The position numbers and the translations under genes were made by a program. Shown here in pieces: positions 1-64,000 of a stretch of DNA of 64,000 nt. How positions within the stretch are numbered: the first letter of the stretch is position 1; each line of letters begins with the position of its first letter. Where the stretch lies: the NCBI RefSeq assembly GCF_030295425.1, contig NZ_AP027081.1, positions 4,261,001 through 4,325,000 on the forward strand. Reading direction: 5' to 3'. The notes under the pieces were generated by a model. That model worked only from the letters and a program-made list of their open reading frames with translations, searched no databases and was not told the origin of the DNA. The stretch comes from Mesoterricola sediminis. GTDB lineage: Bacteria; Acidobacteriota; Holophagae; Holophagales; Holophagaceae.

Positions 1-331
1 TCCAGGTCCCCAGCATGGTCAGGGGCACGAGGAACACTGTCAGGATCACGAGCCAGAAGTTCAGGCCGTCCAGGGAGAGGTGGTATTCCACGGGCACGCC
101 CACGGCGGTGAACCAGTAGCTCCGCTCCACGAAGAGCGCGCCGGCGGCGCCGGGCTGCATCCGGAAGAGGTGGGCGGCCGCGATGGCCAGGAGGCCCGTC
201 GCGCCCAGGATGGCCAGGAGCTTGGCCAGCGGCGCCTGCCGCTCCGGGAACAGCAGGAGGACCGCCCCCAGGATGAACGGGGCGAACACGAGGAAGGTGA
301 GGAGGTGTGAATTGAGCCAGGGCGTGATCAC
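1..331 (-). CDS. nuoM: NADH-quinone oxidoreductase subunit M (partial)
   Basis: This is the amino-terminal part (about 110 codons) of chain M, an antiporter-like membrane subunit of proton-pumping complex I; the rest lies beyond the window edge. The start is a GTG at 331-329, followed by ITPWLNSHLLTFLVFAPF, and the chain then alternates hydrophobic stretches. A TAGGA motif that includes the nuoL stop codon sits 7 bases before the GTG, so translation is probably coupled to nuoL. Position directly after nuoL is the usual nuo order. The identification rests on this order and the membrane-like N-terminus. Confidence 0.85.
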   Translation of the reverse strand, partial: MITPWLNSHLLTFLVFAPFILGAVLLLFPERQAPLAKLLAILGATGLLAIAAAHLFRMQPGAAGALFVERSYWFTAVGVPVEYHLSLDGLNFWLVILTVFLVPLTMLGTW

Positions 332-340
332 GTGGGCGTC

Positions 341-2254
341 CTACTTCAAGAAGATCCAGAGCAGGAGCACGGTCCCGAAGGCCATGCCCAGCGCGTAGTT
401 GCGGACCCGGCCCGTCTGGGTGCGGGCGGTGAAGTCGCCGGCGATGCGGGTGACGGCGCCGGGCAGGTTGACCCCGACGCCGTCGATGAGGATGACGTCG
501 AAGAACTTCCAGGCCAGGTTGGCCATCCAGCGCGTCGGGGCCAGGATGAAGGCCTCGACGCCCTCGTCCACGAAGTACTTGTTGGCCAGCACCTTGTAGA
601 GGAAGGGGTGCCGGCCCTCGAAGGCCTCCTCGGCGGCGGTGCCCTTGCGGTAGATGGACCAGCCCAGGAAGCCGCTGGCGAGGGCCACGGCGGTGCTGAT
701 CCCCATCAGGCCCCAGGCCAGGGCGTGGGAGCCGTGCTCCACGGCCTCCCCGGCCTCGGCCATGCCGAAGGTGACGGAGGGCTCGAGCCAGTGCTCGATG
801 GCGAAGGTGCCGCCCCAGATCCGGGGGATGCCCAGCAGGCCCGCGGCCAGGGCCCCCACGGCCAGGAGGGCCAGGGGGAGGGTCATGGTCCAGGGGCTCT
901 CGTGGGCGTGGTCGTAGGCGTGGTGGTCCCGGGGCTCGCCCCAGAAGGCCAGGCCCATGAGCCGCCACATGTAGAAGGCGGTGCAGGCGGCGCCGGCGAG
1001 GCCCACGGCCCAGAGGGCCGGGCTCTTCAGGTAGGCGAGGTAGAGGATCTCGTCCTTGCTGAAGAAGCCGGAGGTGCCGGGGAAGCCCATGATGCAGAGG
1101 GTGGCGATCGCCATCGTCCAGAAGGTCACGGGCATCTTGGCCTTGAGGCCGCCCATCCGGAACAGGTCCTGCTGGTGATGGAGGCCGTGGATGACGCTGC
1201 CGGCGCCAAGGAAGAGGAGGGCCTTGAACCAGGCGTGGGTGAACACGTGGAGGAAGCCGGCCGCGAAGCCCGCGGCGCCCAGGCCCAGGAACATGTAGCC
1301 CAGCTGGGAGACGGTGGAGTAGGCCAGGACCTTCTTGATGTCCCGCTGGAAGAGGCCCATGGTGGCCGCGAAGAGGGCGGTGGCCCCGCCCGTCCAGGCG
1401 ATGACCGTCAGGGTCGTGGGCGTCAGCACGAAGACGGGCGCCAGGCGGCAGATGAGGTAGATGCCCGAGGTGACCATGGTGGCGGCGTGGATGAGGGCGC
1501 TGACCGGGGTCGGGCCCGCCATGGCGTCGGGAAGCCAGAGGTACAGGGGGATCTGGGCGCTCTTGCCGGTGGCGCCCAGGAACATCATCAGGGTGGCGAA
1601 GGTGAGCAGGCCGAAGGTGGCCTCCTGGGGCAGGTGGCCCGCCTTGCCGAGGATCTCGGAGACGGTCAGGGTCCCGAAGGCGCCGAAGAGGGCCATCATG
1701 CCCATCGTCATGCCCAGGTCGCCCACGCGGTTGAAGAGGAAGGCCTTGAGGCCCGCCGCCGGCGCGTAGTCCGTCTCGATGTAGTAGCCGATGAGCAGGT
1801 AGGAGCAGAGGCCCACGCCCTCCCAGCCCACGAAGAGCAGGGGCAGGCTGGAGCCCAGCACCAGGGTGAGCATGAAGAAGACGAAGAGGTTCAGGTAGCA
1901 GAAGTACCGGGCATAGCCCTCCTCCTCCCACATGTAGCCGACGGAGTAGAGGTGGATGAGGGCGCCGATGCCGCTGACCACCAGGGCCATGACCGTGGAG
2001 AGGGGATCGAAGACGAGGCCGAAGGGCACCCGCAGGGAGCCCACCGCCATCCAGTCGAAGTAGACCAGGTCGAGCCGGTGGCCGGGGGCGGCCTTGGCGG
2101 CGAAGAAGGCCATGAGGGCCAGGGCGAAGGAGGCCAGCACGGTGCCCAGGGCCACCGCGGTCACGGCGGCCTTGCCGGCGCGGCGTCCGAGGAGCCCGTG
2201 GAAGGCGGAGCCCAGGAGGGGCAGGATGGGGATGAGCCAGGCGGTCTTGAGCAT
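341..2254 (-). CDS. nuoL: NADH-quinone oxidoreductase subunit L
   Basis: Chain L of complex I, the distal proton-pumping antiporter-like subunit in the cytoplasmic membrane. The 637-residue protein has many hydrophobic segments and typical family stretches such as FVGWEGVGLCSYLLIGYY, GATGKSAQIPLYLWLPDAM and GPTPVSALIHAATMVTSGIY, which carry the conserved Glu, Lys and His residues of the pumping path. The length matches the usual ~610-660 residues. The ATG at 2254 lies 7 bases after the nuoK stop codon, within the nuoHIJKLM operon. Confidence 0.97.
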   Translation of the reverse strand: MLKTAWLIPILPLLGSAFHGLLGRRAGKAAVTAVALGTVLASFALALMAFFAAKAAPGHRLDLVYFDWMAVGSLRVPFGLVFDPLSTVMALVVSGIGALIHLYSVGYMWEEEGYARYFCYLNLFVFFMLTLVLGSSLPLLFVGWEGVGLCSYLLIGYYIETDYAPAAGLKAFLFNRVGDLGMTMGMMALFGAFGTLTVSEILGKAGHLPQEATFGLLTFATLMMFLGATGKSAQIPLYLWLPDAMAGPTPVSALIHAATMVTSGIYLICRLAPVFVLTPTTLTVIAWTGGATALFAATMGLFQRDIKKVLAYSTVSQLGYMFLGLGAAGFAAGFLHVFTHAWFKALLFLGAGSVIHGLHHQQDLFRMGGLKAKMPVTFWTMAIATLCIMGFPGTSGFFSKDEILYLAYLKSPALWAVGLAGAACTAFYMWRLMGLAFWGEPRDHHAYDHAHESPWTMTLPLALLAVGALAAGLLGIPRIWGGTFAIEHWLEPSVTFGMAEAGEAVEHGSHALAWGLMGISTAVALASGFLGWSIYRKGTAAEEAFEGRHPFLYKVLANKYFVDEGVEAFILAPTRWMANLAWKFFDVILIDGVGVNLPGAVTRIAGDFTARTQTGRVRNYALGMAFGTVLLLWIFLK

Positions 2255-2261
2255 CAGGCCC

Positions 2262-2591
2262 TCACAGCTTGAGCGCGTCGGCGCGGTCGGAATCGGTGGT
2301 CTGGCGCAGGCGGAAGAGGCCGACCACCAGGGCGAGACCGACGGCCGCCTCGCAGGCGGCCACCGCGATGATGAAGAGGTAGAAGACGGTGGCCTGGACG
2401 TCGTTGCCGCGGGCGCGGGCGAAGGCCAGCAGGGCCACGTTCGCGGCGTTGAGCATCAGCTCGACGCCCATGAACTGGATCAGGACCGTGCGGCGGCTCA
2501 GCACGACGAAGAGCCCGATGACGAAGAGGAGCAGGGCCACCAGGATGTAGCCCTGGAGGTTTCCCTGGAGGATGGGGGTCAGGGAGGTCAT
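2262..2591 (-). CDS. nuoK: NADH-quinone oxidoreductase subunit K
   Basis: Chain K of complex I, a small three-helix membrane subunit of 109 residues. The GVELMLNAANV stretch carries the conserved membrane glutamate needed for proton translocation in this family. The ATG at 2591 overlaps the nuoJ stop codon (ATGA), a sign of coupled translation. Size and position between nuoJ and nuoL are as expected. Confidence 0.95.
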   Translation of the reverse strand: MTSLTPILQGNLQGYILVALLLFVIGLFVVLSRRTVLIQFMGVELMLNAANVALLAFARARGNDVQATVFYLFIIAVAACEAAVGLALVVGLFRLRQTTDSDRADALKL

Positions 2592-3079
2592 CAGAGGTCC
2601 TTCTTCACCAGGGCCACGGCCCCGATCATGGTGGCCAGCAGGAGCAGGCCGGCGACTTCGAAGGCCACGAGGTGGCCGCGGAACAGCTCGACGCCGACCA
2701 GGTTGAGGTTCATGGGGCCCTGGATCTTCAGGGGCTTCATGGCCTGCATGAACCCGGAGGTGAGCACGACCCGGACCGCGCCGGCGGCCAGGGCCAGGGC
2801 CACCACGGCGGAGCCCCAGCGCTGGATCGGCATCGTCCGCCCCGCAGGCTCCTCCTCGTGGGCGCTGAGCAGCATGATCACGAAGAGCACCAGCACCACG
2901 ATGGCGCCGGAGTAGACGATGATCTGGAGGGCGGCGGCCACGGGGTTGGAGAGGAGCAGGTAGAGCCCGGCGACCCCGAAGAAGGTCAGGACCATGCAGA
3001 GGCCCGCGACGACCAGGTTCTTCTGGAAGGCCACCGAGAGGGCGCCGAACAGGGTGATGAGGGCGAAGATCGCGAACAT
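2591..3079 (-). CDS. nuoJ: NADH-quinone oxidoreductase subunit J
   Basis: Chain J of complex I, a five-helix membrane subunit of 162 residues. The family stretch LQIIVYSGAIVVLVLFVIML (about residues 51-70) corresponds to the helix with the pi-bulge that links quinone chemistry to pumping. The start is the ATG at 3079-3077, just after nuoI (5-base gap to its stop codon), and the end overlaps nuoK by 1 base. A longer in-frame reading exists upstream but runs through nuoI in a shifted frame and is not credible. Confidence 0.95.
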   Translation of the reverse strand: MFAIFALITLFGALSVAFQKNLVVAGLCMVLTFFGVAGLYLLLSNPVAAALQIIVYSGAIVVLVLFVIMLLSAHEEEPAGRTMPIQRWGSAVVALALAAGAVRVVLTSGFMQAMKPLKIQGPMNLNLVGVELFRGHLVAFEVAGLLLLATMIGAVALVKKDL

Positions 3080-3084
3080 GGCGC

Positions 3085-3648
3085 CTAGGCCTTTCCGGGA
3101 GCGCGGGGGACGCTGGGGGTCGGATCCTGGGTGATCCGGGCCTTGCCGTCCTTGTCCGCATAGGTGTTCATGAGGTCCCACTTGCCGAAGAGCATGCCGA
3201 GGCGGTCGTACGAGGCCTGCTCGTAGTCGCTGCGCAGCCAGATGGCGTCCTTGGGGCAGGCCTCCTCGCACATGCCGCAGTAGATGCAGCGCAGCATGTC
3301 GATCTGGAAGTTCTTCGGGCGCTTCTCGGCGAATCCCTGGAGCCGGTTCAGGTCGCCGAACTCGTCGGCCTCGATGGTGATGCACCGCGCGGGGCAGGCC
3401 TCGGCGCACATGAAGCAGGCCACGCACTTGATGGAGCCGTCCTCGAAGCGCTTGAGCTCGTGGAGGCCCCGGAAGCCGGGGGCCGGCTCCCGCTTCCAGT
3501 CGGGGTACTGCACGGTGAAGCGCTTCCGGCTGGGCGTGAAGATCTGGCGGAAGAAGTGGCCGATGGTGATCGCCATCCCCTTGAGCACGGGGATCACGTA
3601 CGTGCGGTCCACCCAGTTGAGTTCGACTTTCTTGACGACGACGGCCAT
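3085..3648 (-). CDS. nuoI: NADH-quinone oxidoreductase subunit I (2x[4Fe-4S])
   Basis: Chain I of complex I carries the two tetranuclear clusters N6a and N6b that pass electrons toward the quinone site. Both ferredoxin motifs are complete: CVACFMCAEACP and CIYCGMCEEACP, each CxxCxxCxxxCP. The protein has 187 residues, the normal range, with a mostly hydrophilic peripheral-arm character. The ATG at 3648 lies 3 bases after the nuoH stop codon. Confidence 0.97.
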   Translation of the reverse strand: MAVVVKKVELNWVDRTYVIPVLKGMAITIGHFFRQIFTPSRKRFTVQYPDWKREPAPGFRGLHELKRFEDGSIKCVACFMCAEACPARCITIEADEFGDLNRLQGFAEKRPKNFQIDMLRCIYCGMCEEACPKDAIWLRSDYEQASYDRLGMLFGKWDLMNTYADKDGKARITQDPTPSVPRAPGKA

Positions 3649-3651
3649 GGA

Positions 3652-4710
3652 TCAACCCCAGCGGTGCATGAAGTAAGCATGGACCAGGAGGTTGGCCAGG
3701 CTGAGGGGAAGCATGACCTTCCAGCCCAGGAACATCAGCTGATCAAAGCGGAAGCGGGGCAGCGTCCAGCGGATCCAGATGAAGACCCAGCAGAAGAACA
3801 CGACCTTGCCCGCGAAGGAGAGGACGGAGAGGAGGACGGCGGGATCCTTGACGAAGGGCACCTGCCAGCCGCCGAAGTAGAGGGTGACGATGAGGCTGGA
3901 GGCCACGACGATGTGCACGTACTCCGACAGCTGGAGGAGGGCGAACTTCATGGAGCCGTATTCCGTGTGGAACCCGGCCACGATCTCGCTCTCGCCCTCG
4001 GCGAAGTCGAAGGGCAGGCGGTTCGTCTCGGCGAACATGCAGGTGAAGAAGACCAGGAACCCGAAGAAGTGCCGGACCACGTTCCAGTGCAGGACGGAAT
4101 CCTGGGCGGCGATGATCTGGTGGGGGTCGTAGCCGCCCGTGGTCATGAAGATGGCCAGGACGGCCACGCTCATGCCGATCTCGTAGCTCACCATCTGGGC
4201 GGAGCTGCGCATGCCGCCGAGGATGGACCACTTGTTGTTGGAGCTCCAGGAAGCGGTGAGGATGCCGTAGACCGCCACGGACCCGATGGCCATGGGGTAG
4301 AGCATGCCCATGCCGTTGCCGGGATCCAGCAGGCTCAGGTGGTAGGCGGTGCCGTTCTCCACGAAGCTGCGCCCGAAGGGGATCACGGCGAAGCCCATCA
4401 TGGCGGGCACGAAGGCCATGAAGGGGGCCAGCCAGAAGAGGGTCTTGTTGGCGTCGCGGGTGACCAGGTCCTCCTTGAGGAAGAACTTGATGCCGTCCGC
4501 GGCGAGCTGGACCAGGCCCAGCAGCCGCCAGCGGCCCAGGATCGCCGCCCGGTTCGGACCGATGCGGTCCTGGATCATGGCGGCGCCCCGGCGCTCGACC
4601 CACGTGAGGACGGCGGCCAGGACGAGGGGGGCCGCGAAGGCGATGATCAGCTTGACGACCATCCAGGCCATGGCGGGCGACAGGTGCAGGAGTTGGGCGA
4701 AATGTTCCAT
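3652..4710 (-). CDS. nuoH: NADH-quinone oxidoreductase subunit H
   Basis: Chain H of complex I is the membrane subunit that forms the quinone cavity with the peripheral arm. The protein has 352 residues from the ATG at 4710 (MEHFAQLLHLSPAM). Family signatures VWVERRG-like (LTWVERRGAAMIQDRIGPN) and FAETNRLPFDFAEGESEIV are present. A TTG start at 4758 would add 16 residues that do not look like NuoH, so the ATG is preferred; a GGAAAG lies about 10 bases before it. It is the first gene of this nuo segment: nuoA-G are not upstream, where a divergent nitric oxide reductase is found instead. Confidence 0.95.
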   Translation of the reverse strand: MEHFAQLLHLSPAMAWMVVKLIIAFAAPLVLAAVLTWVERRGAAMIQDRIGPNRAAILGRWRLLGLVQLAADGIKFFLKEDLVTRDANKTLFWLAPFMAFVPAMMGFAVIPFGRSFVENGTAYHLSLLDPGNGMGMLYPMAIGSVAVYGILTASWSSNNKWSILGGMRSSAQMVSYEIGMSVAVLAIFMTTGGYDPHQIIAAQDSVLHWNVVRHFFGFLVFFTCMFAETNRLPFDFAEGESEIVAGFHTEYGSMKFALLQLSEYVHIVVASSLIVTLYFGGWQVPFVKDPAVLLSVLSFAGKVVFFCWVFIWIRWTLPRFRFDQLMFLGWKVMLPLSLANLLVHAYFMHRWG

Positions 4711-4835
4711 CAGGCAGCTTTCCGGCAGGCTTCCGAAGGTGAAGCACCGCGCTTCCAAATTAGCAGGGGGATGTCGTCAGGACAAACGGCGTGGATCCTA
4801 GGATAGCGGCTTCCCGGAAGGGGAAAAGCGGGTTC

Positions 4836-4853
4836 CCTTGACGCCCGTCAAGG
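4836..4853. promoter_or_regulatory. Crp/Fnr-type operator upstream of the NO reductase
   Basis: CCTTGACGCCCGTCAAGG is a perfect 8-bp inverted repeat with a 2-base centre; its core TTGAC-N4-GTCAA (4838-4851) has the form bound by Fnr/Dnr/NnrR-type regulators. Its centre is 52 bases before the norZ start codon. It lies between the divergent nuoH and norZ genes. Binding by an NO- or oxygen-responsive regulator is inferred from the form of the site and from the gene it precedes. Confidence 0.6.
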
Positions 4854-4896
4854 CACCCCCGGCCCCGGCCCCCCAGGCTGGAGGCCGGAGGTAACC

Positions 4897-7062
4897 ATGA
4901 AACAACGTTGGCTGATCCTGTTCCTCGTCCTCATCGCCAGTTTCGGCGTCCTGGGCATCGGCGGCAGGTCCATCGCCCGGAACGCCCCGCCCATCCCGGC
5001 GGCGGTCCAGGGCCCCGAGGGGGTCCTGGTGGGTCCGGGCCAGATCCTGGAAGGCCAGAAGAGCTACCTGGGCCATGGCGGCCAGCACATCGGCTCCATC
5101 TGGGGCCACGGGGCCTACCTGGCCCCGGACTGGACGGCCAAGGCCCTCCACCGCTGGGCCGAGCTGACCCTGGCGGGCCTGCGGGCCCAGGGCCTGTCCG
5201 AGGCCGAGGCCCGGGCCCGGACCCGGACCCTGTTCCAGGCCAACACCTATGATCCGGCCACCGGCACCCTGGCCCTGGACCCGGTCCAGGCGTCGGCCTA
5301 CGCCCGGACCCGCTTCGAACTGGCCCGCACCGTGGTCGAAGGCGACAAGGACGCGTCCATCCCCGCCCGCTGGATCCCCACCCTCGCGGAAGGGGAGCGG
5401 GTGGCCGATTTCTTCCTGTGGACGGCCTGGACGGCCGCGGCCCACCGCCCCGGCGAGGCCGTCAGCTACACCCAGAACTGGCCCCAGGAGCCCCTCACCG
5501 GCAACCAGATCACCCCGATCAGCCACCTCTGGAGCATCCTCTCCATCGTCCTGCTGATCCTCGGGGTGGGCCTCATGGTCTGGTACCAGGCCTCCCGGGA
5601 GGAGGAGCCCTTCCCCGCCCCCCAGGCCCTGGCGCCCCAGCCCGCCACCCCCAGCCAGCGCTGGTCCGCCATCTACTTCGGCGTGGCCATGGCCCTCTTC
5701 CTCGTCCAGGTGCTCATGGGCGTGGTGACCGTCCACTTCGGGATCGAGTCCAACGCCCTTTACGGGGTGGACCTGTCCCGCATCCTGCCCTACGCCGCCA
5801 GCCGCACCTGGCACCTCCAGCTGGCGGTCTTCTGGATCGCCACCTGCTGGCTGGCCACCGGCCTCTTCCTGGGCCCCCGCCTTGCCGGCCGTGAACCCAA
5901 GGGCCAGGCCCTGGGCGTGGCCGGCCTGCTCCTCGCCCTCGTGGTCGTGGTGGTCGGCGCCCTCGCCGGCAGCCAGCAGGCGATCCTGGGCCGCCTTTCC
6001 GGGTCCTTCCTCCTGGGCCACCAGGGCTACGAATACGTCGAGCTGGGCCGCCTCTGGCAGATCCTCCTCACCGTCGGCCTCGTGGGCTGGCTCGTGCTCG
6101 TCGTCCGGGCCCTCCGCCCCGCCCTCGCGGCCGAGAAGGGCCGGCTGGGCCTCCTGAAGCTCTTCCTCCTGGCCGCCGTCGCCATCCCCCTCTTCTACTC
6201 CGCGGGCTTCATGTACAACCGCGAGACGCACATCGCCCTGGCCGAGTACTGGCGCTGGTGGGTGGTCCACCTCTGGGTGGAGGGCTTCTTCGAGGTCTTC
6301 GCCACCGTGGCCATCGCGCTCCTCTCCACCCGCATGGGCCTGCTCCGCGAGAAGACCGCCCTGCGCAGCGTGAACCTGAGCATGATCCTCTTCCTGGGCT
6401 CGGGCGTCATCGGCACCTTCCACCACCTCTACTTCACCGGCTCCCCGGCCTTCATCTCGGCCCTGGGCGCCACCTTCAGCGCCCTGGAGATCGTCCCCCT
6501 CACCATCGTGGGCTATGAGCTGGCCCAGAGCCTGCGCGCCGGCCGCGCCCTGGGGAGCGGCTACGAGTGGCCCTTCCGCTACTTCGCCGCGGTCTGCTTC
6601 TGGAACCTGGTGGGCGCCGGCGTCTTCGGCATGCTCATCAACCCGCCCTCCATCCTCTACTTCGGGCAGGGCCTGAACACGACCCCCATCCACAGCCACG
6701 CCGCCCTTTTCGGCGTCTACGGCTTCCTCGCCATCGCCCTGATGCTCTTCAGCCTGCGCGGCATGACCCCCGATTCCGGCTGGGACGCGCGGCTCCTGAA
6801 GATCGGCTTCTGGGGCCTCAACGGCGGCCTCGTCCTGATGCTCGTCATGAGTCTCATCCCCAGCGGCCTGCACCAGATCGTCCAGAGCCTCCAGTACGGC
6901 ACCTGGTACGCCCGCAGCGCCGAGGTGGTCCAGAGCCCCCTGATGCGCAGCTTCACCTGGCTCCGCGTCCCCGGCGACGTCATCTTCGGCCTGGGCGCCC
7001 TGGCCGTGGCGGTCTTCGCCGTGAAGGCGGCCCTCGCCGCCTGGAAGTGGAAGCAGGCCTGA
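4897..7062 (+). CDS. norZ: Quinol-dependent nitric oxide reductase (qNOR)
   Basis: Single-subunit membrane enzyme of the haem-copper oxidase superfamily that reduces two NO to N2O with electrons from quinol. The 721 residues fit the qNOR type. The soluble N-terminal region has GGQHIGSIWGHGAYLAPDW, which is typical of qNOR and lacks a haem c site. The catalytic membrane domain shows HLWVEGFFEVFATV (haem/FeB histidine and conserved glutamates), GTFHHLYFTG and PIHSHAALFGVYG. The ATG at 4897 has a strong GGAGG five bases upstream. A Crp/Fnr-like site precedes it and a terminator follows, so it is probably transcribed alone. No denitrification partner is adjacent, so detoxification is as likely as respiration. 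Confidence 0.93.
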   Translation: MKQRWLILFLVLIASFGVLGIGGRSIARNAPPIPAAVQGPEGVLVGPGQILEGQKSYLGHGGQHIGSIWGHGAYLAPDWTAKALHRWAELTLAGLRAQGLSEAEARARTRTLFQANTYDPATGTLALDPVQASAYARTRFELARTVVEGDKDASIPARWIPTLAEGERVADFFLWTAWTAAAHRPGEAVSYTQNWPQEPLTGNQITPISHLWSILSIVLLILGVGLMVWYQASREEEPFPAPQALAPQPATPSQRWSAIYFGVAMALFLVQVLMGVVTVHFGIESNALYGVDLSRILPYAASRTWHLQLAVFWIATCWLATGLFLGPRLAGREPKGQALGVAGLLLALVVVVVGALAGSQQAILGRLSGSFLLGHQGYEYVELGRLWQILLTVGLVGWLVLVVRALRPALAAEKGRLGLLKLFLLAAVAIPLFYSAGFMYNRETHIALAEYWRWWVVHLWVEGFFEVFATVAIALLSTRMGLLREKTALRSVNLSMILFLGSGVIGTFHHLYFTGSPAFISALGATFSALEIVPLTIVGYELAQSLRAGRALGSGYEWPFRYFAAVCFWNLVGAGVFGMLINPPSILYFGQGLNTTPIHSHAALFGVYGFLAIALMLFSLRGMTPDSGWDARLLKIGFWGLNGGLVLMLVMSLIPSGLHQIVQSLQYGTWYARSAEVVQSPLMRSFTWLRVPGDVIFGLGALAVAVFAVKAALAAWKWKQA

Positions 7063-7079
7063 TCCGGGTCCTGCCTGCT

Positions 7080-7119
7080 GGACCGGGCCGGCGTTCGCGC
7101 CGGCCCGGTCCTTTTCGTT
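7080..7119 (+). terminator. Intrinsic terminator of norZ
   Basis: A perfect 14-bp stem (7080-7093 with 7098-7111) closed by a TTCG tetraloop is followed by TTTTCGTT. It starts 18 bases after the norZ stop codon. Confidence 0.9.
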
Positions 7120-7135
7120 GGGCCGGCGCGGCGGG

Positions 7136-7156
7136 CTAGGCTGTGTTCGGAATCTA
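7136..7156. repeat. Left end of the IS5-type element: CTAG target plus terminal inverted repeat
   Basis: The target copy CTAG (7136-7139) is followed by the terminal repeat GCTGTGTTCGGAATCTA (7140-7156). It pairs, with two mismatches in 17, with the right-end repeat at 10080-10096. Confidence 0.8.
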
Positions 7157-7227
7157 TAGATTAGATAAATAGTTAACTTGTACTCATACGTAAAGGCTCG
7201 TACACCACGAATTTTCCTGGGGTAACG

Positions 7228-7982
7228 ATGCCGAGAAGTTTCCTGACCGATGCCATGTGGGCAAAGCTTGAACCGCTCCTTCCGCCAGAGCGTGGAGGGA
7301 TGGGGCGATCCCGTCACCCCAACCGTCCCATGGTGGAGGCGATCCTGTGGAGGCACAGGACTGGGGCGCCGTGGAGGGACCTGCCGGAGGAATTTGGACC
7401 TTGGACAAGCGTGTACACGCGATTTGAGGCCTGGACCAAGCGCGGCGTGTGGCAAAGGATCCTGGAGTTCCTGCGCAAGGAAGCCGACCTGGAGTGGGTC
7501 ATGCCGGATGGCACCATCCTTCGCGCTCATCAACCTTCAGCAGGCAAAAGGGGGGGCTCTGGAACCAGGCGCTCGGACGATCTCGGGGTGGATGCTCGAC
7601 CAAGATCCATTTGATCTGCGATGCCCACGGTAATCCTTTGGATTTCCTGGTCACTCCGGGGCAAGCCCATGAAAGCCGGTCTGCTGAAGGATTGCTGTGC
7701 GGTTGGCAGGCAGAGTACGTGTCCGGAGATCGGGCCTACGATGGGAACCCGGTAAGGAAGGCGATCGAGGCCATGGGTGCGACAGCCGTCATCCCACCTC
7801 ATCCCCGGCGCAAGAATCCGGCGGCCTGGGACTCACACCTATACAAGGCCCGCCATGCCATCGAGCATGGGTTCGCCAAGCTCAAACAGTTCAGGGCGCT
7901 GGCCACCAGGTTCGACAAAACGGCGCGAAGTTTCTCAGCCCAGGTGGCTTTGGCCTGCATCGTGATCTGGCTGAGGCTATGA
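7228..7982 (+). CDS. IS5-family (IS427 group) transposase, made by -1 frameshift
   Basis: Two overlapping frames together encode a DDE transposase of about 251 residues that cuts and pastes the element. The first frame (from ATG 7228) holds LPPERGGMGRSRHPNRPMVE and the first acidic residue in MPDGTILRAHQ. The second frame holds ALGRSRGGCSTKIHLICDAH, the second acidic residue in VSGDRAYDG and the glutamate in HAIEHGFAKLKQFRA. The switch lies at A4G7 (7546-7556), where G_GGG_GGC is a proper -1 slippery heptamer. Such programmed shifting is usual in this group, so the gene may be intact. A GGGG motif lies about 8 bases before the start. Confidence 0.85.
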
Positions 7983-8015
7983 GCGGAGGGTGACAAGCGT
8001 TCCGGATCCTCATTG

Positions 8016-8068
8016 ATCCTATGAAACGCGGAGGCGCGGAGGATCTCGCAGAGGGTCGCGGAGGAAAG
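8016..8068. repeat. Left arm of a ~53-bp inverted repeat around the GxxExxY fragment
   Basis: The arm reads ATCCTAT, then CGCGGAGGCGCGGAGGATC and on to TCGCGGAGGA. Its reverse complement matches 8341-8393 with only a few differences. It starts 34 bases after the IS5-type transposase stop codon. Confidence 0.8.
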
Positions 8069-8118
8069 CGCTCCTGGAACCTGCCACCTCCCAATGACAC
8101 GTCCCAACGGGAGGCGTG

Positions 8119-8328
8119 ATGGGAAGGCATTGGGGAGAGGTCGACGGGGAGGATCATCCGCACAAGGAGATCACCCAGGCCATCATCGGGGAGGCCATCG
8201 AGATCCAGAAGGCTCTGGGGCACGGACTCCTGGAAGATCCCTACAAGGTCTGTCTGGCGCACTCCCTGAGACTGGCCGGCCATAAGGTGAAGCGGGAGGT
8301 TTTCCTGGATATCGAGTGGAGGGGGCTT
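8119..8328 (+). pseudogene. GxxExxY-family protein, N-terminal half only
   Basis: From the ATG at 8119 (GGGAGG just upstream) the first 70 residues match the GxxExxY family, a widespread small family of unknown function. The naming motif is present as GLLEDPY (G36, E39, Y42), preceded by the usual ITQAIIGEAIEIQKALGHG helix and followed by VKREVFLDIEWRGL. The match stops there. The frame then runs through the right inverted-repeat arm and into the IS256-type element, ending at 8496. The C-terminal half that the family normally has (about 55 more residues) is absent, so this is a truncated relic. Confidence 0.7.
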
Positions 8329-8340
8329 GTGGGCTTGATC

Positions 8341-8393
8341 CTTTCTCCGCGAGCCTCAGCGAGATCCTCCGCGCCTCCGCGTTCCAATAGGAT
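8341..8393. repeat. Right arm of the ~53-bp inverted repeat around the GxxExxY fragment
   Basis: The arm begins CTTTCTCCGCGAGCCTCAGC and includes GATCCTCCGCGCCTCCGCG. It is the inverted partner of 8016-8068 and replaces the expected 3' half of the GxxExxY gene. Confidence 0.8.
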
Positions 8394-8407
8394 GCTGCGA
8401 ATGCGCG

Positions 8408-9987
8408 CCCGAGTCCCGTCAAGTGGTGTAGCAAGAGCGGCCAGCGAAGCGCCGCCGTACCCGTATGATCCGATTTCAATGAAATGCTGCTGCTGATGGA
8501 CCTTTGGCCGGGGCGGTGTGGAAAACGCGCCAGCGTTTTCCAGGCGAAGCCCGCGGGTGTTGGAAGGTTGTGGACCCGAAGGGCGCCCCGCAGGGGCGTT
8601 GCCTGTGGACCCGGAGGGCGGGCCGGAGGCCCGTTTCGCGCAGCGAAATCCAGCGGGCAATCCATCAGCCTTTCCATGCCCGCGCACCGCCCCGGCCGGG
8701 TGGGTCGCGACCTCGCCCCAGGGCCATCACGCCTTCACCTTCAAGTAAGGGAACCGGGCAGAAACCCACTCAGCATGCTGGTCCGCGAGCAACGAGCCCA
8801 GAAGGCGCAGCACTGCGGCCCGGTTCGGAAAGATGCCCACCACGTCGGATCGCCGGCGAAGCTCACGGTTCTCCCGTTCCAGCACGTTGGTCGAGTGGAT
8901 CTTTCGCCAGTGGGCTTTGGGGAAATCCATGTAGACCAGGACGTCCTCCACCGCCTCGTCCAGCAGGGCCGAGAAGCCGGGGTGCTTGCGCTGGGTATCC
9001 AGGGCCAGGGCTGCGAACAACCGCTGCGCATCCTCCTTGCAGGGCGCCTGGAAGGCCTGCTTCAGGCGGTCCAGAAGCTCCTCCTGCGCCGCCTTGGGCA
9101 ACCGCGTCGCTGCATTCCGCATGAAATGAACCCGGCACCGCTGCCAGGAGACACCGTTCAGGACCCGCCGCACCGCCGCCTTCAGCCCAGTGTGGGCGTC
9201 CGAAACCACCAGCTCGACGCCCTTCAGCCCGCGCTTGACCAGGCCCTCCAGGAAGCCGCTCCACGCCGATTCCATCTCGCCATCAGCAACTTCCAGGCCC
9301 AGCACCTCCCGGTATCCCTGCTGGTTCACGCCAATGGCCACGAGCACTGCCAGGCCCACCACCCGCTGACCTTCCCTAACCTTCGGATACATGGCGTCCA
9401 GCCAGATGTAGCGGTAGGGGCCCTCCAGGGGCCTTTCACGAAACGCCGTCACCTCGGTATCCAGGTCCTTGGCCAGCCTGGAGACTTCGCTTTTCGACAT
9501 CCCCTTGGCCCCCATGGCCTCGACCAGGTGCTCCACCTTGCGGGTGGAGATCCCGAGCACGTAGGCTTCCGAGACCACGCTCAGGAAGGCCCTTTCCCAG
9601 CTTCTGCGCGGCTCCAGAAAGTCTGGCATGTAGCTTCCCTGACGAAGCTTCGGAATCCGCAGCGGCATCGTCCCCAGGCGGGTTTCCCAGGCCCGGTCCC
9701 GGTACCCGTTCCGTTGATTCTCGCGCAAGGGCGAACGTTCCCCGGCCTCCGCCTGGCAGAGAGCGGTGACGTCGCTTGCCATGATCCGTTCCAGGGTCAT
9801 CATCACGAGCTGGCGCAGGAAATCCCCGCTGCCTTCCTCCAAAGCCTTGCCCAGGGCCCCAAGACCCTCCACACTTTCTCTGGCCATCGTTCTCCGCTCC
9901 TATGTTGTTTCCGCAAAAACAAACATACGGAGGACGGTGGCCATCTGTCTGCCTACCCGGCTCTTACACCACTCCCTGGGACTCTAT
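8408..9987. mobile_element. IS256-family element with 10-bp target duplication
   Basis: Imperfect terminal repeats face each other: left GAGTCCC-N3-AGTGGTGTA (from 8411) and the inverted copy at the right (to about 9984). The direct repeat CGAATGCGCG flanks the element exactly (8398-8407 and 9988-9997), in line with the 8-9 bp duplications typical of IS256. The element interrupts DNA that was already inside the IS5-type element. The left 280 bp (8445-8726) has no convincing gene; it contains the palindrome GGAAAACGC/GCGTTTTCC at 8520-8541. Confidence 0.8.
8727..9887 (-). CDS. IS256-family (mutator-type) transposase
   Basis: A 386-residue DDE transposase. The first acidic residue is in [17 protein letters not shown], the second in [14 protein letters not shown], and the glutamate in [15 protein letters not shown], the usual IS256 arrangement. 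[11 protein letters not shown] is also a family hallmark. The length is slightly shorter than the common 400-410 residues but no key part is missing. The ATG at 9887 has GGAGCGG upstream. Confidence 0.93.
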
Positions 9988-10079
9988 CGAATGCGCGGCG
10001 CCATCAGGCACTGCAGCACAGACTCACTATTCCAGCTCCTCCATGCTCCGGCACGGATGGGTATTAGCCATTACTATCC

Positions 10080-10100
10080 TAGATTACGAACACACCCTAG
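10080..10100. repeat. Right end of the IS5-type element plus CTAG target copy
   Basis: TAGATTACGAACACACC (10080-10096) is the inverted partner of the left end at 7140-7156. CTAG follows at 10097-10100. The 82 bp between the IS256-type element and this repeat (9998-10079) have no open gene. Confidence 0.75.
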
Positions 10101-10103
10101 TCC

Positions 10104-11618
10104 AAATACTGTCGGTACAAGCCTTGCCAAGACGCCTCGGTAGCCTATAGTTGCAAGAAGAGGCGACCATGGCGAGGACTGCGGCGACGCTCCCGGCAGG
10201 GAGTCGGATCACCGATTACATGAGCTTGGGGGTAGTGGCAAAGACCTTCCCCCGAACCCACGTTGACGATGTTTTAAAACGCACAGGCAAGACCAGTGCG
10301 CGGCAACGGGACCTCCCCGCCCATGTCGTCGTCTACTACGTGATCGCTCTCGCGTTATTCATGCAGGCTTCCTACGGTGAGGTGCTGAGGTGCCTGCTGG
10401 AAGGCGTCCAATGGTTGATGGACAAGGCTGTCGAGCCGAAGGTCTCCCACAAATCCAGCATTTCCCAGGCCCGAATTCGGCTTGGTTGGGAACCGATGAA
10501 GGTGCTTCACGACGAGATCGTCAAGCCTATCGCGACGCCTCAGACACGGGGTGCCTGGTTTCGAAACTGGCGGCTGGTGAGCATTGACGGAAGCACCCTT
10601 GATGTTCCAGATGAGGCTGAGAACGAGGCAGCCTTCGGATCCATAGAGTCATCACGAGGCAAAGTCGCATTCCCGAAGGTCCGGTTTGTTTGCCTCTGCG
10701 AGCTTGGGACCCATGTGATGTTCGGGAGCTGCGTAGATTCCTATGAGGTCGGAGAGGTTGCCTTGGCGGAGGACGTGTTACCCCTGCTCGAACCAGGGAT
10801 GCTCTGCCTGGCCGATCGCGGATTCAATTGCTTCAAGCTATGGAAGTTGGCCCAAGGAACCGGGGCTGATCTCCTTTGGCGCCTGCGTAAGGACATGAAC
10901 CTGCCCAGGGAGAAGCAACTGCAGGATGGAAGCTACCTGAGCACCTTCTACGAGTATTGGTATGACCGGAAGAAGTCCACGAATGGAATTCGGGTCCGCG
11001 TTGTGGAATACACCCTGGAGGGGATGGAGGGAGCGGAACCGATCTACCGCCTGGCGACTACCATCCTCGATCCAGAGAAAGCCCCAGCCAGGGAATTGGC
11101 TGCCCTCTATCACGAGCGATGGGAGATCGAGAGTGCGTTCGATGAATTGAAGACCCATCTCCGGGGTCGCCAGGTAACCCTTCGAAGCAAGACGCCTGAC
11201 CTGGTCAGACAGGAGTTCTACGGGATGATGATGGCCCACTTTTCCATCCGCGGCCTGATGCATGAAGCGGCCCTGAAGGGGGATGTCGATCCCGATCGTT
11301 TATCGTTCCTGCACGCAGTTCGGGTGATTCGCCGCAAGCTGACGCGTTTCGCGTCTCTCCCCCCCTCGGGAAAGGCCAGCATTCCATCAGAGCGTCCTAT
11401 CTGAGCTGCTGAGCGAACCTGCAGGCTGTAGCCGCGACCGGATGAATCCCAGGGCCATCAAGAGGAAAATGAGCAACTGGCCGACCCGACTACGAAGTCG
11501 GGCCGGGACAAGGCGAGTCGAATTCGAAATCGAGGTCCTGGAGACACCTCAGCCCCGGCACCGGAACCCCAAAGGGCATCGCCGGCGGCCTCGATGATTC
11601 ATTGTACCGACAGTATTG
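10104..11618. mobile_element. IS4-family element with 10-bp target duplication
   Basis: Terminal inverted repeats AAATACTGTCGGTACAA (10104-10120) and its partner at 11602-11618 match at 16 of 17 positions. ACCCTAGTCC is duplicated exactly at 10094-10103 and 11619-11628, within the 9-12 bp usual for IS4. The duplicated site covers the last 3 bases of the IS5-type element, its CTAG and 3 flanking bases, so this was inserted after the IS5-type element. It is 1515 bp long. Confidence 0.88.
10169..11597 (+). pseudogene. IS4-family transposase with a late +1 frameshift
   Basis: DDE transposase of the IS4 family with an N-terminal IS4 domain and a DDE_Tnp_1 domain. Acidic residues lie in VSIDGSTLDVPD and CLADRGFNCFKLW, and the glutamate in YHERWEIESAFDELK. 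The ATG at 10169 follows AAGAGGCGACC. The frame stops at 11404, but the usual IS4 C-terminus continues in another frame: ERPAFHQSVLSELLSEPAG, then MNPRAIKRKMSNWPTR, to a stop at 11597. The switch lies at a run of seven C (11359-11365); six C would restore one frame. This is a one-base expansion, a sequencing error, or less likely programmed shifting. 11405-11618 is thus the gene's own tail, not an empty spacer. Confidence 0.8.
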
Positions 11619-11621
11619 ACC

Positions 11622-12578
11622 CTAGTCCTGCGCGCCGAAATAGACCCAGGACCAGCGCCGCACCCGGGTGCCCTCCACCGGGCCCCGGGCGTAGAGGCGG
11701 ATCCAGCCCGCGGGGGGGGCCCACTTCACGAGGAGGGCCTGGTTCTCGGCCGACTCCCCCAGGCCCACGGCATCCACCCGGTAGGTCGGGGTTCCCGCCT
11801 CGGGGAAGGCCACCTGCACCCAGTCGCCCTGGCGCGCCAAGGGCAGGGCCACCACCTCCCGGATGGGCCGGGCGGCGCGCTGCACGTCCAGGTCCCCCAG
11901 GGAGCGGGGCGGACGGTTGCTGCCGGGGGAGAACTCCTTGGGCGCGGAGGTGCGCCAGACGCCCTCGCCCTCCAGCCCCCCCGCGGGGAACCCCGCGGCG
12001 GCGAAGGGGGCCCCGTCCTGGGGCTCCGTGCGCACAGCCTGCTGGGCCGGCAGCAGGACCAGGCGGTTGTGGAGGGTCCACCCCTCCGCGCTGGTGCGGT
12101 GCTCCCGCGCCTCCTTCATGCCCGCCAGGAGGGTCTCCAAATGGGCGTCCAGGGTCTCCACCCGGGCCCGGCTCTTCGCCAGGTCCACCCACCCCCAGCC
12201 CGAGGGCCCGCCCCAGATGAGGGCCCGGTTCCCGTCCACCGCGAAGACCGCGGGGTGCTCGCTGGGTTCCCCCGACACCAGGGGCTGGGAGAGGCTGAGG
12301 CACTCCACGGCCAGGATCTTCTCCGCCTTGGGCCCCCGGAACCACGCCAGGAATTCCAGCCCCGGGAGGCTGTCGCCGGGGCGCTTCTTCACCCAGGTGA
12401 CGGTGAAGGCCTGCTGGCCCCGGCCGGGCCCGGTGAGGATGCCCAGGGCTCCCTCCTCCGGCGGCTGCGTGTCCAGGGCCAGCCAGGGCGTGGGCGGCGC
12501 GGCGGCCTTCCTCCGGCACCCCGGCGCCAGGCCGACAGCCAAGAACAGCCCCACAAGGAATGCCCATCTTGGAATCAT
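11622..12578 (-). CDS. Lipoprotein of unknown function
   Basis: The 318-residue protein starts at the ATG at 12578 (MIPRWAFLVGLFLAVG) and has a lipoprotein signal peptide ending in LAPGC, so it should be anchored in the envelope. I recognise no domain in the rest, which is soluble and rich in Gly, Pro and Trp. Its stop codon TAG lies inside the CTAG that was the target of the upstream insertion sequences; the target duplication preserved the stop. The reading 12 codons upstream would precede the signal peptide and is not used. Confidence 0.75.
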   Translation of the reverse strand: MIPRWAFLVGLFLAVGLAPGCRRKAAAPPTPWLALDTQPPEEGALGILTGPGRGQQAFTVTWVKKRPGDSLPGLEFLAWFRGPKAEKILAVECLSLSQPLVSGEPSEHPAVFAVDGNRALIWGGPSGWGWVDLAKSRARVETLDAHLETLLAGMKEAREHRTSAEGWTLHNRLVLLPAQQAVRTEPQDGAPFAAAGFPAGGLEGEGVWRTSAPKEFSPGSNRPPRSLGDLDVQRAARPIREVVALPLARQGDWVQVAFPEAGTPTYRVDAVGLGESAENQALLVKWAPPAGWIRLYARGPVEGTRVRRWSWVYFGAQD

Positions 12579-12627
12579 GGTCGCCCCGGTTCTGGTGCTG
12601 AAGCATACCGCCAACCGGGACCCAGGG

Positions 12628-13341
12628 TCAGGGGGCCGGGGCCGCCACCGTCACTTCGGCCGTCACCTGGGTGCCATCCCCCACCTTCTGCAGGACCAGA
12701 TGGTAGGTGCCCGGGGCCTCCGGCGCCTGGTACGCATAGACCACGCGGTTCAGCCTGGTGATCGTGCCTCCGTCCGGCTCGACCACGTTCAGGGTGAACT
12801 GGGCGACGGTGCCCGGGTCGCTGGTGCCCTTGGCCGCGAAGACCACCTGCTTGCCGGGGGCCACCCGGGCCGCGGACGGGGTGATCTGGAGTACCGCGCC
12901 CGGGTCCTCGGGAAGGAGGGTCACCTCCACCGGGACGGCGGCGGTGACGAGCTGCCCCTTCGCCGCCTTGACGCTGAGGGTGTGCGTTCCGGGCAGGGCG
13001 GGGGCCGTGAAGGTCGCGAGGGCCGTGCCGCTCGGCGTGATGTTCCCGATGGCCTGGGTCGCCCCGGTGTCCACCCAGGTGGCGCTGAAGCTGTACCCCG
13101 TCAAGCTCACCGGCTCGCTTGAGGCGGTGAACTCGATCGGCATGGCGACGACCGATCCCACCCGGGCGGTCAGGGCCTGGGGGGACAGGCCCAGGGTGGG
13201 CACCACCGTCGTCGGGCCGGGCTCCGGGTTGGGCGCCGGCGTGGGGGCCGGCACCGGCGCCAGGCCCGCCGAAGGGGATCCGCCGCCGCCGCAGGCCAGG
13301 GCCGCGGCCAGGAGGGGCAGGAGGAGGAACGTCTTGTTCAT
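12628..13341 (-). CDS. Lipoprotein with Ig-like domains, paralogue of the next gene
   Basis: The 237-residue protein begins MNKTFLLLPLLAAALACGGG, a lipobox followed by a glycine run and a Pro/Ala-rich linker. Two beta-rich segments resembling bacterial Ig-like domains follow; the repeated pattern is 'S-AR-V-G--V--' and a closing YAYQAPEAPGTYHL (compare 'tAP--PGTY' in Ig-like repeats). An AAGGTG ribosome site precedes the ATG at 13341. It shares layout and motifs with the neighbouring lipoprotein at 13406-14113. Function is unknown; a surface or adhesion role would be a guess. Confidence 0.75.
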   Translation of the reverse strand: MNKTFLLLPLLAAALACGGGGSPSAGLAPVPAPTPAPNPEPGPTTVVPTLGLSPQALTARVGSVVAMPIEFTASSEPVSLTGYSFSATWVDTGATQAIGNITPSGTALATFTAPALPGTHTLSVKAAKGQLVTAAVPVEVTLLPEDPGAVLQITPSAARVAPGKQVVFAAKGTSDPGTVAQFTLNVVEPDGGTITRLNRVVYAYQAPEAPGTYHLVLQKVGDGTQVTAEVTVAAPAP

Positions 13342-13405
13342 GAGCACCTTGCAAACGGGAAAAGGGCCCTCGAGGGGGCTGGAGCCGACCACGCCCGGCG
13401 GCCCA

Positions 13406-14113
13406 TCAGGGTCCGGGCGCGACCACGGTCACGGTCGCCGTGACGACCGTCGGGTCCGGTGGGTTCCGCAGCTCCAGGGTGTAGGTCCCCGGGGTGGAGG
13501 GGGCCGTGTAGAGGAAGCCCCTGTCCGACAGCTTGACCGCGGTCCCGCCGGCCGGGTCCGTGGGGGTCAGGGAGAAGGCGTAGGCCGTGGGCTCCACGGT
13601 CACCGGTTTGACCATGAACGTCAGGCTGGCGCCGGGCGCCACCTGGACCAGGGAGGGCGTCACCTGGAAGGGCTGGGTGGGATCCCCGGCGGCGAGGGTC
13701 AGGGGGATCCGCACGGGGGCCGTCAGGGCCCCGTCCACCTCGGCCGTGACCCGCAGGGTGGCCGGGCCGGTGGTGGAGGGCGTCCTGAAGCTGATCACCG
13801 GGATCGTACCCCCCAGGAGGCTCCTGAACGCGCCCGCGTCGGTCCCCGTCTCCTCCCACACCGCCGACACGGTGAATTTCGCCACCGGGACCGTCACGCC
13901 GTCCGCACCCTGGAAGGTGGGAAGGAAGGCGTGGAGGAGGCCCGGAAGGCAGGTCGCGGATGGGGGCGAGACCACCAGGGCCAGGGAGCCCGGGACCGGG
14001 GCGGGGGCCGGCGCGGGGGCCGGTTCGGCCCCGGGGGAGGCGGCGGAACCGCCGCCTCCACAGGCCAGGGCCAGCGCCAGGAGGGTCAGGAGGAGGAGGG
14101 CTGGATTTTTCAT
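13406..14113 (-). CDS. Lipoprotein with Ig-like domains, paralogue of the previous gene
   Basis: The 235-residue protein begins MKNPALLLLTLLALALACGG with a lipobox, then a PAPAPAPAP linker and two beta-rich Ig-like segments ending FLYTAPSTPGTYTLEL. Layout matches the gene at 12628-13341, so the two look like a tandem duplication that has diverged. The ATG at 14113 has no clear ribosome site; upstream is the AT-rich AAATAAAATATTT, unusual in this GC-rich region and possibly part of a promoter very close to the start. Confidence 0.75.
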   Translation of the reverse strand: MKNPALLLLTLLALALACGGGGSAASPGAEPAPAPAPAPVPGSLALVVSPPSATCLPGLLHAFLPTFQGADGVTVPVAKFTVSAVWEETGTDAGAFRSLLGGTIPVISFRTPSTTGPATLRVTAEVDGALTAPVRIPLTLAAGDPTQPFQVTPSLVQVAPGASLTFMVKPVTVEPTAYAFSLTPTDPAGGTAVKLSDRGFLYTAPSTPGTYTLELRNPPDPTVVTATVTVVAPGP

Positions 14114-14179
14114 AAATATTTTATTTGCATCCAGCCTTCAATGCCACCGGGGCGGCGGAGGTTCCCCCGGGCCGTACAG

Positions 14180-14211
14180 GGAAACCCCCGCCCTTCGGGG
14201 CGGGGGTTTCC
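14180..14211 (-). terminator. Hairpin terminator after glnS
   Basis: A perfect 14-bp stem (14180-14193 with 14198-14211) with a four-base loop lies 18 bases past the glnS stop codon. There is no downstream T-run; the only T residues are those in the stem. It has the same design as the norZ terminator. Confidence 0.65.
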
Positions 14212-14228
14212 GGTGGGGGCGGCTGGCC

Positions 14229-15935
<1,707 letters not shown>

Positions 15936-15982
15936 AATTCACATGGTATCCGGGCTGGGCCCGGATGCCACGCGGGAGCGGA

Positions 15983-17434
15983 TCAGGCCCAGGGGGCGAG
16001 CCGGGCCAGGACCTCGTCCCGGCCCAGGAGGGCCAGGGTGTCGTAGATGGGCGGGCTCACGACGGTGCCGGTGAAGGCGACGCGGAGGGCCTGGGCCAGG
16101 TCCTTGAGCTTCAGGCCGTGGCGCTGGAGGATGGCCTCCAGGTCCGCCTTCAGGGTGTCGTGGGCGTAGTCCTCCAGGGCCATCACCTCCCGCAGGGCCG
16201 GCTTCACGGCCTCCGTGAGGAACCGGGTCCGGGCGGCCTCGTCGAAGGTCTCCGGCCGGGTGAAGAGGAAGGCCAGGGTGTCGGCCATGTCCTTGAGGGT
16301 GGCCCGGTTCTTGTTGCAGCCAATGGCCAGTTCCTTCCAGGCCGCGGGCCGGGCGGCCCAGGCCTCCTCCAGGCCCCGGAGGTGCCACTGCCAGCGCAGG
16401 TGGGGCTCGATCTCGGTCCAGTCCAGGCGCTGGATGAGCTTCTGGTTCACCCAGGTGAGCTTGTCCAGGTCGAAGACGGCGGCCGCCTTCTGGATCTCGT
16501 CCAGGGCGAAGCATTCGATCAGCTGCTGGTCGGAGAGGATCTCCTCCTCGGCGCTCTCGGCGGCCTTGCCCCCCACCTTGGGGGTCCAGCCCAGCTTGGC
16601 CAGGGTCAGGCGCACGGCCTGGGGCAGGAAGCCCATGTCCCGGAACTCGGTGATGCTGGCCGCGCCGTGGCGCTTGCTGAGCTTCTGCTTGTCCTTGCCC
16701 AGGATCATGGGGACGTGGGCGAAGGCCGGCAGGTCGTAGCCCAGGGCCTGGTAGAGGGCGATCTGCTTGGGGGTGTTGGCCACGTGGTCGTCGCCGCGCA
16801 CCACGTGGGTGACGCCCATGTCCACGTCGTCCACGACCACGCAGAAGTTGTAGGTGGGCGTCCCGTCCTGGCGGGCGATGATCCAGTCGTCGAGGGTGGC
16901 CGCGGGCACGGCGACGGGACCCTTGACCAGGTCCTCCACCACCAGCTCGCCCTCCCGGGGCATCTTCAGGCGGATGGCGGCGGGCACGGAGGCGTCATAG
17001 CCCATCTCCCGGCACCGGCCGTCGTAGCTGAAGGCCTTCCCCTCCCGCTCGGCCTGGGCCCGGCGGGCGTCCAGGTCCTCCTTGGAGCAGCGGCAGCGGT
17101 ACGCCAGGCCCTTGTCCAGGAGCTCCTGGATCTTGGCCTGGTACAGGTCCATGCGCAGCATCTGGCGGTAGGGGCCGTGGGGGCCCTTGTACTGGTCGGT
17201 CTCGCCCGGGATGGGACCCTCGTCCCAGTCCAGGCCCACCCAGGCCATGCCCTCCTCGATGATGCGGATGTTGTCGTCGGTGGAGCGGGTGAGATCCGTG
17301 TCCTCCACCCGCAGGATGAAGGTCCCCCCGTGCCTGCGGGCGTAGAGCCAGCAGAACAGCGCTGTGCGCACGCCCCCGATGTGGAGCATGCCGGTGGGGC
17401 TGGGAGCGAATCGTGTGACGACGGGCTTGGACAT
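15983..17434 (-). CDS. gltX: Glutamyl-tRNA synthetase
   Basis: Class I synthetase that charges tRNA(Glu). The 483-residue protein has RFAPSPTGMLHIGGVRTALF (HIGH-type motif near the N-terminus), RVEDTDLTRS, and KLSKRHGA (KMSKS loop). The length is normal for the bacterial enzyme. It lies 47 bases upstream of glnS on the same strand, so both are probably co-transcribed. Confidence 0.97.
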   Translation of the reverse strand: MSKPVVTRFAPSPTGMLHIGGVRTALFCWLYARRHGGTFILRVEDTDLTRSTDDNIRIIEEGMAWVGLDWDEGPIPGETDQYKGPHGPYRQMLRMDLYQAKIQELLDKGLAYRCRCSKEDLDARRAQAEREGKAFSYDGRCREMGYDASVPAAIRLKMPREGELVVEDLVKGPVAVPAATLDDWIIARQDGTPTYNFCVVVDDVDMGVTHVVRGDDHVANTPKQIALYQALGYDLPAFAHVPMILGKDKQKLSKRHGAASITEFRDMGFLPQAVRLTLAKLGWTPKVGGKAAESAEEEILSDQQLIECFALDEIQKAAAVFDLDKLTWVNQKLIQRLDWTEIEPHLRWQWHLRGLEEAWAARPAAWKELAIGCNKNRATLKDMADTLAFLFTRPETFDEAARTRFLTEAVKPALREVMALEDYAHDTLKADLEAILQRHGLKLKDLAQALRVAFTGTVVSPPIYDTLALLGRDEVLARLAPWA

Positions 17435-17497
17435 CCGGACCTCGGACCTGAACCTTCTAGTCTGCCCTAGGAAGGCCGGGTTCCCAAGCCCTGGCGG

Positions 17498-18367
17498 CTA
17501 CTTGAGGTAGAGCTTGAGCCGGATCTCCACCGGGCCGGCGCTGCTGAAGAGGCTCCGGTCCAGCACCACGGGCACCTCCACCACGCTCGTGCTGGGATGG
17601 GCGCCGGGCTCACCCGCCGGCACCCCGCCCCCTTCGGTGACGGGCAGCTCCTCGATCTCCTCGAGCAGCTCGCCGGCACCCAACTCCTCCACCTCCAGAG
17701 GTTGCCTTTCGGCATCCGCCTCGGGCCGGGGGGAGGGGAACATGTCGGCCTGGGGGGCCTCCACCGCCGGGGCCCCGCCGCCGTACTTCTCCGTCAGGTG
17801 CTTGAGGACGAGCCGGGCCACCCCCGAGAGGGTCTCGCGCACGCCCTGGCCGCGGGTGGCGCAGGCCTCGAAGGTGGGTGCGCCGAAGCGGTTGATCTCC
17901 CGGTCCAGGACCTCCACCGGCAGGGCGCCGGGGATGTCCCGCTTGTTGAACTGGATGACGTGGGGGAGCTTCTCCAGGTCGGAGCCCTGCTCCCGCAGGT
18001 TGTCGATGAGGTTCTGGAAGCTCTCCCGGTTGCCGTCCAGGGCCTGGGCCTGGGAGTCGGCGACGAAGACGACGGCGTCCGCGCCCCGGAGCACGAGCTT
18101 GCGGGTGGCGTCGTAGAAGACCTGCCCGGGCACCGTGTAGAGCTGGATGCGGGTCTTCATCCCCCGGATGGTCCCCAGCTCGATGGGCAGGAAGTCGAAG
18201 AACAGCGTCCGGTCCGTCTGGGTGGCCAGGCTGAGCATCTTCCCCCTGCCGTCCTGGGGAAGGGAGTCATACACATGCTGTAGGTTGGTCGTCTTGCCAC
18301 AGAGGCCGGGGCCGTAATACACGATCTTGGCCGTCAGCTCCTTGGTGGCCGCGTTGAAGAGCACCAT
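17498..18367 (-). CDS. MglA-like small GTPase with acidic C-terminal extension
   Basis: Ras-like GTPase of the MglA family, which controls cell polarity, type IV pili or gliding in other bacteria. Visible motifs are the P-loop GPGLCGKTT (about 19-27), the MglA-type switch region TVPGQVFYDATRKLVLRGAD (78-97) and NKRD (141-144). The core ends near residue 196; a further ~90 residues, acidic and proline-rich, end in VEIRLKLYLK. Ordinary MglA has about 195 residues, so the tail is an addition. It is divergent from the FHA-RDD gene, with facing promoters. A pilin gene lies 26 kb away, but no direct link is shown. Confidence 0.88.
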   Translation of the reverse strand: MVLFNAATKELTAKIVYYGPGLCGKTTNLQHVYDSLPQDGRGKMLSLATQTDRTLFFDFLPIELGTIRGMKTRIQLYTVPGQVFYDATRKLVLRGADAVVFVADSQAQALDGNRESFQNLIDNLREQGSDLEKLPHVIQFNKRDIPGALPVEVLDREINRFGAPTFEACATRGQGVRETLSGVARLVLKHLTEKYGGGAPAVEAPQADMFPSPRPEADAERQPLEVEELGAGELLEEIEELPVTEGGGVPAGEPGAHPSTSVVEVPVVLDRSLFSSAGPVEIRLKLYLK

Positions 18368-18394
18368 TCCGCCTCCCGGGGGGAGAATGGTGCC

Positions 18395-18423
18395 AGATTG
18401 GCTGAACCGGTGGGCCCGGTCAA
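18395..18423 (-). promoter_or_regulatory. Sigma-70-like promoter for the MglA-like gene
   Basis: On the minus strand TTGACC (18423-18418) is followed after 17 bases by CAATCT (18400-18395), 28 bases before the start codon. The -35 matches well, the -10 only partly. Confidence 0.4.
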
Positions 18424-18473
18424 GTTGCAAGGGCCGGCCTAGAAAAAAACCGGGCCGGGGAGCGGCTGGGCGT

Positions 18474-18502
18474 TTGCATGCCCCAGACTCCGCCCCTAGA
18501 CT
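18474..18502 (+). promoter_or_regulatory. Sigma-70-like promoter for the FHA-RDD gene
   Basis: TTGCAT (18474-18479) and TAGACT (18497-18502) are separated by exactly 17 bases, 30 bases before the ATG at 18533. Confidence 0.5.
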
Positions 18503-18532
18503 GTCGTTGATATCCGAAACCGAGGGGACACC

Positions 18533-19507
18533 ATGGCCAAGCTGCTCATCCAGGAGAGTAACGGAGTCCGTGAGTTCGAGCTCGTGGACCAGGAGGTCAC
18601 CGTCGGCCGGGAGCTGGACAACGCCCTCCGGCTCGCGGACCCCAGCATCTCGCGCCACCACGCGGTGCTGCGCCGCAAGGACGGGGCCTACGAGATCCAG
18701 GACCTGGGCAGCAGCAACGGGGTGCTCGTGAACGGCGTGCGCCTCGAGGTCTCCCCCCTGAAGGACGGGGACCGGCTCACCCTCGGCCAGATGCAGATCA
18801 CCTTCGAGGATCCGGCCCCGGCCAGCCCCCTGGGCACCGTGCGCATGAGCCTGGAGGACATGGCCAAGATGCAGGCCGCCCCCCTGCCCCCCCAGGACCT
18901 GCCCGCGCCGGACGCGCCCACCCCCGCCCCCGTGCTGGCGGCCGTGCCGCCGCCGCCCCGCCCCCTGCCGCCCCCGCCCGCCCCGGCGCCCCGGCCTTCC
19001 GCCGCGTCCAACCCGGCCCCCGACTTCCTCCAGCCCTACCTGCCCCCCGTCCCCGACGACGCCCAGCCCCTCCTGGCGGGCGGCGGCATCGAGCGGGGCG
19101 ATTTCGGAACCCGCTTCCTCGCTTGGCTCATCGACGCCGGCGTGGGCCTCGCGCTGGGCCTCGTCTTCTTCGTGGCGGTGGCCGTGCTGGGCGCCGTCTC
19201 CAAGGGCATCCTGGGCTGCCTGGGCTGCGCCCTCTACCCCCTCGTGGGCCTCGGCTACCTCGTCTTCCAGCTGTGGTGCACGGTGGTCTTCCGGGCCACC
19301 ATCGGCAAGAAGATGATGCGGCTCCGCGTCGTGCCCGAAGCCAACCCGGCCGGCAACATCGACTGGGGCCAGGCGATCCTCCGCTACGTGGGCCACCTGG
19401 TCAGCGGCTGGCTGGCCTGCCTCCCCTACCTGCTCATCCTCGGGTCCGAGCGGAAGGGCTTCCAGGACATGTTCTCCTCCTCGATCGTCATCAAGGTCGA
19501 CCGCTGA
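18533..19507 (+). CDS. FHA-domain membrane protein with RDD domain
   Basis: The 324-residue protein has three parts. Residues 1-92 form an FHA domain, which binds phosphothreonine; VGRELDN, SISRHHAVL and DLGSSNGVLVNG are the core FHA motifs. Residues 93-187 are a proline/alanine linker. Residues 190-320 form an RDD-type membrane domain starting FGTRFLAWLIDAGVG with three to four hydrophobic segments. It probably recruits phosphorylated partners to the membrane, but no kinase gene is adjacent. GAGGGG precedes the ATG. Confidence 0.88.
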   Translation: MAKLLIQESNGVREFELVDQEVTVGRELDNALRLADPSISRHHAVLRRKDGAYEIQDLGSSNGVLVNGVRLEVSPLKDGDRLTLGQMQITFEDPAPASPLGTVRMSLEDMAKMQAAPLPPQDLPAPDAPTPAPVLAAVPPPPRPLPPPPAPAPRPSAASNPAPDFLQPYLPPVPDDAQPLLAGGGIERGDFGTRFLAWLIDAGVGLALGLVFFVAVAVLGAVSKGILGCLGCALYPLVGLGYLVFQLWCTVVFRATIGKKMMRLRVVPEANPAGNIDWGQAILRYVGHLVSGWLACLPYLLILGSERKGFQDMFSSSIVIKVDR

Positions 19508-19603
19508 AGAAAAGTTTCTGAAACGTCCCCCCCGGGCCGGGGAACCGGCTTAACCTGAGTGCATACGGACCTTCCCTGAAAACACCGTAAGGCAGGAGTT
19601 CCC

Positions 19604-20857
19604 ATGCCCAAACTCAGCAATGTCCTGGCGGTCATTCTCGGCGGGGGGCGCGGCGCGCGCCTCTACCCGCTCACCAAGCTGCGCTCCAAGCCCGCCGTGC
19701 CCATCGCCGGCAAGTACCGGCTGATCGACATCCCCCTCAGCAACTGCATCAATTCGGGCATCTTCCGGATGCACGTCCTGACCCAGTTCAACTCCGTCTC
19801 CCTGCACCGGCACATCTCCGAGAGCTACAAGTTCGACGTCTTCCACACCGGCTGGGTGCAGGTGCTGGCCGCGGAGCAGACCCCCACCAGCGAGGGCTGG
19901 TACCAGGGCACCGCCGACGCCGTGCGCAAGCAGCTCTTCCAGATCCAGGTGGTGGGCACCGAGCACGTGCTGATCCTGGCCGGGGACCACCTCTACCGCA
20001 TGGACTACGCCCCCATGGTCGCGAGCCACGTGGCCAGCGGGTCCGACATCACCGTGGCCGTCCAGCCCGTGCACCGGGACGAGGCGGACCGCTTCGGCCT
20101 CCTCAAGCGCGAGCCCGGCGGCAGGATCACCTCCTTCGTGGAGAAACCCAAGACCCCCGAGGCCCAGGCGAAGATGGTGAGCCGGGAGGACCCCGAGCGC
20201 CCCTACCTGGGCTCCATGGGCATCTACCTCATCCGCACCGACGTCCTCGTGGACCTCCTCACCTCCCACCCCGACTTCGACGACTTCGGCCACCACGTCA
20301 TCCCCTACAGCATCGACCGGCTCAAGGTCTCCGGCTTCGACTTCGACGGCTACTGGCAGGACATCGGGACGATCCGCTCCTTCTACGACGTGAACCTGGA
20401 GCTCACCCGCCCCGACGCGCCCTTCAACCTCTACGACACCCAGCACCCCATCTACACCCACTCCCGCTTCCTGCCGGGCTCCATCTGCAACGACTCCAAG
20501 CTCTCCGACGTGCTCCTCACCGAGGGCTGCGTGGTCCAGCAGGCCGAGATCAGCCACTCCATCGTGGGCCTCCGCAGCCAGATCGGCCGGAACGCCTTCA
20601 TCAAGGACAGCATCGTCATGGGCGCCGACTACTACCAGCGCCAGCGGGACCAGGCGCCCCTGGGCATCGGGAGCGACTGCCACATCGAGGGCGCCATCCT
20701 CGACAAGAACGCCAGCGTCGGCGCCGGCTCCATCATCAAGCCCTTCCCCCGGGGCACCGAGATGGACCACGGCGACTGGGTCGTCCAGGACGGCATCGTC
20801 GTCGTGCCCAAGAACGCCGTCCTGCCCGCCGGAACCCGCATCGGCCCCGGCTTCTGA
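19604..20857 (+). CDS. glgC: Glucose-1-phosphate adenylyltransferase
   Basis: Makes ADP-glucose from ATP and glucose-1-phosphate, the first committed step of bacterial glycogen synthesis. The 417 residues include [20 protein letters not shown] (nucleotide-binding start), [21 protein letters not shown] and a left-handed beta-helix C-terminal half. Length is as usual. AGGAG lies 6 bases before the ATG. No other glycogen gene is in the window. Confidence 0.95.
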
Positions 20858-20860
20858 ACC

Positions 20861-21718
20861 TCAAGGCGCCTGCGGGTTCGGACGGCCGTCCCCCGCCAGG
20901 TGCCGCTCCATCCAGGCCGCCCCGAAGGCCACCAGATCCCGCGCGTCCAGCAGGCAGGCTGGCGCTGCGCCCGCCCGGCCCTCCCGGCCCTGCCCGGCCT
21001 CCAGGAAGGCCCGGGCGATGAGGCCGAAATAGTCGGGCGGGGCCCCCGCCACGAGCCGCTGGGTGGTGTCGTAGTCCTCGAACGTCTCCCAGGTCCGCAC
21101 GCCCGCCCTCAGCACCGGCATGCGGTACCGGACCACCCGCTTCCCCTCCAGGCGGGCCGTGGCCTCGGCGAGGTGGAGGACGGTGATCCGGGACAGGGGC
21201 GCGCCCAGGACGAGGGAGGCCCCGCCGGCGTCCACGAGGCGCGCCAGGGGGGACCCGGGGCCGTAGGCGTAATCGTGGGGGTGATCCCGGGTGAGGTCCA
21301 CCGCCAGGCGCCCCACCGCGGCCACCGAGGCCTCCGGATGATCGCTACGGCAGGCGCCCGGCCAGGTGCGCAGGTATTCGGCCAGGATGCTGTTGTGGCG
21401 GTCGGCCCGGGAGCGCCCCGCCTCGAAGGGCGGCTTCTCCCGCAGGTAGGCCTGCCGCCGGGCCTCGTCCCAGGTGTCCAGGGCGAAGGTGTCGTCCTCC
21501 CATCCCGTGAACATCAGGAGCGTCCCCGCGGGCCCCAGGACATCCAGCACCGCCTGGATCACCGTGTCGGGCCCGCCCACCACCCAGCCCAGCGCCCCCA
21601 CCGACGCGTGGAGCATGACGGCCCGGCCCGGCTGCAAGCCGAGGGCCCGGATGTCCCCCGCGAGGCCGGAGCGGGTGACGCAGGGCGAGGGGGGCGCGGG
21701 ACGGAGGGATTCGGACAT
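20861..21718 (-). CDS. AAC(3)-family aminoglycoside/amine N-acetyltransferase
   Basis: The 285-residue protein belongs to the AAC(3) fold, which transfers acetyl from acetyl-CoA to an amino group, classically position 3 of 2-deoxystreptamine antibiotics. Family stretches are GLQPGRAVMLHASVGALGWV, GPAGTLLMFTGWEDDT, RSDHPEASVAAVGRLA and LVLGAPLSRITVLHLAE. It is chromosomal and stands alone, convergent with glgC with almost no gap. Whether it inactivates an antibiotic cannot be read from sequence; many environmental members have unknown substrates. Confidence 0.85.
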   Translation of the reverse strand: MSESLRPAPPSPCVTRSGLAGDIRALGLQPGRAVMLHASVGALGWVVGGPDTVIQAVLDVLGPAGTLLMFTGWEDDTFALDTWDEARRQAYLREKPPFEAGRSRADRHNSILAEYLRTWPGACRSDHPEASVAAVGRLAVDLTRDHPHDYAYGPGSPLARLVDAGGASLVLGAPLSRITVLHLAEATARLEGKRVVRYRMPVLRAGVRTWETFEDYDTTQRLVAGAPPDYFGLIARAFLEAGQGREGRAGAAPACLLDARDLVAFGAAWMERHLAGDGRPNPQAP

Positions 21719-21831
21719 CGGGGCTCCAGGGCGGGTGCAGGAGGGGTGCCGCCACGGGGCGAAGGGTTCGGGGTCCGGGGGGTGGAACCCTGGGCGGCTT
21801 CCGACGATCCGTCATCCGCCAGGGGCCGGGG

Positions 21832-23132
21832 TCAGAGCGTGATGGGGGCGATCCTGAAATTCTGGAGCTGGTGCCGGATGACGGCGGGGCTGACCTGGAA
21901 CTCTCCGGCCAGGGCCTCGACCTGGGTCTCATGCACCGGAAGGCCACGCGTCCTCTCGGTCAACGCCTGCGCCGGCGCCAAGAATTCCGCCGCAAACGCG
22001 CGCCCCGCCCGCTGGGTCCAGGTGGCCGCCTCCGTCACGAGGCCCGGCGGTCCTCCAGGTAGCTGGGTCGCCAGGCCATAGGCGGCCCGGGCTGTGACAA
22101 ACCGTCGGGCAGGCGCCGGCAAAGCTTGCGGCAATGCGAGCACGAGGCGGTTCCCGCCCTGCCCCAGGAAGCCCTGGACGTTCACCTGCTCCGCCTCGAT
22201 CACCTCGGTTTCCAAGCCTCCGACCCAATGCCTGAAGAACCCTTCAAGATCCAGCAGGGGGTCCTGGGACCTGACCCATTCGGCCCGAAGTCTTCGGGCG
22301 CATTCATAACCAGCTTCGAAGGCGCGCCTGGCTGGGTGGGTTCCGCCTGCCCCCTTCCCATCCAGATGATCGTAGGTGCGCATCCGCGCCTGGAGGCAAG
22401 CGTCTCCGGCCCGCTTCCCGCCACGAGCGCGTCTCTGAGGGGATCGGCAAAATCCCGGATGACGCCTTCCACCACCCCCGCCAGCGATTCCGGTATCGCG
22501 TCCGGGTCATAGGGATCAACGCCCAGGGCCCCCATGACCCGGCAGAACGCCGCCTCGGCTCCCTTCGCCTCCCGGATCGCATGCCAGGCCGCGAACAACT
22601 GCCGGAGGTCCGGGGTGTCCACGAGCCTTCCACCTTCGAGGGCATCCCGCAACCGCCCGAGCGCCGCCTCGATGAACCCACGGAGGGCGGCCGTGAAGGG
22701 TTCCCGTCCGATCCGGGCCTCGCCGCTTCCGATGAAGCGGATGCGCTGGCCCTCCTGGGCCGGTTCCGGGTGCCATTGAAGCCTGATCACATCCTCATCC
22801 GCGAAGATGGAACAATCCGGAAGCGCGAAACCCTCCCGGGCCGCGACCAGGTTGTGCCTTCGCACCCAGGCTGCGTCGGAGGGGAAAAAGGACCGCGCAA
22901 AGGGGACAGCGGACGGAGCCCCTTCGTGAAGGAGGGACCACCAATTTTCTAACAACCATTCAAGGAGCGGCAGATAGGATCCATAGACGCCCTCCGCGCG
23001 CAGCCCGGATTGAAGCATCCCTTCCGTCAGGCAGGTGGTGTCATTCACCTGGATGGACAGCCAGGCCCAGGTCTCGCGCAAGCGTCCATCCCGGACGCCC
23101 GGGGCCTCCTCTGGGCGAAGGATGATCCTCAT
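21832..23132 (-). pseudogene. ImmA/IrrE-like protein split by a frameshift
   Basis: One gene appears broken into two frames. The first part, from the ATG at 23132 (MRIILRPEEAPGVRDGRLRE), continues with LRETWAWLSIQVND and HNLVAAREGFALPD and runs in frame to about 22380. The second part, readable from 22383 (MRTYDHLDGKGAG) to 21832, contains RAFAAEFLAPAQAL, the hallmark of ImmA/IrrE metallopeptidase C-termini. The expected HExxH helix seems replaced by RRFVTARAAYGLA, so zinc binding is doubtful even if the frame were restored. The ATG overlaps the stop codon of the small gene upstream. It could also be two overlapping genes, but neither half alone looks complete. Confidence 0.6.
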
Positions 23133-23290
23133 GAGCTTCGCAGATGACCGGGGCCCGCATCGCTGGGGTGGTCCTTGTGCTCGGGACTTCCGATGTAGCG
23201 GACCCTTTCGGCGAGGGTCCCGGGGTCGCTTTCTCCATCGGGCCAACTGCCGATGCGCTTGCGTTTCTTCCTTTGAAAGTCCGGCCTCAT
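23129..23290 (-). CDS. Small hypothetical protein (53 aa) paired with the ImmA-like gene
   Basis: It starts at the ATG at 23290 with GGGAG four bases upstream. The protein is very basic at its start (MRPDFQRKKRKRIGSW) and contains VRYIGSPEHKDHPSDAGP. Its stop codon overlaps the start of the ImmA-like gene (ATGA), so the two were translated together. The abrupt end after the YIGSPEHK motif suggests it may be a shortened member of a longer family; this is from memory of similar proteins and needs a search. Function unknown. Confidence 0.5.
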   Translation of the reverse strand: MRPDFQRKKRKRIGSWPDGESDPGTLAERVRYIGSPEHKDHPSDAGPGHLRSS

Positions 23291-23453
23291 GATGCTCCCA
23301 AGGTAAATCAATTCCGCCCTGCACCCAAGGGCTCCCTCCCCTGGGACGACCCGGGCCCCCGGCGCAGGAGCATCCCTCCAGGCACCCGACCCGCCCCTTG
23401 CCCAACCCGGCGGCGCCTCCGGGCGGGGGGCGAGCCCAGGCTCCCGCCCCCCA

Positions 23454-23480
23454 CGAAAAAGGCCCGCACGCGGCGGGCCT
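23454..23480 (-). terminator. Intrinsic terminator of ssb
   Basis: On the minus strand GGCCCGC-N5-GCGGGCC (23479-23461) is followed by five T residues. It lies 26 bases after the ssb stop codon. Confidence 0.8.
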
Positions 23481-23505
23481 TCTCGTTCCTGGGCTCCGGA
23501 CGGGC

Positions 23506-23955
23506 TCAGAAGGGGATGTCCTCGTCGTAGCCGCCCGAGGAGGCGGGTACCGGCGAGGGGGCGCCGTAGGGTTCCTCGTCCATGCCGCGGTCGGCGGCGG
23601 AGGGGCGGCTGCCGCCGTCCTCCATGCGGCCCAGCATCACGAAGTTGTCGCAGCGGATGTCGCAGGCGGTGCGCTTGGCGCCGGACTGGTCCGTGTACTC
23701 GCGGTACTGGATGCGGCCCTCGATGAGGACCTGCTTGCCCTTGCGGAGGTACTTCTCGGCGATCTCGGCCTGCTTGCCCCAGACGACCACGTTGTGCCAC
23801 TCGGTCTTGGTCTGCTTCTCGCCCTGGGGGTTCTTCCAGGTTTCGGTGGTGGCCACGGAAAAGCGGGCCAGGGCCTGGCCGGAGGGGGTCATCTTCAGTT
23901 CGGGGTCGCGCCCGAGGTTGCCGATCAGCATCACTTTGTTCAACGATCCGGACAT
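23506..23955 (-). CDS. ssb: Single-stranded DNA-binding protein
   Basis: Binds and protects single-stranded DNA in replication, repair and recombination. The 149 residues start MSGSLNKVMLIGNLGRDPEL, followed by an OB fold with FSVATTETWKN and TEWHNVVVWGKQAEIAEKYL. A flexible tail ends in YDEDIPF, the conserved acidic tip that docks partner proteins. AAAGGAGG six bases before the ATG at 23955 fixes the start. Confidence 0.97.
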   Translation of the reverse strand: MSGSLNKVMLIGNLGRDPELKMTPSGQALARFSVATTETWKNPQGEKQTKTEWHNVVVWGKQAEIAEKYLRKGKQVLIEGRIQYREYTDQSGAKRTACDIRCDNFVMLGRMEDGGSRPSAADRGMDEEPYGAPSPVPASSGGYDEDIPF

Positions 23956-24035
23956 GCCTTCCTCCTTTTGACCGGCGGAGCTCTCCGCCTCACCGAGCGC
24001 CTCAGTCCATCTGAGCTGGTGGTAGGGTGTCAATC

Positions 24036-24779
24036 ATGATAGCGGGAGTGGACGTGTCAAGGCTTGTCGTGACGTGCCGGAATAAATCCTCTGTGGAGGC
24101 CCATTACCTCCCGGCCATTCGACTGGGTGGCTGGCAGGGCCCCATCGAGCTGGTCGCTCCCGGGGACCCCGTGGACCTGGCCGGGGCCGCCGGCCTCCTC
24201 CTCACGGGGGGCGACGACATCCACCCCTGCCGCTGGGACCCCGCCGAGCCCCTCCACCCCACCGCCGAACCCGACGCGGCCCGGGACGCCCTGGAGCTCC
24301 CCCTGGCCCGGGCCGCCTGGGAGCGCCGCCTGCCCATCCTCGGCATCTGCCGGGGGGAGCAGCTCCTGAATGTGGCGCTGGGCGGCACCCTGATCCAGGA
24401 CATCCCCTCCCACTACGGCTGCCATCCGGGCCTCCACCGCCTGGGCTCCTCCCAGGAGGGCCCCCGGCTGGCCCACGGCGTCGAGGTGGACCCCGGCTCC
24501 CGCCTCCGGGCCCTGGTCGGCCCCGGGGAGGTGTTCGTGAACAGCCGCCACCACCAGGCCGCCGGCCGCCTGGCTCCGGTCCTTCGTTTGTCTGCTTGGC
24601 ATGCCGCCACCGAACGGGACGGCCAACCGCTGGTGGAGGGGATCGAGGCCCCGGACCCGGACCGATGGGTGGTGGGCGTCCAGTGGCACCCCGAGAACCT
24701 CGTCACCCTGGACCACCCGGCCGGCGTCTCCGCCCTGGGCCTCTTCCGGGGCTTCGCGCAGGCCCTGGGGGGCCGGTGA
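24036..24779 (+). CDS. Class-I glutamine amidotransferase-like hydrolase (peptidase C26)
   Basis: Related to gamma-glutamyl-GABA hydrolase (PuuD) and other stand-alone GATase1 enzymes. TGGDDIHP, the nucleophile elbow GICRGEQLLNVALGGTLIQD and the catalytic histidine/glutamate pair VQWHPE are all present. The start is uncertain: ATG 24036 is chosen, but a GTG at 24054 has a better GGGAG five bases upstream. The last 4 bases overlap the hrpB start (GTGA), so the two are co-translated. The substrate is not known. Confidence 0.85.
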   Translation: MIAGVDVSRLVVTCRNKSSVEAHYLPAIRLGGWQGPIELVAPGDPVDLAGAAGLLLTGGDDIHPCRWDPAEPLHPTAEPDAARDALELPLARAAWERRLPILGICRGEQLLNVALGGTLIQDIPSHYGCHPGLHRLGSSQEGPRLAHGVEVDPGSRLRALVGPGEVFVNSRHHQAAGRLAPVLRLSAWHAATERDGQPLVEGIEAPDPDRWVVGVQWHPENLVTLDHPAGVSALGLFRGFAQALGGR

Positions 24780-27190
24780 GCCTGGCCCCCCTCCCCATCG
24801 ACGCCCACCTGCCGGCCATCCTGGAGGCCCTGCGCACCCGGGGGCGCCTCGTGCTGGGCGCCGAACCCGGCGCCGGAAAGACCACCCGCGTGCCCCGGGC
24901 CCTGCTGGACGCCGGCCTCCTGGACGCGGGGGAATGCTGGGTCCTGGAGCCTCGACGGCTGGCTGCGCGCCTTGCCGCGGGCCGGGTCGCCGACGAGCTG
25001 GGGGAGCCCCTGGGCGGGACCGTCGGGTACGCCGTGCGCTTCGAGCAGAAGGCCTCCCGGCGCACCCGCATCCGCTTCGTCACCGAGGGGCTCCTCCTGC
25101 GCCGCCTCCAGGACGACCCCCAGCTGCGGGGCATCTCCGCCGTCCTCCTGGACGAATTCCACGAGCGCCACCTCCAGACGGACCTGGCCATCGCCCTCCT
25201 GCGGCGGCTCCAGGCGGGCCCCAGGCCGGACCTGCGGCTGGCCGTCATGAGCGCCACCCTGGACGCGGAACCGGTGGCGGCCTATCTGGACGCGCCCATC
25301 CTCACCTGCCCCGGGCGCCCCTACCCCATCGAGATCCGCCACGCCCCCCGGCCCACCCAGGCCCCCCTGGAGGACCAGGTGGCCGCGGCCGTGGACCGCC
25401 TCCACCAGGAGGGGCTGGACGGGCACATCCTCGTCTTCCTGCCGGGCGCCGCGGAAATCCGGCGGGCCCTCCGGGCCTGCGAGCCCATCGCCCAGCGGCA
25501 CGGCCTGCGCCTCCTGCCCCTGCACGGCAGCCTCTCCCCGGAGGCCCAGCAGGCGGCCGTCGCGCCCTCCAGCCAGCCCAAGGTCATCCTCAGCACCAAC
25601 GTGGCGGAGAGCTCCGTGACCCTGGAGGGGGTCGCCGCCGTCGTGGATTCGGGCCTGGGGCGGGAGGCCTTCCATTCCCCCTGGTCCGGCCTGCCGGGCT
25701 TGCGGACCGTGCGCATCAGCCAGGCGCGGTGCGTCCAGCGGGCGGGCCGAGCCGGCCGCACGGGCCCCGGCCGCTGCGAGCGCCTCTTCACCCAGCCGGA
25801 GTTCCATGCCCGGCCCGCCTTCGACGCCCCCGAACTCCAGCGCACCGACCTCGCCGAGCCCCTGCTGGCCCTGGCCGACCTGGGCCTCGACGGCCGCGCC
25901 CTGGCCTGGTTCGAGGCCCCGCCCCCGGAGGCCCTGGCGGGCGGCGAAACGCTCCTGGAACGCCTGGGCGCCCTGGACGCGGCCGGCGCCATCACCCCCC
26001 TGGGCCGCCGCATGGCCCGCCTACCCCTGCACCCCCGCCTGGCCCGGCTCGTCATCGCCGGCCAGGACGCCGGCATCCCCCACCTGGCCCGCCTCGCGGC
26101 GGTGCTCCTGGAGACGGGGGACCTGGGCGCCCGGCAGGACCTGGGCCCCCGCCCCGGGTCCCCGGGCCACGCCCTGGACTCGGACCTCCTCGCCCGCCTG
26201 GATCAGTTCACGGACCGGCACGGCGCCGATCCCGCGGCCCTGCGCCAGGCCCGCCTCGCCTTCCAGGCCCTGGGCGGCGGCCCCCTGGAAGCGGACGAGG
26301 ACGCGCTCCTGAAGGCCCTGCTGGCGGCCTACCCCGATCGGGTGGCGAAGGTGGGCGGCCAGGGAACCTGCTCCCTGGCCGGAGGCGGGGGCGCCCGCCT
26401 GGGTCCGGCCTGCCGCGTCCGCCGGGCCGAATGGATCCTGGCCCTGGAGGCCGAGGGCCAGGGCGCCCAGGCCGTGGTCCAGGCCGCCAGCCGGATCGAG
26501 CCCGACTGGCTCCTGGACGCCTTCCCGGACGCCATCCGCGAGACGGAGGTCCTCGCCTTCAACGCCTCCGCCGGCCGGGTGGACCTCCAGAGCTGCCTCT
26601 GGTTCCAGGACCTGCCCCTCCTGGAGAGCCGCAGGCCGGCCCCGCCCGGCCACCCCGGCGCCTCCGAGTTGCTGGCCCAGGCCGCCCCGGTCCCGGATAC
26701 CCTCGACCCCCTCCTGGCCCGCATCGCCTTCCTGCGGGGCGTCCGCCCCGACCTGGGGATCCCGGAGGATGACGCCCTGCGGCGCGCCCTCATGGTCCAG
26801 GCCTGCTCGGGCCTCGCCTCCCTCCGGGAGCTCGGCGGGACCGATTGGACCCAGGTCGCCCGGCAGGCCCTGGGCGGGGAGGCCGCCCGGCTCCTGGAGA
26901 CCTGGGCCCCCGAGACCGTCCAACTGGGCAAACGCAAGGTCCGCGTCCACTACGACGGCGCCCAGCCCTGGCTCGAATCCCGCCTCCAGGACTTCGCGGG
27001 CCTGAAGGCCGGCCCCCGCGTCGCCGGCGGCGCCGTCCCCGTCGTCCTCCACCTCCTGGCCCCCAATCACCGGGCCGTCCAGGTCACCACGGACCTGGCG
27101 GGCTTCTGGCAGCGGGCCTACAAGGAGCTGAGACCGGCCCTCTCCCGCCGGTACCCGAAGCATGCCTGGCCGGAGGTCCCGGACCGGTGA
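24776..27190 (+). CDS. hrpB: ATP-dependent helicase HrpB
   Basis: DEAH-type superfamily 2 helicase. The 804-residue protein starts at GTG 24776, overlapping the previous stop codon. Motifs are Walker A GAEPGAGKTT, ATP-hydrolysis motif LLDEFHERH (DEFH rather than DEAH), MSATLD (motif III), and QRAGRAGRTGPGRC (motif VI). The C-terminal part matches the HrpB-specific region (WILALEAEGQGAQ and the final GFWQRAYKELRPALSRRYPK). E. coli HrpB has 824 residues. The cellular role of HrpB is not settled. Confidence 0.95.
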   Translation: MSLAPLPIDAHLPAILEALRTRGRLVLGAEPGAGKTTRVPRALLDAGLLDAGECWVLEPRRLAARLAAGRVADELGEPLGGTVGYAVRFEQKASRRTRIRFVTEGLLLRRLQDDPQLRGISAVLLDEFHERHLQTDLAIALLRRLQAGPRPDLRLAVMSATLDAEPVAAYLDAPILTCPGRPYPIEIRHAPRPTQAPLEDQVAAAVDRLHQEGLDGHILVFLPGAAEIRRALRACEPIAQRHGLRLLPLHGSLSPEAQQAAVAPSSQPKVILSTNVAESSVTLEGVAAVVDSGLGREAFHSPWSGLPGLRTVRISQARCVQRAGRAGRTGPGRCERLFTQPEFHARPAFDAPELQRTDLAEPLLALADLGLDGRALAWFEAPPPEALAGGETLLERLGALDAAGAITPLGRRMARLPLHPRLARLVIAGQDAGIPHLARLAAVLLETGDLGARQDLGPRPGSPGHALDSDLLARLDQFTDRHGADPAALRQARLAFQALGGGPLEADEDALLKALLAAYPDRVAKVGGQGTCSLAGGGGARLGPACRVRRAEWILALEAEGQGAQAVVQAASRIEPDWLLDAFPDAIRETEVLAFNASAGRVDLQSCLWFQDLPLLESRRPAPPGHPGASELLAQAAPVPDTLDPLLARIAFLRGVRPDLGIPEDDALRRALMVQACSGLASLRELGGTDWTQVARQALGGEAARLLETWAPETVQLGKRKVRVHYDGAQPWLESRLQDFAGLKAGPRVAGGAVPVVLHLLAPNHRAVQVTTDLAGFWQRAYKELRPALSRRYPKHAWPEVPDR

Positions 27191-27214
27191 GGGATCAGGC
27201 CGGCTCCGGCCCGG

Positions 27215-28972
27215 TCAGGAAGCCGCTTCGCCCAGGATCTCCCGCTCCAGGCTCTGGAGGCGCTTGATCCGCGCGAAGTGCCCGGGCTCCTGGGCGAGCT
27301 CCTGGGGGGTCCCCCGCTGGGCGGCGGCGCCGTCCTCGAGCACCAGCACCTGGTCGCACAACTCGGCCACGAAGACCCGGTGCGTGGCCAGCACCAGGGT
27401 GGTGTCCCCCAGGAAGCCGCGCAGGTTCTCCAGGATGCGGCTCTCCGTCTCCGCGTCCACGGCGGAGAGGGCGTCGTCCAGGATGAGGAGGCGGGGCCGG
27501 CGCAGCAGGGCGCGGGCCAGGGCCGTGCGCTGGCGCTCGCCGCCGGAGAGGATGACGCCGCGCTCGCCCACCACCGTGTCCAGCCCCCCGGGGAGCCGCC
27601 GGATCAGGTCGTCCAGGCACACGACGCGCGCCACCTCCCACAGGTCCTCCTCCGGGGCCCCGGGCCGGCCCAGGGCCAGGTTCTCGCGCAGGGAGAGGGA
27701 GAACAGGAAGGCCTCCTGCGGCACCCAGCCGATGCCGGCCCAGTGCGACCGCAGCCGCCCCTCGTCCAGGGGCGCCCCGTCCAGGAGGAGGCTGCCCCCC
27801 TGGAGGGTGCGGAGGCCGGCCAGCATCTGGAGCAGGACCGTCTTGCCCGAGCCGATGCCGCCCACCACCGCCAGCCGCGAGCCCGCGGCCAGGTCCAGGT
27901 CCAGGGGGCCGACGCCCCGGCCCGACTCGAAGCGGTGGACCGCCCCCTCCAGCTTCAGGGCCGCGGGACCCGCGGGCACCTCCACCTCGCCGGGGGCGGG
28001 GAGGAACGGGGTCGCGTCGTGGAGGACCTGGTCGATGCGCTCCTGCCCGGCGCGGCCGCGCTGGAAGAGGTTGGCGCTCCAGCCCAGGCTCATGATGGGC
28101 CAGGCCAGCGTGGCCAGGTAGCCCGTGAAGGCCGTGAGGTCGCCGAGGGTCAGCTGCCCCTTGAGCACCAGGGAGCCGCCGTAGGCCACCAGCACCAGGG
28201 CCGCCATGGCCGCGGTGAGGGCGGAGAGGGGCATGTAGGCCCCGTACAGCATGGTCTGGGCGATGCCCATGCGGGCCTGCTTCCGGCTCAGCCCCTCGAA
28301 GACCGACACCCGCAGGTCCTCGAGGCCGAAGGCCTGGACCACCTTCTCGCCGCTGATGGTCTCGTGGCTGAAGGTGTTGAGCTGGGAGTTGACCAGCTGG
28401 ATCTTCTGCTGGAGCCGGTGGCTCCATTTCCCGATCACGTAGAAGCCCCCCGCCAGGAGGGAGAAGGGCCCGATGACCGCCATGGCCAGGCGGGGGCTGG
28501 CGTGGAGCATCAGGAAGAAGGTCATGGGGAGCAGGCTCGCCGTCTGGAGCAGGCTCATGAGCCCGGGCCCCGTGGCCATGCGCACGGTGTTGACGTCGTC
28601 GCCCATCCGGCTCATGAGATCGCCGATCCGGCTCTGCTCGAAGAACGCGAAGGACCGCGCCAGGAGGGAATCGTACAGCTCCTGCCGCTGCAGGCGCTCC
28701 ACCTCCCGGGAGAGGCCGATGAGGATGTTGCGCATCAGGTACCGGCCGACCCCGGCCACGATGGTGAAGGCCAGCATCCAGGCCAGGGCCCGGCGGCTGG
28801 CCGGATAGGCCCCCGTCTCCAGGGCGTGCACAGCCCGGCCGCTCCAGTAGGGCACCCAGGCGGCCGCCAGGCTGCACAGGATCGTGGCCGAGAAACCCAG
28901 GACGAGGCTCCGCCGGTGGGGCGCCACCAGCTTCCACCACCAGGGCGCGCGAACGGATGAAGGTGCTGCCAC
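27215..28972 (-). CDS. ABC exporter, fused permease and ATPase
   Basis: Half-transporter of the MsbA/multidrug type with 585 residues. About six hydrophobic helices fill residues 20-320, with the exporter stretch FFEQSRIGDLMSRMGDDVNT. The ATPase domain has Walker A GGIGSGKT, Q-loop WVPQEAFLFS, signature LSGGERQR, Walker B LLILDDALS and H-loop ATHRV. It probably works as a dimer exporting a lipid or drug-like molecule; the substrate is not readable. A divergent peroxiredoxin gene starts 44 bases away. Confidence 0.92.
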   Translation of the reverse strand: MAAPSSVRAPWWWKLVAPHRRSLVLGFSATILCSLAAAWVPYWSGRAVHALETGAYPASRRALAWMLAFTIVAGVGRYLMRNILIGLSREVERLQRQELYDSLLARSFAFFEQSRIGDLMSRMGDDVNTVRMATGPGLMSLLQTASLLPMTFFLMLHASPRLAMAVIGPFSLLAGGFYVIGKWSHRLQQKIQLVNSQLNTFSHETISGEKVVQAFGLEDLRVSVFEGLSRKQARMGIAQTMLYGAYMPLSALTAAMAALVLVAYGGSLVLKGQLTLGDLTAFTGYLATLAWPIMSLGWSANLFQRGRAGQERIDQVLHDATPFLPAPGEVEVPAGPAALKLEGAVHRFESGRGVGPLDLDLAAGSRLAVVGGIGSGKTVLLQMLAGLRTLQGGSLLLDGAPLDEGRLRSHWAGIGWVPQEAFLFSLSLRENLALGRPGAPEEDLWEVARVVCLDDLIRRLPGGLDTVVGERGVILSGGERQRTALARALLRRPRLLILDDALSAVDAETESRILENLRGFLGDTTLVLATHRVFVAELCDQVLVLEDGAAAQRGTPQELAQEPGHFARIKRLQSLEREILGEAAS

Positions 28973-29016
28973 GTTTCCTCCCGGGATCAGTGTACCCTGC
29001 CCTGGTTGGAGGCCCC

Positions 29017-29487
29017 ATGATCCAGACCGGCACCCCCCTTCCTGCGTTCGCCCTCCAGGACGACCAGGGGACCACCGTCACCCCCCACACCCTCCAGGGT
29101 GCCTGGACCGTCCTGTACGTCTACCCCAAGGACGCCACCCCCGGCTGCACCACGGAGGCCTGCGACTTCCGGGACGCCTGGTCCCGGGTCCAGGCGGCGG
29201 GCGCCCGGGTCTACGGCCTGTCCCGGGACTCGGTGGCCTCTCATGTCAAATTCATCGAAAAGCAGGGCCTTCCCTTCCGGCTCCTCTCCGACCCCGACAA
29301 GACCCTCCTGGCCCCCCTGGGGGCCTGGGGCCGGAAGGTCATGTACGGCAAGGAGGTGGAGGGCATCATCCGCTCCACCTTCCTCGTCGATCCCGCGGGC
29401 GTCGTCCGCCACGTGTGGCCCAAGGTGAGCGTGAAGGGCCACGTGGAGGCGGTGCTGGCCAAGCTGGCCGAACTCAGTCGCCCATGA
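29017..29487 (+). CDS. bcp: Thioredoxin-dependent peroxiredoxin (PrxQ/Bcp type)
   Basis: Cytoplasmic peroxidase that reduces hydrogen peroxide and organic hydroperoxides with thioredoxin. The 156 residues contain YPKDATPGCTTEACDFRD, with the peroxidatic C44 and the resolving C49 five residues later, the PrxQ arrangement. The ATG at 29017 has TTGGAGG just upstream; an upstream in-frame start would add 20 unrelated residues. Its 3' end overlaps fabI by 14 bases on the opposite strand. Confidence 0.93.
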   Translation: MIQTGTPLPAFALQDDQGTTVTPHTLQGAWTVLYVYPKDATPGCTTEACDFRDAWSRVQAAGARVYGLSRDSVASHVKFIEKQGLPFRLLSDPDKTLLAPLGAWGRKVMYGKEVEGIIRSTFLVDPAGVVRHVWPKVSVKGHVEAVLAKLAELSRP

Positions 29488-30238
29488 TGCTGAAGCCGCC
29501 GTCCACGTAGAGCACCTGGCCGGTGACGCCCCGGGACAGGGGGCTCAGCATGAAGAGGGTGGCGTCGGCCACCTCCGCCGTCTCCGTGTCCCGCCGCAGC
29601 GGGGCGCGGTTGCGGTGGTGGCGCTGCATGCCGCCGAAGCCCGAGATGCCCGAGGAGGCCAGGGTCTTGATGGGGCCCGCCGAGACGGCGTTGACCCGGA
29701 TGCCCTGGGGGCCGAGGTCGCTGGCCAGGTAGCGTACGCTGGCCTCCAGGGAGGCCTTGGCCACGCCCATCACGTTGTAGTTGGGCACCACCCGGGTGCT
29801 GCCCAGGTACGAGAGGGCCACGACGGAGCCCCCCTCGCCCATGAGGCCCTGGGCGCTCTGGCAGAGGGCCGCGAGGGAGTAGGCGCTGATGTCGTGGGCG
29901 ATGCGGAAGTCCTCGCGCGTGGTGGCGACGAAGCTCCCCTCCAGGGCCGCGCGGGGCGCGTAGGCCACGGCGTGGACCAGGAAGTCCAGATGCCCCCAGA
30001 CCCGCTTCAGGAGTTCGAAGGTCATGAGGATCTGCTTGTCGGACGTCACGTCCATGGGAATGAGGATGGGATTCTCAAGACCCTCCGTCAGTTCGCGCAC
30101 GTTCTTGCCGAGGCGCTCGTTCTGGTAGGTGAAGGCCAGTTCGGCCCCCTCCTCCATCAGCCGCTGGGAGATCCCCCAGGCGATGGACCACTTGTTGGCG
30201 ACCCCCACCACCAAACCGCGCTTGCCTTTCATGAGCAT
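29474..30238 (-). CDS. fabI: Enoyl-ACP reductase (NADH), FabI type
   Basis: Last reductive step of each fatty-acid elongation cycle. The 254-residue SDR protein has the FabI-specific nucleotide motif VVGVANKWSIAWGI, LDFLVHAVAYAP, and the active-site pair in YLGSTRVVPNYNVMGVAK (Tyr-x6-Lys). GGGAGG five bases before the ATG at 30238 sets the start. FabI is the triclosan- and isoniazid-like target type; no FabK/FabV is seen here. Confidence 0.96.
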   Translation of the reverse strand: MLMKGKRGLVVGVANKWSIAWGISQRLMEEGAELAFTYQNERLGKNVRELTEGLENPILIPMDVTSDKQILMTFELLKRVWGHLDFLVHAVAYAPRAALEGSFVATTREDFRIAHDISAYSLAALCQSAQGLMGEGGSVVALSYLGSTRVVPNYNVMGVAKASLEASVRYLASDLGPQGIRVNAVSAGPIKTLASSGISGFGGMQRHHRNRAPLRRDTETAEVADATLFMLSPLSRGVTGQVLYVDGGFSIMGD

Positions 30239-30319
30239 GGCCGCCTCCCTTCCATTTGCGACAAAGGCTCAAAATACCCCAAACGGGTCCCGGGTGCCAC
30301 CTTGGCCTATACTCCCTGC

Positions 30320-31399
30320 ATGATCCGCCGGACCGCATTCCTCCTCCTGGCCGGCGCCCTCGGGGCGCAGGCGGCCTACTCCCCCCGCGTCGACCTGGAC
30401 GCCGGACGCTACCTGAAGGCCCAGGCCGAGGCCGACGCCGTCCTGGCCCGCGATCCCAACAACGCCCTGGCCCTCGCCGCCCGGAGCCAGGCGCTCACGG
30501 CCCTGGTGCGCCTCCCCGAGGCCCTGGCCGACGCCAACCGGGCCCTGGCCCTCCAGCCCGGCCTCGCCGACGGCTTCCTGGCGAGGGCCCTGGCCCGGGC
30601 CGGCCTCGCCCTCCAGCAGAAGAACCTCGGCACCCTCCGGGGCGTCTCCGCGGCCATGGACGACCTCCGCGCCGCCGTGAAGGCCGACCCCACCCTCGCC
30701 GCCGCCTGGATGGCCCTGGGCGTGGCCTACCAGCAGCTCCCGGGCATCCTCGGCGGTTCCACCCGCCGGGCCCATGCCTGCGCCGAGGCCCTGGACCACC
30801 TCAACCCCGTCAAGGGCGCCACCCTCCGGGGCACCGTCCTGGCCATGGACGGCGACTGGTCCGGCGCCGAGCGCGCCTTCGGGACCGCCTTCGCCATCGC
30901 CCCCCGCGATCCCGACCTCATCTACGCCTACCTGGACGCCCTCGGGAGCCGGGAGACCCGGAAGGCCCTGGGGGAGGAGGCCCAGAAGACCCGGCTCTCC
31001 CAGGAGGCCACCCGGCTCCTCCCCGCCGCGCGAAGCAACGCCCGGGCCCTCTCGGGCGTGTGCGACGCCCTGCTGGACGCGGGCCGGGGCCAGGAGGCCT
31101 GGGCCGCGGCCTCGGCGGCGATCCCCCACGCCGACGCCCCCAGCGTCCTGCGCCTGGAGCTCGGCAAGATCGCCGCCCGCAGCGGCGTCAACCGCGAGGC
31201 GGGCCTGGCCTCCCTCGACCAGGTGCTCCGGGAGCCCCTGGAAGGCGGCACCGGCGGCTACGGCACCGCCCACTGGCGGAAGGGGCAGATCCTGAAGGAC
31301 CTGGGCCGGAAGGCCGAGGCCCGGGCCGCGGCCCAGGCCGCCCTGGCCCTGGACCCGAAGGATTCCAGGGCCCAGAAGCTGCTCAAAGAAATTTCCTGA
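30320..31399 (+). CDS. Secreted TPR-repeat protein
   Basis: The 359-residue protein has a signal peptide (MIRRTAFLLLAGALGAQAAY) and is made of helical TPR-like repeats such as LARDPNNALALAARSQALTA and a last repeat WRKGQILKDLGRKAEARAAA. It is likely periplasmic and mediates protein contacts. There is no ribosome-binding site; TATACT ends 6 bases before the ATG, so the mRNA may be leaderless. The next gene starts 45 bases on, but functional linkage is not shown. Confidence 0.8.
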   Translation: MIRRTAFLLLAGALGAQAAYSPRVDLDAGRYLKAQAEADAVLARDPNNALALAARSQALTALVRLPEALADANRALALQPGLADGFLARALARAGLALQQKNLGTLRGVSAAMDDLRAAVKADPTLAAAWMALGVAYQQLPGILGGSTRRAHACAEALDHLNPVKGATLRGTVLAMDGDWSGAERAFGTAFAIAPRDPDLIYAYLDALGSRETRKALGEEAQKTRLSQEATRLLPAARSNARALSGVCDALLDAGRGQEAWAAASAAIPHADAPSVLRLELGKIAARSGVNREAGLASLDQVLREPLEGGTGGYGTAHWRKGQILKDLGRKAEARAAAQAALALDPKDSRAQKLLKEIS

Positions 31400-31443
31400 A
31401 AAGGCCATCCATGGCTGGCATGGTGGAATGAACCAGCCCGGCC

Positions 31444-32586
31444 ATGCCCATGAGCGCTTCCCCCATTCCCTTCAACCGTCCCGTCCCCGCCGGCCGGGAG
31501 GCGGAGCACCTCCAGGCCTGCCTGGCCTCCGGACGCTGGTGCGGCGACGGCCCCTGGACCCGCAAGGCCCAGACGATGCTGGAGGCCTCCCAGGGCTTCC
31601 GCAAGGCCCTCCTCACCCCCTCGTGCACCGCCGCCCTGGAGATGGCCGCCCTCCTCTCCGGGGTCGGTCCCGGCGACGAGGTCATCCTCCCTTCCTACAC
31701 CTTCGTCTCCACGGCCAACGCCTTCGCCCTGCGCGGGGCCAGGCTGGTGTTCGCCGACAGCCTCGCCACCCACCCCAACCTCGACGCCGCGGCCGTGGAA
31801 GCCCTGGTCACCCCCAGGACCCGGGTGATCGTGGCCATGCACTACGGCGGCACCGCCTGTGACATGGACGCCCTGGAGCGGCTCGCGGAGCGCCATGGGC
31901 TCCTTCTCGTCGAGGACGCGGCCCAGTGCATCGGCGCGCGCCACCAGGGCCGACCCCTGGGGAGCATCGGCGCCTTCGGGACCTTCTCCTTCCACGAGAC
32001 CAAGAACGTGGCCTGCGGAGAAGGCGGGGCGCTGGTCGTCAACGACCCCCGCTTCGACCTGAAGGCCGAGATCGTCCGGGAGAAGGGCACGAACCGCGCC
32101 GCCTTCTTCCGGGGGGAAGTCGACAAGTACGGCTGGGTGGACCTCGGATCCAGCTACCTGCCCTCCGAATTCGCCGCCGCCGTCCTGGTGGCCCAGCTCG
32201 AGGAGCTGGACCGGATCAACACCCGGCGCATCGCCCTCTGGGAGCGCTACCGCGAAGCCCTCGCCCCCCTGGCCCGGGCCGGCCGCATCGCCCTGCCCGA
32301 GCTGCCCGAAGGCCACGGCCACAACGGCCACGTCTTCTACGTCGTCACCCCCGACCTCGCAACCCGGACCCGCCTGATGGCCCACCTCAAGGCCGACGGC
32401 ATCAGCGCCGTGTTCCACTACCAGAGCCTCCACAAGAGCCCTTACTTCCAGGACCACCACGACGGCCGCCCCCTGCCCAACTCGGACCGGTTCTCCGATT
32501 GTCTGCTCAGGCTGCCTTTGTTCGCATCCCTGACCGACGAGGAGGTGGACCGGGTGGTGGCGTCGGTCACGGCGCACCTCTCCTGA
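31444..32586 (+). CDS. rffA: dTDP-4-oxo-6-deoxyglucose 4-aminotransferase (RffA/WecE type)
   Basis: PLP enzyme of the DegT/DnrJ/EryC1 family that converts dTDP-4-keto-6-deoxyglucose into a 4-amino-4,6-dideoxy sugar (dTDP-Fuc4N in E. coli). The 380 residues include VILPSYTFVSTANAFALRGA, LLLVEDAAQCIGA, and SFHETKNVACGEGGALVVN, where the Lys of HETKN should bind PLP, as in WecE. ATG codons at 31444 and 31450 are both possible. It heads a cluster of glycosyltransferase and acyl-group genes, and RmlA at the other end supplies dTDP-glucose. The stereochemistry of the product is not readable. Confidence 0.88.
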   Translation: MPMSASPIPFNRPVPAGREAEHLQACLASGRWCGDGPWTRKAQTMLEASQGFRKALLTPSCTAALEMAALLSGVGPGDEVILPSYTFVSTANAFALRGARLVFADSLATHPNLDAAAVEALVTPRTRVIVAMHYGGTACDMDALERLAERHGLLLVEDAAQCIGARHQGRPLGSIGAFGTFSFHETKNVACGEGGALVVNDPRFDLKAEIVREKGTNRAAFFRGEVDKYGWVDLGSSYLPSEFAAAVLVAQLEELDRINTRRIALWERYREALAPLARAGRIALPELPEGHGHNGHVFYVVTPDLATRTRLMAHLKADGISAVFHYQSLHKSPYFQDHHDGRPLPNSDRFSDCLLRLPLFASLTDEEVDRVVASVTAHLS

Positions 32587-32695
32587 ATACACCCGGCGGA
32601 AGGCCGAAGGGAGGCTTGGCCCAGGGGTTCCCCGTGCCGGCAGGACGGTTCTGTCATCATGGAGGGAAACCCGCCACCTTTATCCAAGGCCACGC

Positions 32696-34426
32696 ATGAC
32701 TTCCAGCAGTTCCGACCCCCAAGCCGGCCTCCGTCCGTCCCGCTTCCCCAGGGTCCTTGGGTGGGCGGCCCTGGCCATCCTCGGCCTCGCCTCCCTTCAT
32801 CTCGCCACCCACCGCATCCTGCAGGTGGACGAGGCCCAGCAGGTCAACCAGGCCTGCATCCTCGCCCGGGGTGAGGCCGCCCGGTATTTCGTCTACGCGC
32901 CCTTGCACCATCTGGGCCCCATGGCGTGGATCGCCAAGGCCTGCCACACCTCCAAGTCCCTCTTTCTCCTGAACCGCCTCCTCTACCTGGCGGTGTTCTG
33001 GGTCAACATCGCCCTGATTGGCAGGATCTGCGCGGGCGGGTGGCGGTCCCGGTCCATCCTGGGCTGGACGCTGGGCGCCGCGACGATCGTGCCCCTCTGG
33101 GACTATGGTTTCGAGATCCGCCATGACAACGTTCTGTTGACCGGGCTCCTCCTCGGTTGGCTCTGCCTGATGCGCCGGTGGCGCCACCCTTGGGCGGCCT
33201 TCCTCATGGCTGGCCCCCTGGCCGTTGCCCTCCAATTCCTGTCCTTCAAATCCTTCCTCTACTGGGCCCCCTTTCTCCTGGTCCTGCTGGTGGCGCCCCC
33301 GCCCTCCCTGGCCTCCATCCGGCCCTTGCGGCGTCTGGGCCTCCTGTTGGCGGGGTTGGGGGCGGGTCTGGTCGCCGTCCGGGGCATCTACGCGTTGAGC
33401 GGCGGCTGGCATGATGCGATCCAGGGATTCGGGATGGGGGTGGCCAGTTCCGTGGCCACCACCCGATTCTCGCCGCTGCCGGTGCTCGCTCGGCTTGCCC
33501 GCCAGGCCCCCCTGCTTGTGGCCGGCGGCCTGGGGCTCGCCCTTTCCTGGGCGCTGACCCGGCGGAAGGCCGGCAGCTCCACCTTGACCTGGGTGGCTCC
33601 CTTCCCCGAGTTGGCGCTCCTGGCCTTCCTGCTGGCGGCCTTCGTGGTCAACCCCACGCCCTTCCCCTACAACCTCGTCCTGTTCGCGCCCTTCCTCCTG
33701 GTCGCCAGCGCCGCCCTCCTCCGCGCACCCGAATGGGGCGTCCTGGCCTCCCGCCCCGTCCTGCCGGCGACGCTGGCCGTCCTCGCGGCGTGCCATCTGC
33801 TGCCCTTCCTCCTGCTGACGGCGAGGCACTTCGAGAAGACCCAGGACCGGCAGATCCGCATCCAGGAGGCGGCGGAAGCTCTGACCGATCCTGCGACCGA
33901 CCCCGTGTTCGACGGCACCGGCCTGGTCCCGACCCGTCACCCAGTCGGTTACCAGTGGCTGATTCATTCGATCACCTTGGGCCGGTTCAGGGATGGAACC
34001 TGGCCGTCCATCCTGTCCTTGCTGGAGTCCGATCCTCCCCCCGTCGTCATCCCCAACTACCGACTGGACAGCCTGAGCCAGGACGAGCAGGCCTTCCTAT
34101 CCGCCCACTACATCCCGGTCGCGGACGACCTGCTGGTCGCGGGCCAGGTGCTTCCCGCGGGCGCCACCACCTGGACGTGCCTCCACCCTGGCCGGTATCA
34201 GATCTTCCACGAAATCCAGCCCGGGGGCGTGGCCCAGCCCGGGGTGCTCAGGATCGACGGCAGGGACTATGCCAATCCCGTCATCCTTTACATGGACAAG
34301 GGCGATCACCGGGTGGAGTCCAGGGGGGCCACGAGGAAGGTGGTGGCCTGGATCGGGCCCCGGCTGACCACGATGCCGCAGCTCGAGCTCGGCGACCATC
34401 GCGAACTGTTCATCAACTGGTACTGA
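32696..34426 (+). CDS. Polytopic GT-C-type glycosyltransferase (ArnT/PMT-like)
   Basis: The 576-residue membrane protein has roughly ten or more hydrophobic segments up to residue ~380 and a soluble C-terminal part of ~190 residues. Early HRILQVDEAQQVNQA carries an acidic motif in the first periplasmic loop, as in GT39/ArnT enzymes that use lipid-phosphate sugars, and YGFEIRHDNVL is a second typical loop. It would transfer a sugar from an undecaprenyl-phosphate donor to an acceptor outside the cytoplasmic membrane. The acceptor is unknown. The soluble C-terminal domain, rich in beta strands, is not one I recognise. Confidence 0.7.
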   Translation: MTSSSSDPQAGLRPSRFPRVLGWAALAILGLASLHLATHRILQVDEAQQVNQACILARGEAARYFVYAPLHHLGPMAWIAKACHTSKSLFLLNRLLYLAVFWVNIALIGRICAGGWRSRSILGWTLGAATIVPLWDYGFEIRHDNVLLTGLLLGWLCLMRRWRHPWAAFLMAGPLAVALQFLSFKSFLYWAPFLLVLLVAPPPSLASIRPLRRLGLLLAGLGAGLVAVRGIYALSGGWHDAIQGFGMGVASSVATTRFSPLPVLARLARQAPLLVAGGLGLALSWALTRRKAGSSTLTWVAPFPELALLAFLLAAFVVNPTPFPYNLVLFAPFLLVASAALLRAPEWGVLASRPVLPATLAVLAACHLLPFLLLTARHFEKTQDRQIRIQEAAEALTDPATDPVFDGTGLVPTRHPVGYQWLIHSITLGRFRDGTWPSILSLLESDPPPVVIPNYRLDSLSQDEQAFLSAHYIPVADDLLVAGQVLPAGATTWTCLHPGRYQIFHEIQPGGVAQPGVLRIDGRDYANPVILYMDKGDHRVESRGATRKVVAWIGPRLTTMPQLELGDHRELFINWY

Positions 34427-34440
34427 TGGGCCTTTGAACC

Positions 34441-35424
34441 ATGTCCCCCCGTCCCTTCCTCCTGTCCATCGTCACCCCCGCCTACCGCTGCGAGGCCTGC
34501 ATCGAGGAGCTGTACCGGCGGGTCGTCGAGGCCGTCGGCGGCATCCCGGGCGCCTCCTTGGAACTGATCTTCGTCAACGACGGCAGTCCGGAACGGGACT
34601 GGGAGGTTATCAGCCGACTCGCCGACCTCGACCCGAGGGTCAAGGGGATCAACCTCTCCCGCAATTTCGGCCAGCACCACGCCATCGCCGCGGGCATGGA
34701 CCACGCCCAGGGGGACTGGATCGCCGTGATGGATTGCGACCTCCAGGACCAGCCCGAGGAGATTCCCAGGCTGTTCGAGCATGCCTGGAAGGAGGGCTGG
34801 GACGTGGTCTTCGCGCGCCGAATGGATCGCCAGGACACCTGGCTCAAGGTCTCCCTGTCCCGCTGCTTCAACCGGCTGGTCAACACCCTCAGCACCCTCC
34901 CCATCGACCCCGCCATCAGCAACTTCTCCATCGTCACCCGACAGGTCGCGGACAGCTACCGCCGCATGAGGGAGTGTTCCCGCTCCTACGGCCTGGGCAT
35001 CCTCTGGTGCGGCTACAAGGTGGGCTATGTGCCCGTGCGGCACGGCTCCCGCTTTGCCGGCGCATCGGCCTACAGTTTCGGTCGCTCCCTGCAGCTGGCC
35101 ATGGAGTCCATCACCTCGCTGTCCAACAAGCCGCTCCGGATGGCCATCAACCTGGGCTTCGGGATGGCGACGCTGGCCTTCCTGTACGGGATCTACCTGA
35201 TCATCCGGTACCTGTTCTGGGCCATTCCCGTGGCCGGATGGACCACCATCACCGTGTCCCTCTACTTCCTGTCCGGTGTCATCCTCGTCGTGCTCGGCAT
35301 CCTGGGCCTCTACCTCGGGAAGGTCTTCGACGAAGTCAAGGCCAGGCCCATCTACCTGGTCCGGGAGACCCGGAACGTGGACGGCACCCCGAATTGCGAC
35401 CAAGCCAACGGTCTGGAGGCGTGA
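34441..35424 (+). CDS. Membrane GT2 glycosyltransferase (ArnC/GtrB/DPM1-like)
   Basis: The 327-residue protein has a GT-A domain with LSIVTPAYRCEACIEELYRR, LIFVNDGSPERDW, NLSRNFGQHHAIAAGMDHA, and the metal-binding MDCDLQDQPEEIPRLF. Two hydrophobic hairpins follow (about 235-310). This is the ArnC/GtrB layout, in which a sugar nucleotide is used to load undecaprenyl phosphate on the cytoplasmic face. It lies 14 bases after the GT-C gene and overlaps the adenylation gene region, as part of one operon. Confidence 0.88.
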   Translation: MSPRPFLLSIVTPAYRCEACIEELYRRVVEAVGGIPGASLELIFVNDGSPERDWEVISRLADLDPRVKGINLSRNFGQHHAIAAGMDHAQGDWIAVMDCDLQDQPEEIPRLFEHAWKEGWDVVFARRMDRQDTWLKVSLSRCFNRLVNTLSTLPIDPAISNFSIVTRQVADSYRRMRECSRSYGLGILWCGYKVGYVPVRHGSRFAGASAYSFGRSLQLAMESITSLSNKPLRMAINLGFGMATLAFLYGIYLIIRYLFWAIPVAGWTTITVSLYFLSGVILVVLGILGLYLGKVFDEVKARPIYLVRETRNVDGTPNCDQANGLEA

Positions 35425-35426
35425 CC

Positions 35427-36953
35427 GTGGCCAGGACCCTGCTCGATTTCCTCGCTTCCGCCGCCCGCCCCGAGTGGGCGGACCGAGTCGCCCTTGTGGA
35501 GCCGAAACGCACCTTCACCTTCGCCCAGGTCCTCGCGGCGGCCCACGCCTATGGGGCCGCCATCCGGTCGCGGGGCCTCGACCTAGGGAGGCCGGTGGCG
35601 GTCTTCCTCCCCAAGTGCGCGGAGGTGGTGTTCGCGAACCTGGGCGGCATGCTGGCCGGCGCCATGTTCTCGAACCTGGACGTCAAGTCGCCGAACCGGC
35701 GCATCAAGAACATCCTCGACAACCTGGACCCGGCTCTGGTCGTGACGTCCAGAAGCCTGGCTTCCAGACTCCAGGAAGCCGGGCTGGAGCCCTCGCGCCT
35801 GCTCCTCCTCGAGGACCTGCCCGAAGGGCTGCCCGACGAGCGCCTGCCCCTCCCGGCGCGCGTCGATACGGATCCCGTCTGCATCATCAACACGTCCGGT
35901 TCCACGGGGACGCCGAAAGGCGTCGTCCTCCATCACCGGGGCACCGTCGATTTCATGGATTGGGTCTTCGATACCCTGCCGGTCGACGGCAGCGAGCGCA
36001 TCGGGAGCCTCTCGCCCTTCCACTTCGACATCTACCTCCTCGAGCTCTTCCTGTGCCTGGGCCGGGGGGCCACCCTCGTCCTCATTCCCGAATCCCACGC
36101 GGCCTTCCCCGCCGCCCTGATGGCGTTCCTGCGGGACATGCACATCAGCTTCCTGTTCTGGGTCCCCTCCATCCTGGTGGCGATCGCGAACCAGGGACTG
36201 CTCGAGGAGATTCCGCTTCCCGGCCTCCGGACGGTCTTCTTCGCGGGCGAGGTCTTCCCCACCCGCCATTTCAACCGTTGGCGGAAGGCCCTGCCCGGGG
36301 TCACCTGGGTCAATCTCTACGGCCCCATCGAGATCCACGTGGACTGCACCTACTTCATCGTCGACAGGGCCTTCGCGGACGACGAGCCCCTCCCCATCGG
36401 ATTCCCTTGCCGGAACACGGACATCCTCATCCTTGACGAGGAAGGCCGGTCCTGCCCCGATGGCCTCCAGGGAGAACTGTGCGTGCGGGGTTCCTCCCTG
36501 GCCCATGGGTACTGGAACGACCCGGAGAAGACCGCCAGGGCCTTCGTCCAGAATCCCCTGAACCGGGCCTACCCCGAGACCATCTACCGCACCGGCGACC
36601 TCGTCTGGCGGAATCCGCGCGGGGAGATCATGTTCGTCGGCCGGAAGGATTACCAGATCAAGCACCTGGGGTACCGGATCGAGCTCCCGGAGATCGAGCA
36701 CCAGGCCCTCCAGGTGCCGGGGGTGGCCCAGGCCTGCGTGCTCTACAACCAGGGACGGAAGGAGATCACCTTGTTCTACGAGGCCCAGGATCCTTCGGTG
36801 ACCCCGGCCAGGGTCCGCGCGGCCTTGGCGGAGGCCTTCCCCAAGTACATGGTTCCGACCGCCTACCATCCCATGGACGCCCTCCCCCGCAATCCGAACG
36901 GGAAGATCGACAGGAGCGGACTCGCCGCGGGCCTGGAGGGACCGGCCTCATGA
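35427..36953 (+). CDS. Free-standing amino-acid/acyl adenylation enzyme (DltA-like)
   Basis: ANL-superfamily enzyme that activates a carboxylic acid as an adenylate and loads it on a carrier protein. The 508 residues carry the usual core motifs: TSGSTGTPKG, FHFDIYLLELF (Asp at the position that binds an alpha-amino group in amino-acid-activating members), NLYGPIEIHVDC, YRTGDLV, GRKDYQIKHLGYRIE, and the catalytic Lys in NPNGKIDR. GGAGG lies 7 bases before the GTG at 35427. It is followed at once by an acyltransferase-like gene and an acyl carrier protein, the likely partner. The substrate is not determined. Confidence 0.88.
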   Translation: MARTLLDFLASAARPEWADRVALVEPKRTFTFAQVLAAAHAYGAAIRSRGLDLGRPVAVFLPKCAEVVFANLGGMLAGAMFSNLDVKSPNRRIKNILDNLDPALVVTSRSLASRLQEAGLEPSRLLLLEDLPEGLPDERLPLPARVDTDPVCIINTSGSTGTPKGVVLHHRGTVDFMDWVFDTLPVDGSERIGSLSPFHFDIYLLELFLCLGRGATLVLIPESHAAFPAALMAFLRDMHISFLFWVPSILVAIANQGLLEEIPLPGLRTVFFAGEVFPTRHFNRWRKALPGVTWVNLYGPIEIHVDCTYFIVDRAFADDEPLPIGFPCRNTDILILDEEGRSCPDGLQGELCVRGSSLAHGYWNDPEKTARAFVQNPLNRAYPETIYRTGDLVWRNPRGEIMFVGRKDYQIKHLGYRIELPEIEHQALQVPGVAQACVLYNQGRKEITLFYEAQDPSVTPARVRAALAEAFPKYMVPTAYHPMDALPRNPNGKIDRSGLAAGLEGPAS

Positions 36954-37783
36954 TCCCGGTTCCGTCCCCGGAGGTCCTGGTGGAGGCTCTGGCCTCCACA
37001 CGGGCGGCGGCGGCGGCCTACCACACCAACCTGTTCCTGAACCTGGACCAGATCGCCGGCTGGTTCGCGGAAGGTGGGCTGGCCTGGATGCGTGGCCCGG
37101 GGGCCGTCCTGGTCAGGCAACGGGAGGCCGGACTCGACCGCCTGTTCCACGCCGCCACCTGCCCCGGGGCCCTGGCCGAAGCCTTGGCCCGCCTTCCCGA
37201 GCCGCCCAGAACCCAGCCCTGGGTGTCCGACCTCGTCGGGCGGCCCGAGGCCCTGACGGACGTAGCGGGGATCTACGCGGCCTGCGGGTTCCGTCACCAC
37301 CGTTCCCTCCTGCGCATGATCCGCGTGGGCACCCCTCTCCCGGCACCGCCGGACCCCTCGGTCTGCGACGAGGCCCTTCCTGGCCAGGCCGACGCCGTCG
37401 TGGCCATGCTCCGCCGGCTCCTCGATCCCCTTGCGGAGCGCATCCCATCCCCCCGGGAGGTGGCCCGGTGGGCGGCGGACGGCGAGATGCTCACGGTCCG
37501 GCGCGGGGACACCCTGGCGGGAATGCTCGCCTACCACGTGCAGGGCCGGTCCGCCCATCTGCGTTACTGGCACGTGGATCCGCGGTTCCGGGGCGGGGGC
37601 GCGGGCTCGGCCCTGCTGCGGACGTTCCTGGACAGGACCCGGGGCTGCACCCGCCAGACCTTGTGGGTCCTGGCCCACAATGCCGACAGCATCGCCAAGT
37701 ACGCGCATTACGGGTTCCACATGGACCCGGCCGTCGACATGATCATGGTGAAAGGGGCCGCCGGCCCGGGAGGCATCGCATGA
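36950..37783 (+). CDS. GNAT-family acyltransferase
   Basis: The 277-residue protein overlaps the adenylation gene by 4 bases. Its C-terminal half has a GNAT acyl-CoA/acyl-ACP binding core: LRYWHVDPRFRGGGAGSALL (Q/RxxGxG/A loop) and a final WVLAHNADSIAKYAHYGF. The N-terminal half is unlike common GNATs, perhaps a degenerate second GNAT domain. With carrier-protein genes on both sides it may move an acyl or aminoacyl group from carrier protein to the amino-sugar. Substrate is inference. Confidence 0.7.
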   Translation: MIPVPSPEVLVEALASTRAAAAAYHTNLFLNLDQIAGWFAEGGLAWMRGPGAVLVRQREAGLDRLFHAATCPGALAEALARLPEPPRTQPWVSDLVGRPEALTDVAGIYAACGFRHHRSLLRMIRVGTPLPAPPDPSVCDEALPGQADAVVAMLRRLLDPLAERIPSPREVARWAADGEMLTVRRGDTLAGMLAYHVQGRSAHLRYWHVDPRFRGGGAGSALLRTFLDRTRGCTRQTLWVLAHNADSIAKYAHYGFHMDPAVDMIMVKGAAGPGGIA

Positions 37784-38010
37784 GCAGAGTCCTGGACATC
37801 CTGAAGGACATCCGGCCCGAATTCGACTTCTCCACCTCCACGGACTTCATCGAAGACGGCATGCTCGATTCCATGGACGTCGTCACCCTGGTCTCCGAAC
37901 TGGACAAGGCCTTCGGCATTTCCATCGCGGGAATCGACATCCTTCCGGAACATTTCTCGAGCCTCGAGGGCATCCATGCCCTCCTCGAGCGCTACGGGGT
38001 CAAGCCATGA
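37780..38010 (+). CDS. Acyl carrier protein 1 of the cluster
   Basis: The 76-residue protein has the four-helix carrier fold; the phosphopantetheine serine is in DGMLDSMDVVTLVSELDKAF (LDSMD). It overlaps its neighbours by 4 bases on both sides (ATGA). A DltC-like role, accepting the product of the adenylation enzyme, is likely from position. It is distinct from the housekeeping fatty-acid AcpP. Confidence 0.85.
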   Translation: MSRVLDILKDIRPEFDFSTSTDFIEDGMLDSMDVVTLVSELDKAFGISIAGIDILPEHFSSLEGIHALLERYGVKP

Positions 38011-39074
38011 TGCTGGCTTTCGAGGATTGCGCCATCACCGGCCTGCTGACGGTCCTGCCCGAACATGAACGGACCTTCCTGGAAGAAATGGAAGCCTACA
38101 AGGCTCCGCTCAAGCGTTCCCTCAAGCTGAAAGAGGTCATGGGATACGACCGCCACCGCATCGTGGACGGCCCGGTCTGCGCCTCCGACCTGGTCTGCCG
38201 GGGCCTCGAGCACCTGTTCGAGCGGGGCCTGCTCGAACGGGACGGCTTCGACGCGCTCATCCTGGTGACCCAGTCGCCGGACCACTTCATCCCGCCGACC
38301 AGCAATGTGGTCCAGGGGCGCCTCGGCCTCGGCCACGATGTCCTCTGCCTGGACATCAACCAGGGATGCGCGGGCTTCCTGATCGGCCTGATGCAGGGCT
38401 TCCTCCTGCTCGCCCAGCCTTCCATCCGGAAAGTCGTCGTCGCCAATGCGGACCTGCTCAGCCGGAAGGTCTCGAAGCAGGACCGCAACAGCTGGCCGCT
38501 CATCGGCGATGCCGCCTCCATCACCGTGCTCGAGCGGCGCCCGGGGGCGCCCAGGATCCACCTGAGCCTGAAGATGGACGGCACGCGCCGGGAGGCCTTG
38601 ATGATCCCGGCAGGGGGGTTCCGCCAGCCGTCCAGTCCCGGGACCGCCGTGATGGCCGAGGATCCGGAAGGCAACCTCCGGGCTCCGGACAACCTGGTGA
38701 TGGACGGCTCCGCCGTCTTCAACTTCGTGCAGGTCGAGGTCCCGCCCCTGGTGGAGGACCTGCTGGCCCGCGCGGGCAGGGGCCTGGACACCATCGACAC
38801 CTTCCTCTTCCATCAGCCGAACCGGTTCATGCTCGAGAAGCTCGCCGACCGGATGGGAGTCCCCCGGGAGCGGATGCCCAACAACATCGTCGAGCACTAC
38901 GGCAACTCCAGCGGGGTGACCATTCCGCTGGCCCTCGCCCACAACCACCGCGCCGAGGTGCTGTCCGGGACCCTGCGCACCTGCTTCGCGGGGTTCGGCG
39001 TAGGCCTGACCTGGGGCGCCATGCTGGCCGACGTAGGCCCGCTCAGGTTCTGTGAGATGATCGATTTCAAATGA
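38007..39074 (+). CDS. 3-oxoacyl-ACP synthase III (KASIII/FabH-like)
   Basis: The 355-residue thiolase-fold enzyme has the complete KASIII triad: Cys in DINQGCAGFLIGLMQG, His in FLFHQPNRF and Asn in EHYGNSSGVTIPLAL. It should condense a primer acyl group with malonyl-ACP. N-terminal residues differ from housekeeping FabH, and the gene lies between two carrier-protein genes, so it probably makes a short specialised acyl group. It overlaps ACP 1 by 4 bases. Confidence 0.88.
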   Translation: MMLAFEDCAITGLLTVLPEHERTFLEEMEAYKAPLKRSLKLKEVMGYDRHRIVDGPVCASDLVCRGLEHLFERGLLERDGFDALILVTQSPDHFIPPTSNVVQGRLGLGHDVLCLDINQGCAGFLIGLMQGFLLLAQPSIRKVVVANADLLSRKVSKQDRNSWPLIGDAASITVLERRPGAPRIHLSLKMDGTRREALMIPAGGFRQPSSPGTAVMAEDPEGNLRAPDNLVMDGSAVFNFVQVEVPPLVEDLLARAGRGLDTIDTFLFHQPNRFMLEKLADRMGVPRERMPNNIVEHYGNSSGVTIPLALAHNHRAEVLSGTLRTCFAGFGVGLTWGAMLADVGPLRFCEMIDFK

Positions 39075-39085
39075 CGGGAGGCACC

Positions 39086-39307
39086 ATGGATGAGTTTCTG
39101 AACCGCCTGAAGGAGACCCTCGACGTCGACGAACTCGGGCCGGACACCGTCCTGGAGGACCTGGAGGAGTGGGATTCGCTGGCCGCCCTTTCCGTGATCG
39201 CCCTTCTCAGCAGCCAGTACCGGGTGAACCTTCCCGCCGCCGACCTCAAGGGCGGAAAGACCGTTCAGGCGCTTTTCGATGGCGTGATGGCCCGGAAGGG
39301 CAACTGA
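39086..39307 (+). CDS. Acyl carrier protein 2 of the cluster
   Basis: The 73-residue carrier protein (ATG 39086, GGGAGG four bases upstream) has its phosphopantetheine serine in LEEWDSLAALSVIALL. It differs clearly from ACP 1 (WDSLA against LDSMD), so the two may hold different intermediates, for example a starter and an extender chain. A start at 39071 would overlap the KASIII stop codon but has a poorer ribosome site. Confidence 0.85.
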   Translation: MDEFLNRLKETLDVDELGPDTVLEDLEEWDSLAALSVIALLSSQYRVNLPAADLKGGKTVQALFDGVMARKGN

Positions 39308-39310
39308 TCC

Positions 39311-40060
39311 ATGGCCCAGGCCGCCGGATCCATCCTCGTCACGGGCGCCTCCTCCGGCATCGGGGCCGCCGTGGCCCTCCGGCTGTCGGAATCGTCCCCG
39401 CTCGTACTCGGGGGACGGGACCTCCCGCGACTCGAGCGGACCGCGGCCCAGTGCCGCCGTTCCCACCCCGCCCGTTCCTGGGCCTACGACCTCCAGGACC
39501 TCGCAGGGCTTCCCGAGGCCGTGGCGGCCCTGGCCCGGGAAGGCCCCATCTCCGCCTTCGTCCACTGCGCCGGGTCCGTGAACCCCCTTCCGCTGCGCAA
39601 CGTCACTCCCGACCAGCTGCTGGAGCCCCTGACCCTCCATGTCCTTGCCGCCGCGGAGATCGCCAGGCTGCTGTCGCTCAAGCGCATCAATGGATCCAGC
39701 CTCACGTCCATCGTGCTCATCGGCAGCATCTGGGGCCCGTTCGCCGCGAAGGGCCATACCGCGTATGTCGTCAGCAAGGCCGCCCTGGAGGGTCTGACCC
39801 GGGGCCTGGCCGTGGACCTGGCCCCCCGGGTGACGGTGAACGCCGTCCTGCCCGGCGCCGTGGACACCCCCATGGCCGGGCGGGCCCTGGAGGACCCCCA
39901 GGTCCGGACCCGCCTGGAGACGGATTATCCGCTCGGGATCGGCACCCCCGAGGCCATCGCCGGAGCCGTGGCCTTCCTGCTCTCCCGTGACGCGGGCTGG
40001 ATCACCGGCCAGTCGCTCACGGTGGACGGCGGGCGCACCATCCATCTCCCCCTCAAATGA
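39311..40060 (+). CDS. SDR-family reductase (3-oxoacyl-ACP reductase-like)
   Basis: The 249-residue short-chain dehydrogenase has the cofactor motif LVTGASSGIGAAVAL, active-site Ser in IGSIWGPF and the catalytic pair in AYVVSKAALEGL (Tyr-x3-Lys), then GWITGQSLTVDGG at the C-terminus. After the KASIII and ACP genes, a FabG-like reduction of a 3-oxoacyl-ACP to a 3-hydroxyacyl group is the likely job. A sugar substrate cannot be excluded. Confidence 0.82.
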   Translation: MAQAAGSILVTGASSGIGAAVALRLSESSPLVLGGRDLPRLERTAAQCRRSHPARSWAYDLQDLAGLPEAVAALAREGPISAFVHCAGSVNPLPLRNVTPDQLLEPLTLHVLAAAEIARLLSLKRINGSSLTSIVLIGSIWGPFAAKGHTAYVVSKAALEGLTRGLAVDLAPRVTVNAVLPGAVDTPMAGRALEDPQVRTRLETDYPLGIGTPEAIAGAVAFLLSRDAGWITGQSLTVDGGRTIHLPLK

Positions 40061-40072
40061 TCCGGGGCGCGC

Positions 40073-40915
40073 ATGCATGACCTGAACCTGTTCCTCGCCT
40101 CCGATGGATCGTGGATCACCTCGTCGGACCTGCGCCGGGCCCTGGAAGCCTCCGGGGCGGGCGGCTGTCCCGTGCTCTACATCCACACCGGCATGACCTT
40201 CGGCCTGCCCAACCTGGAGCTGCCGAGAACGCGGCTGCTGGACCACCTGCACCAGCTCCTCCAGGAACTCGGCGCGGAAACCCTGTGCCTGCCTGCCTTC
40301 ACCTTCAGCTTCTGCGCCGGCGAGGCCTTCGACGTGGCCCGGTCCCGCTCCCGCATGGGGGCCCTGAACGAGCACCTCCGGCTGCTGCCGGGCGCCGCGC
40401 GGTCCGTGGATCCCCTCATGTCCAACGTGGTCCTGGGCCCCGGACGGGACCTGATCCTGGAGGTGGGGCGCCATTCCGTGGGGGCGGGGTCGACATTCGA
40501 CCGCCTTCACGCGAAGGGGAAGGACGTCAAATTCCTGTTTTTCGGCACCACCCCGCGGGAATGTTTCACCTACACCCATTACGTCGAGGAACGCCTGGAT
40601 GTCCCGTACCGGTACCGCCGGCCATTCAAGGGACGCATCCAGGAGGGGGACCGCTCCCGGGAGGAGACCTACACCCTGTTCGTCCGGTACGCGGGCGTGG
40701 TGCCGGCCGACGACGGGCTCCTGCAGTCCACCCTCCTGGACCGCGGGCACCTGAGGTGGGTGCCGTGCGGCGACAGCAGCATCTCCTGTGTCGGGGAGCC
40801 CGAGGCCTGGGAGACGATCCGGGAGCACCTGACTGCCGACGTCCACGCCTACATCGCCCACGATCCGATGGACCGGGACACCACCTTCCCCGTGGCCAGG
40901 ATGGTGGCCCTGTGA
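40073..40915 (+). CDS. AAC(3)-fold N-acyltransferase
   Basis: The 280-residue protein matches the AAC(3) family weakly but along its length: CPVLYIHTGMTFGLP, LGAETLCLPAFTFSFCAG, SVDPLMSNVVLG and FLFFGTTPRECFTYTHYVEE (the family's histidine region). In sugar and natural-product clusters such proteins acylate amines other than aminoglycosides. Here it is a candidate for acylating the amino-sugar. It is only distantly similar to the AAC(3) protein at 20861-21718. Confidence 0.7.
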   Translation: MHDLNLFLASDGSWITSSDLRRALEASGAGGCPVLYIHTGMTFGLPNLELPRTRLLDHLHQLLQELGAETLCLPAFTFSFCAGEAFDVARSRSRMGALNEHLRLLPGAARSVDPLMSNVVLGPGRDLILEVGRHSVGAGSTFDRLHAKGKDVKFLFFGTTPRECFTYTHYVEERLDVPYRYRRPFKGRIQEGDRSREETYTLFVRYAGVVPADDGLLQSTLLDRGHLRWVPCGDSSISCVGEPEAWETIREHLTADVHAYIAHDPMDRDTTFPVARMVAL

Positions 40916-40946
40916 ACCCTCCCCTTCTCCTCCACTGGGCGGACGC

Positions 40947-41681
40947 ATGCTGAAAGCGGTCCGGATTCCCATCGACTCGGACGTCCTGGGACGGAACGTC
41001 GTCGCCCTGACGATCCCCGAGCCCGCCCCCGGCTTCCGGGCCTTCGAGGCGGACTATGTCGCCCAGTTCGACCCCGGCTACGCCTATGCCAAGGTCCCCC
41101 TGGCCTCGATTCCGCTCATCCACGGCCTGGAATCGGAGGGGTTCCAGTGGATCGAGTGCCAGATCCAATCCTCCGTCAGGCTCCGCCGCCCCTTCGACGT
41201 GTCCGCGTTTCCCGGCTACGCCTTCGAACAGGTTGAGCGGGAGGAGGATCTCGCGGAGGTCCTGGACATCGCAGCTTCGACCTTCACCCACGACCGGTGG
41301 TCCATCGATCCCGGCCTGCCGCCGGGACTCGCCGGGCTGCGCTATCGCGCCTACGTCCGGAACTCGCTCCAGGACCCCAGGGAGCGGGTCTACCGCCTGA
41401 GGGACCTGGCCACGGGGCGGGTGCTGGCCTTCAAGACCCATCGCCTCCAGGAGGACGGCAGCGTCCTGTTCCTGCTGGGCGGCGTCCATCCCGAGGTGAA
41501 GGCCATGGGCCTCGGCCTGCTCAACGAGTACCTGGAGTTCAACGTGCTCTTCGAGGCGGGTGTCAGGCGTGGCATCACGCACATCTCCGCGGCCAACCAC
41601 GCTGTGTTCAATCTGGAAATCGGCCGCCTGGGCTTCCGGGTCCTCCAGACGTCCGCGGTGCTGAGAAAACTCTATCCCTAG
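40947..41681 (+). CDS. WecD/RffC-like GNAT acyltransferase for a dTDP-amino-sugar
   Basis: The 244-residue protein has the layout of WecD, the dTDP-Fuc4N acetyltransferase: an N-terminal part with VPLASIPLIHGLESEGFQWI and IECQIQSSVRLRRPF, and a C-terminal GNAT core with LFLLGGVHPEVKAMGLGLLN and HISAANHAVFNLEIGRLGF. WecD normally partners with RffA/WecE, whose homologue starts this cluster. The donor could be acetyl-CoA or an acyl-ACP made by the neighbouring genes. Confidence 0.72.
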   Translation: MLKAVRIPIDSDVLGRNVVALTIPEPAPGFRAFEADYVAQFDPGYAYAKVPLASIPLIHGLESEGFQWIECQIQSSVRLRRPFDVSAFPGYAFEQVEREEDLAEVLDIAASTFTHDRWSIDPGLPPGLAGLRYRAYVRNSLQDPRERVYRLRDLATGRVLAFKTHRLQEDGSVLFLLGGVHPEVKAMGLGLLNEYLEFNVLFEAGVRRGITHISAANHAVFNLEIGRLGFRVLQTSAVLRKLYP

Positions 41682-41693
41682 GCCCTCCCTGCC

Positions 41694-42044
41694 GTGCACT
41701 GGCTGCTGACCTCCCTCGCCCTCCAGCTCCTGGTTCTCGTCCTGGCCAAGATGGCTGCGCTCCGGATGCGTCCCTTCACCCTGGACAACCTGCTCCACAA
41801 CCCGCCCCTCCTGGCCTCGGTCCTCTGCCTGGCCTGCCAGGCCCTGATCTGGCCGCTGGTCCTCCGCCGATACCCCCTCTTCTGGTCCTACCTCGCGACC
41901 ACTTTGGTTTTCGTGGCCATCCCGGCCGTGAGCCATTGGGTGTTCGGCGAACCCCTATCGGCCGGGAACCTGGCGGGCGCGATCACCATCGCCGCGGGCC
42001 TCCTGGTCCTGCTCTCGGACCGCCGGGAGGCCCGCCATGATTGA
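41694..42044 (+). CDS. Small multidrug-resistance-like flippase subunit 1 (ArnE/ArnF-like)
   Basis: The 116-residue protein has four hydrophobic helices and a GTG start. The size and its pairing with a second 112-residue EamA/SMR protein (overlap 8 bases) match the ArnE/ArnF pair that flips undecaprenyl-phosphate-Ara4N. The C-terminal FGEPLSAGNLAGAITIAAG is typical of the EamA half-repeat. The role as flippase is inferred from context. Confidence 0.72.
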   Translation: MHWLLTSLALQLLVLVLAKMAALRMRPFTLDNLLHNPPLLASVLCLACQALIWPLVLRRYPLFWSYLATTLVFVAIPAVSHWVFGEPLSAGNLAGAITIAAGLLVLLSDRREARHD

Positions 42045-42375
42045 GCGGCTTCTCTATGCCTATCTGGCCGTCCTGCTGACCGCGGTCGCCCAGGTCCTCC
42101 TGAAGCGCAACGCGACCCGGACGCGCGGAGCTTCCTGGCTGATGCTCTACGGGTCCCCGGCGGCCCTCGCGGCCTGGACGGCCATGGCGGCGGCCTTCCT
42201 CGTGAACCTCTACGCGTACGCCACCCTGCCCCTGCGGTTCGCGGCCGTGGTGCAGCCGTTCAACTACGTGCTGGTGGGGGCCTTCTCCTGGGTCTTCCTC
42301 GGCGAGCGGCTGAGCCGCAGACAGTGGGCGGGAGCCGCCATCATCCTCGTCGGGGTCGCCCTGTTCAACCTGTAG
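42037..42375 (+). CDS. Small multidrug-resistance-like flippase subunit 2 (ArnE/ArnF-like)
   Basis: The 112-residue protein has four helices: LLTAVAQVLLKRNATRTRG, LYAYATLPLRFAAVVQPFNY and a closing FLGERLSRRQWAGAAIILVG, an EamA signature. GGGAGG lies six bases before the ATG. It probably forms a heterodimer with the previous gene product to move a lipid-linked sugar across the membrane. It ends immediately next to the convergent epimerase gene. Confidence 0.75.
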   Translation: MIERLLYAYLAVLLTAVAQVLLKRNATRTRGASWLMLYGSPAALAAWTAMAAAFLVNLYAYATLPLRFAAVVQPFNYVLVGAFSWVFLGERLSRRQWAGAAIILVGVALFNL

Positions 42376-43407
42376 TCAGGAAATGTCCAGGATCCCGCCA
42401 TAGCGTTCGACGTCACGGATGATCCGGTGCCATTTCTCCAGTTCCCGGTACCAGGTCAGGGTGATGGTCTGATCCCCCACCTGGACCCGTCCCTCCTCCA
42501 GGGCCCGCCAGATCTCCTGGGCGCCTTCCGCCGCCGTCCACTGGGCCTGCCACCCCAGGGTCCGCTCGATCTTCTTGAAGTCCACGCGATAGGAGCGGTG
42601 ATCGGGGTCCCCGTACCAGGCGATGGTGACGGGCTTCGGCATGACCCCCACCATCTCCTCGGCCAGCGGCCCCAGCTGGTAGTTGTTCCGGTCGGAGCCC
42701 ACGTTGAAGATCTGGCCGTTGATCCGGGCCGGGTCGGCCTCCAGGAGGAGGCACATCACATCCGTGGTGTCCTGGACGTGGACCATCGGGCGCCACTGCG
42801 TCCCATCCCGCATGAGGGGGATGACGCCGTTCTTCCAGGCACCCAGGGTCATGCCGTTGATGGCGAGGTCGAAGCGCATGCGCGGAGCGTGCCCATAGAC
42901 CGTCGCCTGGCGGATCACGACAGCCGTGAAGGCGTCGTCCGCCAGGGGCAGGACGGCCTGTTCGGCGAGCTCGTTGGCCCGGGCATAGGTGGTGAGCGGA
43001 TTCGTCGGTGCCGATTCGTCCACGGCCCGGTCCCCCCCCTGGAACCCGTAGATGCTGCAAGAGGAGGGGAGGATGTAGCGCTTCACCCCCATCCGCTTGG
43101 CCAATCGCGCCGTCGCCGCGCGGGCCCGGTGATTGATGGCCGCGGTCGCGTCCTGGTACAGCTCTCCGCTCGGGTCGTTGGAGATGGCCACCAGGTCCAC
43201 CACGCCGTCGATCCCTTCGAGGTGCGAGGCCTGGATCCGGCGGGCGTCCTCGATGACGCAGGTGAGGCCGGGCGCGTCCTGAAGCTTGTCCCGCCCGAAG
43301 AAGAACCGGTCCAGGGCCCGGACCTCGTAGCCCTTGCCCAGCAACTTGGGCACCAGCACGCTGCCGATGTAACCGCCCGCGCCGGTGACGAGGATCCGTC
43401 CCTTCAT
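42376..43407 (-). CDS. NAD-dependent epimerase/dehydratase with unusual YxxxN site
   Basis: The 343-residue extended SDR has the nucleotide motif ILVTGAGGYIGSVLVPKLL and SSCSIYG, the usual active-site serine region. The catalytic Tyr-x3-Lys is Tyr141-Ala-Arg-Ala-Asn145, so the lysine is missing at its expected place. The C-terminal part is typical of nucleotide-sugar enzymes (VGSDRNNYQLGPLAEEMVG). It overlaps rmlA by 4 bases and so probably acts on a dTDP-sugar. It may have another lysine in its place, a changed reaction, or be inactive; the reaction is not known. Confidence 0.75.
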   Translation of the reverse strand: MKGRILVTGAGGYIGSVLVPKLLGKGYEVRALDRFFFGRDKLQDAPGLTCVIEDARRIQASHLEGIDGVVDLVAISNDPSGELYQDATAAINHRARAATARLAKRMGVKRYILPSSCSIYGFQGGDRAVDESAPTNPLTTYARANELAEQAVLPLADDAFTAVVIRQATVYGHAPRMRFDLAINGMTLGAWKNGVIPLMRDGTQWRPMVHVQDTTDVMCLLLEADPARINGQIFNVGSDRNNYQLGPLAEEMVGVMPKPVTIAWYGDPDHRSYRVDFKKIERTLGWQAQWTAAEGAQEIWRALEEGRVQVGDQTITLTWYRELEKWHRIIRDVERYGGILDIS

Positions 43408-44156
43408 CGCGTCTTCCCTTCCAGGGCCAGGCCCGTGATCCGGTTCCCGCAGGCCAGCATCATCGCGTTGGCCTCGGCGAGGCTTTCGAACGTCCCTGCG
43501 TCGGTCCAGCCCCCCTCGACGATGTCGTAGGCCAGTTCCCCCAGCTGGATGTACCGGTTGTTGACGGAGGTGATCTCGTACTCCCCTCGGGGGGAGAGGC
43601 CCATGGTCCGGAGGATGTCCCACACCTGGGGGTCATAGCAGTAGGCGCCCACGACCGCGTAGGGGCTCTTGGGGCGCTCGGGCTTCTCTTCGATCTCGAT
43701 GACCTGCTTTTCGTCCAGGGCGGCCACCCCGTACCGGGAGGGCTGATCCACCGACTTGAGGAGCACCCGGGCGCCCCGCCCCTGGGCCAGGAAGCGGTCC
43801 ACGAACCCGGCGATGGAATGGGTGAAGATGTTGTCGCCCAGGAGGACGGTGATCGGCCGGTCCCCCGCGAAGTCCTCGCCCAGGGCCAGGGCGTCCGCGA
43901 TGCCCAGGGCCTCCTCCTGGACGCGGTAGGTGAACCGGGCGCCGAAGTCCTTGCCGCTTCCGAGGAGCCGAACGATCTCCCCCATGTGTTCGGTGCTCGT
44001 GATGATGAGGATGTCCTGGATGCCCGCCCCCACAAGCTGGCGAACAGGATGGAAGATCATGGGCTCCAGCCCCACGGGGAGCAGGTGCTTATTGGTTACC
44101 TTGGTGAGGGGGTGGAGGCGGGTGCCCTTCCCCCCTGCCAGGACAATGCCTTTCAT
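43404..44156 (-). CDS. rmlA: Glucose-1-phosphate thymidylyltransferase
   Basis: Makes dTDP-glucose from dTTP and glucose-1-phosphate. The 250 residues from ATG 44156 begin MKGIVLAGGKGTRLHPLTKV, with LLPVGLEPMIFHPV, VLLGDNIFTH, VIEIEEKPERPKS and GGWTDAGTFESLAEAN, all of the RmlA type, in the shorter 240-250-residue form. A longer reading adds 36 unlike residues. With the 4,6-dehydratase RmlB supplied from elsewhere, its product feeds RffA. Transcription diverges from pilA. Confidence 0.92.
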   Translation of the reverse strand: MKGIVLAGGKGTRLHPLTKVTNKHLLPVGLEPMIFHPVRQLVGAGIQDILIITSTEHMGEIVRLLGSGKDFGARFTYRVQEEALGIADALALGEDFAGDRPITVLLGDNIFTHSIAGFVDRFLAQGRGARVLLKSVDQPSRYGVAALDEKQVIEIEEKPERPKSPYAVVGAYCYDPQVWDILRTMGLSPRGEYEITSVNNRYIQLGELAYDIVEGGWTDAGTFESLAEANAMMLACGNRITGLALEGKTR

Positions 44157-44496
44157 GCCGGTGAGTTTCACGGGACGCCCTTCAGGGTCCAGCCACGGAC
44201 TGGTTCCTTTAGACGTTACAAGATCCGCCCCCCCCTTTCGACCGCCTTCGCGCCCCGGCGCCAATAATTAACCATTCGTCCTCCCCCGGGGGCTCACCTG
44301 CCGCGTTGCGTCCAGGAAGGTGACGCGAGACGGCAGGTCCAGGTCGGAAACGGTCGATCCCCGGGCGGACCCGAAAACTTCTTCTTCCCATGAAAAACAT
44401 GTAGGGCTATGGTTATGCCTACAAACCCGGCTGCCCTTCCAATCCTGGTACCGCCATTGCTTGGGATAGGGGTCCGCGACAAAAAAAGGAGCAATC
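44157..44496. other. Intergenic region between rmlA and pilA
   Basis: 340 bases with no convincing gene. It should hold the rmlA promoter on the minus strand; I see no clear one. On the plus strand it holds the sigma-54 site for pilA at 44446-44461 and an AAAAAAAGGAG ribosome site before 44497. The stretch around 44380-44440 is less GC-rich than its surroundings. Confidence 0.6.
44446..44461 (+). promoter_or_regulatory. Sigma-54 (RpoN) promoter of pilA
   Basis: TGGTAC-N5-TTGCT has the exact GG-N10-GC spacing of -24/-12 promoters and matches the consensus TGGCAC-N5-TTGC at all but one base. The start site would be near 44472, about 25 bases before the pilA ATG. RpoN/PilR control of pilA is well known in other bacteria. 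Confidence 0.8.
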
Positions 44497-44985
44497 ATGA
44501 AGAAACAGTCCGGCTTCACCCTCATCGAGCTGCTCTTGGTGCTGGCCATCATCGGCATCATCAGCGCGATCGCCATCCCCGCCCTGCTCAGCCAGCGCGC
44601 CCGGGCCCGTGACAAGGCGGCCATCGAGAACCTGACCGGCGTCATCGGCGACCTGGTCGGCCAGTACGACAAGCTGAAGGAGGCCGGCAACACCACCATC
44701 AAGACCTCCCTCGAGACCTACCTGACCAACAACCACAGCAAGGACAAGAACCCCTGGAATCCCGCCAACGCGGCCTATCCCTCCACGATCACCTCCGCCG
44801 CCGGCGGCTCCGCCACCCAGTCCGCCTTCCTCGGGACCATCGGCGCCCCCAGCAACAACGGCTCCATCGCCCTGGCGATCCAGTTCCCCACCGGCACCAC
44901 CCCCGGCTTCATCGGCGGCGCCGTCAAGCTCGGCAACACCGTCAACAACAGCACCACCTTCAAGAAGGCCACGGCCATCGAGTAG
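44497..44985 (+). CDS. pilA: Type IV pilin
   Basis: Major pilin-like protein of 162 residues. The short prepilin leader is cut between G6 and F7 (GFTLIELLLVLAIIGIISAI), and Glu5 of the mature protein is present (E11 of the precursor). The globular part is small and rich in Gly, Ala, Asn and Thr, with many possible O-glycosylation residues. It has a strong ribosome site, its own sigma-54 promoter and its own terminator, so it is highly and separately expressed. Whether it forms motility or conductive pili cannot be decided. Confidence 0.93.
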   Translation: MKKQSGFTLIELLLVLAIIGIISAIAIPALLSQRARARDKAAIENLTGVIGDLVGQYDKLKEAGNTTIKTSLETYLTNNHSKDKNPWNPANAAYPSTITSAAGGSATQSAFLGTIGAPSNNGSIALAIQFPTGTTPGFIGGAVKLGNTVNNSTTFKKATAIE

Positions 44986-45010
44986 TCCCCGGCCGGTCTT
45001 GCTAGACTCG

Positions 45011-45041
45011 AAAGGAGAGGGCCCGGCCCTCTCCTTTTTTT
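45011..45041 (+). terminator. Intrinsic terminator of pilA
   Basis: A perfect 12-bp stem (45011-45022 with 45026-45037), a 3-base loop and a run of seven T residues lie 25 bases after the pilA stop codon. Confidence 0.92.
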
Positions 45042-45067
45042 GTTCCACCACGTCGAGGTGCCGCTTC

Positions 45068-47029
45068 ATGAACCTTGGAAGGGATGTCCGTCCGACCCGC
45101 CTCATCGCCGTGCTGCTCATCGGCCCCGCCTTCCTGGTGGCCCTGGTGCTGATGGCCCTCCTGCGCTTCCACCTGGCGGACGCGGGCATCAATGGCTTCC
45201 TGGCCATGTCCTTCACCCTGAAGCCCATCAAGGCGTTCGGCGTCCAGTACGGCCTCCGCATCCTGCTGCCCGTGTATGTGATGGCGGGCCTCTTCAGCTG
45301 GATCCTCGCGTACCTCCCGGGCCTGCTCACGCGGCCCGCCTGGAGCCGGGACTGGAAGGGCCGGCAGGCCTTCGCCATGGGCGCCTCCGCCCTCCTGTGG
45401 GCCCACCTCGTCCTGTGGTGGAAGGTGCCCACGGCCCTGTGGGTGCTGCCCGGCTTCCGCGCCCTCCCCTTCTGGCTCCTCTTCCCGGTGCTGGTGGCCC
45501 TGGCCCTGGCCTACCCGATCGGGTGGCTCCTGCGGCAGGCCCCCGCGACCCCCGGCCGACGGGGGCTGACCCTGGCGGGGTGGCTGGTCCTGTGGACCGC
45601 CCTCCCCCTGCTGCCGGGCTGGCTCCCCCGCCCCGCCCCCGCGGCGCGCCCGGGCGACCGGAAGTGCCAGGTCCTCATGGTCGGCCTGGACGGCCTGCGC
45701 TCCGATACCTTCCTCGAAAGCGCCGGCGGCCTCCAGGGCCTCCGGTACCGCAACGCCTACACCCCCATCCCCGCCACCCGCCTCCTCTGGCACCTCCTGT
45801 GGGGGGGCGATCCCCTCTTCTACACCATCGGCCACGTGGGGGCGACCCTCGACGAGATCCGCCAGCCCCACGGGCTCACCCTCATCCGGGACGCCTACCA
45901 GCAGGGGGAGAAGCCCCGGTTCTACATGGATGACGGGGGCACCATCAGCCTCGCCGGCCGCCACGTGGACATGGACGACGTGATCACCCCCGCCGCCGGC
46001 TGGGAGAACTTCGTGAACTCCAACCTGGCGGTGGGCTTCCCCATCTACGCGGTGTGGGAGAACTGGCTGAAGCCCTTCCCCACCACCAACCCCTGGGCGC
46101 CCCACGAGGCCGGCCTGAAGGAGGCCCTCCGCCTGGGCCGGGGGAGCGGCTGGGTGATGTTCCATTCCTGCCTCGCCCACCAGCCCATCTTCCTGGACCG
46201 CCAGGAGCTGAAGGGCGTCCATCGCTGGTGGGCCATGAGCCCGGCCGCCTTCGAGCCCCGGGCCTCCGTCCAGCAGGTCAAGCCAACGGACGTCCAGGCC
46301 CCCGACCCCCGGCGGAACCCCTTTCTCGCCTACAAGATCCGCATGAACAGCATCCTGAGGGCCTGGGAGCCCATCTGGAACGGCCTCGCCCGGGATCCGG
46401 ACTACGCCGGCGCCGCCCGGTTCCTCTTCTCCGACCACGGGGAGCGCTTCCGGACGGTGGTGGACGGCTTCCAGCTCCAGGGCAACCACGGCTACGGCCT
46501 GGACCCCTGGGAGCTCCGCTGCGCCTTCCTCGCCGCGGGCCCCGGCTTCTCGGACCGGGTCGAGCCCCAGCCCCGGGAGGCCACGATCAGCCTCCTCGCC
46601 CTGCGGATGGCCGTGGCCCACTGGCTCCGGACGAAGGAAGCCCCCACGGCGGCCATCCTGGAGCGCCAACTGCCCGTCGCCCCCGTGCGCTACCACTCCG
46701 TGGGCAGCGACGCCTTCGGCAAGGAGCCCTTCGACTTCAAGTGCGAGCCCGAGAAGGACCTCGCCGTGAACACCTACGTGGCGCCCGAGGGGATCTGGTA
46801 CCTGGAGTACACGAAGAGCGCCGAGGAGCGGGCCCATGACGCCAGCGTCGCGCGGGCCGAGGGGAGCGCCCTCACCGTCTTCCGCCCCCTGAAGGCGGGC
46901 GGGGCCATGGAGTTCGTCTACGACGGCTACGAGATGAAGAAGGCCCGGGAGGTCGACGAGGCCACGTTCCGGAAGGAGAAGGCCGCCGTCGAGGACCTCC
47001 TGAAGGCCTCGACGGAACCGAAGCCCTGA
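45068..47029 (+). CDS. Membrane protein with sulfatase/phosphoethanolamine-transferase fold
   Basis: The 653-residue protein has about five hydrophobic segments in the first 190 residues and then an alkaline-phosphatase/sulfatase-superfamily domain outside the membrane. Metal-site motifs are VLMVGLDGLRSDTF and FLFSDHGERF; the nucleophile is probably a Thr in NAYTPIPATRLLWHLLWGG. EptA-type phosphoethanolamine transferases and LtaS have this overall layout. GAGGTG lies 7 bases before the ATG. It follows pilA but behind a strong terminator, so it is at best partly co-transcribed. The substrate is unknown. Confidence 0.75.
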   Translation: MNLGRDVRPTRLIAVLLIGPAFLVALVLMALLRFHLADAGINGFLAMSFTLKPIKAFGVQYGLRILLPVYVMAGLFSWILAYLPGLLTRPAWSRDWKGRQAFAMGASALLWAHLVLWWKVPTALWVLPGFRALPFWLLFPVLVALALAYPIGWLLRQAPATPGRRGLTLAGWLVLWTALPLLPGWLPRPAPAARPGDRKCQVLMVGLDGLRSDTFLESAGGLQGLRYRNAYTPIPATRLLWHLLWGGDPLFYTIGHVGATLDEIRQPHGLTLIRDAYQQGEKPRFYMDDGGTISLAGRHVDMDDVITPAAGWENFVNSNLAVGFPIYAVWENWLKPFPTTNPWAPHEAGLKEALRLGRGSGWVMFHSCLAHQPIFLDRQELKGVHRWWAMSPAAFEPRASVQQVKPTDVQAPDPRRNPFLAYKIRMNSILRAWEPIWNGLARDPDYAGAARFLFSDHGERFRTVVDGFQLQGNHGYGLDPWELRCAFLAAGPGFSDRVEPQPREATISLLALRMAVAHWLRTKEAPTAAILERQLPVAPVRYHSVGSDAFGKEPFDFKCEPEKDLAVNTYVAPEGIWYLEYTKSAEERAHDASVARAEGSALTVFRPLKAGGAMEFVYDGYEMKKAREVDEATFRKEKAAVEDLLKASTEPKP

Positions 47030-47035
47030 GCCGGC

Positions 47036-47071
47036 CCCCGCCGCCGCCTCCCCGGGGAGGCGGCGGCGGGG
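47036..47071. terminator. Perfect 36-nt palindrome between convergent genes
   Basis: CCCCGCCGCCGCCTCC and its complement form an 18-bp self-complementary hairpin centred at 47053/47054, with no T-run on either side. It lies between the convergent membrane protein and dCMP deaminase genes, so it probably ends transcription in both directions. Confidence 0.6.
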
Positions 47072-47080
47072 ACTGCGGGC

Positions 47081-47512
47081 CTAGGCCAGGTCCAGGGCCT
47101 CCCAGCTCACCTTGAAGTGGTCCAGGATGCCCTGGCGCTCCTGGCGCTCCTGCTCGGCGATGCTGGCGTAGGGCCGGAGGAAGACCACGCGCCGGACCCC
47201 GCGCCGCACCAGAGCCCGGGTGCAGGTCAGGCAGGGCTCGTCGGTGACGTAGGCGGTGTGGATGGGGCCGTCGCAGAAGCCCAGGGCGTTCTCCTCGGCG
47301 TGGCTCGTGTGGAGGCAGCGCATGCCCTCCCCGCAGGTCTCGGGGGTGCAGTGGGGCATGCCAGGGAGGGCGCCGTTGTAGCCGCCGGAGGCGATGCCGC
47401 CGTCGGAACGGAGCAGGACGCACCCCACCTTCAGGCGGCAGCAGGTCCCCAGCCGGCTCAGCTCCAGGGCCATGCGGAGGAAGACGTCGTCCTTGAGGGC
47501 CGCGCGGCTCAT
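47081..47512 (-). CDS. dCMP deaminase family protein
   Basis: Zinc-dependent deaminase related to ComEB and dCMP deaminases that make dUMP for dTTP synthesis. The 143 residues have the zinc site His71-Ala-Glu73 (TSHAEENAL) and PCLTC (C94, C97). An extra Cys/His-rich insert (PHCTPETCGEGMRCLH) is usual in this subgroup and may bind a second zinc. It lies 10 bases after rng on the same strand. Confidence 0.9.
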   Translation of the reverse strand: MSRAALKDDVFLRMALELSRLGTCCRLKVGCVLLRSDGGIASGGYNGALPGMPHCTPETCGEGMRCLHTSHAEENALGFCDGPIHTAYVTDEPCLTCTRALVRRGVRRVVFLRPYASIAEQERQERQGILDHFKVSWEALDLA

Positions 47513-47522
47513 GGGGGGCCTC

Positions 47523-49031
47523 CTAGCGATTGGGAATCACCTCGATGTCGATGTGATGCACGGGACCGTCGTTCCGTTCCTGCCACTGCACGTGGGCGCC
47601 CAGGGCGCGCGCCAGCTGATTGACGCCCTCGCGGGTCTCGGCCTGGAGCGCGGCCCGGAGTTCCGCGTGGAGGGTGAGGCGGATCTGGGCCCCCTTCAAC
47701 CGCTCCCCCTGCCGGGCCATCTCCCGATACACGGCCAGGACCACGGTCTCGGCGCTGAGCCGCCGTCCCGATCCCTCGCAGTGGGGGCAGGCGGAGGTCA
47801 GGAGGCGCTCGAGGCTGGGTCCGGTGCGCTTGCGGGTCATCTCCACGAGGCCGAAGTCGCTGATCTCCACGGCCCGGGCGTGGTTCCGGTCGCGCTCCAG
47901 CTCCTCCTGGAGGCGTTTCATCACCGACTCCCGGTGGGCCGGGTCCATCATGTCGATGAAGTCGATGACGACGATCCCGCCCAGGTTGCGGAGCCGGAGC
48001 TGCCGGACGATCTCCGGGATGGCCTCCATGTTGGCGAGGAAGACGGTCTCCTCCAGGTCCTTCTTGCCGACGAACTTGCCGGTGTTCACGTCGACGCTGA
48101 CGAGGGCCTCGGTCTGGTTGATGACGATGCTGCCGCCGTGCTTGAGGAAGACCTTGGGCTGGCGCGCGGCCTCGATCTCCTTCTCGATGGCGAAGGCCTC
48201 GAAGATGGGCAGGTCGCTGGTGAAGTGCTTGATGCGCCCCACCCACTCGGGGTGCAGGCGGCTGACGAAGTCCACGACCTCGCGGTAGGTGTCGTCCCGG
48301 TCCACCCAGAAGCTGGCGACCTCCTCGCGGAAGAGGTCCCGCAGGACCTTCTGGAGGAGCCGGAAGTCCTTCCACACGAGGCTGGGGGCCGGGAGGCTCT
48401 GGCAGTTGGCCTGGAGGTCGCTCCACAGCTCGCGCAGGTAGGTCACGTCGCCGATCAGGTCCTCGTCCTTCTCGCCGATGGCGGCGGTGCGGACGATGAA
48501 GCCCTCGCCGGGCTGGGCATGGGCCTTGATCAGGTTCCGGAGCCGCTCGCGTTCGGCGGGATTGGTGATCTTGCGGGAGATGCCCACGTGCTCGATGCCG
48601 GGCATGAGCACCAGGAACCGCCCCGGGAAGCTGATGTGGCGGGAGAGGCGGGGCCCCTTGCTGCCGATGGGGTCCTTGACCACCTGGACGAGGATCTCCT
48701 CCCCCTCCTTCACGGGGGGCAGGGGCACCGGCGCGGGGGGCAGGTCGGAACCCTCGGCGGCCTCGTCCTCGTCGGCGGCCTCCTCCGTGGGGAGCCGGTG
48801 GGTCTCGGGCTCGTCCAGGTAGAGGAACCCGTCCTTGGCGCCCCCGATGGAGACGAAGGCGCTCTGCATGCCCTGCAGGAGCTTGGCCACCCGGCCCTTG
48901 TAGACGTCGCCCACCTGGCTCACCTGGGTGGTGCGTTCGATGAAAAGTTCGCAGAGCTGCCCGTTCTCGAGAAGCGCGATGCGCATCTCCAACGGGGTCG
49001 CATTGACCACGAGGGACCGTCGGACTTCCAT
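47523..49031 (-). CDS. rng: Ribonuclease G/E family endoribonuclease
   Basis: Single-strand-specific endoribonuclease for rRNA maturation and mRNA decay. The 502 residues start MEVRRSLVVNATPLEMRIAL; an S1 domain (VGDVYKGRVAKLLQGMQSAF) holds an acidic proline-rich insert; the catalytic metal residues lie in VSVDVNTGKFVG and IVVIDFIDM; and the zinc-link cysteines in CPHCEGSG. The length fits RNase G rather than RNase E, which has a long C-terminal scaffold. GAGG lies 8 bases before the ATG at 49031; the upstream in-frame extension is not used. Confidence 0.93.
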   Translation of the reverse strand: MEVRRSLVVNATPLEMRIALLENGQLCELFIERTTQVSQVGDVYKGRVAKLLQGMQSAFVSIGGAKDGFLYLDEPETHRLPTEEAADEDEAAEGSDLPPAPVPLPPVKEGEEILVQVVKDPIGSKGPRLSRHISFPGRFLVLMPGIEHVGISRKITNPAERERLRNLIKAHAQPGEGFIVRTAAIGEKDEDLIGDVTYLRELWSDLQANCQSLPAPSLVWKDFRLLQKVLRDLFREEVASFWVDRDDTYREVVDFVSRLHPEWVGRIKHFTSDLPIFEAFAIEKEIEAARQPKVFLKHGGSIVINQTEALVSVDVNTGKFVGKKDLEETVFLANMEAIPEIVRQLRLRNLGGIVVIDFIDMMDPAHRESVMKRLQEELERDRNHARAVEISDFGLVEMTRKRTGPSLERLLTSACPHCEGSGRRLSAETVVLAVYREMARQGERLKGAQIRLTLHAELRAALQAETREGVNQLARALGAHVQWQERNDGPVHHIDIEVIPNR

Positions 49032-49130
49032 GGCTTTTACCTCTTCAGAAGTCGGCGGAACCGCCTCGCGCGATCCCCCAGTCACTCCCGGCCGTACCAG
49101 ACCAGGGGCTGAGACTCTTTTAGCAAGTCT

Positions 49131-49515
49131 ATGCAAATATGGGAAGACCGATCAGAAAAAGTCGGTACTGGAGTTTCCGGGTTCGCCGGCGCCCTCTCGT
49201 TCCTGGGAGCGCTCCTCCTCTTTCACCCCCAGCCCCGAGAACCCCGCCGTCCTCCCGCCCTTCCACAAGGCGAGCAGCTTCGTGGTCCTGGCGCGGGATC
49301 CGGCCCGGCTCCTGGAGCCCGCCCTGCTGGGCGCCGCCCAGATGGCCTTCCTGCCCGGCGCGCGGGTCGAAGGCACGGACGCGCGCGCCCGGGAAGCCCT
49401 CAGGCGCCTGGACGCCGGAGAGGCCGCCGCCCGGGCTTTCCGGCCCTGGACGGACGACTGGAACTGCCTGTCGATCCTCGCCCTCAGCGCCCTCCGGCAG
49501 CGGGGGGACGTCTAG
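49131..49515 (+). CDS. Possible small protein gene, apparently frame-disrupted
   Basis: Between rng and panD the plus strand reads [20 protein letters not shown] then a hydrophobic [10 protein letters not shown] from ATG 49131. The frame that continues with good codon usage to the stop at 49513-49515 ([19 protein letters not shown] ... [18 protein letters not shown]) is a different one. A shift near the C-rich stretch around 49225-49245 would join them into a membrane-anchored protein of about 118 residues. No family is recognised. The stop overlaps the convergent panD stop. It may also be non-coding. Confidence 0.35.
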
Positions 49516-49895
49516 GCGTGCGCGGGGGTCCGCTCCCGGTCATGGGTGGAGACGATGCGGTTCTTGTCGTCCACGAAGACCACCCGGGGACGGCGGTCCG
49601 CCGCCTCTTCCTCGGACATCCAGCCGTAGGCGGCCAGGATCACCAGGTCGCCCGCGTTCACGTGGTGGGCGGCGGCGCCGTTGATCCCGATCTCCCCGGA
49701 GCCCTCCTGGCCGGGGATGACGTACGTGCTGATGCGCGCGCCGTTCGTCACGTCGTAGATGTCGATCTTCTCGTTCTCGAGGAAGCCCGCGGCCCGGATG
49801 AGCACGGGGTCGATGGTGATGGATCCGACGTAGTCCAGGTCGGCGCGGGTGACGACGCACCGGTGGATCTTGCCAAGAAGGAATTGACGAAGCAT
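49512..49895 (-). CDS. panD: Aspartate 1-decarboxylase
   Basis: Makes beta-alanine from aspartate for pantothenate. The 127-residue pro-enzyme contains the self-cleavage site Gly24-Ser25 in [11 protein letters not shown], where the serine becomes the pyruvoyl cofactor. [20 protein letters not shown] is the conserved second half. The ATG at 49895 has GGAGGTG upstream. panB and panC are 2.5-4.3 kb upstream on the same strand. Confidence 0.96.
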
Positions 49896-49920
49896 GGCAC
49901 CTCCGGTCCAGGCCCCAGGA

Positions 49921-49944
49921 TAGGGGGTCCCGGCCAACCCCCTA
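49921..49944 (-). other. Stem-loop upstream of panD
   Basis: TAGGGGGT and ACCCCCTA form a perfect 8-bp stem with an 8-base loop, 26 bases before the panD start codon. It lies between the lipoprotein stop and panD and could be a weak terminator or an mRNA structure affecting panD; no T-run follows. Confidence 0.35.
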
Positions 49945-49987
49945 GCATGGGCCTCCCTGGCCCGTTCGTCCACCCTCGATTTTTTCC

Positions 49988-50572
49988 CTACGGCTCGATG
50001 CGCGCCGACTTCACGACGGCCTCGGCGCGGGGGAGGAGGGCGGCGAAGTAGTGGACGCGGGGCGCCTGGAAGACGATGAGGTAGAGCTTCCCGCCCCGGA
50101 CGGCGCCGAAGGCCGAGCCCTTGAGGGTCACGTCGTCGGCCTTGCGGATGAGGGTGTAGTCGAAGCGGAACCCGTCGCCGCCCGCGAAGGGATGGGGCGC
50201 GAGCCGGTCGCGGCGGAAGGTGCTGCCGCCGGCGCTGAGGAAGGACTCGAAGAGCTCCGCCACGTCCTCGGCTTGCATCCCCTCCTTGAAGACCGCGGCC
50301 CCCTTGGGAACCTCGCCCCGGACCCGCACGAGGGGCTGCCCCGCGGGGACGCCGGCGAAGAACCAGAGCCGGTCGAGGGTCTCCCCGTTGACCGTCCAGC
50401 GCACGTTCCAGGTGCCCGCCTGGTGGGTGTCCAGGCGGTTCCAGCCCGCCTCGCCGCGGACCCGGAGGCCCCCTGGGAGCTCGGATTCGAGGGGCGTGAC
50501 CGCCGTCCAGACGGCGGGCTTCTGGCAGGCCGCCAGCAGCAGGAGGGTGAGCGCCGCGCCCAGCTTCTTCAT
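49988..50572 (-). CDS. Lipoprotein of unknown function
   Basis: The 194-residue protein has a lipoprotein signal ([20 protein letters not shown]; the Cys at 16 would be lipidated). The mature part looks like a beta-sandwich with no motif I recognise. Its start overlaps the M48 protease stop codon by 4 bases (ATGA), so the two are translated together and may work together in the envelope. Confidence 0.75.
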
Positions 50573-51705
50573 GGCGTCTCCTTCAGGTAGGTCTTGATCA
50601 TCTCCGCGTCCTCCGCGTCGGGGCGGAGCGCCAGGTAGCGGGCGTAGGCCGCGCGCATCTCCGGCATCCGCCCCGCCCTGCGGTGGAGCCGGCCCAGGGC
50701 GCGGTGGACCTCGGGCGGCGCGCCGGGCAGCTCGAGGGCTTCCCCGTAGGCCCTGCGGGCCCGCTCCGCGTCGCCGTCCCCATCCCGGAGGCGGCAGGCC
50801 TCCCCGAGGAAGTACCGCGCCAGGCCGTCCTGGGGGTCCTCCCCGCAGAGGCGGGTCAGCAGGGCGACGCTCTCGCCGTAGCGCCGCCGCTTGAGTTCGT
50901 CCTCCATCCAGCCCATCCGGAAAGGGGCGATGGCGGCGCGGAAGGCGGCCCGTCCAGGGTCGCGGTCCGCGCCGGCCATCCGCGCGGCGGCGGCCTCCAG
51001 CGCGCGCTGGCGCTCGGTCTCGGGCGGGTGGGTGGCGAAGAGCCGGCTCCGCTTCGCGGCGTCCCCGCCCCCCTCGGCCTTGAGCTCCTCCAGGAGGTTG
51101 GACCACACCCGGGGGGCCTCCCCTGCGGGGTACCCGGCCTCCGCCAGCCGCTCCAGGCCCTCGGCGTCGGCGGCGCGCTCGTGGTCCCGGGAGTAGGCGA
51201 AGCCCCCGGCGACGGCGCCCAGGCTCGCCAGGGGCCCCGCGATGGGCACCATGAGGGCCAGGGTCGCGAAGGCCGAGCGCGACTTGGCGTCCCGCAGCTG
51301 GTCCAGTCCGTGGCGCAGGTGGTAGTGGGCGATCTCGTGGCCGAGGATCGTGGCCAGCTGGGCCTCGTCCGCGCAGCGCAGGAGCAAGCCCGTCCAGACC
51401 TGCATCATCCCGTTGGGCGCCATGCTGGCGTTGAAGTATGGGGTGCGGAGGATGTGGACGCGCACCTCGGGGCAGAGGGGTCCCGCCAGCCGGCAGCAGA
51501 CGGCCTGGACGTAGGCCGTGAGGGCCGGATCCCGGACGAGGAGGGGGCTCTGGAGGAGCTTCGCCTCCTCCCGGTCGCACAGGGCCCGGAGCCCCCCCTC
51601 CTCGGACCCGAGGGCCGGGGCGTGCGGTTTGGCCGGCGGATCCTGGGCCGCGGCGCCCGCCCCCGCGAGGAGCGGGAGCGCGAGCAACAGGCCGGACTTC
51701 CTCAT
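50569..51705 (-). CDS. Secreted M48-family metalloprotease with TPR-like tail
   Basis: The 378-residue protein has a signal peptide ([20 protein letters not shown]), an M48 catalytic domain with zinc motif H123-E-I-A-H127 ([12 protein letters not shown]) and the third-ligand region [15 protein letters not shown], then helical TPR-like repeats ([20 protein letters not shown]). This is the BepA/LoiP type layout used for outer-membrane protein quality control. It sits between two other secreted proteins with 4-bp overlaps on each side. Confidence 0.88.
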
Positions 51706-52391
51706 TCGGGGAATTCCGCCAGGAGGTTGTCCAGGGTGGCCTTCGCGGCGGCGGGTTCCCGCACATCCCCGCTCATCCGCACCAGCCGGTTGAACCACAC
51801 CACCTGGCCCGTGCGGAGGTCCACCAGGTCCGCGTAGCCCACCTGGGATCCGCCGCCGACGTTCAGGCCGGCCACCGCCATCAGGGCGATGGTGGCCACC
51901 CGGCCGCCGGTGGCCGTGCTGTCCCGGAGGAAGAGGTAGAGGGCGTAGTCGGCCGGCGTGGCCTTGGCCAGGGCGGCGGCCTCCTCACCCAGCGTCCAGT
52001 CCAGCTGGCCGCGTTTGGCGGGCAGGTGCATGGGCCCGAAGTGGTGCCACCAGATGGCCTCCGCCACCGCCGCGTTGAGGTGGCCCAGTTCGGCGACCGT
52101 TTCGTCCGCCGGGCCCTCGAAGGGGATGAAGCGCAGCCCGCCGGGGCGTTCCCGCCCCCGGAGCGCCTCCAGGAGGTTCGTCCGGGCCTTCTCCGTCCAT
52201 TCGGCCTTGGGCTCCCGGACGCCGCCCGCGGTGAGGGCGTAGAGCTCCACATCCAGGGGCATGACGAGGATGGTCGCGCCGGCCTTCAGGCCGGTGACGC
52301 CCTCCGCGCGCCGCTCCTGGGCCCCGGCCCGCGTCCCCGCGAGACAGAGGAGGGCGGCCAGCATCCACGCCACGCCACGGATTGCGCCCAC
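51702..52391 (-). CDS. Secreted protein of unknown function
   Basis: The 229-residue protein starts at GTG 52391 behind GGGAGGTGG and has a signal peptide (VGAIRGVAWMLAALLCLAGT). A recurring motif ADYALYLFLRDS and GYADLVDLRTGQVVWFNRLV resembles envelope proteins that bind or sense partners, but I do not recognise a named family. The 4-base overlap with the M48 protease gene suggests a shared role. Confidence 0.65.
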   Translation of the reverse strand: MGAIRGVAWMLAALLCLAGTRAGAQERRAEGVTGLKAGATILVMPLDVELYALTAGGVREPKAEWTEKARTNLLEALRGRERPGGLRFIPFEGPADETVAELGHLNAAVAEAIWWHHFGPMHLPAKRGQLDWTLGEEAAALAKATPADYALYLFLRDSTATGGRVATIALMAVAGLNVGGGSQVGYADLVDLRTGQVVWFNRLVRMSGDVREPAAAKATLDNLLAEFPE

Positions 52392-52448
52392 GGACCACCT
52401 CCCGGATCGATCTGTACCCTGTGCCGAGTCTGGCCCATGGTACCGGGA

Positions 52449-53330
52449 TCAGGGCTCCTGGTGGCTGATGAACTGCGCGGCCTCCCCGGAGGGGGCCAGG
52501 ATCACGTTGTCGATGAGGCGGGTGCCGCCGATGACCACGGCGGCCGCGAGGGCCGCGGGCCGGGTCACGGTCCCGGCGAGGGAATCGAGGGTGGACAGGT
52601 CCACCAGGCTGCAGTACTGGATCTCGTCGGCAGCCGACATCTCGGCCCGCGCCATGGCCTCGAGGGCGGCGGCGTCGCGCTCCCCGGCCCTGAAGGCCGC
52701 CTCGGCCTTGGCGAGGCCCCGGCTCACCCCGAGGGCCCGCTCCCGGTCCGCCGGGACCAGGTAGCTGTTCCGCGAGCTCATGGCGAGGCCGTCGGCTTCG
52801 CGGACGGTGGGGGCCACGAGGATGTCCACGGGGAGGTTCAGGTCCTTCACCACGCGCCGGATGATGGCGCACTGCTGGAGGTCCTTCTGGCCGAAGAAGG
52901 CCAGGTCCGGCTGGACGAGGTTGAAGAGCTTGGCCACGACGGTGGCCACCCCGCGGAAGTGCCCGGGCCGGAAGGCCCCGCACAGGGCGTCCGCGATGGG
53001 CCCCACGGAGATGGAGGTGCTGAACCCGGTGGGGTAGATCTCGGAGGCCTCCGGCATGAACAGGATGGCGACGCCGAGGCGCAGGCACAGGTTCTGGTCC
53101 CGCTCGAGGTCCCGCGGGTAGCGGGAGAGGTCCTCGGAGGGGCCGAACTGGGTGGGGTTCACGAAGACGGAGACGACGGTCGCGTCGCAGCGGGCGGTGC
53201 TCTGGCGGATGAGGGAGGCGTGCCCCTCGTGGAGGAAGCCCATGGTGGGGACGAAGCCGATGCTCCTGTGGCTGTCCCGGAGCGCCTTGAGGGCGACCTT
53301 CAGTTCGGGGATCGTGCGGATGATGCGCAT
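52449..53330 (-). CDS. panC: Pantothenate synthetase
   Basis: Joins pantoate and beta-alanine with ATP. The 293 residues include the HxGH motif in PTMGFLHEGHASLIRQS, VVSVFVNPTQFGPSEDL, FFGQKDLQQ and the KMSKS-type loop GLAMSSRNSYL. It starts directly after the panB stop codon on the same strand. Together with panB and panD it completes the branch to pantothenate. Confidence 0.97.
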   Translation of the reverse strand: MRIIRTIPELKVALKALRDSHRSIGFVPTMGFLHEGHASLIRQSTARCDATVVSVFVNPTQFGPSEDLSRYPRDLERDQNLCLRLGVAILFMPEASEIYPTGFSTSISVGPIADALCGAFRPGHFRGVATVVAKLFNLVQPDLAFFGQKDLQQCAIIRRVVKDLNLPVDILVAPTVREADGLAMSSRNSYLVPADRERALGVSRGLAKAEAAFRAGERDAAALEAMARAEMSAADEIQYCSLVDLSTLDSLAGTVTRPAALAAAVVIGGTRLIDNVILAPSGEAAQFISHQEP

Positions 53331-54206
53331 CTAGTCGTCCTGCCCTCGCTGCTTCCAGGCCCGGAGTTCCTCCCGGGCCGGTTCTGGAAGGATATAGGAT
53401 TCCTGGGGGCCTGGAAACCTTCCCCCCCGGACATCCTCGCCCCATCGGGCGAGCGCCTCCCGAAGCGCTTCAAATCCATTCATATAAGTGCGCACGAATT
53501 TTGGCGGTGTTGTGGGAATCAACCCAAGGATGTCATGAAATACAAGTACCTGCCCGGAGCACGCGGCGCCCGCGCCAATGCCAATGGTGGGGATGGAAAG
53601 TTCCTGCGTGACCCGCTCGGCCAGCTCGGCCGGAACGCCTTCGAGGACGAGGCTGAAGCAGCCCGCGTCCTGGAGCCGGAGCGCGTCCTCCAGCAGCTCC
53701 ACCGCGGCACCGGCCTCCCGGCCCTGCACCTTGTAGCCGCCCATGCGGTTGAGGCTCTGGGGCGTCAGGCCCAGGTGCCCCATCACCGGGATCTCCGCGT
53801 CCACCAGCGCCCGGATCACCGGCACCCGCCGCGCGCCGCCCTCGAGCTTCACGCCCTGGGCCCCGAGGCGCACGAGGCCGCCCGCGTTCCGCACGGCGTC
53901 CTCGCAGCCGAGGTGGTAGCTCAGGTACGGCATGTCCACGACCACGAGCGCCCGGGGCCTGCTGCGGACCACGGCCTCCAGGTGGTGGGCCATCATGGCC
54001 AGGGTCACGGGCAGGGTGTTCTCGAAGCCGAGGCAGACGTTGCCGACGCTGTCGCCGATGAGGAGGACGTCCACCCCCGAGGCGTCCGCGATCCAGGCGG
54101 TGGGGGCGTCGTAGGCCGTGGTCATGACGATGGGGCGCCCCTCGTCCCGCATCCGCTGCAGGTCGGGGATGGTGATGCCTCGTCCGGAGGCGGGTGCGTG
54201 GCTCAT
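53331..54206 (-). CDS. panB: 3-methyl-2-oxobutanoate hydroxymethyltransferase
   Basis: Makes ketopantoate from ketoisovalerate and methylene-tetrahydrofolate. The 291 residues include TTAYDAPTAWIADASGVDVL, LIGDSVGN (metal site), VVDMPYLSYH, KLEGG, PVMGHLGLTPQS and the catalytic LVLEGVPAELAERVTQ region. The ATG at 54206 overlaps the stop codon of the large TPR gene (ATGA), tying the pan genes to it. Confidence 0.96.
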   Translation of the reverse strand: MSHAPASGRGITIPDLQRMRDEGRPIVMTTAYDAPTAWIADASGVDVLLIGDSVGNVCLGFENTLPVTLAMMAHHLEAVVRSRPRALVVVDMPYLSYHLGCEDAVRNAGGLVRLGAQGVKLEGGARRVPVIRALVDAEIPVMGHLGLTPQSLNRMGGYKVQGREAGAAVELLEDALRLQDAGCFSLVLEGVPAELAERVTQELSIPTIGIGAGAACSGQVLVFHDILGLIPTTPPKFVRTYMNGFEALREALARWGEDVRGGRFPGPQESYILPEPAREELRAWKQRGQDD

Positions 54207-57200
54207 GGGTGTCCTCGGAGCGGAGTCGGCAGCGGCAGGTTCGCCTGGGTCGGGCTCCAGTCTGCCAGAGGATCCGACTTGGCCGGCAGGAGGAAGGGAA
54301 CGCCGGCGGCCTCCGCCGCCGACCGGAAGGCCCGGACATCGGCCCGGCCCGCGAAGGCCGCCTCCAGATGGGCGGGCACCCTCGACCACAGTTCCTGGAA
54401 GGTCGCCGCCGCGTCCTGGATGGTTGACCGTGCGCCCAGCCGCTCACCCCGGGCCAGCAGCAGGTCCGCCTCGCGGGTGCCGGCCTCCATGGCCAGGTGG
54501 GGGAACCGGAGCTCCCGGGCCAGGTTCCGCACGTCGCCCCAGGCGGAGAGCGCTTCGGCCAGCACCGCCTCCGCGGGCCCCGCCCCCTCCAGGAGCAGCG
54601 CGTGGGCCCGCCGCCACTCCACCTCCAGCCATCGGGAGCCGGATCCCTCCACGGGCCCCTTGAGGCGCTCGAGGTGGGTCCACGCGGCCTCCGCGGCCTC
54701 GCCGCCCTCCAGGGCCTCGGCCTGGACGTAGCGCAGGCGCGCCAGGCGCTCCCGCCACACGAGGCCGGCCTCGCCGTAGCGGTTCGCCGCCTCCTGGAAG
54801 CGGCGCAGGGCGGCGGGCCAATCCCCGCGGAGGACATCCAGCTCGCCCGCGATGAAGGCCGCGTCGCCCCGCTCCTGCGGGGTGAGCAGGTCCTCGCGGA
54901 CCTCCGCGGCCCGGGCGGCGAGGAAGTCGGCCTGCACCAGGTCCCCCAGCACCGCCAGGGTGCGGGCCTTCCAGAGAAGGGCCCGGGAGGCGCCCACCGG
55001 GTCCTGGAGCCCCTGGAACCGGCGGAGGGCGCTGTCGAGGTGGGCGAGGGCCGGCCCGAGGCTCTGCTGGAACCCCCGGGCGATCCCCAGGTCCAGCCGG
55101 CAGGCGGCTTTCAGGCCCGGATCCTCCTGGGCCCCGGCATGGACGAGGGCCTCGTCCAGGAGGCGGCACGCCGCCTCCGTCTGGCCCATGCCCAGGTGGA
55201 TCTGGCCCAGGGCGCCCAGCACGGCCGCGAGCCCCCGGCGGTCCCCGGCGTGCTCGAAGAAGCGCCGGGCGGACTGGAGCGTCTCCAGGGCCTGCTCGAA
55301 CTGGCAGCGCTGGCCCTGCACCCGGCCCAGTTCCAGGAGGAGGGCCACGTGGTCCTCGCGCCCATCCGCGGTCTCCCGCCGGGCCAGGAGGAGGAGGCCC
55401 TCCTCCAGGGCCCTGGCGGCCTTGGGGACCGCGCCCTGGGCCGCGTGGAGGCGCCCCAGGGCGAGGCGGAGCCGCACCTGCTCGCCGTGGAAGGGATGGT
55501 CCGCGAGGCAGGCCGCGGCGGACCGGATGGACTGGTGGGCCGCCTTGAAGGCGCGCAGGCCGATCTCGAGGCAGGCCGCCTTCCGGTGGAAGCGTGCCGC
55601 CCACTCCTCCTCGGTGGAACCCGGGGCCGGCTCGCCCAGGGCGCCGAAGGCCTCGGCCAGGGCCGCGCGGGCCCGGGCGAGGTCGCCCACCTGCGCCCAG
55701 GCGTCGGAAAGGCACGCGTGGAGCCGCGCGCTGGGAACGGGTCCGGGCCCCAGCCCGAGGGCCTCATCGACGGCGGCCTGGGCCTCCGCGGGCCCCGGGC
55801 GTTCCCGCCGGAGGGCCTCGATGACCTGCTCCACCGCGGAGACGGGATCCTGGGCCCGGGCCCGCAGGCGCACCGCGAGGACCGGGCTCCCTGCCTCCGC
55901 CTCCAGGGCCCGGAGCAGGGCGGCGGCCACGGCGCGGAGCTCGCCCGGGGCGGAGCCCTCCAGGGCCAGCTCCCGCACCAGCGCGGACGGGACCCGCAGC
56001 CGCCCATCCGCGGCGACGGCGAGCTGGGCGTCCTGCAGGGCCTGCAGGGGCGCCTCCGCGGCATCCGGATCCTGGCCGAGGACCCGGGCCAGGACCGCCG
56101 CCGCCACCGGGGCCTCGGCGAGGGCGAGGGCCTTCAGGGCCCTGCGGGCCTGGGGCTCGAGGCGGGCCGCCCGCGCCGCCAGGATGGCCTGGATCTCCGA
56201 TTCCCCGGGTCCGGGCGGCGGGGGCGCCCCGGGCGCGAGGGTCCAGGCGCCGCCCTCCCTGACGAGGTCCCCGCGGAGGATGGCCATGTCGAGGATCCGG
56301 CGCAGGAGGCCGGGATTGCCCAGGGCCGAGGCGCAGACCGCCGTGGTGTAGGCCTCCGGCAACCGGTGGGCGCCGAGGGCGTCCGTCAGGGTCTCCTGGA
56401 GGCCCGCCTCGTCCACGCGGTCCAGGACCACGATGGCCGCCCCGGGCCCGTTGCCCGCCGAATCCAGCCAGGACTTGAGGCCCTGGCAGGTGCCGGCCCC
56501 CCGGAAGGACAGGATCCAGGGGAGCCGGGAATGCCCCGTCAGGCCGCGGAGGAGGTCCAGCACATCGACGCCCATGAGCTCCAGGCCCCGGAGCAGGAAG
56601 AGCCTCGGGTGCAGGGCGTCGGCCCAGGCCAGGGCCCCCAGGGCGGCTTCCACCTCGTCCACCTCGAGGCGCCGGTCCGGCGCGACGGGCTTGCGCCCGC
56701 CCCTCAGGAAGGCGAAGCTGGCCATCCTCCGCGCCAGGGACCTCGCCAGGCCGGGCTCCGCGGCGTACAGGTCCGCCTCCAGGCCCGTGAGGGCCTCCCC
56801 CAGGATCCGCCCCAGGAAGGCCCCCGCCCTCTCCCCGGGCAGGAGCTCCACATCCACCACCCACCGGCCCTCGGTCTGGGCCGCCGCGCCCGCCCAGTCG
56901 CAGAGGCGGTCCTGGTCCAGGCCCTCCTCCCCCGTGAGGAAGACCGCGCGCTCCGGGGTGGCCGGGGACCCGAGGCCCAGCATCAGGGACTTGAGGTAGG
57001 TCAGCTCACGCGAACGGCCCCGGATCGGCACCGAGGCCGGGTCCGCCAGGGCCTGGAGGTCCTCCCAGACCCGCGCGGTCCCGGGCCCGGGCGGCGCGTC
57101 CGGGAGGGCCAGGCCCGGCCCCGGCCAGGGCTCGGGCCCCAGCACCCGCGGCGCCAGCACCCGGCCCGGCTTCAGGCCCACCACCTCCGGATCCGCGAGC

Positions 57201-57580
57201 CGGGGCGTCCGGGACGAGGCCAGCGCCTCCGCGACGGCGGCCTCGAGGGCCTTCCGCCCGGGCGCGTCCACGGAGCCCCACAGGCGCGGGTAGGGGATGC
57301 CCTCCAGCTTCTGGAGGAACCACGCGGCCTTGGCGTCGTGGCCCATGCGGGCCGGGCCCGGGTCCAGGGGGGAGGCCTGGTCGAAGGCGCGCAGGAAGTC
57401 CTCCCGGATGGCGTCCAGCACCCGGGGCGGAGGCAGGGGCTCCCAGAGCTGGAGGAGCTGCCGGGGACCCTCCCCGTCCTGGCGCACCACGCGGAAGGAG
57501 CATCCCGCCCCCGTGGCGGGTCCGTCCAGCTCGCGCACCTCCGCGAACCACCGGCCCCCGAGCCGCCACCCGCGCCCCAT
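54203..57580 (-). CDS. Very large TPR protein with degenerate ATPase-like region
   Basis: The 1125-residue protein starts at the ATG at 57580. The first ~180 residues have no recognised domain. Residues ~200-430 look like a STAND/AAA-type ATPase module introduced by RGRSRELTYLKSLMLGLG, with VVDVELLPGERAGAFLGRIL and HPRLFLLRGLELM. The expected Walker A is only LTGEEGLDQDRL, with no GKT. From ~640 on, the protein is a long array of TPR-like helices (ALGQIHLGMGQTEAACRLLD, RYGEAGLVWRERLARLRYVQ). Such proteins regulate or scaffold; no DNA-binding domain is visible. The overlap with panB is odd, because no functional link is known. Confidence 0.75.
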   Translation of the reverse strand: MGRGWRLGGRWFAEVRELDGPATGAGCSFRVVRQDGEGPRQLLQLWEPLPPPRVLDAIREDFLRAFDQASPLDPGPARMGHDAKAAWFLQKLEGIPYPRLWGSVDAPGRKALEAAVAEALASSRTPRLADPEVVGLKPGRVLAPRVLGPEPWPGPGLALPDAPPGPGTARVWEDLQALADPASVPIRGRSRELTYLKSLMLGLGSPATPERAVFLTGEEGLDQDRLCDWAGAAAQTEGRWVVDVELLPGERAGAFLGRILGEALTGLEADLYAAEPGLARSLARRMASFAFLRGGRKPVAPDRRLEVDEVEAALGALAWADALHPRLFLLRGLELMGVDVLDLLRGLTGHSRLPWILSFRGAGTCQGLKSWLDSAGNGPGAAIVVLDRVDEAGLQETLTDALGAHRLPEAYTTAVCASALGNPGLLRRILDMAILRGDLVREGGAWTLAPGAPPPPGPGESEIQAILAARAARLEPQARRALKALALAEAPVAAAVLARVLGQDPDAAEAPLQALQDAQLAVAADGRLRVPSALVRELALEGSAPGELRAVAAALLRALEAEAGSPVLAVRLRARAQDPVSAVEQVIEALRRERPGPAEAQAAVDEALGLGPGPVPSARLHACLSDAWAQVGDLARARAALAEAFGALGEPAPGSTEEEWAARFHRKAACLEIGLRAFKAAHQSIRSAAACLADHPFHGEQVRLRLALGRLHAAQGAVPKAARALEEGLLLLARRETADGREDHVALLLELGRVQGQRCQFEQALETLQSARRFFEHAGDRRGLAAVLGALGQIHLGMGQTEAACRLLDEALVHAGAQEDPGLKAACRLDLGIARGFQQSLGPALAHLDSALRRFQGLQDPVGASRALLWKARTLAVLGDLVQADFLAARAAEVREDLLTPQERGDAAFIAGELDVLRGDWPAALRRFQEAANRYGEAGLVWRERLARLRYVQAEALEGGEAAEAAWTHLERLKGPVEGSGSRWLEVEWRRAHALLLEGAGPAEAVLAEALSAWGDVRNLARELRFPHLAMEAGTREADLLLARGERLGARSTIQDAAATFQELWSRVPAHLEAAFAGRADVRAFRSAAEAAGVPFLLPAKSDPLADWSPTQANLPLPTPLRGHP

Positions 57581-57859
57581 CAGGCCTCCGCGCCGGAAGG
57601 GGTCGGGCTCGTCTCGGGTCGCGGAGAATTCATGGCGCGATTGTACCAGGTGGTCCGGAACACCCCCCGGCGGCAAAACACGACGGCAATATCCTGTTTG
57701 AACCCAGCAGGTACGCGGAATTCCAGCATCACTTTTCCTTTGACGTGATTGCGATCGATACGCAGAATCATGTTCGTCGATTGACATCCTTGTGCAGCTT
57801 CCCGGAGGAGAACGCCTAAGATACGGGGTGCCGGGCCCTGACAACGCGGAGCGTGCCAG
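57581..57859. other. Divergent promoter region between the TPR gene and ccoN
   Basis: 279 bases, less GC-rich than the genes around it. On the minus strand TGGTACAAT (57648-57640) is an extended -10 element about 60 bases before the TPR gene start. On the plus strand TTGACA occurs at about 57781 but has no well-placed -10. A 63-codon minus-strand frame ends on the TPR start codon, but it does not look like a gene. No Fnr box is clear here, although cbb3 operons are often oxygen-regulated. Confidence 0.45.
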
Positions 57860-59299
57860 ATGACTGAAAAGGTTGAAGTTGTCAACTCATGGGACACACG
57901 GCTCGCCCTGTGGTTCGATGAGGAGCACAGCGCGTCCAGGCGATTCCTCGTGAGCGCCGCGGTGTGGGCCCTGGTCGGGACCTTCCTGGGGCTGCTCGCG
58001 GCCTCCGAGTACTACTGGCCCGACCTGGTCCACAACGTGCCGCAGCTCCAGTTCGGGCGCCTCCGGCCGACCCACGTGAACGTCGTGGCGTTCGGGTTCA
58101 TCTCGATGGCCAACATCGGCGCCATCTTCTACGTGGTGCCCGAGCTGTGCCGCACCCGGCTCTGGAGCGAGCGCTGGGCCAACGTCCTGATGGTGGCCTG
58201 GAACACCGTGATCCTCGCCGGCATCCTCTGCCTCACCAACGGCATCACCGAGGGCCGCGAATACGCCGAGCTCCCCTGGTTCATCGACATCCCCGTGATG
58301 GCGGCCCTGATCCTCTACATCGTCATCGTGTGGGGCACGGTGCTCAGCCGGAAGGAGCGGCAGCTCTACGTGTCCATCTGGTACATCGCCGGCACGACGC
58401 TGTGGTTCCCCGTCGTCTACCTCATCGGCAACCGGGTGTTCTTCTCGGTGCCCGGCATCGGCGACGCCATCGCCAACTGGTTCTACGGGCACAACATCCT
58501 CGGGCTCTGGTTCACCACCAACGGCATCGGCCTGGCCTACTACTTCCTGCCGAAGATCACCCGCAATCCGCTCTACAGCCACCTGCTCAGCATCGTCGGC
58601 TTCTCCACGATCGCCATGTTCTACACGCCGACGGGCACCCACCACCTGCTCCAGAGCCCCGTCCCCGAGTGGCTGAAGGCGGTGGCCGTCATCTCCTCCG
58701 TCATGCTGCTCGTCCCGGTGATGAGCGTCCTCGTGAACTTCTTCCTCACCATGAAGGGCAAGTGGGGCATGATGGCGACCCACCTCCCCCTGCGGTTCTT
58801 CATCACGGCCCTCGGCTTCTACCTCCTGACCTGCTTCACGGGGCCCTTCCAGGCCACCCGCTGGATCAACTGGTACCTGCACTTCACCCACTGGGTCGTC
58901 GGCCACGCCCACTTCGCGCTGCTGGGCACCTTCGGCTTCATCGGCTGGGGCGCCATCTACTACGTGGCGCCGCGGGTGTCGGGCCGCCAGTGGTACTCCC
59001 GGCGGCTGGCCAACGCCCACTACTGGCTCTCCCTCATCGGCACCACGCTCATGATCATCGCCCTCACCGTGGCCGGGCTCATCCAGGCTTCGGCCTGGGA
59101 GGAGGGCCTCCCGGTCTACCGCGGCGTGATCATGGTGGCCCCCTTCATGCTCATGCGCGCCTTCTCGGGACTCCTGATCGTCCTGGGCCAGGTGCTCTTC
59201 GTCTACAACGTCTACAAGACGCTCGTGGCCGCGGAAGAGGCGGTGGAGGGGCCCCTCGAGGACGCCCCCCAGGCCCAGCCCGCCGGCGCACAGTCCTGA
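57860..59299 (+). CDS. ccoN: cbb3-type cytochrome c oxidase subunit I
   Basis: Catalytic subunit of a high-affinity terminal oxidase; it holds haem b, haem b3 and CuB in the membrane. The 479 residues have about twelve helices and the typical RPTHVNVVAFGFISMANIGA, WFYGHNILGLWFTTNGIG, TPTGTHHLLQSPVPEWLK and HFTHWVVGHAHFALLGTFGF, which hold the haem and CuB histidines. The length is normal. It heads a run of respiratory genes on the same strand. Confidence 0.96.
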   Translation: MTEKVEVVNSWDTRLALWFDEEHSASRRFLVSAAVWALVGTFLGLLAASEYYWPDLVHNVPQLQFGRLRPTHVNVVAFGFISMANIGAIFYVVPELCRTRLWSERWANVLMVAWNTVILAGILCLTNGITEGREYAELPWFIDIPVMAALILYIVIVWGTVLSRKERQLYVSIWYIAGTTLWFPVVYLIGNRVFFSVPGIGDAIANWFYGHNILGLWFTTNGIGLAYYFLPKITRNPLYSHLLSIVGFSTIAMFYTPTGTHHLLQSPVPEWLKAVAVISSVMLLVPVMSVLVNFFLTMKGKWGMMATHLPLRFFITALGFYLLTCFTGPFQATRWINWYLHFTHWVVGHAHFALLGTFGFIGWGAIYYVAPRVSGRQWYSRRLANAHYWLSLIGTTLMIIALTVAGLIQASAWEEGLPVYRGVIMVAPFMLMRAFSGLLIVLGQVLFVYNVYKTLVAAEEAVEGPLEDAPQAQPAGAQS

Positions 59300-59312
59300 G
59301 TCCGGGGAATCC

Positions 59313-60533
59313 ATGACCACGCCACGCGCAAACTACCTCTACCCCGCCCTGGGCCTCACGCTGATCATGGCCTCCATCATCTTCGTGGTGGTCCTGGTCC
59401 CGCGCTGGACCTTCAGGCCCCCCGAGCCGAGGGACCTCCGCGACTACACGGCCCAGGAGCTCCGCGGCCGCGAGATCTACAAGCGGGAGGGCTGCTGGTA
59501 CTGCCACTCCATGGTGAGCCGGCCCCAGGACTGGGACCACGGCCGCCGTTCGCGCTCCTCCGACTACTTCTACGACGCCTACCATCTCCTCGGCTCGGAG
59601 CGGTCCGGTCCCGACCTCGCCAACATCGGCGGCAAGTTCCCCGACCAGTACCACATGCTCCACCACAAGAACCCCCGCTACGTGAAGCCCGGCTCGATCA
59701 TGCCCCGGTACGACTACCTGCCGGAGCAGGACCTCACCGACCTCACGGCCTACCTCCAGAGCCTCGGCCCCTACGGCACCCGCGCCCTGGACGTGGAGGG
59801 CGGCAAGGACCGCTACGCGGCCACCGGCGAGACCCGCTGGGCCTACGTGCGCGACTACACCTGGGTCGGCGGCCCCCTGGACGGCGTCACCGAGAAGGTG
59901 GCCTTCTGGAAGCTGGACGTGGCCCACCAGCGCGCCCTCAACGAGCAGCTCTACGGCGAGCACCCCGAGGTGCCCTTCAAGTACTCCGCCGAGATCGAGG
60001 AGCTGATGTACGGCTCCAGCCACGAGGCCGCCAACGCCAAGGGCGCCCTGCAGGGCCTCGCCACCCCCGTCTTCCCGAACAAGGAGGCCCTGGAGGAGGC
60101 CCGGCTCAAGGACCCCGAGGCCCGCGCCTGGACGGAGAACAGCTTCCGCGAGGGGCAGATCACCGACAAGAACCGCCTCCTGGCCAACTACGGCAAGGGC
60201 CTGTTCAACAACCAGTGCGCGCCCTGCCACGGCGTCACCGGCAACGGCAAGGGCCAGGCGGCCTTCTCCATGACGAAGCGCCCCGCCAACTTCACCGAGG
60301 ACAAGTACGCCGGCTTCACCGTCGACGCCTGGTACTGGCGGATCAGCCGCGGCGTGCCCGGCACCCAGATGCCGCGGTGGGAATACACCCTCGACGCCAA
60401 CCAGCGCCTGACCCTGGCGGCCTTCCTCCGCTACGTGGCCCAGAACAAGGGCCTCGGGAAGCTGGAGGGCGTCCCCGCCGACTACGGGAAGGCCCCGGCT
60501 CCCCCCGAAACGACCCATCCAGGCGCGAAGTGA
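59313..60533 (+). CDS. ccoO: cbb3 oxidase CcoO fused to a second cytochrome c domain
   Basis: The 406-residue protein starts with one membrane helix and a CcoO domain: IYKREGCWYCHSMVSRP (haem c at C61/C64/H65), LLGSERSGPDLANIGGKFPD and the axial Met in PGSIMPRYDYL. Ordinary CcoO ends near residue 200. Here a second class-I cytochrome c domain follows, with NQCAPCHGVTGNGKG (C302/C305/H306) and GTQMPRWEY. So a di-haem CcoO, perhaps taking over the task of the missing CcoP, passes electrons to CcoN. The ATG lies 13 bases after ccoN. Confidence 0.92.
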   Translation: MTTPRANYLYPALGLTLIMASIIFVVVLVPRWTFRPPEPRDLRDYTAQELRGREIYKREGCWYCHSMVSRPQDWDHGRRSRSSDYFYDAYHLLGSERSGPDLANIGGKFPDQYHMLHHKNPRYVKPGSIMPRYDYLPEQDLTDLTAYLQSLGPYGTRALDVEGGKDRYAATGETRWAYVRDYTWVGGPLDGVTEKVAFWKLDVAHQRALNEQLYGEHPEVPFKYSAEIEELMYGSSHEAANAKGALQGLATPVFPNKEALEEARLKDPEARAWTENSFREGQITDKNRLLANYGKGLFNNQCAPCHGVTGNGKGQAAFSMTKRPANFTEDKYAGFTVDAWYWRISRGVPGTQMPRWEYTLDANQRLTLAAFLRYVAQNKGLGKLEGVPADYGKAPAPPETTHPGAK

Positions 60534-60540
60534 GGCGACC

Positions 60541-60705
60541 ATGACCAGCGATCCCCTCAAGGACAACCGGGAGGACGAGGACCTCATGGAAGAGGTCTCC
60601 GGAACCAAGGTCGGCCACGGCAAGGCGCCCTTCGCCCTCGTGATCATGTATCTCGTCATCCTCGTCTGGGCCGTGCTGGCCTGGATCCGGCCCAGCGGCA
60701 CCTGA
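60541..60705 (+). CDS. 54-residue single-helix membrane protein of the cbb3 operon
   Basis: The ATG at 60541 is 7 bases after ccoO, with GAGGCG just upstream. The protein is acidic at the start (DNREDEDLMEE) and has one membrane helix (PFALVIMYLVILVWAVLAWI) near the C-terminus. It resembles the N-terminal anchor of CcoP or a CcoQ-like small subunit by size and place; sequence alone cannot decide. It has no haem motif. Confidence 0.75.
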   Translation: MTSDPLKDNREDEDLMEEVSGTKVGHGKAPFALVIMYLVILVWAVLAWIRPSGT

Positions 60706-60717
60706 GGAGCGGCACCC

Positions 60718-61701
60718 ATGCGCACTGTTTCCCGGGCCACGGCCCTCCTCCTCCCCCTCCTCCTCCTGGCCTGCTCCGACAAGGGCCTGAGCACCCGGCG
60801 CGAAGGCGCCGGGGGCGTGGTCCTGTCGGCCACTGCGGCGCCCAAGGGCCTGGAGCCCGGCGCCGACCGGGCCCCCTACCCCCTGGGCCTCCCCTCCGCC
60901 CTCAAGGGCCGGGCCGTCTACACCGCCAACTGCGCGTCCTGCCACGGCACCCTGCTCACCGCCGCCGAGGAGGCCGACCTGAAGAAGCAGGCCGCCCTCC
61001 CCGCCGGGCACCCCGACCGGGGCGCCAAGGAGCGCGAGCTCGCCGCCGAAGGGCGCTGGCCCGTCCAGGCCCGCCGGGGCGGACCCGACTTCCTCCAGCG
61101 CGCCTGGCGCTTCCAGCGCACCCCGGGCCAGCTCTTCCAGCTCATCGCCTACGGCAGCGCCCCCCGCATGGAGGGCGACCCCTCCCAGGGCCGCATGGAG
61201 CACCCCGGCCCCAGCGGCAGGATGGGCGAGGGCTGGATCCGCGCCATCAAGGACCTCCGCGGCGACCAGCTCGTGGCCACGGGCGACCCGGTCCCGGTCT
61301 GGAACGCCGTCTACTACGTCTGGAGCCGCGCCATCGCGGCCGCCGGCCCCACCCGGTTCAAGGAGGTGTGGGACATCTACGGCCAGAACTGCTCCGTCTG
61401 CCACGGCGACACCGCCCAGGGCAACGGCCCCCTGGCCCGGACGCTCAATCCGCCCCCCTTCAACTTCTCGGACCGCAAGGCCCTGGCCCAGACGACGGAC
61501 GCCTTCCTCTTCTGGCGCATCTCCGAGGGCGGCCAGTTCGAGTCCATCCCGCCCGCCGTGCGGCGCTCCATGTCGCCGGAGGCCCTGCAGCAGTTCGTCC
61601 ACCAGTGGTCGGCCATGCCCAGCTGGCGCGGCGTCCTGACCGAGGACCAGCGGTGGATGCTGGTGGACGGCGTCCGCAGCCGGACCTATGAGCACGAGTA
61701 G
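60718..61701 (+). CDS. Di-haem cytochrome c lipoprotein
   Basis: The 327-residue protein has a lipoprotein signal (RATALLLPLLLLACSDK; Cys19) and two c-type haem sites, CASCH (C72/C75/H76) and CSVCH (C225/C228/H229), so each half is a cytochrome c domain; SAMPSWRGVL may give the second axial Met. It is expected to sit in the envelope and carry electrons between the bc-type complex and the oxidase. It is encoded between the oxidase and the Rieske/cytochrome b genes. Confidence 0.88.
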   Translation: MRTVSRATALLLPLLLLACSDKGLSTRREGAGGVVLSATAAPKGLEPGADRAPYPLGLPSALKGRAVYTANCASCHGTLLTAAEEADLKKQAALPAGHPDRGAKERELAAEGRWPVQARRGGPDFLQRAWRFQRTPGQLFQLIAYGSAPRMEGDPSQGRMEHPGPSGRMGEGWIRAIKDLRGDQLVATGDPVPVWNAVYYVWSRAIAAAGPTRFKEVWDIYGQNCSVCHGDTAQGNGPLARTLNPPPFNFSDRKALAQTTDAFLFWRISEGGQFESIPPAVRRSMSPEALQQFVHQWSAMPSWRGVLTEDQRWMLVDGVRSRTYEHE

Positions 61702-61711
61702 GAGGCTCCGA

Positions 61712-62347
61712 ATGACCGAGAACGCCCGCCGGACCTTCCTCAGGATCGTGACCGGCATCCCCATCCTCGGGGGCGCCGTCCTGGCGGCCTCCGCCATCCT
61801 CCGCTACTTCAAGCCCACCATGGTGGGCGGCCCCAAGGGCCTGGTGGCCCCCCCCGACGAGGCCGGCAGCAGCATCCAGGCCGTGGCCTCGCTCTCCGAG
61901 CTGACCCAGCCCTGGGACTTCAAGGAGTTCATCTACATCCGCAAGTCGGTGGAGTATTCCAGCCGCAAGATCCAGGGCGCCAAGATCCCCGGGTTCGTCG
62001 TCCGGGTTCCCGACGAGTTCACGGACCCCAAGGACCCCAAGTCGAAGTTCGTGGTCGTCCAGCGCATCTGCCCCCACCTCGGGTGCACCTTCAACTTCGT
62101 GAAGAGCCCCGAGGAGCTCTCGGGCGGCTACAACTACAAGCCCCCCGCGCCCACCCACCCCTATTTCGCCTGCCCCTGCCACCTGTCGGTCTACGATCCG
62201 ACCCGGAAGCAGGAGGTCGCCCTCCAGGGCGCCCTGCCGGGGAAGGTGGTCTCGGGCCCCGCCCCGCGCCCGCCCCGCACCATGACCTTCGACATCAAGG
62301 ACGGCCAGATCCTCATCACCGGAACGGAAGGAGGCGGCGTTGGTTAG
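61712..62347 (+). CDS. Rieske iron-sulfur protein of the bc-type complex
   Basis: The 211-residue protein has a twin-arginine-type N-terminus (ARRTFLRIVTG) with one membrane anchor, then a Rieske domain with the [2Fe-2S] ligands in CPHLGC and CPCH (near residues 119-124 and 153-156). The ATG at 61712 has AGGAGG six bases upstream. It moves electrons from quinol at the cytochrome b subunit encoded next to cytochrome c. Its last 8 bases overlap the cytochrome b gene. Confidence 0.93.
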   Translation: MTENARRTFLRIVTGIPILGGAVLAASAILRYFKPTMVGGPKGLVAPPDEAGSSIQAVASLSELTQPWDFKEFIYIRKSVEYSSRKIQGAKIPGFVVRVPDEFTDPKDPKSKFVVVQRICPHLGCTFNFVKSPEELSGGYNYKPPAPTHPYFACPCHLSVYDPTRKQEVALQGALPGKVVSGPAPRPPRTMTFDIKDGQILITGTEGGGVG

Positions 62348-63893
62348 TGCCATTCCCCACCTGCTGCGCGGTCTCCTCCGCGCCCCCGCCACCTTCCGCG
62401 ACTGGTTCCGCACGCGCTGGGAGAAGATGGATCTCTTCGACGAGGGCAACGTCGTCAAGGCGCGCACGAACCCGTGGTACGCCATCGGCGGCATGTGGTA
62501 CTGGGTCTGGATGCTGGTGATCCTCAGCGGCGTCGTGCTGATGATCTACTACATCCCCGTCACGGACCAGGCCTACCACTCCATCGAGCGCATCCAGCAG
62601 AACTGGCGCTGGGGCCCCGTTCCCATCGGATCCCTGGTCCGCGGCCTCCACAAGTACGGGGCCGACGCCTTCATCATCCTGGCCACCCTGCGCGTCTACC
62701 GCATGTGGTTCACGGGCGAGTACAAGCAGGGCAACGAGTTCAGCTTCATCATCGCCCTCCTGATCCTCATCATCGGGATGTACTCGGGCCTCACCGGCTA
62801 CCTCCTGATCTGGAACCAGCGCGCCCTCTGGGCGACCAAGGTGATGGCCACCTTCCCCACCTACCTGGACCAGAACCCCAGCTGGCTCCCCCTGGGCGAC
62901 TTCATCAACTGGACCAACCAGGGCAAGACCACCGCCCAGATCCTCCTCGGCGGCACCAGCATCGGCCCCGCCACCGTCACGCGCTTCTACGCCTTCCACT
63001 TCATGCTGAGCTTCGTGCCCATGGTGTTCTTCGAGCTGCGGGTCTACCGCCGCGGCTTCCGCCGGATGAACATCAGCAGGTGGGCCAAGCTCGCCACGTT
63101 CGGGATCATCCTCGCCATCGCCATCATGATCCCGGCGGCCCAGGGCAGCCCGGCGAACCCCGAGGTCACCCCCAACCCCATCCTGTCCGACTGGTACTTC
63201 CTGGCGATGTACCACTTCCTCAAGCTCCAGGACCCCTATCTGGCCACCGTGCTCACCGTGGCGATCCCCTTCCTGGTGCTGCTGGCCATGTTCCTGGACC
63301 GCCGTCCGGAGCGGGAGTGGGGGGCCCGCCAGATCCCCAACTGGATCGGCGTCGCCGGCCTCATCTACTTCGTCGTCTTCAGCTTCCTCATCCTCAACGG
63401 CATCGCCGACCTGCACCGGGATGCCCCGCTGTGGTACTACTCCATGGGCCTGTTCCTCCTGATCGGCTACGTCCAGGACTGGGCCTACGTGATGCGGCGG
63501 GACGGGAAGCGGTGGCACGAGACCTTCCATGTGTTCTTCGTGGCCTTCATCCTCGTGTGCATGTCGGCCAACACCCTCTACCACTACTTCGGGGACATCC
63601 GGGAGTGGAACGTCCTCGCCAAGGACGAGATGCCGAGGGTGCTGGAGACCCTGCAGAAGGCGAACCCCCTGGCCACCCCCGACCAGGCCTACGAATGGCT
63701 CGAGAAGAACCGGCCCGGCCTCAACCTCTGGCTCACCAGCCACAAGGGACCCAACAAGCCCGCCGGCATGGAGCTCTGGCTCCTCCACGTGATCGCCTGG
63801 ATCGGGATCATCGTGTCCGGCACCTTCATCGGCCTGGGCCGCTGGGGCCGGGCCAAGGACGCCGAGGCCGCCAAGGCCGCGGCGAAGGGGTGA
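62340..63893 (+). CDS. Cytochrome b subunit of the quinol:cytochrome c reductase
   Basis: The 517-residue membrane protein starts at a TTG (62340) behind GGAGG. The first half has the di-haem cytochrome b core (KYGADAFIILATLRVYRMWF, YSGLTGYLLIWNQRALWATK, RFYAFHFMLSFVPMVFFELR). The quinone-site motif appears as TPNPILSDWYFLAMYHF (PDWY type rather than PEWY). The second half carries further helices and a soluble loop. One long chain combines the cytochrome b6-like and subunit-IV-like parts. It works with the Rieske protein and cytochrome c encoded before it. Confidence 0.92.
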   Translation: MVSAIPHLLRGLLRAPATFRDWFRTRWEKMDLFDEGNVVKARTNPWYAIGGMWYWVWMLVILSGVVLMIYYIPVTDQAYHSIERIQQNWRWGPVPIGSLVRGLHKYGADAFIILATLRVYRMWFTGEYKQGNEFSFIIALLILIIGMYSGLTGYLLIWNQRALWATKVMATFPTYLDQNPSWLPLGDFINWTNQGKTTAQILLGGTSIGPATVTRFYAFHFMLSFVPMVFFELRVYRRGFRRMNISRWAKLATFGIILAIAIMIPAAQGSPANPEVTPNPILSDWYFLAMYHFLKLQDPYLATVLTVAIPFLVLLAMFLDRRPEREWGARQIPNWIGVAGLIYFVVFSFLILNGIADLHRDAPLWYYSMGLFLLIGYVQDWAYVMRRDGKRWHETFHVFFVAFILVCMSANTLYHYFGDIREWNVLAKDEMPRVLETLQKANPLATPDQAYEWLEKNRPGLNLWLTSHKGPNKPAGMELWLLHVIAWIGIIVSGTFIGLGRWGRAKDAEAAKAAAKG

Positions 63894-63896
63894 GCC

Positions 63897-64000
63897 ATGA
63901 CGGAGCTCCGGCGCATCCAGGCCTGCAAGTGGACCGGTTCCGCCCTGGCGGTGGTCCTGCTCAGCGCGACCTTCTCCCGGTGGAACGCCTTCAAGGCCGC
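63897..64000 (+). CDS. Start of an unidentified gene (partial)
   Basis: ATG 63897, with AAGGGG upstream, opens a frame that runs off the window: MTELRRIQACKWTGSALAVV and then LLSATFSRWNAFKA. One hydrophobic stretch suggests a membrane anchor. It follows cytochrome b by 3 bases, so it is probably part of the same operon. Too short to identify. Confidence 0.5.
   Translation, partial: MTELRRIQACKWTGSALAVVLLSATFSRWNAFKA

What the first reader, a model, noticed from the sequence alone, without database searches (positions are those of the whole stretch)
32696..42375. Arn-like export arm: lipid-carrier loading, flipping and outside transfer
A GT2 enzyme of ArnC/GtrB layout, a pair of overlapping SMR/EamA proteins like ArnE/ArnF, and a GT-C protein like ArnT are encoded in one operon. 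These are the three steps of a lipid-phosphate-sugar pathway. The early Arn genes (ArnA, ArnB) are replaced by RffA and acylation genes, so this could be a new branch that decorates LPS, a glycan or a protein.
Basis: partly seen in the sequence, partly recalled or inferred. Interest (0 to 1): 0.55.

Follow-up and report, generated by a model that had tools for sequence, protein, structure and literature searches.

The report
Pilin-linked sugar-decoration gene cassette
A bacterial gene cassette that appears to build an unusual acylated amino sugar, load it on a membrane lipid, flip it outward and most likely attach it to the hair-like type IV pilus, at a chromosomal spot where relatives carry other sugar-decorating gene sets.

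Summary
32696-42375 encodes a GT-C protein, a GtrB/ArnC-type GT2 and an overlapping pair of ArnE/F-like SMR proteins, in one run of genes with an apparent N-acyl-amino-sugar assembly line. The Arn-like logic (load a lipid phosphate, flip, transfer outside) is supported; Arn membership is not (no Arn model reaches its cut-off). The GT-C protein matches no Pfam, NCBIfam or PDB sequence, but its predicted fold aligns best with ArnT (Z 19.1) and other GT-C proteins. The new result is the likely target. In 12 of 14 Holophagaceae loci this GT-C lies 0.2-12.6 kb from the same kind of type IV pilin gene, in 11 of the 12 with an LtaS/YejM-like membrane enzyme beside the pilin; the other two loci are on short contigs. 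The stretch between a conserved TPR gene and the pilin carries different GT2/flippase/GT-C sets in relatives. With an otherwise nearly identical sugar cassette, two congeners have an LPG_synthase_TM 'flippase-like' protein where the window has the SMR pair; other loci have GtrA. Best reading: a three-component polyprenyl-phosphate-sugar system that O-glycosylates type IV pilin, TfpW-like in role. New variant of a known kind; sugar, acyl group and pilin transfer are inferred.

The parts
31444..32586 (+). WecE/RffA-type PLP sugar aminotransferase (4-amino sugar donor step)
   Evidence: NCBIfam PRK11706 519 bits (cut-off 375) and TIGR02379 463 bits (cut-off 434.85); ArnB model 236 bits, cut-off 631, not met
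32696..34426 (+). GT-C glycosyltransferase with invariant QVDE, RHD and NPTPFPYN motifs; C-terminal beta domain possibly like CBM6/CBM35
   Evidence: no Pfam, NCBIfam or PDB-sequence hit; AlphaFold model pLDDT 67.9, pTM 0.65; VIA-align Z 19.1 to ArnT 5f15, 422 aligned, 4.9 A; motifs in 8 of 8 aligned relatives
34441..35424 (+). GT2 polyprenyl-phosphate sugar synthase, GtrB/ArnC/PgfS type
   Evidence: Pfam PF00535 3.4e-29; PDB GtrB 5ekp 3e-58, ArnC 4e-44; NCBIfam PgfS 9.9e-68, ArnC 2.2e-48, both below cut-off
35421..36953 (+). stand-alone amino-acid/acyl adenylation enzyme (NRPS A-domain/DltA type)
   Evidence: TIGR01733 351 bits over cut-off 317; PDB NRPS A-domains
36950..37783 (+). GNAT acyltransferase 1
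   Evidence: PF00583 1.1e-11; start
37780..38010 (+). acyl carrier protein 1
   Evidence: PF00550 2.2e-5; weak DltC hit 1.3e-7 below cut-off
38007..39074 (+). beta-ketoacyl-ACP synthase III-type enzyme
   Evidence: PF08541 9.2e-23, PF08545 2.7e-12
39086..39307 (+). acyl carrier protein 2
   Evidence: PF00550 4.4e-7
39311..40060 (+). SDR, possible ketoacyl reductase
   Evidence: PF13561 6.8e-38; FabG-type and other SDR models, none of the 25 shown at cut-off
40073..40915 (+). AAC(3)-fold N-acyltransferase, candidate amino-sugar N-acyltransferase
   Evidence: PF02522 3.5e-21; AAC(3) equivalog cut-off not met
40947..41681 (+). GNAT acyltransferase 2, weakly WecD/RffC-like
   Evidence: TIGR02382 1.1e-4, below cut-off
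41694..42044 (+). SMR/EamA-type small membrane protein 1 (ArnE/F-like flippase subunit, proposed)
   Evidence: NCBIfam ArnE 8.8e-4, ArnF 1.6e-3; no Pfam hit; no acidic residue in TM1; counterpart in G. paludis
42037..42375 (+). SMR/EamA-type small membrane protein 2 (ArnE/F-like flippase subunit, proposed)
   Evidence: EamA 3.7e-10; ArnE 1.1e-6; counterpart in G. paludis 48%
42376..43407 (-). NAD-dependent sugar epimerase/dehydratase
   Evidence: PF01370 3.3e-35; counterpart in the G. paludis cassette
43404..44171 (-). RmlA-like sugar-1-phosphate nucleotidylyltransferase
   Evidence: PF00483 1.5e-55; TIGR01207 235.7 bits, cut-off 360.65 not met
44497..44985 (+). type IV prepilin, proposed acceptor
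   Evidence: PF07963 5.1e-10; TIGR02532 over cut-off; same kind of pilin in 12 of 14 Holophagaceae GT-C loci
45068..47029 (+). membrane-anchored alkaline-phosphatase-superfamily protein (LtaS/YejM-like), proposed second pilin-modifying enzyme
   Evidence: model pLDDT 72.9; Z 21.1 LtaP, 20.6 PbgA/YejM; prepilin within 1.5 kb in 28 of 30 loci

Best explanation
This is a three-component polyprenyl-phosphate-sugar glycosylation system aimed at the type IV pilus. In the cytoplasm the aminotransferase makes a nucleotide-linked 4-amino sugar. The adenylation enzyme, ACPs, KASIII and reductase build a short acyl group, and the AAC(3)-type and/or GNAT enzymes put it on the amino group. The GT2 moves the finished sugar to polyprenyl phosphate, the SMR pair flips it, and the GT-C, with its active site outside, transfers it to Ser/Thr of the pilin encoded downstream. 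Shown here: gene content, GT2 family, GT-C fold (predicted model), SMR type, and the conserved link with pilin in different gene contexts. Inferred: the chemistry of sugar and acyl group, flipping, and transfer to pilin.
For: GT2 is GtrB/ArnC-like over nearly full length. GT-C model: the first 45 of the 50 listed VIA-align rows are GT-C enzymes or GT-C-fold subunits of OST and GPI-transamidase complexes (chain identities partly recalled), led by ArnT bound to undecaprenyl phosphate, then Pmt4. SMR TM1 carries no acidic residue, like ArnE/ArnF and unlike EmrE. The same GT-C family lies near the same kind of pilin in 12 of 14 Holophagaceae loci, at 230-349 bp in 7 of them; in five of those seven (L014, L015, L016, L026, L029) T4P ATPase and PilC-type proteins lie in the same held stretch (profile-tested for PilB, PilT and PilC of L016, PilT-type of L029 and PilC-type of L014 and L026, the rest by resemblance). 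All 11 GT-C-positive genomes of 61 family members also have the LtaS-like gene (26 of 61); hypergeometric P 1.8e-5, relatedness not corrected. Two congeners have counterparts of 10 cassette genes plus GT-C, pilin and LtaS-like gene, but an LPG_synthase_TM protein (Pfam over cut-off; TIGR00374 below its cut-off) and no SMR2 match; L016 and L030 have GtrA near GT2 and GT-C. In other genomes the interval from TPR to pilin can hold PMT_2-type proteins with GT2, GtrA or LPG_synthase_TM.
Against: No direct evidence of pilin modification. Linkage could partly be inherited synteny, since TPR, fabI and pilin are neighbours across the family; one genome (L129) has nothing in the interval, and in G001 and G004 the GT-C sits between bcp and fabI, outside the interval. 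Loci are related, so 12 of 14 is not 12 independent events. None of the five loci outside Holophagaceae (L032-L035, L038) shows a prepilin in the held flanks, most of them short. GT-C Foldseek E-values are weak (best 0.029) and the model is of medium confidence. No RmlB over cut-off was found.
Confidence: 0.6

Rival explanations
1. The same export arm decorates LPS, O-antigen or another surface polysaccharide, as Arn and Gtr systems do; the pilin is only a neighbour.
For: ArnT is the best fold match. GtrB/GtrA/Gtr three-component systems modify O-antigen (PMC11127046, abstract and passages). The GT-C C-terminal domain resembles CBM6/CBM35 at Z 5.6-6.7, a level that may mean only a common arrangement, but which could fit glycan binding. 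Relatives in MAGs outside the family lack a visible pilin.
Against: No O-antigen ligase or polymerase was hit among the cassette proteins (not searched for in the genome). GT-C lies 230-349 bp from pilin in 7 loci, five of them with T4P assembly-type proteins in the same stretch. PMT_2-type proteins occupy the pilin-side interval in other genomes. The genome carries another, PMT_2-type ArnT-like gene beside a UDP-4-keto-pentose synthase.
Confidence: 0.22
2. A general protein O-glycosylation system of PMT/Pgf type: the GT-C modifies several secreted proteins, pilin among them.
For: Pmt4 and Pmt1-Pmt2 are among the best fold matches. The closest NCBIfam model of the GT2 is PgfS, whose operon modifies Cnm and WapA in Streptococcus mutans and includes the PMT-2-type membrane protein PgfM1 (PMC5856776, passages).
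Against: A general system has no evident need to stay with the pilin gene from locus to locus; 50 of the 61 Holophagaceae genomes searched lack a match of this GT-C.
Confidence: 0.12
3. The SMR pair is an ordinary small-molecule exporter and a chance neighbour of the cassette.
For: SMR2 gives a sub-threshold Multi_Drug_Res hit, 0.0036, and weak Qac/MdtI hits.
Against: No acidic TM1 residue; ArnE is the best NCBIfam hit of both; overlapping gene pair retained in G. paludis with the same kind of cassette; congeners with the same cassette but no SMR2 match have a flippase-like protein instead.
Confidence: 0.08

Closest known systems
TfpW pilin glycosyltransferase of Pseudomonas aeruginosa/paraeruginosa group IV (PMC11841053 and PMC12369383, passages; the original 2008 paper was not held)
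   Same: GT-C protein encoded with the pilin gene that glycosylates that pilin (its polyprenyl-linked donor is recalled, not seen in a call)
   Different: TfpW uses D-arabinofuranose; here the donor looks like an N-acyl 4-amino sugar with synthesis, loading and flipping genes at the pilin locus. Sequence kinship with TfpW was not tested.
ArnA-F/ArnT system of E. coli (L022)
   Same: lipid-phosphate loading by an ArnC-like GT2, adjoining small SMR pair, ArnT-like GT-C fold; a 4-amino sugar N-modified before loading (formylation in Arn, as the gene names say)
   Different: no ArnA or ArnD in the cassette; ArnB, ArnC, ArnE and ArnF cut-offs not met; GT-C without Pfam hit; pilin rather than lipid A as likely acceptor
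Gtr-type and pentofuranose three-component systems, GT136 (PMC11127046, abstract and passages)
   Same: loader, flippase, GT-C; different flippase families reported or proposed (GtrA, SMR, MATE); the GT136 founder also has a C-terminal CBM
   Different: those act on O-antigen or wall glycans; here the linkage is to pilin, and LPG_synthase_TM proteins also occur in the flippase place
Pseudomonas flagellin viosamine island (vioA, vioS, vioR, acp, vioB, vioM; PMC3927599, passages)
   Same: amino-sugar aminotransferase plus KASIII, ketoreductase, ACP and acyltransferase making an N-(3-hydroxyacyl) amino sugar
   Different: there VioT adds the sugar from dTDP to a rhamnosyl glycan of flagellin; here there is an added adenylation enzyme and second ACP, and proposed export on lipid phosphate
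Neisseria pilin phospho-form modification (PMC4010543, start of abstract in listing; that PptA is the enzyme and of this superfamily is recalled)
   Same: membrane alkaline-phosphatase-superfamily enzyme acting on pilin that is also glycosylated
   Different: the protein here is closest by fold to LtaP/LtaS and YejM and has no Pfam or NCBIfam hit; its substrate is unknown

Membership tests
Arn (Ara4N-lipid A) pathway | ArnB, ArnC, ArnE, ArnF models reach curated cut-offs | tested here: not met
   ArnB 236/631, ArnC 164.9/529, ArnE 28.9 and 19.4/92, ArnF 18.9/99 bits
Arn (Ara4N-lipid A) pathway | ArnA and ArnD encoded in the cluster | tested here: not met
   all 15 cluster proteins from aminotransferase to nucleotidylyltransferase were scanned: no ArnD listed, ArnA only 24.6/777 bits (epimerase); lists are capped at 25 families. 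An ArnA-C-like UDP-4-keto-pentose synthase (525.8/294 bits) lies elsewhere, L050 14211-15263
GT-C superfamily, ArnT/PMT-like fold | fold of lipid-phosphate-sugar GT-C enzymes | tested here: met
   VIA-align Z 19.1 ArnT, 18.6 Pmt4, first 45 rows of GT-C fold; Foldseek alone E 0.029 at best; medium-confidence model
GT-C superfamily, ArnT/PMT-like fold | acidic pair after TM1 | tested here: met
   D45-E46 in QVDE invariant in 8 of 8; that this is the outside catalytic site is inferred from ArnT/PMT and recall
GtrB/ArnC polyprenyl-phosphate glycosyltransferases (GT2) | full-length similarity to structures with GT2 domain plus TM helices | tested here: met
   residues 7-311 to GtrB 5ekp, 3e-58; two hydrophobic segments
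Three-component glycosylation systems | loader, flippase and GT-C in one cluster | tested here: met
   the flippase role of the SMR pair is inferred
Drug-exporting SMR (EmrE/Qac) | membrane-embedded Glu14 in TM1 | tested here: not met
   no D/E in TM1 of SMR1 or SMR2 (SMR2 has only E3 before it); EmrE E14 present in the same alignment; that Glu14 is essential is recalled
ArnE/ArnF Und-P-sugar flippase | transport of Und-P-sugar as a heterodimer | not testable with these tools
Pilin-specific GT-C (TfpW type) | gene with the pilin gene | tested here: met
   12 of 14 Holophagaceae loci, 230-12631 bp; in the window 10071 bp away, at the other end of the cassette
Pilin-specific GT-C (TfpW type) | sequence homology to TfpW | not tested
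Pilin-specific GT-C (TfpW type) | glycan on pilin depends on the enzyme | not testable with these tools
   mass spectrometry needed
dTDP-amino-sugar route (WecE/RffA) | aminotransferase at cut-off and dTDP-glucose 4,6-dehydratase in the genome | tested here: inconclusive
   aminotransferase passes; 11 TIGR01181 matches in the genome, none over cut-off, best 149.6 of 365.1 bits
Membrane alkaline-phosphatase superfamily transferases (LtaS/EptA type) | TM anchor plus AP-superfamily domain with Thr and metal-ligand residues | tested here: met
   fold Z 21.1 LtaP; D208, T237, D456, H457 invariant in 8 of 8; their catalytic roles are assigned from recall of LtaS/EptA; sulfatases score nearly as high, so the reaction is open

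The most novel reading that the evidence does not exclude
The interval between a TPR gene and the pilin gene in Holophagaceae is a pilus 'serotype' locus: whole Und-P-sugar cassettes (GT2, one of at least three unrelated flippase families, and different GT-C families) are exchanged while the pilin, an LtaS/YejM-like second pilin modifier and the housekeeping flanks stay. LPG_synthase_TM/TIGR00374-type proteins would then be functional substitutes for ArnE/F and GtrA as lipid-phosphate-sugar flippases, and pili would carry both a tailor-made acylated amino sugar and a phospho-type substituent.
Probability: 0.4. Interest if true: 0.68.

Novelty: new variant of a known kind. Interest (0 to 1): 0.55.

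Why it matters
To my knowledge (recall) pilin glycosylation from a lipid-linked single sugar is known in few bacteria; TfpO and TfpW are reported to protect against pilus-specific phages (PMC11841053, passages). If this reading is right, Acidobacteriota have a self-contained pilin-sugar cassette, and a set of natural swaps (SMR pair, GtrA, LPG_synthase_TM protein) that would let the open question of which proteins flip polyprenyl-phosphate sugars be tested by exchange in one background. A GT-C family without a Pfam or NCBIfam hit would also gain a substrate.

Tried and rejected
Arn membership: rejected on cut-offs. Sequence search of GT-C against PDB, single sequence and profile: no hit. Profile search of the LtaS-like protein against PDB: only marginal hits, best 0.019, before the fold search showed its superfamily. 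Foldseek on the GT-C model gave no match under E 0.001; the GT-C conclusion rests on VIA-align plus motifs. Families not listed there are not excluded.

Donor route: RmlB not found over cut-off; the epimerase at 42376-43407 is not the TIGR01181 equivalog (42 bits). The genome does hold a UDP-4-keto-pentose synthase over cut-off, so a 4-amino-pentose donor, closer to Arn, is not excluded. The A-domain has Asp in the FDIYLLE stretch aligned with FDISVAE of LgrA, which by recall suggests an alpha-amino acid, but no specificity was predicted.

Controls and dropped rows: 19 random 20-kb stretches from four related genomes, scanned by tblastn: 17 without a pilin hit. L063 has pilin and the LtaS-like gene because it happens to overlap the G004 pilin locus itself, and L066 has one distant prepilin (27%). 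A motif search on called ORFs of the 19 printed none, missing those two, so it is an insensitive control. The five non-Holophagaceae loci are told apart and not in the 14. A weak distant GT-C match in G005 (6.5e-18; it overlaps the 557-aa protein of L135 beside the pilin) counts among the 11 genomes but not among the 14 loci. LtaS-like gene: one search gave 31 matches, 30 with a locus; in 28 of 30 a prepilin hit lies within the held flank, but in 4 of the 28 (L098, L108, L112, L117) it is only the first 33-36 residues; L113 (1.7-kb fragment) and L116 (distant paralogue) have none. Literature: a search for Holophagaceae/Geothrix with pilin glycosylation listed no paper on it (12 of 363 listed).

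Mended on checking: L018 flippase-like protein, PilB/PilT/PilC names, the ArnT/ArnA-like pair, the ACPs and the SDR were profile-tested afterwards; confidence lowered from 0.62 to 0.60 because of the UDP-4-keto-pentose synthase and the G001/G004 position of the GT-C.

Full report
Setting. The window lies in a 4.52-Mb single-contig genome. Genomes of the same family carry Holophagaceae titles, and one is Geothrix paludis, so the family is Holophagaceae (Acidobacteriota); the genus was not named by any search.

What is there. From 31444 to 42375 on the + strand runs a tight series of 13 genes, overlapping or within 31 bases of each other except for 109 bases after the first: aminotransferase, GT-C, GT2, adenylation enzyme, GNAT1, ACP1, KASIII, ACP2, SDR, AAC(3)-type acyltransferase, GNAT2, SMR1, SMR2. 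It abuts two convergent genes, an epimerase and an RmlA-like nucleotidylyltransferase. Beyond these, on the + strand, come a type IV pilin and a large membrane protein.

The loader. The GT2 aligns over residues 7-311 with GtrB (3e-58) and with ArnC (4e-44); its best NCBIfam model is PgfS, below cut-off. This is the family that puts single sugars on polyprenyl phosphate.

The transferase. The GT-C protein matches nothing in Pfam, NCBIfam or PDB sequences. An AlphaFold2 model on eight relatives has pLDDT 67.9 and pTM 0.65. Foldseek's matches are weak (best an OST complex chain, 0.029; PimE, 0.12). VIA-align places ArnT first (Z 19.1, 422 aligned, 4.9 A), then Pmt4 and GPI mannosyltransferase I (18.6) and ALG12 (18.1). 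The first 45 of 50 rows are GT-C enzymes or GT-C-fold subunits (STT3 in OST or translocon complexes, PIG-U in GPI transamidase; chain identities partly recalled). Residues 479-559 resemble CBM6/CBM35 modules at Z 5.6-6.7, a level that the tool warns may mean only a common arrangement. D45-E46 after TM1, R142-H143-D144 and NPTPFPYN 319-326 are invariant in 8 of 8 relatives.

The flippase. SMR1 and SMR2 have ArnE as best NCBIfam hit, below cut-off. Neither has an acidic residue in TM1, as in ArnE and ArnF and unlike EmrE with E14. The strongest evidence is a natural replacement. G001 and G004, of the same genus, have counterparts (one-way best matches) of ten cassette genes (aminotransferase, GT2, adenylation enzyme, GNAT1, ACP1, KASIII, ACP2, SDR, AAC3, GNAT2), of GT-C, of the pilin and of the LtaS-like gene, but no SMR2 match in the genome. 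Instead they have a protein of Pfam LPG_synthase_TM, over cut-off in both (74.8 and 69.4 bits against 33.4; TIGR00374 'flippase-like' hit below its cut-off in both), and a methyltransferase-like gene the window lacks. L020 and L014 also have LPG_synthase_TM beside a GT2, while L016 and L030 have GtrA. Geothrix paludis keeps the SMR pair, on the other strand. In the literature, three-component systems use GtrA, SMR or MATE proteins at this step, without direct proof of flipping (PMC11127046, abstract and passages).

The acceptor. The GT-C family was found in 11 of 61 Holophagaceae genomes, one a weak match, in 9 of 396 across the phylum, three of them weak partial matches outside the family, and in a few other MAGs. 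After merging duplicates there are 14 Holophagaceae loci: window, L014, L015, L016, L017, L018, L019, L020, L026, L027, L028, L029, L030, L031. Twelve have the same kind of pilin (MKKQSGFTLIELLLVLAIIGIISAIAIPAL and close variants) at 230-12631 bp; in L028 only the first 19 residues fit on the contig. The two without, L019 and L020, are on contigs of 5.2 and 12.1 kb. In L014, L015, L016, L026 and L029 type IV pilus assembly proteins lie in the same stretch: in L016 PilB passes TIGR02538 (754/675.65), PilT passes TIGR01420 (494.4/319.1), and the PilC-type protein has T2SSF with PilC models below cut-off; in L029 a T2SSE and in L014 and L026 a T2SSF protein were tested, the others are named by resemblance. 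Of 19 random stretches, 17 had no pilin. None of the five loci outside Holophagaceae showed a prepilin in the held DNA.

The interval. Where both ends were seen, the order is fabI, a TPR gene, variable genes, pilin, LtaS-like gene, and in several a second prepilin and pilC/T/B. In G001 and G004 the GT-C itself lies between bcp and fabI, outside this interval, while the rest of the cassette is in it. Seven other genomes with pilin and LtaS-like gene were inspected. L129 has nothing between TPR and pilin. L130 has a PMT_2 protein just over cut-off with GtrA and GT2-like genes. L135 (G005) has a protein that is a distant match of this GT-C family and a sub-threshold PMT_2, with LPG_synthase_TM and GT2. 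L133 has a PMT_2 protein with TPR repeats beside a Glycos_transf_2 protein. L128 has a GT2 and a large membrane protein without a Pfam hit, and L131 a multi-TM protein without a Pfam hit. L132 was cut before the TPR gene. So the interval behaves as an exchange site for glycosylation sets. That weakens the argument from linkage alone (synteny), but strengthens the argument from content.

The second enzyme. The 653-aa protein after the pilin has no Pfam or NCBIfam hit. Its model (pLDDT 72.9) is an alkaline-phosphatase-superfamily domain on a membrane anchor: LtaP Z 21.1, PbgA/YejM 20.6, LtaS 19.5, with soluble sulfatases close behind (up to 20.8) (Foldseek E down to 1.6e-9). D208, T237, D456 and H457 are invariant in 8 of 8. 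It occurs in 26 of 61 family genomes; a prepilin lies within 1.5 kb in 28 of 30 loci, in 4 of them seen only by its N-terminal stretch. All 11 GT-C-positive genomes have it (P 1.8e-5, relatedness not corrected). In Neisseria, pilin carries phosphoethanolamine or phosphocholine beside a glycan (abstracts in listing); a phospho-type transfer to pilin is my guess here.

The sugar. The aminotransferase passes the WecE-type NCBIfam cut-offs. KASIII, reductase, ACP and acyltransferase recall the viosamine island that makes an N-(3-hydroxyacyl) viosamine for flagellin (PMC3927599, passages); the adenylation enzyme (amino-acid type) is extra. No RmlB passes its cut-off in the genome, whereas a UDP-4-keto-pentose synthase does (L050, beside a PMT_2/ArnT-like gene that scores 179.6 of 567 bits on the ArnT model), so the nucleotide sugar is open: a 4-amino-dideoxyhexose or a 4-amino-pentose.

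Verdict. It works like an Arn or Gtr export arm, is not a member of Arn, and most likely serves the type IV pilus. New variant of a known kind, with an exchange site that would deserve a family-wide study.

Noticed in passing
window 45068-47029; relatives in L088-L117: 653-aa membrane protein without Pfam or NCBIfam hit, of LtaS/YejM-like predicted fold, with a prepilin within 1.5 kb in 28 of 30 loci.
   Followed up: yes
L050 12538-15263 (G000:C1:3324557-3327282): Separate pair in the same genome: a 558-aa PMT_2/ArnT-like protein (ArnT model 179.6 of 567 bits) next to a UDP-4-keto-pentose/UDP-xylose synthase over cut-off.
   Followed up: partly
L017 15127-16035, L018 4443-5378, L020 1658-2620, L014 2-565, L135 7170-8147: LPG_synthase_TM proteins in the flippase place of GT2/GT-C clusters: candidate polyprenyl-phosphate-sugar flippases.
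   Followed up: partly
L128-L135, interval between the TPR gene and the pilin: Different glycosylation gene sets between the same flanks; empty in L129.
   Followed up: partly
L033 1189-2931 and 9911-11695: Verrucomicrobiia MAG with two copies of this GT-C family on one contig stretch, the first beside a GT2 homologue; no pilin seen.
   Followed up: no
L067 4737-14671 (G000:C1 about 2.545-2.555 Mb): Cluster of prepilin-like proteins around a 1585-aa protein, arranged like minor pilins with PilY1 (reading from recall, not tested).
   Followed up: no
L021 8290-9252 (G000:C1:4038299-4039249): Second GtrB/ArnC-like GT2 in the genome, 32% identical, without an obvious flippase or GT-C beside it.
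   Followed up: no
window 32696-34426, residues 479-559 of the product: C-terminal domain of the GT-C model resembles CBM6/CBM35 modules, Z 5.6-6.7; the GT136 founder also carries a CBM.
   Followed up: partly
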